Shown in pieces: positions 1 to 21,703 of a stretch of DNA of 21,703 nt (the first letter of the stretch is position 1; every line of letters starts with the position of its first letter). The notes under the pieces are model-generated. The model saw only the letters and a program-made list of their open reading frames with translations. It was not told the origin of the DNA and searched no databases. Made by a program: the position numbers and the translations under genes. The stretch is from a virus, in IMG/VR virus record IMGVR_UViG_3300000116_000288, positions 1-21,703 of that record, one strand, 5' to 3'.

Positions 1-35
1 GAAAGGCACTTGCACTCAAGAAGTGGGACTGTTAA
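1..35 (+). CDS. C-terminal end of an upstream gene (partial)
   Basis: Reading from base 3 gives ten codons (KALALKKWDC) and a TAA stop at 33-35. The last A of this stop is the first base of the ATG of the next gene, a TAATG overlap. The same kind of coupled junction occurs elsewhere in the window, for example at 20105. Too little is present to identify the product. Its value is mainly that it supports the start chosen for the next gene. Confidence 0.4.
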   Translation, partial: KALALKKWDC

Positions 36-1240
36 TGAAATCATTTGGTATGTATTTAAGTGAATCTAAGAATCTTCACATGGAACACATTGAAGATTCT
101 GTGTTCAATGAAGGCGCAAAGGGCGTCTCCGATGCAGTAAACTTTCTGAAGTCTGTCGTGGACATGCTTCGGGGAAACTCCAAGAGCGGAGTGAATGTTA
201 CTGTAAAGTGGGACGGTGCGCCTGCAATCTTCTGTGGTAAGGATCCAGAGAACGGAAAGTTCTTTGTTGCTACCAAGAGTCTATTCAACAAGACACCAAA
301 GGTGAACTATACACACGATGACATTCGTGTAAACCACTCAGGTGGACTTGCAGACAGACTTCACGTTGCATTGAACCATCTTCCTAAACTTGGGTTCGAT
401 GGAATCATTCAAGGTGACATGATGTTCATGAACGATGACTTGGGCACAGAAACCATCAATGGTGAACCGCACATTACGTTTACCCCCAATACTATCACGT
501 ATGCTGTACCCAAAGATTCTGATCTTGCAAAGAGAATCGAACGAGCAAGAATTGGTATTGTGTTTCATACAAAGTATACTGGTAAAAGTATTACAGATTT
601 AAATGCATCGTTCGGTGTTAGTGTCAGTGGATTTAAAAATACACCCGATGTGTGGTTCGACGATGCGTACCTGAAGGATGTTTCGGGTTCTGCAACACTC
701 ACCAACAAAGAAGTTGCGAAAGTCGATCAACTAATCAAGAAAATCAATACACTGTTGGTTGCTAATCGAAGTTTCCTGAACCAATTGAACAAAAATAACT
801 CGATCATTGACGAAATTAAGATCTACATCAACGCAAATGTTCGACAAGGCGTTTCTACCGGAAATATAAGGGGTTTTGTCGCTTACATGGACAAGAAATT
901 GCAGTCCCAAGTCGATAAATTGAAGTCTGAAGCAGGAAAGAAGCGAAAACAAGAGCAAAAAGACAAAATTATGTCCTTTATAGCACAGAATGGTGCAAAA
1001 ATCGACAAGGCATTCAAACTTCATGCACTTCTGGGCGAAGCAAAGATCGTATTGGTTCGCAAATTCGAAAAAATCAAATCAATCGGTACTTTCATCAAGA
1101 GTGGCGACGGTTTTGAGGTTACTGCACCAGAAGGATATGTTGCAATCGACAGATATGGCACAAAAGCACTTAAATTAGTAGACAGACTCGAATTTTCACG
1201 ACAAAACTTTACTGCTGCAAAAAACTGGGTAAAAGGTTAA
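35..1240 (+). CDS. KxDG nucleotidyltransferase-like phage protein (ligase-fold candidate)
   Basis: A 401-residue protein that I believe belongs to a family found in T4-like marine phages (DUF6267, from memory). What is visible: K58-W-D-G61 matches motif I (KxDG, the adenylated lysine) of ATP-dependent ligases and capping enzymes. IIQGDMMF near 124-131 resembles motif III, GIVFHTKYTG near 174-183 could be motif IIIa, and EGYVAI at 366-371 followed by KALKLV at 377-382 resembles motifs IV and V. Between IIIa and IV lies an unusually long, Lys-rich, probably helical insertion (about 225-345). The N terminus MKSFGMYLSE resembles the T4 capsid-targeting sequence. The ATG at 35 is chosen over the GTG at 23 because it overlaps the preceding stop (TAATG) and gives this N terminus. 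Catalytic activity and substrate are inference; it could be a degenerate or structural relative. Confidence 0.7.
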   Translation: MKSFGMYLSESKNLHMEHIEDSVFNEGAKGVSDAVNFLKSVVDMLRGNSKSGVNVTVKWDGAPAIFCGKDPENGKFFVATKSLFNKTPKVNYTHDDIRVNHSGGLADRLHVALNHLPKLGFDGIIQGDMMFMNDDLGTETINGEPHITFTPNTITYAVPKDSDLAKRIERARIGIVFHTKYTGKSITDLNASFGVSVSGFKNTPDVWFDDAYLKDVSGSATLTNKEVAKVDQLIKKINTLLVANRSFLNQLNKNNSIIDEIKIYINANVRQGVSTGNIRGFVAYMDKKLQSQVDKLKSEAGKKRKQEQKDKIMSFIAQNGAKIDKAFKLHALLGEAKIVLVRKFEKIKSIGTFIKSGDGFEVTAPEGYVAIDRYGTKALKLVDRLEFSRQNFTAAKNWVKG

Positions 1241-1287
1241 TTCGGCATACATAGTACAGTAATCAATTTCTATTCAGGAGAGAAATA

Positions 1288-1467
1288 ATGGCAACTAGAG
1301 AAGAAGTACGAAAAACAGACAACAGCAAACTCGGTAGAGCAGTCCTTAACAGCAGATCAAGCATCATGCGAGGTCTTCGAGGTAAGGTAGACGTTGTAGC
1401 CGAAACTAAAAAATTAGAAAAGAAGTCTGAAAAGAAGTCTGAAAAGAAGTCTAAAAAAAAGGACTGA
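1288..1467 (+). CDS. Small basic protein with EKKS repeats
   Basis: A 59-residue reading frame preceded by a strong ribosome binding site (AGGAGAG, about 5 bases before the ATG at 1288). It ends 3 bases before the next gene. The C-terminal third is almost only Lys, Glu and Ser and contains three perfect copies of EKKS, ending KKKD. The N-terminal part (MATREEVRKTDNSKLGRAV) is also basic. No family is recognised. A small, very basic protein in a late phage block could be a DNA-binding or internal head protein, but that is inference. Its reality rests on the binding site, the fit between neighbours and in-frame repeats. Confidence 0.7.
   Translation: MATREEVRKTDNSKLGRAVLNSRSSIMRGLRGKVDVVAETKKLEKKSEKKSEKKSKKKD
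1417..1452 (+). repeat. Three tandem 12-bp repeats
   Basis: Three perfect head-to-tail copies of gaaaagaagtct, at 1417-1428, 1429-1440 and 1441-1452. They are in frame and encode EKKS x3 in the basic protein. Copy number could change by slippage without breaking the frame. Confidence 0.9.
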
Positions 1468-1470
1468 TAT

Positions 1471-2091
1471 ATGATTGAAATTGGAAATATAAAATTCCTA
1501 GAAGAACAAACCACCACGATGAGTATGGGTCCTGTTGGCAGGGAAGAAGAAGAAAATGCTATTCCCTTCAACATGAGACAATATTCAAAATCTGGTGCTA
1601 ATAGTTTTTTTGCTCAGGATGCAACTGGTAAGGGTCGGGGTGTTCGTACACAAGGATATGATACACGACGACCAAGTGATCGAGGAGACTTCGGAGAACC
1701 CGACGATCGTCCGGAAGATCGTCCTTGGAATCTTGATGGTTTCAATTTAGATGATGTGGATACTTATCCTGTAACTATTCCAGATTTTACGGTTTGGTGG
1801 GAAGAATATTATATGGCCAATTTTGGAGACATCTTTAGATCAATGGCATATCTCTCAGGAACAAATAGTATCACTGGTCTCAGTGGAAAATTCGGACTCG
1901 GTATTAATACCGGAAACCCCGAGGCTGATCTTGAAGCATTTCTGAACCTGATTTATATGGTGAACTTTTTCCCTCCGATACTTGATGATCGAGGTAACGT
2001 AATTGGTGGGGGTACATGTCTAGAATGCTTACCTGACGGTGGTGGTATACCAGGCGGAATTGATGGTGGTGGTATTGGTGTTGCTGGATAA
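1471..2091 (+). CDS. Gly-rich hypothetical protein with LEEQT N-terminal motif
   Basis: A 206-residue protein of no recognised family. The start MIEIGNIKFLEEQTTT contains the sequence L-E-E-Q-T, which recurs in neighbouring genes (IREQT, IEEQT) and resembles a prohead-protease site. Residues 60-90 are rich in Asp, Arg and Pro. The middle (about 100-170) is richer in aromatics (VWWEEYYMANF) and may fold. The C terminus is a Gly tail (GGGIPGGIDGGGIG) preceded by a CLEC pair. There is no convincing ribosome binding site, but the start follows the previous stop by 3 bases, so coupling is likely. The composition is similar to the protein at 4431-5228. A virion or head-internal role is inference. 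Confidence 0.75.
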   Translation: MIEIGNIKFLEEQTTTMSMGPVGREEEENAIPFNMRQYSKSGANSFFAQDATGKGRGVRTQGYDTRRPSDRGDFGEPDDRPEDRPWNLDGFNLDDVDTYPVTIPDFTVWWEEYYMANFGDIFRSMAYLSGTNSITGLSGKFGLGINTGNPEADLEAFLNLIYMVNFFPPILDDRGNVIGGGTCLECLPDGGGIPGGIDGGGIGVAG

Positions 2092-2120
2092 CCCCACTGC
2101 AACGTCTTAGTTTTTAGTTT

Positions 2121-2128
2121 TATAAATA
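2121..2128 (+). promoter_or_regulatory. T4-type late promoter (TATAAATA)
   Basis: An exact match to the T4 late-promoter -10 box TATAAATA in a non-coding gap, 36 bases before the ATG of the small membrane protein gene. In T4 this box is read by RNA polymerase carrying the phage sigma factor gp55, with gp33 and the sliding clamp. It probably drives the 44-residue gene and the multidomain gene after it. The sequence match is direct; late timing is inferred from T4. Confidence 0.7.
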
Positions 2129-2163
2129 GTATTGTTCTTTAATAAGATATTAGGAGATTAACA

Positions 2164-2298
2164 ATGGATTTAGACTTAACAACATCACAAGTTCTTGGAA
2201 CTGTTTTTTATACGATTGTAGTTTTTGGTCTTGGCGCTCTTTCGGGTAAGAAAATTTGGTACTGGGTACGCAAATTCTTCCCGTGGAATAAAGACTAA
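2164..2298 (+). CDS. Small single-helix membrane protein
   Basis: A 44-residue reading frame with a good ribosome binding site (TAGGAG, 7 bases before the ATG) and a late-promoter box just upstream. Residues about 8-27 (QVLGTVFYTIVVFGLGALSG) form one hydrophobic helix. It is followed by a basic, aromatic tail (KKIWYWVRKFFPWNKD), which predicts the C terminus in the cytoplasm. The family is not recognised. Small single-helix proteins from late phage regions include lysis regulators and pinholin-like proteins, but nothing here decides the function. Confidence 0.7.
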   Translation: MDLDLTTSQVLGTVFYTIVVFGLGALSGKKIWYWVRKFFPWNKD

Positions 2299-2398
2299 AT
2301 CCGTTAATCTCTTTATGACTTAAAAGGAGAGTTGGCCGCCCCGGTGTGAAGGTAATCCTTACCAAGAAAGGGTGCGTGATCCAATCTCAATAAGTAAA
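2299..2398. other. Intergenic leader with GC-rich patch
   Basis: A 100-base gap before the multidomain gene. It contains AAAGGAGAG (about 2320-2330), which looks like a ribosome binding site but has no usable start after it, then a patch much richer in G and C than its surroundings (ggccgccccgg, about 2334-2345), then a small possible hairpin GGTAA-TCC-TTACC. No RNA gene is recognised. Confidence 0.35.
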
Positions 2399-4441
2399 AT
2401 GAAATCATACCGAAAAATACAAGCAAACATTCGGGAACAGACTGAAGGTAAGTCTGTGGTGTTTACTTTCGGCAGGTTTCAGCCTCCCACATCGGGGCAC
2501 CAACTTCTCATTAATACAGTTATAAGAGAAGCGAAAAAACGGAATGCAGAACATAGGATTTACCCTAGTCAGTCACAGGATAAAAAACAAAATCCCCTGA
2601 CACATAAGGATAAAGTACTATTTATGCGAAAAATGTTTTCAGGAGCAAATATTGTTGATGATAAATCGGCAAAAACTCCTTTTCAGGTACTAGACATCCT
2701 AAGCAAACAAGGATATACCAAAGTTTACATGGTAGTCGGTGGTGATCGAGTTTCTGAATTCAGGAATCGAATGAAGAAATATACCACCGACTTTGATGTG
2801 TTTGATGTTTTATCAGCAGGTGAACGGGATCCAGATGCAGAAGGCGTTGTGGGGATGTCGGGATCTAAAATGAGAAAAGCAGCACTCGATGATGAATTTG
2901 AAAAGTTCATGAATGGAGTCCCCGCAAAGGTTCCCAAGAGAGTTGCACTTAAATTGTTCAAGTCTATTCGAAAGGGAATGGGACTCAAGGAAGAGTATGC
3001 TTCATTTGGCGAACAAACATTTAACGTAAGACTTGCAGACACAGACGAAACCAGAGAAAGAGGACTGATGGATGTACAGTCTATGTCCAATGAAGATGGC
3101 ATGTTATTCGTGTTCGACGAAGAAGATCATCATGGTATCTGGATGAAAAACACACACATTCCTCTGGACGTTGTTTGGATCAACGAAAGCGGAATAATTG
3201 TTGATATTGCTACCCTCGATCCACACGACTTAAATACAAGGATACCTAATCAACCAGCCAAATATGTTCTTGAAGTGAACGCAGGATCATTTACTGGAAA
3301 AATAGGGGACAATATTGGTTCGGTTCCCCTAGATGAATCTATTCAACTGGATGAACTCTCAAAGGAAGCCAGAAGAAAAATGGCGAGATCCGCGAGAAGA
3401 ACCGCAAAGCGCCGTGCTATGAAACGAAAAATTAAAGCACGACGAATGAAGGGCGGAGAAGATCTAAAGAAGAAAGCACGAAAAGTAGCACTGGGTGGAT
3501 TTAAGAAAAAGATGCTCAAGGGTAGAAGTTGGACTTCTCTTGGACACTCAGAAAAAGAAGCAGTAGAGAAGAGACTGAAAAAGAAGTATTCTCCTGCTAG
3601 GATTGCTAAAGTAGCACAGAAACTTCTACCGGGAATCAAGAAAAGCGAAAGAGAAAGAATTGCTCGTGTTAAAGGGAATGTAAATGAAGATTTTCGTTTT
3701 CTTACGGAACCCGACATTCTTGACAGACTCGTCGGTCAACTCAAAGCAAAGAATCCTTCATGGTCGGATTCAAAGGTATATGCAGTCGCTACTGCATCTC
3801 TTCAGAAAAGAGGAGTTCTCAAAAAGGGTTCGCAGAAACTTACCGGGAAGGGTAAAAAGCGAAACTCTATGAGTGCAGAGGATCGAGCAAAGGATCGTGC
3901 TGCAAAATATTCTGGTAAATCACCAAGTGATTATAAGTACAGCAGCAAGACGAACCGTGCAACTCTAAAGAAGAAAAACAAAAATGAAGAGTTCGAGTCT
4001 TTTGTTTCTGAGTGCTGGGACACCCATGTACAAAGAGGTATGAAGAAAAAGGGTGGCAAGATGGTTCCTAACTGCGTACCCAAGAACAACGAAGAGAGAG
4101 ACTACAGAAAAGAATACGACAACTACCAAGGCAAGCAGGATCAAATTGACAAAAGAAGCAGCCGAAACAAAGCAAGAAGAAAACTAGAGTCGCAAGGTAG
4201 AGTTCGTATGGGTGACGGAAAGGATGTCGATCACAAAGATCGAAATCCACTAAATAATGGTGATAAGAACCTAAGAGTTAAATCTAAGAATTCTAATCGT
4301 AGTTTCTCACGAAAGAACGAAAGTAAAGTTTCACCTCTAGAAGATGGAACCAACAGAGCAAGAGAGTATCACCAACTCATGACTCCCGGCCAGGCTTGTG
4401 GAGTTAAGAGGTTTAAAAAGAGGTTCAAGGATGTCCGATAG
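2399..4441 (+). CDS. Multidomain protein: cytidylyltransferase-like + DUF192 + basic linkers + HNH
   Basis: A 680-residue mosaic. Residues 1-16 (MKSYRKIQANIREQTE) look like a T4-type capsid-targeting peptide with I-R-E-Q. Residues 20-195 are a cytidylyltransferase/NMNAT-like domain: GRFQPPTSGH at 25-34 (HxGH variant) and SGSKMR at 154-159. A linker with F-G-E-Q-T (203-207) leads to a DUF192 domain (about 206-308: ERGLM, GMLFVFD, GIWMKNTHIPLDVVWI). Residues 320-430 are very basic. Residues 431-485 carry a short helical module (WSDSKVYAVATASLQKRG). SECWDTHVQRGMKKKGGKMV begins near 537. An HNH-type motif (DHKDRNPLNN...NLRV) lies at 611-627. The ATG at 2399 is preferred over the GTG at 2372 because of the peptide, although neither has a clear ribosome binding site. 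Marine T4-like phages carry related genes annotated cytidylyltransferase. Packaging and processing in the head are inference. Confidence 0.8.
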   Translation: MKSYRKIQANIREQTEGKSVVFTFGRFQPPTSGHQLLINTVIREAKKRNAEHRIYPSQSQDKKQNPLTHKDKVLFMRKMFSGANIVDDKSAKTPFQVLDILSKQGYTKVYMVVGGDRVSEFRNRMKKYTTDFDVFDVLSAGERDPDAEGVVGMSGSKMRKAALDDEFEKFMNGVPAKVPKRVALKLFKSIRKGMGLKEEYASFGEQTFNVRLADTDETRERGLMDVQSMSNEDGMLFVFDEEDHHGIWMKNTHIPLDVVWINESGIIVDIATLDPHDLNTRIPNQPAKYVLEVNAGSFTGKIGDNIGSVPLDESIQLDELSKEARRKMARSARRTAKRRAMKRKIKARRMKGGEDLKKKARKVALGGFKKKMLKGRSWTSLGHSEKEAVEKRLKKKYSPARIAKVAQKLLPGIKKSERERIARVKGNVNEDFRFLTEPDILDRLVGQLKAKNPSWSDSKVYAVATASLQKRGVLKKGSQKLTGKGKKRNSMSAEDRAKDRAAKYSGKSPSDYKYSSKTNRATLKKKNKNEEFESFVSECWDTHVQRGMKKKGGKMVPNCVPKNNEERDYRKEYDNYQGKQDQIDKRSSRNKARRKLESQGRVRMGDGKDVDHKDRNPLNNGDKNLRVKSKNSNRSFSRKNESKVSPLEDGTNRAREYHQLMTPGQACGVKRFKKRFKDVR

Positions 4442-5228
4442 ATTAAATAAAATTGAAAATGTTCTTACTAGAGCAGATGTGGTTCTTTTTAATATTGAAG
4501 AACAAACAATGGATCCTAGACCTATTGATATGGGTGTTGAAGGTATAGGAATGACAACTCCTCCCGGAGTAAATCCCGGTTCAATAAGCACTCATGGTTA
4601 TTCCTACCCTTGGTGGTTACTTCCCCCTAATCCAGGCAATCACCCAGATCATCCCATGTATGGTATTTGGCTAAGTATGCCATCCGCATTTAGAAGTATT
4701 CTTAACTTTGATAATTTCCTTTCACTCTTGAGATTTATAATCGCACCACACATACCAAATACAATTTTCAATAGAATTCCCGGTCTGAGACGTTTTTTAA
4801 ATAGTTTCATGGGAACACAGGCACAAAACGTACTGAGAGATTTGTTGAGATCGTGGATGCTTGATAACCTAAATCTTCCTCAAGAGATTTTACAAAATAT
4901 ATATCCAGGCATATTTGATCCGCTTGTTAAACCCGGTACTCCCGGTATTAATATTCCCGGTGGAATAAAACCAATCGGAGGAGGTGGAGTAATCCCCCCA
5001 ACTGGTGGTGGTTTTATATCAAATTTAGCAGATATAATCTATGAGATCGTTCCTAATCTGATTACAGGACCAATTAGTATTCCGATTGGTGAACAAATGT
5101 CCTCTCTTGATCGAATGAGGGAAAAGCACCGAGATGAAAACAAAAAACTTCGAACAAAGCACGAACGAGAGATCGATGCTGCACAGAGACGAGAAAGAAC
5201 TCGTCGGAGAACTCAGCGACAAGGCTGA
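4431..5228 (+). CDS. Gly/Pro-rich hypothetical protein with IEEQT motif and basic coiled-coil tail
   Basis: A 265-residue protein of no recognised family. The ATG at 4431 overlaps the previous stop by 11 bases and has AAAGAGG a few bases upstream; an earlier GTG at 4398 lies deeper inside the previous gene and is less likely. N-terminal residues about 18-28 (VVLFNIEEQTM) carry the same I/L-x-E-Q-T signature as neighbouring proteins. Then come a Pro/Gly/Trp-rich stretch (PWWLLPPNPGNH), a helical middle (about 75-155), a Pro/Gly-rich spacer (GINIPGGIKPIGGGGVIPP) and a strongly charged C-terminal helix rich in Arg, Lys and Glu. The arrangement is like the 206-residue protein at 1471-2091, so they may be distant paralogues. 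A structural or head-internal role is inference. Confidence 0.75.
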   Translation: MSDRLNKIENVLTRADVVLFNIEEQTMDPRPIDMGVEGIGMTTPPGVNPGSISTHGYSYPWWLLPPNPGNHPDHPMYGIWLSMPSAFRSILNFDNFLSLLRFIIAPHIPNTIFNRIPGLRRFLNSFMGTQAQNVLRDLLRSWMLDNLNLPQEILQNIYPGIFDPLVKPGTPGINIPGGIKPIGGGGVIPPTGGGFISNLADIIYEIVPNLITGPISIPIGEQMSSLDRMREKHRDENKKLRTKHEREIDAAQRRERTRRRTQRQG

Positions 5229-5264
5229 ATTTATACATACATATGATAAAGGAGATTTAATAAA

Positions 5265-5591
5265 ATGAGTGAACCAGAAAGCAACCCCGTGTCAAGCGGA
5301 CAAGGAAACTTTAGTCCAGAAGGTCCGTTTACAGATTCTAGCCCTGCAAACCAATCTTTAGTAAATGACATTGAAAGCATTACAAGCAGTCAACCAGTAA
5401 CACTTCCAAATCATCTTTTAAAGTCAGCAAAAGCAGCAGGTGAACTTGCATCTAATGCAAAGACATTAGAAGATAAACAGAACATCTATAAAAATTATCT
5501 TTCAAAATCAAATGCGGGAAATCAATCAACCACCAAAAGTCAGGTGAAGGACTGGGAAAATGCCGCAGAATTCTTTAGGAACAAAAAATGA
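5265..5591 (+). CDS. Hypothetical phage protein, Ser/Asn-rich
   Basis: A 108-residue hydrophilic protein with a strong ribosome binding site (AAAGGAG, about 10 bases before the ATG). The N-terminal half is rich in Ser, Asn, Pro and Gly (SEPESNPVSSGQGNFSPEG), looks disordered and has no Cys. The C-terminal half is predicted helical and ends KDWENAAEFFRNKK. The stop overlaps the next start (ATGA at 5588-5591), so the two are probably co-translated. No family is recognised. Confidence 0.75.
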   Translation: MSEPESNPVSSGQGNFSPEGPFTDSSPANQSLVNDIESITSSQPVTLPNHLLKSAKAAGELASNAKTLEDKQNIYKNYLSKSNAGNQSTTKSQVKDWENAAEFFRNKK

Positions 5592-5989
5592 AAAAATTCA
5601 GAGACATTAGAGAAAACCCCGAAGTCGGTGGATATGGTCACGGTAGATATCAGGTCGATAAATCGAACCCTGAAACAATTGCTAACATCACACAGGCAAT
5701 TAATCACGAACTCAAAAAGGGCTACTTAAGTCCCAAGAACGCTGTAGACAACCTTCGGACTAAACTAAACTTTGTCGGTTTTGATTTTGATCTCAAAGAT
5801 CTACCTGAAAGTGGTTCTGTTTCATTCCCACTAAAGAAAGCAACTGAATTGTTTGGTAGAGGTATGGAAATTGACAAGTTTGATGTTGACTTCAACAATC
5901 AAAGTGACATCTCTACTGGTATGACTCTCAACATAAACATCTCACAAGATGAAGATGGTATGTACAAGTTAACCGGAAAGATCACCTAA
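5588..5989 (+). CDS. Conserved-type phage hypothetical protein (MKKFRDIRE N terminus)
   Basis: A 133-residue protein coupled to the previous gene by an ATGA overlap. It begins MKKFRDIRENPE, another short basic-hydrophobic peptide with I-R-E that resembles a T4 capsid-targeting sequence. Residues 30-60 are helical (ETIANITQAINHELKKGYLS). The C-terminal part is beta-rich and acidic (KFDVDFNNQSDISTGMTLNINISQDEDGMYKLTG). I think similar proteins occur in other T4-like phages but cannot name a family. No catalytic motif is seen. Confidence 0.75.
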   Translation: MKKFRDIRENPEVGGYGHGRYQVDKSNPETIANITQAINHELKKGYLSPKNAVDNLRTKLNFVGFDFDLKDLPESGSVSFPLKKATELFGRGMEIDKFDVDFNNQSDISTGMTLNINISQDEDGMYKLTGKIT

Positions 5990-6006
5990 GTAGAAAATTA
6001 TATATC

Positions 6007-6405
6007 ATGGAAATCTGTATTATGCAACTGAACGAGCGATTAAACGATAACACATACATGATGTACGCAATGAAGTATTATGACAATCCTCAATGCGTTG
6101 GTATGGATGAGTTTCAAGAGGATTTAAATAGAATAAAATACATTAAGCGTCTCTTTCGCAAGTATAAAAACTCTGATATACTTCGGGAGAGACTTATTCT
6201 TAATCATATAATTATATTCTTTAATGTGTTTGGTGTAGAAGCAGGAACCAGAATTCTCTTCTATAAGATAGAAGAAGAATTACATGGACTACTCAAGACT
6301 TTCTTAGTTTATTTAAACTATCTTCCAGAAGAGGATATACCAGAAGCCAAATTAATAGAGATCCCTCTAGATCAATTTGTTATAAATAAACTAAGGGAGT
6401 TATGA
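6007..6405 (+). CDS. Conserved marine T4-like phage protein of unknown function
   Basis: A 132-residue, mostly helical protein. Its core (YAMKYYDNPQC, DLNRIKYIKRLFRKY, RLILNHIIIFFNVFGVEAGTRILFYKIEEE, LKTFLVYLNYLPE) matches a small family that I recall from many marine T4-like phages (possibly DUF7207; the number is from memory). The function is unknown. No good ribosome binding site precedes the ATG at 6007. The second ATG at 6022 would give MQLNERLND, closer to the family's usual short N terminus, but also lacks one. The next gene follows after one base. Confidence 0.8.
   Translation: MEICIMQLNERLNDNTYMMYAMKYYDNPQCVGMDEFQEDLNRIKYIKRLFRKYKNSDILRERLILNHIIIFFNVFGVEAGTRILFYKIEEELHGLLKTFLVYLNYLPEEDIPEAKLIEIPLDQFVINKLREL
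6381..6388 (+). promoter_or_regulatory. Possible late promoter box (TATAAATA)
   Basis: An exact TATAAATA inside the last codons of the preceding gene (V-I-N-K), 19 bases before the ATG at 6407. A transcript from it would begin within or just before the ribosome binding site AAGGGAG, leaving a very short leader. It may be chance in AT-rich coding sequence. Confidence 0.35.
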
Positions 6406-6406
6406 A

Positions 6407-7249
6407 ATGGAACAGAAAAGTCAATTAAACGAACAAGTCGATATGCTTGTTGCCTATAAATTCATCAAAATCCTTACCACAGACTTCAAGGATACTGATG
6501 CATTTAGATTGGGTGTGATTGACAAAGACGGCAACATCCTCAAGAAAAGAAAAGACTTGAGAGGTGATGAGAGAACGTCATACACTATCTTTCATACTCT
6601 AATATGGAATCTAAAAAAGTTAATGATGAAAGTGCCTGGTTTAAAGAGTAAACTTGGTTCATACGCCAGTGCATTGTTTCTATTAAAGGAGCAATACAAC
6701 AAAGAAAACAATAGAGGGGGAGAACTCCTCGCAGAACGGATCCTAGAGTCTCTGAAAGACAAATTTCCCGATTCAGACGTTCTTTTTGAGTGTGTTTTCG
6801 AAACTCCCATAGAATCCGGCGTTTACATCGCTACACAGGAAATTGTTACTCCTTCTTTTGAAACAATAAACGAAGGTGAAGTAATTATAATAGGAAACAC
6901 AAAACAAGCACTGACAGAAATGTCATCTGTTCCTTTGTATACTGCGGTGCATCTTGATTCGGGAGAAGAAGTAATAGTAAGCAAATCCTCCATTGAAAAG
7001 ATTCACGAAAACATAAACACTGCTCCTGAAATTATAGCAAACATGGCAGTTTTTGACGTTGATTCTGTTCCGCACGACATGATACACGGAAGAAAGAAAT
7101 TCGAGAAATGGAACACTGATAAGTTTGGTTCTCTTGATGATAACATGAAGAAAGCCATTCGAAGATATTCATACAGAAACAAGGGAAGAGAAATTGCTCT
7201 GCGAGTGAAAGACGGAACAATCACACCCTTCAAGAAGGCTTACAAATGA
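6407..7249 (+). CDS. Conserved marine T4-like phage protein, possible head/core-associated
   Basis: A 280-residue protein with a ribosome binding site AAGGGAG. It starts MEQKSQLNEQVDM, with L-N-E-Q near the N terminus. The first 90 residues (LVAYKFIKILTTDFKDTDAFRLGVIDKDG, TIFHTLIWNLKKLM, LGSYASALFLLKE; runs of family-like sequence) match a protein that I recall as conserved in marine T4-like phages without known function. The C-terminal part has FDVDSVPHDMIHGRKKFEKW and a basic tail ending FKKAYK. The last codon/stop overlaps the next start (ATGATG at 7246-7251). Confidence in the family is moderate and comes from memory of the conserved blocks; a head-associated role is inference. Confidence 0.75.
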   Translation: MEQKSQLNEQVDMLVAYKFIKILTTDFKDTDAFRLGVIDKDGNILKKRKDLRGDERTSYTIFHTLIWNLKKLMMKVPGLKSKLGSYASALFLLKEQYNKENNRGGELLAERILESLKDKFPDSDVLFECVFETPIESGVYIATQEIVTPSFETINEGEVIIIGNTKQALTEMSSVPLYTAVHLDSGEEVIVSKSSIEKIHENINTAPEIIANMAVFDVDSVPHDMIHGRKKFEKWNTDKFGSLDDNMKKAIRRYSYRNKGREIALRVKDGTITPFKKAYK

Positions 7250-7689
7250 TGTCATTCTTAACACCTGAATTTTTGACTCTGATCGGAAGCAGTTTAACTG
7301 GCTTCCTTTTCAAATACATGGCAGAAAAAAGACAGGATCAAAAAGAAATATTTGAGCGAATGATTGGTAGAAGTAAGAGACAAGATGAAAGTCAAGATCT
7401 TGCTGTTGCTAGAGTAGGAGTAGAGGCAGGTAAAACTGTTCGGAGACTTATTGTGGTTACCATATTATTTGGTACTATAATGGCTCCGTTTATTCTTCCT
7501 TTCTTTGGTATACCGACAGTGGTAGAAATTACTGAAACCGAAGGTACGTTCTTTGGGTTTGGTGGTGGACAGAGAGTCACCTTCCATGAAATTTATGGAT
7601 ATCTCTTCACAGAAGAAAACAGACAAGTTCTTCTGGCTATCGTGGGTTTCTACTTCGGACAAGCAGTAGGAAAGAGTTCTAGACGATGA
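7246..7689 (+). CDS. Three-helix membrane protein, holin candidate
   Basis: A 147-residue inner-membrane protein with three predicted helices: about 5-23 (LTPEFLTLIGSSLTGFLF), 67-86 (RLIVVTILFGTIMAPFILPF) and 126-142 (RQVLLAIVGFYFGQAVG). A charged, probably cytoplasmic, helical segment (24-66) lies between the first two, and the protein ends KSSRR. Size, helix number and the position directly before a small lipoprotein gene (ATGA overlap) fit a three-helix holin, the kind seen in the GTA/phage 3TM holin family, which would release or activate a murein hydrolase. That function is inference; a virion or superinfection-exclusion membrane protein is an alternative. The start is either of the two adjacent ATGs overlapping the previous stop. 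Confidence 0.7.
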   Translation: MMSFLTPEFLTLIGSSLTGFLFKYMAEKRQDQKEIFERMIGRSKRQDESQDLAVARVGVEAGKTVRRLIVVTILFGTIMAPFILPFFGIPTVVEITETEGTFFGFGGGQRVTFHEIYGYLFTEENRQVLLAIVGFYFGQAVGKSSRR

Positions 7690-7937
7690 GTCGTTTTCTA
7701 ATTATATCCTTGCTATTTCTCGCCTCTTGTTCTGGTTCTGTGCGGGTAAACAAAACTGTCCCGAAACACGGTGCTGTACCGGAACTTAATCCAGTAAGAG
7801 CAGATGGGATTTCAGTAGATCGTTTTTCTTCGACGGCGTTTTTAGTTTTTTATACTCCGATAATATTGGGTTCTGCATATTTGACATATAGAACCTTCAA
7901 GAAAACCAAAGAATCAAAACAACAGACTACTGCGTAG
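7686..7937 (+). CDS. Small lipoprotein with C-terminal membrane helix (spanin-like candidate)
   Basis: An 83-residue protein. The N terminus is a lipoprotein signal (MSRFLIISLLFLASCSGS) with lipobox L12-A-S-C15; Ser at +2 permits outer-membrane sorting by the Lol rule. After a 35-residue hydrophilic segment comes a second membrane helix (about 50-68, TAFLVFYTPIILGSAYLTY) and a basic tail (RTFKKTKESKQQ), which predicts the C terminus in the cytoplasm. A lipidated N terminus plus a C-terminal membrane helix is the layout of unimolecular spanins such as T1 gp11. This one is much shorter, and 35 residues may not cross the periplasm. It is coupled to the holin-like gene by ATGA. It overlaps the convergent RuvC-like gene by 11 bases. 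Confidence 0.75.
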   Translation: MSRFLIISLLFLASCSGSVRVNKTVPKHGAVPELNPVRADGISVDRFSSTAFLVFYTPIILGSAYLTYRTFKKTKESKQQTTA

Positions 7938-8517
7938 ATCCGTTTATCCTGTCGTAAAACATCTTACAAATATAGTAAGCATCAACAATATCAGAAACGG
8001 GATTTGACACCTCTTTTTTAAGGGGTGTTATTGACTTATGTAGATTGATAAAGGTTTCCTTGACAAAGGAATCATGCATTGCTGTCTTGTCTGCGTTACC
8101 TTTACCTGTGGCAAACTTCTTGATGGAAGTTGGTGCAATTATATCAACGGGAATTGACTCTTGGAAAAGTTTATATTTAAGGACACCTGTGTTTTCTGCA
8201 ATATGAAAAACTTTTCCTTTGGATCCGAAGGAATAACCTTCAAGAGCCACTTGATCGCATTTGTACTTCTTAATGATTTCTATAGCCCAATCAGAAATGC
8301 TGTTATATCTGGAAGAATCACATTCTACCTCAGAGAACTTAGTCCCGTGAATATTTTTCATAAACGTAGTGGCATACTTTTTAATATCTGTTAGGTAATA
8401 GAACGAACAATTCTTAAATGAAAATTCAGTGTTCTTCTCACCAGTATATGAATCTATATCATGAAAGATACAGATTGCTGGTCCTCGTAAACTATAATCG
8501 ATACCTGCAATTGACAT
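7927..8517 (-). CDS. RuvC-like Holliday junction resolvase / RNase H-fold nuclease
   Basis: A 196-residue protein with the RuvC arrangement of acidic residues: D7 in AGIDYSL, E93 in VALEGYSFG, and D176/D179 in PVSDIVDAYYICK. ATGKGNADKTAM at 136-147 aligns with the RuvC segment before the last acidic pair. RuvC-type enzymes cut four-way DNA junctions symmetrically. T4 uses the unrelated gp49 for resolving replicative DNA before packaging, so this could fill that role here. It has a good ribosome binding site (AAAGGAG). It is the only minus-strand gene inside the plus-strand block and overlaps the convergent lipoprotein gene by 11 bases with no visible terminator. Substrate preference is inference. 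Confidence 0.85.
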   Translation of the reverse strand: MSIAGIDYSLRGPAICIFHDIDSYTGEKNTEFSFKNCSFYYLTDIKKYATTFMKNIHGTKFSEVECDSSRYNSISDWAIEIIKKYKCDQVALEGYSFGSKGKVFHIAENTGVLKYKLFQESIPVDIIAPTSIKKFATGKGNADKTAMHDSFVKETFINLHKSITPLKKEVSNPVSDIVDAYYICKMFYDRINGSTQ

Positions 8518-8556
8518 AATAAAACTCCTTTAATCTTTAGTATGTAGTATGTTTAT

Positions 8557-8586
8557 AGTATAAATATATACATGAATCGATTCCAA
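8557..8586 (-). promoter_or_regulatory. Possible sigma70 promoter for the RuvC-like gene
   Basis: On the minus strand TTGGAA (8586-8581), an 18-base spacer and TATACT (8562-8557) lie about 40 bases upstream of the RuvC-like start. The -10 is good and the -35 is a 4 of 6 match. The -10 region shares bases with the plus-strand TATAAATA box, so the two promoters would compete. Confidence 0.4.
8559..8566 (+). promoter_or_regulatory. T4-type late promoter, apparently leaderless
   Basis: Exact TATAAATA in the 54-base gap between divergent genes, only 5 bases before the ATG at 8572. With T4 geometry the transcript would begin at or within a base or two of that ATG, so the mRNA would have no leader. 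No ribosome binding site exists upstream of the gene, which fits. Confidence 0.55.
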
Positions 8587-9168
8587 AGAAATTTTAAACC
8601 ACAAATTTTCAAACGACTGAATGTAGAAGGTATGTCATTTTTAATGTCTCCACCAAAAGACGAAAGTGATAAGACTGTCGTGGAATTGGAACTTCTGGAA
8701 AATGTGAGTATGAGATTGAAAGATGAAGATCTGTCTTCTATCAGAAAATACAACAATAATGTTCTGGAAAATTATTACCACATATTAGAACAATTTTCAT
8801 TGGAAGTAGACAAAGAAGAAGTAGAGGAACTATTAACCGACATTCGAATAATAGTTGAAAATGAAAAAACTAAACATAACAGATCTCGTCCATCTACTAT
8901 AGCAAACAAGCAGGGGTTTGAAATAAAAGAAACTGTAAGTTCAAATCCCACACCATCATACCCATCAAAACATTCAGCAGAGTCTATGTTTTTATCTTTA
9001 TACTTCGCCGAACAGTTTCCCATATATAAAGATGTGATGATGGAAATGGCAAACAAAATTGCAAATTCACGATTGCTATCTTCCAACAACTATCCTACAG
9101 ACAACCTTGCAGGACAAACCATAGCACATGTTTTGTTTGGTAGATTCAAAGAAAGTAAAAAACAATGA
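8572..9168 (+). CDS. Hypothetical phage protein
   Basis: A 198-residue protein of no recognised family. The N terminus is basic (MNRFQRNFKPQIFKRL). Residues 35-105 are acidic and helical (VVELELLENVSMRLKDEDLS, then EVDKEEVEELLTDIRIIVE), followed by a Ser/Pro-rich linker (about 120-140) and a helical C-terminal domain (MFLSLYFAEQFPIYKDVMMEMANKI, in two parts). There is no ribosome binding site before the ATG, but a late-promoter box ends 5 bases upstream, suggesting leaderless translation. Later ATGs (8632, 8644) would remove the basic segment and have no better signal. The stop overlaps the next start (ATGA). Confidence 0.7.
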   Translation: MNRFQRNFKPQIFKRLNVEGMSFLMSPPKDESDKTVVELELLENVSMRLKDEDLSSIRKYNNNVLENYYHILEQFSLEVDKEEVEELLTDIRIIVENEKTKHNRSRPSTIANKQGFEIKETVSSNPTPSYPSKHSAESMFLSLYFAEQFPIYKDVMMEMANKIANSRLLSSNNYPTDNLAGQTIAHVLFGRFKESKKQ

Positions 9169-9614
9169 GAAGATCAAAATATAACGGTGTACTTGGACAA
9201 GATTCAACTGAACGCAGATACGGAAAAGGACTGACATATGATCCTAAATATCGACCTGCATCTTCACAGTCAGTAGACAACTACGGTAGTGTGGATTCTG
9301 GTGATATGGGTTCTTTCATGGGAGAGTCTTGGTTCCTCGGTGAGCAGTTTTCTGGTGGAGTGAGTCCCAACATGATCTTTGACATTATGAAGGGTTTGGT
9401 GGACTCAGAAGACAACTCAGTGGATCCTGAGACGGGAATCAGAAGCAAAGGACTTGGATCCTATGGTGGTATACCAGTCACTATTGGTGGTGTGGATTAT
9501 ATGCTAACAAAAGGCGGCCTTGTACCTACAGGACAACCAACTCCCATATCTGGCTTAAGACGAAATGTAGACGATGACGGTATTCCTGATCCCAAAAACC
9601 CAACAGGGTATTAA
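9165..9614 (+). CDS. Gly/Ser-rich hypothetical protein, possible virion-associated
   Basis: A 149-residue protein coupled to the previous gene by ATGA. It is rich in Gly, Ser, Asp and Tyr, begins with a basic segment (MRRSKYNGV), and contains SWFLGEQFSGG (about 56-66), with L-G-E-Q as in the neighbouring proteins. Gly-rich beta-like stretches (GSYGGIPVTIGGVDYMLTKGG) and an acidic/Pro tail (DDDGIPDPKNPTGY) follow. The composition resembles small structural or internal virion proteins, but no family is recognised. It is the last gene before the strong terminator. Confidence 0.7.
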   Translation: MRRSKYNGVLGQDSTERRYGKGLTYDPKYRPASSQSVDNYGSVDSGDMGSFMGESWFLGEQFSGGVSPNMIFDIMKGLVDSEDNSVDPETGIRSKGLGSYGGIPVTIGGVDYMLTKGGLVPTGQPTPISGLRRNVDDDGIPDPKNPTGY

Positions 9615-9617
9615 TAA

Positions 9618-9645
9618 AAAACCCTCTGGATAACCAGAGGGTTTT
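9618..9645. terminator. Bidirectional hairpin terminator
   Basis: A perfect 12-bp stem, AAAACCCTCTGG / CCAGAGGGTTTT, with a 4-base loop (ATAA) in the 61-base gap between convergent genes. The A-run on one side and T-run on the other make it an intrinsic terminator on both strands, separating the plus-strand array from the minus-strand block. Confidence 0.92.
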
Positions 9646-9675
9646 CTGTGTTCGAGTCTTTCGAAATATTTCCGA

Positions 9676-9885
9676 TTAAGAACCGACTGCGGTAGTTGCA
9701 GCATCCCAAACAGACTTAACTGCTCCTGCTGCCCACATTACACCGCTCCAAGCAAAAGGCAAAAGTGCTAGAGTCACCAGCATCGATCGACAAACTCCTA
9801 CCTTAGCGAGAGCCTTTGTTACAACATCATTATCACAATTTCCGAGGACAGGACACTCTTTTTGAGTGCAAACTTTAGTAGCCAT
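9676..9885 (-). CDS. Small Cys-containing membrane protein
   Basis: A 69-residue protein with ribosome binding site AAAAGGAG. The N-terminal part has four Cys (C6, C11, C17, C32) in MATKVCTQKECPVLGNCDND, which could bind a metal or form disulfides. Residues about 35-55 (MLVTLALLPFAWSGVMWAAG) form a membrane helix, and the Ala-rich end may be an amphipathic helix. The function is not recognised. It has its own consensus promoter and a structured leader, and it ends 31 bases before the bidirectional terminator, so it can be transcribed as a short, strong early message. A host-takeover or membrane-modifying role is possible but unproven. Confidence 0.75.
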   Translation of the reverse strand: MATKVCTQKECPVLGNCDNDVVTKALAKVGVCRSMLVTLALLPFAWSGVMWAAGAVKSVWDAATTAVGS

Positions 9886-9972
9886 AACTTTTCTCCTTTT
9901 AATAAGTTAACCCGGCTATGGGGTGGTGTGTATTACACCAATCAAAAATGTCTACAATAGACACGTTCATAA
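9886..9972 (-). other. Structured 5' leader of the small membrane protein gene
   Basis: About 87 bases lie between the inferred transcript start (near 9972) and the ATG. On the minus strand it first forms a hairpin TGTCTA-TTG-TAGACA (9963-9949) followed directly by five T, like a small terminator or attenuator. A second hairpin, TGGTGT/ACACCA (9940-9924), follows, then the AAAAGGAG site. A 23-codon reading frame also starts at 9970 without a ribosome binding site and is not called. Confidence 0.45.
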
Positions 9973-9991
9973 GAATTAATTATACACCAAT
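9934..9991. repeat. Direct repeat of TACACCAAT, possible operator
   Basis: The 9-bp sequence TACACCAAT (plus strand) occurs at 9934-9942 and again at 9983-9991. The second copy overlaps the -10/spacer of the promoter and the first lies in the second leader hairpin. Two copies about 49 bases apart around a promoter could be regulator sites; chance is also possible. Confidence 0.35.
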
Positions 9992-10006
9992 AATCATCGA
10001 TGTCAA
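9979..10006 (-). promoter_or_regulatory. Consensus sigma70 promoter (TTGACA-16-TATAAT)
   Basis: On the minus strand a perfect TTGACA (10006-10001), a 16-base spacer and a perfect TATAAT (9984-9979) lie just after the nrdJ stop. The transcript would start near 9972 and encode the small membrane protein. Such a match to host consensus is typical of phage early promoters. Confidence 0.85.
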
Positions 10007-10012
10007 GTATTT

Positions 10013-11941
10013 TTAGTTAGTTAAGTCAACAATTTCACAGGAATTTCCAGAACATGCCATTGTCTGCGATCCTGCTGTGTTGTCTTCTTTTTCATAATTT
10101 GAAAGTTCCGTCCAATCAACACCAACCGGCATCAATGCGGAGAGATCATTATATTCTTCCTCTGTGCAATCTTGGTAAGGCGCTTGACGATAACTGTGAT
10201 CGCTGTGTGGTAAGAAAGACACACCGGACACTTCGTCAAAGTGATCATATACCCATGCACCAACTTTCATCCATTCGTGTTCCTTTACAGTAACAGTGAT
10301 GCTTGGTTTATGTTCGCACCAATGCTTCTGATAAAGTAACCAATGTTCTAGTTGCTCGATAGCAGTCATGTCGGTGCGAACAACGCAACCATCTGGTGCC
10401 TTTACTGGGAAGGAGAATACCATTGTGTGTTCAGGTTTCATGACATCTGGTTCGCAGGGGAAACCTTTTTCTTTCATGAATATACACAGGGGATCCTTGA
10501 TGTCTGCACGAACAGTTCTGATGTAGTGAGGATTGTGTCGTGCGTGAATACCAGATGCAGCATCTACTAATTGGGACACAGTTCCGCTTGGTTTGACGCA
10601 AGTAATAGCAGCAGATTGATTAATTTTTAGTTTCTTTGCAAGTTGCTTGTTAGTTTCAATTGCAACATCTCTAAGATTTTGCAGGGTTTCCACCAGAAGT
10701 TTTTCGCCCTTCTTTCCATTCATCAAATCATTATCCATAATTCCTGTAAGGGAAACACCTAAAAGTCTTTCTTCTTCGCAGTTGTTTTTCCATTCGCTGG
10801 AAAGATAACGGAAGTTGGTGAGGGTAGATTGCCACGTACCAAGAATGGTTGCAAGTCTTACCTTTTCCTTTAGAGTCTTGATTGTGTCTTCTTTGCGAAC
10901 AACTACTTCTGTGAGGTTGCAAAATTGTCTATCCCTGAGAAGAATTTCTGAACAGGGGTTGCAGCCAAAGTCATAATTTGGATCTCGACGATCACCAAGT
11001 TTTTCAATTGTTTTCTTTGCAGCACTCCGATTGAATATACCACGCTCACCGGATTTACTCTTGTATAGAGAAACCCATTCGTCCATGAACGTACCGATCT
11101 CAGGCTTCTCCTTGTATGCCACAGAGTTGTTTGACAATGCTCTCTGTGGGTTTTCGTGCCACCACTGTCCTGTTTTTGCTTCACGCATCCTCTCGTCAGT
11201 AAGCGAAGAGAGTGAGATAAGGGCGCTTCGACGTACTCCCCCAACCACGACAATCTCAGCAATCTTACAAATGATATCATGACATTCAATGGAAGTGAGT
11301 TTTCTCCCACTAGCCTTCTTGTATGTGTCTACTGTAAACCTAAACAAATCATCCAGTGGTTTTGGTCCAGAAGAACGACCTCCGAAAGTTTTAAGTCTTT
11401 CTCCCGCAGGTCTAATCTTCGCAAGATCCCATTGTGGTACTTGTCCCCCAATGAGCAGAGAAGTAAGTTCTTTATACGCTTTCGCCCAACCAAGTTTACT
11501 GTCCTGCACAACAATGGTGGTATCAGTTGCTTCAAACTCTTCCGCGATGGTTGCAAGTTTGTCTAGGAAGTCTCTCTCGACACTAAACCCAACACCAGTT
11601 CCGCACATCAGAATATAAAGAATCTCATCAAAAGATCGGACTCTTCCTGCACTCACATAAGCACAATTATAACCTGCAACATGATCTCTCTTGAGTGCTT
11701 CACCAGCAGTCATTAATGCTCTCATTGAAGGCATAACATCAAGACTTACAATAGCACTTTGTAGTTCTTCTTTTTCTGTTTTTGAAACTTTATACTTTTG
11801 ATTTTCTTCTAGGTGATCTACAAAAAAATCAAAGTAACGGGAAACAGTTTCTTCCCAAGTTTCTCTTCTTGCCTTTTCGTCTGTCCATCTGGAATAACGG
11901 CTTAGATGAATAAAATCCTGAAACGGTGTTGGTAATGACAT
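10013..11941 (-). CDS. nrdJ: Adenosylcobalamin-dependent (class II) ribonucleotide reductase
   Basis: A 642-residue monomeric class II reductase of the Lactobacillus leichmannii RTPR type; it reduces ribonucleotides to deoxyribonucleotides using a thiyl radical made from coenzyme B12. Catalytic residues are present: C93 in GYNCAYV and C341 in FCNLTEV (the redox pair, matching C119/C419), N328/C330/E332 in CNPCSEI (matching N406/C408/E410), and a C-terminal relay pair C630/C635 in ACSGNSCEI (matching C731/C736). It is shorter than the 739-residue relative, and no intein is seen. Ribosome binding site TAGGAG. It lies 39 bases after thyX at the end of the replication operon and provides dNTPs. 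Dependence on host or environmental cobalamin follows. Confidence 0.93.
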   Translation of the reverse strand: MSLPTPFQDFIHLSRYSRWTDEKARRETWEETVSRYFDFFVDHLEENQKYKVSKTEKEELQSAIVSLDVMPSMRALMTAGEALKRDHVAGYNCAYVSAGRVRSFDEILYILMCGTGVGFSVERDFLDKLATIAEEFEATDTTIVVQDSKLGWAKAYKELTSLLIGGQVPQWDLAKIRPAGERLKTFGGRSSGPKPLDDLFRFTVDTYKKASGRKLTSIECHDIICKIAEIVVVGGVRRSALISLSSLTDERMREAKTGQWWHENPQRALSNNSVAYKEKPEIGTFMDEWVSLYKSKSGERGIFNRSAAKKTIEKLGDRRDPNYDFGCNPCSEILLRDRQFCNLTEVVVRKEDTIKTLKEKVRLATILGTWQSTLTNFRYLSSEWKNNCEEERLLGVSLTGIMDNDLMNGKKGEKLLVETLQNLRDVAIETNKQLAKKLKINQSAAITCVKPSGTVSQLVDAASGIHARHNPHYIRTVRADIKDPLCIFMKEKGFPCEPDVMKPEHTMVFSFPVKAPDGCVVRTDMTAIEQLEHWLLYQKHWCEHKPSITVTVKEHEWMKVGAWVYDHFDEVSGVSFLPHSDHSYRQAPYQDCTEEEYNDLSALMPVGVDWTELSNYEKEDNTAGSQTMACSGNSCEIVDLTN

Positions 11942-11980
11942 ATATCAAAATCTCCTAATAACTAATATCTGTTTTTTTAT

Positions 11981-12694
11981 TTATGCAAGTTCTTGCCATG
12001 AAACCGGAAAGAGAGGACGAATTAATTTTCCTATTGCGGAAGCATATTGTCTAATTTCCCATTGTGCATGTTCATCAATTCTTTGCTTGTAAAATCTAGC
12101 GTATGCTGCAAGTGAACCCGTCCAATACCATTCGGTATACATTGCTTGGGGTAGTATAAATCTTGCTTGTTCTGGTGCAACCCCATCACGAAGAAGTTCA
12201 TTATATGTATGCAGACACAATTTCACTGCATCAGTGTGGTTCTTAATAATTTTACCTTCGATTGCAATGAAGTCATCGCTTCCTTGCTTTGCATTATCCT
12301 TTGGTTTACCTCTCCAATATGGAAAGTAAAACTCTGGTTCAAAGGAGACGTAACGTCTGCTTATTTCATTTTCGACAAATCCTTGCTTGTGCTTGAAGAA
12401 CTGAGTCCGAATAGAAATTGGTGCTTTGATTCGCAGAGTAATCTGTGGGTGTGCAAATGGTGTCCAGTGGTTATGCTTTGCGAGATACCGAATTAATTTA
12501 GTATCTCTCTCGGAAAGTTTACGAACATCTTCTTCGTGGTAACTAGAACCAGACTTTTTTAATCTAGAAATTGCTTCTTCGTCTCGATCCCACTCTGTGT
12601 CCTTTGAAAACGAAACTCTCGCTGCATTACAAACCATGAGATCGCTGCCCATAGAGTCTACTAATTGAACATGACCCGCGTCTAATACTTTCAT
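11981..12694 (-). CDS. thyX: FAD-dependent thymidylate synthase ThyX
   Basis: A 237-residue flavin-dependent thymidylate synthase, which methylates dUMP to dTMP using methylene-tetrahydrofolate, FAD and NADPH. The signature region is IRTQFFKHKQGFVENEISRRY at 95-115. It keeps R96, H102, NE at 109-110 and S112-R-R-Y115, but the usual RHRxxSxNE form is altered (KHK, and no Ser just before NE), as in some other phage ThyX proteins. The C-terminal EWYWTGSLAAYARFYKQR is also typical. The start at 12694 is chosen because it forms an ATGA overlap with the primase stop and is preceded by GGAG at a good distance; an upstream ATG at 12706 has no ribosome binding site. It works with dUTPase and NrdJ to supply dTTP. 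Confidence 0.92.
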   Translation of the reverse strand: MKVLDAGHVQLVDSMGSDLMVCNAARVSFSKDTEWDRDEEAISRLKKSGSSYHEEDVRKLSERDTKLIRYLAKHNHWTPFAHPQITLRIKAPISIRTQFFKHKQGFVENEISRRYVSFEPEFYFPYWRGKPKDNAKQGSDDFIAIEGKIIKNHTDAVKLCLHTYNELLRDGVAPEQARFILPQAMYTEWYWTGSLAAYARFYKQRIDEHAQWEIRQYASAIGKLIRPLFPVSWQELA

Positions 12695-13743
12695 ACTTTT
12701 CTCCATGTTTGGAATCGAAGTTTTGCTTCTAGTCCACTAAACGTATTTTCATTTATCATTTTTTGAATCTTTCGGGTAGACATTCGATAAACCAAATCGT
12801 TTATATCTTTCTCCGAAATATTTTCTGGCCAGATACAAACCTGATTACCCATTCCAATTAATTTTTCTATGTAAGAGCAGATTTGTGGATTTCTTGGTTC
12901 GTTGTCTAATATGAATGTCATCGCACTATTTTTAAACCTTTTTGGTATAACATCCAAGGCTCCCGCTCCAACCATTGCAACGGAATTCTGTAAGAACATG
13001 CTATCGATAGGTCCTTCTACAACATAGATTCTTTTTGATGGATTTGCTCTCCACATCCCATACCAAAGTCGATCAATACTTTTATCGTGCTTCACTGTAA
13101 TATACTTTGCAGTGTATCTGGCATTACTCTCGTCTTTAAAATTAATTGATCTTCCTTGAACCGCAACAACATCCCCCTCTTTATTGAAGAATGGTATCAC
13201 AAGTCTTTCTTCTTTTCCTACCATTTGACGTGTTTCGGGATCTAACCTTTTCATGAAAGAACCAAAATCACTAGAATAGTATAGATACCTCCAGTGTTGT
13301 TTGGGGATTACTCTCATGTTCACAAACTTGACGGCATTATGCGTTTCAGGTAACTCAGTGATACATTCTATATGATTTAGAATTTTATCTTTAGTTTTAA
13401 ACTCTGGTTTCTTTTTTAGTTTCTTAAACATGTCGTTTTCTTTCAAAGGAGTTTTGTTTTTGTCTTTACCGGATTTCCATCTTTCGAGGGAATACTCTTT
13501 TGCTAACTGAGAGGAAACATGATTTAAAAAATTATATAGATTACAACTATGATTACAGTTGTGACATTTGTAAAAATATGAGTCTGCTTTTTGATAGAAA
13601 AACCCTCTTGCTTTGGATTTGTTTTTTTGTGAGTCACCACAGATTGGACACCTACAATTAGCAAGATTTGACTTTTTCCAGGCGAACCTCTCCAACATAG
13701 GAGAAACTCTATTTATATATGTTTGATCTATGTAGACACTCAT
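12691..13743 (-). CDS. 61: DNA primase, T4 gp61-like
   Basis: A 350-residue primase that makes RNA primers for lagging-strand synthesis with helicase gp41. The N-terminal zinc ribbon has C32/C35 in RCPICGD and C60/C63 in KCHNCN. The Toprim catalytic domain has E243-G-P-I-D247, D280-N-E and D313 in EKDIND. The ATG at 13743 follows the helicase stop by one base and is chosen over an upstream start at 13818 that would lie inside gp41. The order gp41-gp61 is the same as in T4. The stop overlaps the thyX start. Residues 85-125 form a Lys-rich linker between zinc and Toprim parts. Confidence 0.92.
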   Translation of the reverse strand: MSVYIDQTYINRVSPMLERFAWKKSNLANCRCPICGDSQKNKSKARGFFYQKADSYFYKCHNCNHSCNLYNFLNHVSSQLAKEYSLERWKSGKDKNKTPLKENDMFKKLKKKPEFKTKDKILNHIECITELPETHNAVKFVNMRVIPKQHWRYLYYSSDFGSFMKRLDPETRQMVGKEERLVIPFFNKEGDVVAVQGRSINFKDESNARYTAKYITVKHDKSIDRLWYGMWRANPSKRIYVVEGPIDSMFLQNSVAMVGAGALDVIPKRFKNSAMTFILDNEPRNPQICSYIEKLIGMGNQVCIWPENISEKDINDLVYRMSTRKIQKMINENTFSGLEAKLRFQTWRKV

Positions 13744-13744
13744 C

Positions 13745-15130
13745 TTACATTTGCCATTCGTTGAATTTTTCAGAATACTTTGATGCTTGTGATTCAGACA
13801 ATCCAAGATCAGAAGCATTTCCTGTTCCTATTAGGTTGACATTTTCGCTCAAAGCAACATCACTGAATTTCATCTTTGCTTTCTCAACACCAACCACAAA
13901 TTTTCGGTTTGTTCCTAGATCATTATATCTGTTCTTTAGTTGCTTAACCATGAGTTGTCCCTGCTCATCCAGTTCTTCTGTTCCAATTAACGCAAACATA
14001 AAATCTGCTGTCTGGGGAAGACCGAAGGATTCGGAAACTTCTTCCAACCCAACATCTGTGTTCGCAAAACCCTGTCTGTTTGTTTGTGTTGCAGACCAGA
14101 TAGGAAGTTTTTTCTCAATTGCAAGTCCTCGAAGTTCTTCTGCAATAGCCTTGACATACATGTATGAGTTTACGTTAGCAGCATTCTTAAATCTAGCAGC
14201 GGCACAAATGTTTAGGTAATCAATGAAAACAATATCCGGTTCAAACTTTTTCTTCAACTTGAGTTCATCAAGAAGATGTCTGAAGTGGTTTACGTTTGCA
14301 GTCGCAGTGGGGTATTCCTTCACGATCAGTTTACCGTTGAATCCCATAGTTGCATTTTGCATTTTCTTATCATACACCTCTTTTGACACAGAACGAAGGT
14401 CGTCCATAGTAATGTCCATTAAGTTAGCATCAATTCGCTCTGCAATTCTTTCTTCTGCCATTTCACAAGTGATATACAAAACTTTAAGGTTCTGTGCAAG
14501 ACAAGCAGCAGCATGATGGCACATAAACATAGACTTACCAACACCTGTTCCTGCCATGACAATATTCAGTGTTTTGGTAGGTGTACCTCCGTTGGTGATG
14601 CTGTTGAACATTTCCAAATCAAACGGGATTTTGTCTTCTTTCTTGTGATAAAACTCATACCGTGCATCTGCATCTTCAATATAGTCATGTCCGATGTGAG
14701 TATCAAATCCAACCGACAGTGCATCAGAAAGAATTCCCGGAATAGCATTGTCTGATTGGGTTTGACTTTTACCTTCGATGATATGAATAGATTCTAGAAT
14801 GGCATTATATACTGCTTTGTCTTTGCAGAAGTTCTCCGACTCCTTCATTACCCATTCGTTGTCATAATCACTCTCTAAAGAGAAAACTTCATCTACCAGT
14901 TCTTGACATTTTTTCTCTTGATCATCACTCTGAGGTAATTTAGAGATAGCGATAGACATCGCCTCTTTGGATGGTAGGGAATTGTATTCCTGAATGTAAT
15001 TATTAATATTCTCATACACCACCTTATCGGTTGGATCTTGAAAGTATTCACTCTTTAGAAAAGGAACAACACCTCTCGAAACTTGCTCATCACAAGAAAT
15101 AGAATGTAGTATAATTTTTTCAATCTGCAC
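13745..15130 (-). CDS. 41: Replicative DNA helicase, T4 gp41-like (DnaB family)
   Basis: A 461-residue hexameric 5'-3' helicase. The N-terminal helical domain (about 1-140) is followed by the RecA-like motor: Walker A AGTGVGKS at 193-200, catalytic E223 in YITCEMAEE, Walker B IVFIDYLN with D304, and SATQTNRQG near 345-353. It unwinds DNA ahead of gp43 and recruits primase gp61. The start is a GTG at 15130, inside the end of the upstream gene (11-base overlap); no ATG occurs in the first 57 codons, and TGAGG lies upstream. The C terminus (ASKYSEKFNEWQM) is hydrophilic and may contact primase. No loader (gp59) is seen in the window. Confidence 0.93.
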   Translation of the reverse strand: MQIEKIILHSISCDEQVSRGVVPFLKSEYFQDPTDKVVYENINNYIQEYNSLPSKEAMSIAISKLPQSDDQEKKCQELVDEVFSLESDYDNEWVMKESENFCKDKAVYNAILESIHIIEGKSQTQSDNAIPGILSDALSVGFDTHIGHDYIEDADARYEFYHKKEDKIPFDLEMFNSITNGGTPTKTLNIVMAGTGVGKSMFMCHHAAACLAQNLKVLYITCEMAEERIAERIDANLMDITMDDLRSVSKEVYDKKMQNATMGFNGKLIVKEYPTATANVNHFRHLLDELKLKKKFEPDIVFIDYLNICAAARFKNAANVNSYMYVKAIAEELRGLAIEKKLPIWSATQTNRQGFANTDVGLEEVSESFGLPQTADFMFALIGTEELDEQGQLMVKQLKNRYNDLGTNRKFVVGVEKAKMKFSDVALSENVNLIGTGNASDLGLSESQASKYSEKFNEWQM

Positions 15131-15404
15131 TGTCGTTAAACCTCAAAGATTTTGGATCCTCTTCTAGTTTTGATTCTAGAATGTCAATCACAATATCGCC
15201 TACTAGGGAATCGAATTCTTCATTCAAAGTAATGTCGCTTGGATTCTCTAAAACATCGTAATTATATTTAAGTGTTGCCTGATCAGAATCTTCTGCCGGA
15301 ACAATTGCAACTCTACCAATGGAAACCGCAACACCATTAAATCTTTCATCCAATATTCTGATGTTACCCTCGCTTTGTCCTTCAATCGTCCTGTACTTCA
15401 TCAT
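15120..15404 (-). CDS. Small acidic protein between uvsX and gp41
   Basis: A 94-residue acidic protein. It is probably beta-rich in the first half (NIRILDERFNGVAVSIGRVAIV) and helical in the second (EEFDSLVGDIVIDILESKLEE). Similar small genes sit between uvsX and gp41 in marine T4-like phages as I recall, without known function. The ribosome binding site AGAAGGA fits the second of two adjacent ATGs (15401) slightly better than the first (15404). It overlaps both neighbours (23 bases upstream, 11 downstream), so its translation is tied to the replication genes. A role as an accessory to helicase or recombinase is inference. Confidence 0.8.
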   Translation of the reverse strand: MMKYRTIEGQSEGNIRILDERFNGVAVSIGRVAIVPAEDSDQATLKYNYDVLENPSDITLNEEFDSLVGDIVIDILESKLEEDPKSLRFNDSAD

Positions 15405-15606
15405 TGTCCTTCTTATAGGGTAAAACTTGGTTTAGTTTTTCTTTTCGTTCCTTGCACTTGTCGCACTCTTTTATTTTACCACCGGAAAGCATTTTTATAA
15501 TTTTTGATATTGTGTCTCCTACTCCCTCTGATTTTTCTTTTTGATTCAGAGGCCATGTTGGTGGTGGGGGAGGTGTTTTGTTTTCATCATTCTTCGGTTT
15601 CGACAT
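15382..15606 (-). CDS. Small Pro-rich protein with CxxC motif
   Basis: A 74-residue protein with ribosome binding site GGAG 7 bases before its ATG; it overlaps the end of uvsX by 20 bases. The N terminus is disordered and Pro-rich ([17 protein letters not shown]). The middle is a short amphipathic helix ([15 protein letters not shown]). The C-terminal motif [18 protein letters not shown] has a single CxxC followed by basic residues; similar C-x-x-C-K-x-R-x-x-x-L-N endings occur in other small phage proteins that I recall. Two such proteins could share a zinc ion. The function is unknown; its place suggests a link to recombination or helicase loading. Confidence 0.75.
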
Positions 15607-16633
15607 CTTCTAACTCCGCATCGGTGCTACCATACTTAAATTCTGTTGCAACTGCATCTTCGAGTCGCTCCATAACTTCAGGAGTGAAATACTTTTGTGG
15701 ATCGTTGTTGATTGACTTTTCGAAAGCAGTCTTACCATCAGGTAACTCAATTCGAGTTGAAACCTTCTTGAAAATATCATACTTTACGGCGATTGGAACC
15801 AATCCATAATAAGGATTTAGTCCAGTATCATAGTTCAACTGAACTTCAACCATCTTGTTCTCTTTTGTAAACCTACCCTTGAACAACTTACACTTGATGA
15901 TGTTACCGATGATATCAGTACCATCTTTGTCCTTCTTCTTTGAGAGATACACAATCGTAGAAGCAGCATACTTCAACCCAGAACCACCACCCATCTCCTT
16001 CATCGGAACGTATGCACCAACAACTTGATATGTGTGGTTTGTTAGAACAAGAGGAATACCTGCCTTGCCCAACTTAAGAGTAAGCACACGGAAAGTTGCT
16101 TTGATGACTTGGGCGCGAGTCATATCTCGGGTAGACTTACCTTCTGCGGTGTCGTTCATTTCTTTCTCGGTAGAAAGCATTCCCAAAGAATCAAGAACAA
16201 CAAAGACAGGTTTGCTATCCTTAGTTTCAATGTACTTGTCAACGATGCTAATTGCTTGATGACGAAAAGTCTCGACTGTAGCAACAGGGAATACAGCAAC
16301 CCTATTGGGATCCATACCGCGTTCCGAAATCATACCAGATGTGATTGCTTGTTCCGTGTCGAAGTATAGAACAACACCGTCTGGGTTATCATCAAGAAAC
16401 TTCTTACACATACCAAGCGCAAAGTAAGTTTTACCAGTAGCAGATTCTCCTGCCAGCGCCATAATTTTATTGTTTGGAATACCCCCATACAAAGAACCAG
16501 AAAGTAGGGCATTGAAAACATAAGAACCAGTATCAATAAACCCTGTGACATCACTACCTTCAATCCCGTCTGAGACAATACCTGCATATTCATTTCCTGA
16601 ACTCTTAATAATCGACTTTAAAAAATCACTCAT
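15587..16633 (-). CDS. uvsX: UvsX recombinase (RecA/Rad51 family)
   Basis: A 348-residue strand-exchange protein that coats single-stranded DNA and starts recombination-dependent replication in T4-like phages. Walker A is GESATGKT at 62-69 and the catalytic Glu is E94 in YFDTEQ. Walker B is VFVVLDSLG with D148, and the DNA-binding loop region has [14 protein letters not shown]. The acidic C terminus ([11 protein letters not shown]) is typical and regulates DNA binding in RecA. The start overlaps the upstream 60-residue gene's stop (ATGA at 16633-16630). No UvsY mediator is recognised in the window; UvsY-like function might be elsewhere or in one of the small genes. Confidence 0.93.
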
Positions 16634-16812
16634 TTGTTTTTCTCCAGTTCCTCTATAGTATACTCTATTTTCTTACATTTGTCCAGTGCCTTTTCATATA
16701 TTTCGACACTACATTGTTTATCTCGCATCATTTTGCTTAACTTAGTTCTTTCATCATCAAGCATTGTTTCGAGTGTTTCTTCTATAAATTTCCAAGCATC
16801 ATATTCCATCAT
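16630..16812 (-). CDS. Small helical protein between gp43 and uvsX
   Basis: A 60-residue protein, almost entirely predicted helix and highly charged ([20 protein letters not shown]... ending [10 protein letters not shown]), with possible coiled-coil character and two Cys (34 and 45). The ATG at 16812 forms an ATGA overlap with the polymerase stop and has a strong GGAGG about 10 bases upstream, inside gp43; the longer upstream frame without such a site is rejected. The stop overlaps the uvsX start in the same way. No family is recognised. A small helical protein translated between polymerase and recombinase could be a mediator or clamp/recombinase accessory, which is only inference. Confidence 0.78.
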
Positions 16813-19337
16813 GCAAAAAATTCCTCCAATGACGAAACGTGTTCGTGGTTCCATCCTATTTTGTCTAGTATATTTTTAATAGGATCAAGAAACGCCTTTT
16901 GAAACTGAACATCATAGTCTATAAATTCTTTTAGTTCAAATTCCTTGGGGAGACTATTAGGAAAGGCGATTACTTGATCCTTTCCCGCGACACCACCTAG
17001 TGGGTTTGGCTGTACAAGGTGAAGAAACTTGATCTTATCGCCGTCGAGGATCTTTCTGTACTTACCGTCTAGTTTGTGCTTTTTAATATAAAAATTATAA
17101 ATTAGACTTCCCTTAACTGCGATTGGTGTAGACTTTTCATATATGGTGGTGTTACTAGCATATTTATTCATACCATTTACACCTCGCGGAAATGCAATGT
17201 CTTCTGGTTCAAACTTATTAAATTTAGTGCGGAAAGACTCAATAAATTCAATAACTGTATCTTCATCTGTGGTGAGAATTAGATTGATTGCCTCTTTAAG
17301 ATTATCACGAACAACCTGTGGTGTTGATGATCTAGTGGTTTCAATGCCCATGATTTTATTCTTAGGGTTTTCGTATCTAATTCCTTCGGAGTCATGGACT
17401 TGCATCATGTATCTCTTTTTTGCAGTCCAAACTGCTTTGTCTGCGATACATTCCCTGTCCATTATCATTTTATTATCATAGGCATTCATCAATCCAGCAA
17501 GTTCATCGTACTGCTTCTTGATGTATGGGAGAATTACTTCTTCCGATGCTTTATTCAAAAAATCGACTATCTCCGTTTTAGATTTTTCTCCACACACTTT
17601 ATCAACCAAATTACCAAGACGTAAGTAAACAGAATCCGTATCGGATGCCACAACATAATCATAATCATTAGTACCAACTGTCTTGTTTAAAAACTCGTTC
17701 AGTTTGTCTGCAATCCAACGAATACTCAACTGTCCCGACAAGGTGATTGCTTCTGCCATGTCAACATCAAAGTATCGAAACCACTCGTTACCAATCGCAC
17801 CATAAGCACTGTTCAATTGAATCTTACGAACCAACTGAAAGTTGTTGTATTTTGCGATATCCTTTTCGAGATTCTTTTCTCCTGCTTGCTGTCTCTTCTG
17901 ACACTCAATCATCTTCTTCTTGTACATCTTTCGTTCTTTGTACAACTTATCCATGAGTGCAGGAAGAAACCCCTGAAAGTCTTTTCGGTAACATGTCCCG
18001 TTTGCTGCGACAGAGTAGTTCTTGCTCTTGTGTTCGAGTAAGGCCTTCTTCGGACGATCACTTCCTTCGAGGATACCATTAGGTGTGATCATGTAATCTT
18101 TGTCCTGTTTGATCTTCGTTTCAGGACTGATGTTATATTGCATGATCAAGTGTGGATATAGACTGTTTAGGTCAAAAGAAACAACCCATTCGTGCATACC
18201 AACAATCGGATCTTTTACATAAGCACCGGCGTACTGAGCATCCTTCTTACTAATCGTCTTGGGTGGTGGAACGATATTGTGTTCCATTAGATAGTGGTAA
18301 ATGATACAGTCCCACGTTCGAACTTGTCCAAACACATCCATGTAATTTACTTTAGCAGCATACGCAAGGGATATTGCCAGTTCAAGAAGTTTCATCTTGT
18401 CTTCTAGTTTACTGATAAGTTCAACATCTTTAACATTATACTCAATGAATCGTTGGAAGTCATTTTTATAGAATGTAGCCATGCTGTCATATTCATCATA
18501 CGACAGTTTCTTTTCACCCAATTCAACAAACGCAATATGATCAAGACGGTATGATTCTTGATTTACATATGTAAAAGTCTGATATAGTTCATAATAATCG
18601 AGAGTCGAAACACCAACAATTTCATAAGTTTGATTATCCCGATTCATCTTCTTTACGGTTTTTTCTTTAATGATGTTCCAAGGAGAAAGTCGTTTGGATT
18701 CTGAATTACCAAGAACCTTCGCAATTCTATTTACAAGATATGGAATATCAAAGAAACGAACATTCCAACCAGTAATTATATCTGGAGACTCTACATTCCA
18801 GATAGACAAGAAACTCGACAAGAGTTCCTCTTCTGTTTCAAATTTGAAGTATTTAAATTTTTCAGTCTCTGGTAACGTAAATTCACCCAACCCAAAAACG
18901 TAAACTGAACCATTACAATCAACAGTGATTGCATTGATTTTTTCGTTTGCATCTTCTGGTTTAGGAAACCCGTGTTCAGATTCACATTCGATGTCAACTA
19001 CAGCAACCTTAATCTTAGAAAAATCATAGTCCATTTCACCTGCATAGTTTTCACCGATGTATTGATATACGAAATCAGTGTTACCGTAAATGTCGAAACC
19101 ATCTATTCCCTGATACTTGTTTACAAAGTCTCTAGTATCATTGATATTGCCTGGTTGTACAGGTTCGACATACATTCCGTTGAGAGTTCTGTGTTTAGTT
19201 TCCTTACTTGAAGGTACAAACATAGTAGGCATGAATTCTTCTTTGCGTCTAAACGAAGCACCATTGGAATCATAACCACGAACAAGAATGTTCTTTCCTC
19301 TGATTGCTATGTTAGTATAATACCCATCACATTTCAT
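16809..19337 (-). CDS. 43: Family B DNA polymerase, T4 gp43-like
   Basis: An 842-residue replicative polymerase with 3'-5' proofreading. Exonuclease motifs: D115-I-E117, GWNVRFFDIPYL with D197, and YNVKDVELI with D304. Polymerase motifs: A SFDLNSLYP with D389, B KIQLNSAYGAIG at 505-516, and C ASDTDSVYL with D566/D568. All catalytic residues are intact. It is somewhat shorter than T4 gp43 (898). The end [20 protein letters not shown] resembles the C-terminal clamp-binding peptide of gp43. The ATG overlaps the end of the lysozyme-like gene by 11 bases, with AAGAAGG upstream, so the polymerase is probably translated from the same message. No intein or homing endonuclease interrupts it. Confidence 0.95.
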   Translation of the reverse strand: MKCDGYYTNIAIRGKNILVRGYDSNGASFRRKEEFMPTMFVPSSKETKHRTLNGMYVEPVQPGNINDTRDFVNKYQGIDGFDIYGNTDFVYQYIGENYAGEMDYDFSKIKVAVVDIECESEHGFPKPEDANEKINAITVDCNGSVYVFGLGEFTLPETEKFKYFKFETEEELLSSFLSIWNVESPDIITGWNVRFFDIPYLVNRIAKVLGNSESKRLSPWNIIKEKTVKKMNRDNQTYEIVGVSTLDYYELYQTFTYVNQESYRLDHIAFVELGEKKLSYDEYDSMATFYKNDFQRFIEYNVKDVELISKLEDKMKLLELAISLAYAAKVNYMDVFGQVRTWDCIIYHYLMEHNIVPPPKTISKKDAQYAGAYVKDPIVGMHEWVVSFDLNSLYPHLIMQYNISPETKIKQDKDYMITPNGILEGSDRPKKALLEHKSKNYSVAANGTCYRKDFQGFLPALMDKLYKERKMYKKKMIECQKRQQAGEKNLEKDIAKYNNFQLVRKIQLNSAYGAIGNEWFRYFDVDMAEAITLSGQLSIRWIADKLNEFLNKTVGTNDYDYVVASDTDSVYLRLGNLVDKVCGEKSKTEIVDFLNKASEEVILPYIKKQYDELAGLMNAYDNKMIMDRECIADKAVWTAKKRYMMQVHDSEGIRYENPKNKIMGIETTRSSTPQVVRDNLKEAINLILTTDEDTVIEFIESFRTKFNKFEPEDIAFPRGVNGMNKYASNTTIYEKSTPIAVKGSLIYNFYIKKHKLDGKYRKILDGDKIKFLHLVQPNPLGGVAGKDQVIAFPNSLPKEFELKEFIDYDVQFQKAFLDPIKNILDKIGWNHEHVSSLEEFFA

Positions 19338-19752
19338 TTTGTACCTTCTTCCAATACCTCAAGGTCGAATCTTTTTTGTATCCGTTTGGACCGCCGTTGT
19401 GAATTCTTGCTCGATCTTCGTCTGTAGGAGTCCTACCAAGTCTCTTCATTGTAGCATACCTATTCCAGTAAGCAAGAACTACCTTCTCAGAATACTCTTT
19501 ACCATAACAACTTTCATACCCATCAGATAATCGAAGATCGTCGTTGTCTCTAAAGGCACATGCATCCTGCCAGTAATTTTCCCATATCTGATACGCTCCA
19601 ATTGCATTTCCGTTATCGCCAATAGCATAACTATCGCAATTGGATTCTACTTTGCAAATAGATTCCAACAAAAATATATGGCTGTTATTGTCCGTGTGGG
19701 TAAAGGAAATAGGGGGAACTACAAGAAGAGCATATAGTAGAATTCTTTTCAT
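19327..19752 (-). CDS. Secreted lysozyme-like murein hydrolase
   Basis: A 141-residue lysozyme-superfamily protein. The signal sequence is MKRILLYALLVVPPISFTHT. The core has ESICKVESNCD with likely catalytic E36, then YAIGDNGNAIGAYQIWENYW (45-61), YSEKVVLAYWNRY and DRARIHNGGPNGYKK; I link this pattern to i-type (destabilase-like) or transglycosylase-type lysozymes. Four Cys (33, 39, 65, 82) suggest disulfides in the periplasm. It would cut the glycan of peptidoglycan. The start at 19752 is preferred to 19770 because it begins the signal peptide and lies where the promoter would start transcription. There is no ribosome binding site. It lies directly before gp43, unusual for a lysis gene. The signal could also be a SAR anchor. 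Confidence 0.82.
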   Translation of the reverse strand: MKRILLYALLVVPPISFTHTDNNSHIFLLESICKVESNCDSYAIGDNGNAIGAYQIWENYWQDACAFRDNDDLRLSDGYESCYGKEYSEKVVLAYWNRYATMKRLGRTPTDEDRARIHNGGPNGYKKDSTLRYWKKVQNEM

Positions 19753-19758
19753 ATATAG

Positions 19759-19786
19759 ATTATACCACATATGTCAGAGAAGTCAA
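19759..19786 (-). promoter_or_regulatory. Sigma70 promoter with extended -10
   Basis: On the minus strand TTGACT (19786-19781), 16 bases, then TATAAT (19764-19759) preceded by TGG, i.e. an extended -10. The start point is predicted at or near 19752, which is the ATG of the lysozyme-like gene, so that gene would be leaderless. The message would run into gp43 and probably the rest of the replication operon. Confidence 0.75.
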
Positions 19787-19787
19787 A

Positions 19788-20105
19788 TCATTTCTTCTTA
19801 GAACTCACATAACCATCAAACAAAATGCAGTAATTAATGATATCCAGAATGGCGTCATGATAACCTTCATTATCTACCTTGAGTTCCCCAGCACTAGCAA
19901 ATGTAGATAGACGGGAAAGTTTATCGCAGAGCCTAACAAGGAACCCCTGTTCGGTAGAACATATACCCATGTCTTCGGATCTTGTGAAGTTGGCGAATGG
20001 TGATTCGCCTCCTTCTCCGGCGTAATCGTGATTCTTCTTTTTCATAATATCAATTGCTTCTTTGCAAAGTTTAGCATGGTGCTTCATTAGGTCTTCTCTG
20101 TTCAT
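19788..20105 (-). CDS. DUF1599 / nucleotide modification associated domain 1 protein
   Basis: A 105-residue helical protein. The pattern KKKNHDYAGEGGESPFANFTR, EQGFLVRLCDKLSRL and HDAILDIINYCIL is that of DUF1599 (Nmad1; linked by others to phage nucleotide modification and related in fold to MazG-type all-alpha NTP pyrophosphatases). The acidic/Asn residues in DYxG...NF, the D in RLCDKLSRL and D/N in DAILDIINY would be the metal/nucleotide site. The start overlaps the dUTPase stop (TAATG at 20107-20103), so both are probably made together. The exact substrate is unknown; a nucleotide-pool or base-modification role is inferred from family and neighbour. Confidence 0.8.
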   Translation of the reverse strand: MNREDLMKHHAKLCKEAIDIMKKKNHDYAGEGGESPFANFTRSEDMGICSTEQGFLVRLCDKLSRLSTFASAGELKVDNEGYHDAILDIINYCILFDGYVSSKKK

Positions 20106-20611
20106 TATTTAACTCCTGTTGAACCAAATCCACCGGATCGGTTTGTTGTTTGTTCTGGACACTTTTTAGTTTCTACTACTCCATACATTGCACATTCTAC
20201 TAATTCACCTTGGGCGATTCGATCACCATTTTGAATTGTGACTTCATCACCACTTGCATTGTAAAGCATTACAAATGTTTCGTGGTAGTAATCAGAATCA
20301 ATTATACCTTCTCCATTAGGACAAATCAATCCTTTTTTCAAAGAAACACTAGATCGTGTATGTAGACGAACTGAATGATTTTTTGGAATATTAAAAATTA
20401 ATCCTGTCGGAATGAGAATTCTGTCGCCTGGGAAAATCGTAATGCATTCTTCTTTTGGTGTAGTAAACCCTTTAAGATTTTCCATACCGTAAACCACGAT
20501 TGGTGTTTCATCTTTAATGTGTGCATGGATATCAAAACATGCAGATTGGAATGTTGCATGTTTGGGGGATTTTACTTCTTCGTTTAATTTATAATAGGAT
20601 AGATTCTTCAT
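20105..20611 (-). CDS. dut: dUTPase (trimeric dUTP diphosphatase)
   Basis: A 168-residue enzyme that hydrolyses dUTP to dUMP and pyrophosphate, keeping uracil out of DNA and feeding ThyX. The five motifs are present in order: 1 HATFQSACFDIHA (with SACFD in place of the usual AGxD), 2 TRSSVSLKKGL, 3 GIIDSDYYHETFVMLYN, 4 GDRIAQGELV and 5 RSGGFGSTGV (nucleotide-binding tail). Length is slightly above the usual ~150, from an insertion near residues 40-55. The start overlaps the glycosyltransferase stop (ATGA at 20611-20608). It is intact and probably active. Confidence 0.93.
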   Translation of the reverse strand: MKNLSYYKLNEEVKSPKHATFQSACFDIHAHIKDETPIVVYGMENLKGFTTPKEECITIFPGDRILIPTGLIFNIPKNHSVRLHTRSSVSLKKGLICPNGEGIIDSDYYHETFVMLYNASGDEVTIQNGDRIAQGELVECAMYGVVETKKCPEQTTNRSGGFGSTGVK

Positions 20612-21267
20612 AGTAAATTTGATTCCTCATCATTTAAAAGTAGGGGGATTCGAGTTATATACTCATATTTATTCACTGTATTCTTGGAGTCTGCTTGGTA
20701 GAAGTATGGAGTTTTTACTGCATATACATTAAAATCTTTTTGTATGTTATACGCTATTCCTACATCAAACGGTCCGTCTCCTTTAACTGCGTCTTCTGTT
20801 AACTGCATTACTCGTTTGGAGTATTCTGGGTTGAAATGAATGATTGCATGTGTTGCAAAAATTCTTTGTACCTTTGCTATGTCTTCGTTTACACTAATAG
20901 CAGAGTAGTTACAATCACCTTGAGATGTTCCTAGATAAACTGCATCTGCATCATCTGGTATTTCTATTTCATAATTGATGTTGTCATTTTCAATTTCAAC
21001 ATCGTCTTCTAAAACAAAAATAGGTTTACCATCAGACACAATTGTTTCGTTGAGTAGTTTCCTGTGGGAGAGTCCACACATATGAGTTCCGAACCAATTG
21101 CAGTTGTCTCTGGTGATTCCGAACTCTGTGTCTTCACACATCGCAGCAAAACGCTCATGATCAGTAAACCCATGTTCACCTAAGAGGGTTATCATTTGAT
21201 CTGCTTTTGTTGTGTCTTTATCTAAGTTTATCCACTGTGTTCGTAAATTACGAATATCAATTTTCAT
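20608..21267 (-). CDS. Glycosyltransferase family 25-like protein
   Basis: A 219-residue protein. IRNLRTQWINLDKDTTKADQ at the start, THMCGLSHRKLL near 81-92 and PIFVLEDDVEI near 102-112 match the layout of GT25 (LPS beta-galactosyltransferase-like) enzymes; EDD is the expected metal/sugar-nucleotide site. Further on, DADAVYLGTSQGD and HAIIHFNPEYSKRVM fit the same family. Such phage genes may glycosylate virion proteins, host LPS or DNA; the neighbouring partial gene looks structural, so a virion target is possible. Ribosome binding site AAAGGA. It is coupled to dut by ATGA. The family call is moderately sure; the substrate is unknown. Confidence 0.75.
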   Translation of the reverse strand: MKIDIRNLRTQWINLDKDTTKADQMITLLGEHGFTDHERFAAMCEDTEFGITRDNCNWFGTHMCGLSHRKLLNETIVSDGKPIFVLEDDVEIENDNINYEIEIPDDADAVYLGTSQGDCNYSAISVNEDIAKVQRIFATHAIIHFNPEYSKRVMQLTEDAVKGDGPFDVGIAYNIQKDFNVYAVKTPYFYQADSKNTVNKYEYITRIPLLLNDEESNLL

Positions 21268-21284
21268 AATATAAATTCCTTTAA

Positions 21285-21506
21285 TTAACCACCGTCTGTG
21301 TCTGGTGTTGGATCATACTCGATAGACTTAATTGCTTCTGCTGATGCTAGTAAGGTATTTGCAGTGGCAACCAGAGCATCAATCAACTGAGTGTCTAGAT
21401 CAGTTTTAGGTGCCTCTTCTTTGAAGTTGTATGCAATGGCTTCAAGCCTCGATTGCATCTTATTAACATCGGCAATAAGAGCCGCATAGTGTTGAATGTT
21501 GATCAT
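21285..21506 (-). CDS. Small helical hypothetical protein
   Basis: A 73-residue protein with ribosome binding site AAGGA. It is mainly alpha-helical with Ala/Leu-rich heptad-like stretches (ALIADVNKMQSRLEAIAYNF; LIDALVATANTLLASAEAI) and an acidic Pro/Gly tail (PTPDTDGG). It follows a probable structural gene by 15 bases. No family is recognised. Its size and helix pattern would suit a small chaperone or trimeric stalk piece, but this is not supported further. Confidence 0.65.
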   Translation of the reverse strand: MINIQHYAALIADVNKMQSRLEAIAYNFKEEAPKTDLDTQLIDALVATANTLLASAEAIKSIEYDPTPDTDGG

Positions 21507-21521
21507 TGTAAGTTCCTTATA

Positions 21522-21703
21522 TTAGAATGTTAGAGTAACAGTTATAGTTATGTTGTCTGTGTCATCAAGATTATTTGCTTGCCAAAAAGTTTGAGCAGTT
21601 GTACTAATGGTGTTCGTCAAATCAAATCTAGGTCTATTGTTCTGACCACCAATTGCAATTGAGTTTGCTGTGTATACATTACCTCCCACAGTAATTGTGG
21701 CAG
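21522..21703 (-). CDS. C-terminal end of a probable structural protein (partial)
   Basis: An open frame runs from the window edge to a TAA at 21524-21522. The 59 visible residues (starting ATITVGGNVYTANSIAIGGQ, ending DNITITVTLTF) are rich in Thr, Ile, Val, Asn and Gly with alternating beta pattern, typical of the C-terminal strands of tail fibre, baseplate or decoration proteins. Ending in an aromatic residue (F) after a beta strand is also common in such proteins. The exact product cannot be told. It is the only plausible structural gene on the minus strand here. Confidence 0.6.
   Translation of the reverse strand, partial: ATITVGGNVYTANSIAIGGQNNRPRFDLTNTISTTAQTFWQANNLDDTDNITITVTLTF

Follow-up and report, generated by a model that had tools for sequence, protein, structure and literature searches.

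Several late plus-strand genes in the window, the 21,703 nucleotides analysed (positions 1 to 21,703 of IMG/VR virus record IMGVR_UViG_3300000116_000288) from a marine T4-like phage, carry hydrophobic-x-Glu motifs that very probably represent T4-type capsid-targeting peptides and prohead-protease sites. The tagged late proteins would be packaged, cut and probably injected, and the 680-aa protein is probably a polyprotein. The 401, 206, 680, 265 and 280-aa proteins would be made late, and a short peptide at the N terminus, with hydrophobic-x-Glu as its last residues, would bring them into the prohead core. A gp21 homologue would cut after that Glu, leaving the trimmed proteins inside the head with the DNA, probably to be injected, and would probably also cut the 680-aa protein into separate enzymes inside the prohead. 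The motifs, their enrichment, conservation and placement at module boundaries, and their match to a gp23 site in a near relative are all observed in sequences, and virion presence is known for tagged homologues in relatives; cutting by the protease, the freeing of individual domains, their injection and their function are inferred.

Tagged late proteins and the clade-specific motif

The eight peptides on which the initial annotation drew were all located in the genes named there. Features outside the 680-aa gene are listed below; a slash marks the predicted cut.

35..1240, plus strand, 401-aa DUF6267 protein (Pfam PF19782, E=3e-121), T4-type tag MKSFGMYLSE/S followed by a putative ligase-like nucleotidyltransferase domain
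56..64, plus strand, predicted prohead-protease site LSE/S of the DUF6267 protein (residue 10); homologues have LKE/S, LTE/T, ITE/A, LTE/Q and others in that position
1471..2091, plus strand, 206-aa protein of unknown fold, N-terminal KFLEE/QT; orthologue in the near relative G001 is MSDFGTKQFLYE/QMT, with the site kept and the rest diverged
1498..1506, plus strand, predicted site LEE/Q of the 206-aa protein (LEE/QT, residue 12)
4431..5228, plus strand, 265-aa protein, N-terminal NIEE/QT and C-terminal IGE/Q then a basic tail; both sites in the G001 orthologue
4494..4502, plus strand, predicted site IEE/Q of the 265-aa protein (IEE/QT, residue 24)
5085..5093, plus strand, predicted site IGE/Q close to the C-terminal end of the 265-aa protein; FGE/Q in G001
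5588..5989, plus strand, 133-aa protein MKKFRDIREN (IRE/N, residue 9); the MK-x-F start is kept in the family, the Glu is not
6407..7249, plus strand, 280-aa protein, N-terminal QLNE/Q; QLNE/QVDML is identical in G001
6425..6433, plus strand, predicted site LNE/Q of the 280-aa protein (residue 9)
9165..9614, plus strand, 149-aa protein, LGE/Q at residue 60; the correspondingly placed G001 gene lacks it

Within the first 35 residues, [LIF]xEQ occurs in 4 of 13 late genes, against a mean of 0.30 in shuffles of the same N-termini, and none of 500 shuffles reached 4. The longer [LIF]xEQT is found in 3 of the 13 (0.02 in shuffles), and none of the 16 minus-strand genes has [LIF]xEQ in this region. 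The record of the window phage is 21.7 kb only, and G001, a near relative of 118 kb, was used to stand in for it. Outside the window-like region, an independent set, 11 of 115 G001 proteins have the motif (mean 1.67 and maximum 6 in 2000 shuffles), and the total for G001 is 16 genes. The count against shuffled sequences suggested in the initial annotation thus came out above chance in the window and G001. It did not extend to other phages, with no enrichment of [LIF]xEQ in HTVC008M, G002, G004, S-CREM2 or T4, and with the N-terminal excess likewise not seen in HTVC008M and G002. A universal [LIF]xEQ motif was rejected on the basis of these five phages, and Q following the site is a preference particular to the clade.

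Conservation in homologues held for six of the eight listed examples. LxE before Q is kept in the G001 orthologues of the 206, 265 and 280-aa proteins, both 680-aa sites (IRE/QT and FGE/QT) are retained as LxE-type before Q, and the 401-aa orthologue has LKE/S. The remaining two were dropped. LGEQ of the 149-aa protein, not conserved in G001, was judged a chance match, and IREN of the 133-aa protein was discarded because its Glu is not conserved (family N-termini are MKRFKEIRDGN in G001, MKSFKDFQNVNEK in HTVC008M and MKNFKNHIAEEV in Melnitz). Conversely, sites beyond those originally listed were found, namely IGE/Q in the 265-aa protein and LDE/L, LTE/P and VSE/C, which fall where modules of the 680-aa protein meet.

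As the window record includes neither gp21 nor gp23, the proposed comparison with the gp23 cleavage site was made in G001. Its gp23 reads LLENQEKALQE/QANNIVGGG..RRAMPNL at the expected maturation position, placing LQE/Q, the LxE/Q of the tagged proteins, where the cut would fall.

The closest likeness to T4 lies in the DUF6267 protein, in which MKSFGMYLSE/S forms a peptide of about 10 residues like the T4 internal-protein tag MKTYQEFIAE. This match holds across IMG/VR homologues, among which 32 distinct N-terminal peptides were found, and the T4-type form is conserved. However, one subclade has FITK[DE]RN in place of LxE, which counts against the assignment. The 206, 680, 265 and 280-aa proteins have the [LI]xE/Q end in common, not the full T4-type peptide. 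Behind the tag, six positions are invariant in 22 DUF6267 sequences (K58, D60, G61, E366, G367 and K380), and by analogy these supply the putative ligase motif I KxDG, motif IV EG and motif V Lys. The DUF6267 model shows some likeness to RNA/DNA ligases (Z about 7), and RNA ligases occupy the top rows of its VIA-align comparison, with a Z of about 7.3 that lies below the level excluding a common arrangement. Foldseek searches with the model gave nothing significant, and sequence searches against the PDB gave no match.

Shared N-termini could instead reflect paralogy or the common composition of protein starts. Several of the genes are adjacent and start MK-[SK]-[FY], and phage gene clusters often undergo local duplication. 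However, the tags sit on unrelated proteins (ligase-like, NMNAT, Gly/Pro-rich, kinase and Cas9), the enrichment holds against shuffles of the same N-termini, and the motif is seen again at internal borders and in gp23, making this explanation highly improbable.

Predicted sites between modules of the 680-aa protein

The 680-aa protein is composed of a cytidylyltransferase, DUF192, a basic (Lys/Arg-rich) module, PDIL and a CW/HNH module, in that order, with a predicted site directly before each.

2399..4441, plus strand, 680-aa multi-domain protein, proposed prohead-cleaved polyprotein; Pfam CTP_transf_like, DUF192 and HNH_3; modular rearrangements in relatives
2429..2437, plus strand, predicted site IRE/QT (residue 13), just before the cytidylyltransferase/NMNAT-like module; identical in G001
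2465..2779, plus strand, CTP_transf_like core, module 1 (Pfam, residues 23-127)
3005..3013, plus strand, predicted inter-domain site FGE/QT (residue 205), adjoining the DUF192 start; [FI]GE/Q in 4/4 homologues
3020..3295, plus strand, DUF192 module (Pfam, residues 208-299, E=2e-26)
3347..3355, plus strand, predicted inter-domain site LDE/L before the Lys/Arg-rich module; LDE/S nearby at 3329-3337
3680..3709, plus strand, predicted site pair VNE/D and LTE/P before the PDIL module; site before the module in 7/7 homologues
4004..4012, plus strand, predicted site VSE/C before the CWDTHV...HNH module
4214..4297, plus strand, HNH core (PF13392, E=1.6e-4, just under the curated cut-off; PHROG HNH match)

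The further sites between modules suggest that this protein is probably a polyprotein cut by the gp21 homologue. In relatives, the modules occur alone, fused, reordered or with inserts, again suggesting a polyprotein cut inside the prohead. HTVC008M has the Lys/Arg-rich module as a gene of its own (gp142), and in the G001 alignment an insert of about 110 aa lies between the VNE/D and LTE/P positions. FGEQT, adjoining DUF192, is more plausibly a candidate cut between two domains of a polyprotein than a targeting peptide.

Using the loose motif [LIVMF]xE, a site was found within 14 aa of where the module begins in 46/63, 4/4, 13/13, 7/7, 11/15 and 19/20 copies, against a background of 0.23-0.30, though the copies are phylogenetically related and these counts are not independent. 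Modules M1, M2, M3, M5, M7 and M8 are enriched for sites at their borders, and M6, the GLGF module, is not (0/4 copies with a preceding site).

The N-terminal tags might be real and the internal sites uncut, leaving a single multi-domain protein in which LxE is ordinary linker. When 17-residue windows of these proteins are considered, 20-30% contain [LIVMF]xE by chance, linkers are rich in Glu, and M6 lacks a site. However, M2, M3 and M5 have a preceding site in every copy examined, FGE/Q and IGE/Q retain the Q preferred in the clade, the NMNAT module is immediately preceded by the same site whether it stands alone or is fused, and the G001 inserts lie between or beside predicted sites. An uncut protein is on balance unlikely, although less so than the other alternatives considered here.

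The polyprotein reading recalls the polyvalent proteins of phages and conjugative elements (Iyer and colleagues 2017, PMC5512222), which likewise have many enzymatic domains per chain and for which delivery together with DNA and proteolytic release have been proposed. Those are released by embedded peptidase domains, whereas the chain here would be cut in trans by the head-maturation protease, at the sites it normally uses; no peptidase family was found in the 680-aa protein in Pfam or PHROGs searches.

More tentatively, the injected enzymes of marine T4-like phages may be modular polyproteins whose modules are swapped between prohead-protease sites, maturation releasing an entry-ready mix (ligase-like, NMNAT-like, DUF192 and HNH), and a second class of head protein may carry a copy of the gp23 junction, perhaps as a docking peptide. 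The gp23-junction copy in HTVC008M gp143 is not significant (46/500 shuffles) and that in Melnitz is borderline. If true, the polyprotein idea would give phages a simple route to swap injected effectors.

Virion proteins of relatives and known packaging systems

Tagged enzymes are present in particles of related phages, suggesting that the window proteins are probably enzyme cargo delivered with the DNA. Virions of cyanophage S-CREM2 were analysed by mass spectrometry (PMC10665884). Outside the structural region, 5 of 6 non-structural proteins bearing a T4-type N-terminal tag were detected in the virion, against 10 of 118 untagged (P=7e-5, not fully pre-specified because the strict pattern was picked after the N-termini had been viewed). 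Strict-tag proteins detected in that dataset are a SAM hydrolase, Cas9, a kinase, a cytidylyltransferase, gp13 and gp136, and gp71 is the only strict-tag match undetected there. The cytidylyltransferase (gp154) is a homologue of the 680-aa protein. An N-terminal weight matrix trained on DUF6267 gave a positive but modest result on S-CREM2 (AUC 0.68, P=0.001), modest because most detected unknowns sit among tail genes, and was outperformed by the strict pattern.

The S-SM1 cytidylyltransferase (T4-GC190) begins MKKFSAFLNE/A and is also detected in virions (PMC3037559). In S-SM1, S-SCSM1 and S-CREM2, T4-GC190, with an NMNAT-like module homologous to that of the window, is found in virions by mass spectrometry; the passages of these reports that were consulted put forward no packaging signal and allow for contamination. 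The window enzyme differs in being fused to DUF192, basic and HNH modules; the S-SM1 and S-CREM2 enzymes have a T4-type N-terminus. The S-CREM2 authors themselves caution that enzymes of this kind could have contaminated the CsCl preparations (PMC10665884). More broadly, cyanophage virion proteomics repeatedly finds NMNAT, kinases, SAM hydrolase and Cas9, which authors could neither explain nor exclude as contamination. A T4-type tag with a cut site would account for them, and would allow packaged, probably injected proteins of marine T4-like phages, mostly among genes annotated hypothetical, to be predicted from sequence. A literature search that most subscription journals lay outside turned up no paper in which enzymes of cyanophages or pelagiphages are tied to a capsid targeting sequence, which is weak evidence of novelty.

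Another possibility is that the tagged proteins belong to the scaffold or core and are destroyed by the protease. In T4, gp21 reduces gp22, gp67 and gp68 to small peptides (PMC9958956), and some 206/265-type proteins are of low complexity. However, DUF6267, NMNAT, DUF192 and HNH are conserved enzyme-like folds, and homologues of the NMNAT protein are found in mature virions, so that destruction is improbable. Surviving cargo is preferred, and the packaging and trimming proposed in the initial annotation are well supported by homology for most of the proteins named, through the DUF6267 N-termini, the LxE/Q of G001 gp23 and the virion homologues. This support does not extend to the two examples that fail conservation, nor to FGEQT as a targeting peptide.

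The proposed arrangement resembles that of T4 IPI, IPII, IPIII and Alt, which have a short N-terminal MK-x-[FY]-x-x-[FY]-[LI]-x-E tag cut after Glu, enter the prohead core and remain in the head. In T4 Alt, gp21 cuts at ITE-6 and LTE-619 (PMC5694885), a precedent for the double cut of an injected enzyme. Unlike the T4 proteins, the cargo here is unrelated (ligase-like DUF6267, NMNAT-like, DUF192 and HNH), Q is preferred after the cut, far more genes are tagged (the 16 with [LIF]xEQ in G001), and one multi-domain protein has sites at its domain borders. In phiKZ and SPN3US, too, a prohead protease (gp175/gp245) extensively cuts head and ejection proteins after Glu. The motif differs, being A-x-E in SPN3US and S-x-E in phiKZ, and processing there mainly removes N-terminal propeptides rather than releasing separate enzymes.

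N-terminal sites and their conservation

The 21.7-kb window is a virus fragment from a T4-like phage whose relatives include Pelagibacter phage HTVC008M, Methylophilales phage Melnitz and cyanophages. Its minus strand carries replication and nucleotide genes, and the motif-bearing genes fall among the plus-strand genes at 35-9614. All peptides listed in the initial annotation, which read [LIF]-x-E-Q(T) near N termini as a T4-type capsid-targeting or prohead protease (gp21) site, were found, and the predicted N-terminal excess was borne out. [LIF]xEQ occurs within the first 35 residues of 4 of 13 late proteins (shuffle mean 0.30; 0 of 500 shuffles of these N-termini reach 4) and in none of the 16 minus-strand window proteins.

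As gp21 and gp23 are absent from the window, G001, a near-relative contig (IMG/VR 3300030060_004050, 118.5 kb) with a DUF6267 protein 91% identical to that of the window, was used for comparison. Its gene starts come from a simple purpose-made gene caller that agreed with the annotation in 162 of 187 shared HTVC008M genes. [LIF]xEQ is present in 16 of 129 G001 proteins (1.6-1.9 expected), and in 11 of 115 outside the window-homologous region (mean 1.67, maximum 6 in 2000 shuffles), among them MSTPFQKYLIEQ, MSDYSFKRMLQEQ, MKDYRTFLSEQ and MNLYEKYNLLEQ. Q after the site is commoner near N termini in G001 (17/104 vs 22/428, P=0.0003), and no such over-representation was seen in the other phages tested. 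LxE↓Q (arrow, predicted cut) is kept in the G001 orthologues of the 206, 265 and 280-aa proteins, in the first two although flanking residues diverge, but the 149-aa and 133-aa examples are not kept.

IMG/VR DUF6267 homologues have the N-terminal consensus M-x-x-F-x-x-[YF]-[LI]-x-E-[SAGTQD]-K-N (32 distinct peptides), similar to MKTYQEFIAE, the T4 internal-protein tag that was recovered in a T4 control run. One subclade (IMG/VR loci L106, L109, L118, L124-L162) has FITK[DE]RN in place of LxE, which may reflect a changed protease specificity or a lost tag.

The G001 gp21 N-terminus is MKLITETTEDIKLIKEN, and gp23 reads ...LLENQEKALQE↓QANNIVGGGMSPVVGSEGEIKGFDPILISLVRRAMPNL..., aligning with T4 gp23 ...FLTE↓AEIGG...; by analogy, the cut after LQE is probably the maturation cut. 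Since LQE occupies the T4 maturation position, LxE↓Q of the tags agrees with the probable gp23 site of this relative. Near copies of the gp23 junction, a stretch varying strongly between phages, were seen in another protein of four T4-like phages.

G001 14862-16502 (locus L166): MKEQAVNAVGSGMSPVVGGEGEIKG
S-CREM2 gp160 (L189), present in virions: GATGFTGAAAPEGPVAGYDPLM
S-SM1 SSM1_197 (L195)
T4 gene 61.1 (L191 18966-19130): MKTFKEFIKEDMVAGDSGGNPENISIGTTSGAV, against FLTEAEIGGDHGYNATNIAAGQTSGAV in T4 gp23

In T4, S-CREM2 and G001 the best match is with the gp23 of the same phage. The copy may imitate the mature coat N-arm for docking or packaging.

Tagged proteins in virions of relatives

All 219 genes of cyanophage S-CREM2, for which virion proteins identified by mass spectrometry are given in Table 3 of PMC10665884, were translated and the strict pattern [FYL]xxF[LIMF]xE sought in the first 30 residues. 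Six of the 7 proteins with the pattern are among the virion proteins in that table, gp71 being the sole one without detection.

S-CREM2 proteins with the strict pattern detected in virions
gp6, SAM hydrolase: MKDFDSFLEE
gp12, Cas9: ...LRFASFMAE
gp13: MKDLHSFLTE
gp14, kinase: KRFDAFLTE
gp136: MQTFSMFFSE
gp154, cytidylyltransferase: MKNFSSFLTE

Detection of non-structural proteins encoded outside the structural region was 5 of 6 with the tag and 10 of 118 without it (P=7e-5, somewhat optimistic because the pattern was fixed after sight of some of these N-termini). A weight matrix trained on DUF6267 and built without S-CREM2 N-termini gave P=0.001. The cytidylyltransferase of S-SM1, beginning MKKFSAFLNE↓A, was detected in its virion (PMC3037559), and S-SCSM1 virions are reported to contain an NMNAT-like protein. 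In the passages cited, the S-CREM2 (PMC10665884) and S-SCSM1 authors left undecided whether such enzymes are packaged or contaminants. In S-CREM2 gp12 (L187 7704-10313, minus strand), annotated Cas9, the T4-type site LRFASFMAE↓A at residue 25 suggests a packaged nuclease.

Virion presence of tagged homologues has been shown by others; for cutting, release and injection we infer the following. The proteins would be expressed late, and the N-terminal tag would direct them to the prohead core; gp21 would cut them after Glu once the prohead is complete, and they would be kept with the DNA in the head and delivered at infection. Where sites lie at domain borders, cutting would release the enzymes separately. 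T4 internal proteins work in the same way, and the window proteins have the sequence features of this class, the likeness being known here from sequence, but they differ in cargo, scale, Q after the cut and the proposed polyprotein layout. The strict 'polyvalent protein' label was rejected because no embedded peptidase was found with Pfam or PHROGs.

Modules of the 680-aa protein and DUF6267

Domains of the 680-aa protein, the proposed polyprotein
residues 23-127: CTP_transf_like, preceded by IRE↓QT
residues 208-299: DUF192, immediately preceded by FGE↓QT
residues 606-633: HNH_3, score slightly below the curated cut-off

A search for eight modules across ~11,700 open frames found M1 (NMNAT-like) alone and, among other architectures, M1-M7, M1-M7-M8, M1-M7-M3-M7 and M1-M2-M3-M5-M7; M3, M6, M7 and M8 also stand alone. 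Hydrophobic-x-Glu lies ≤14 residues from the module start in 46/63 NMNAT, 4/4 DUF192 (M2), 13/13 basic (M3), 7/7 PDIL (M5), 11/15 CW/HNH (M7) and 19/20 M8 copies and in 0/4 M6 (GLGF) copies, against 0.23-0.30 at random positions, though copies are related by descent and are not independent trials. The same kind of site precedes the NMNAT-type enzyme standalone (MFTYDEYLEE↓AKSKPVVFT) and fused (NEEFLSE↓AKGKSVAFT). In the G001 680-aa orthologue an insert of ~110 residues separates VxE from LTE↓P, and another insert adjoins the site that precedes CW/HNH. In T4, gp21 likewise cuts the injected enzyme Alt at two places, ITE-6 and LTE-619 (PMC5694885).

The DUF6267 model (22 sequences; pLDDT 76, <50 for residues 1-14) is closest to RNA/DNA ligases (Z ~7.3, not decisive by itself). 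The invariant K58-x-D60-G61, E366-G367 and K380 are what ligase motifs I, IV and V would predict, and model and sequence together make a ligase-like function a sensible guess.

Neighbouring features

G001 5761-10908, 12901-14862 and 60486-66999 (L166, L169): many short Gly/Pro/Asp-rich proteins with an LxE↓Q N-terminus
Window 2164-2298, plus strand: 44-aa open frame between the 206-aa and 680-aa genes
Window 2121, 6381 and 8559, plus strand: T4-type late promoter boxes TATAAATA

Several of the short G001 proteins repeat a segment like NLNEQLQQAYEAG[RK]QxALNEQ, and the group as a whole resembles an extensive, rapidly changing repertoire of internal head proteins. The 44-aa frame, probably a small membrane protein, ends in RKFFPWNKD, as does its 41-aa G001 counterpart. 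Promoter boxes number 4 in total (1.2 expected), two lying shortly upstream of the gene starts at 6407 and 8572.
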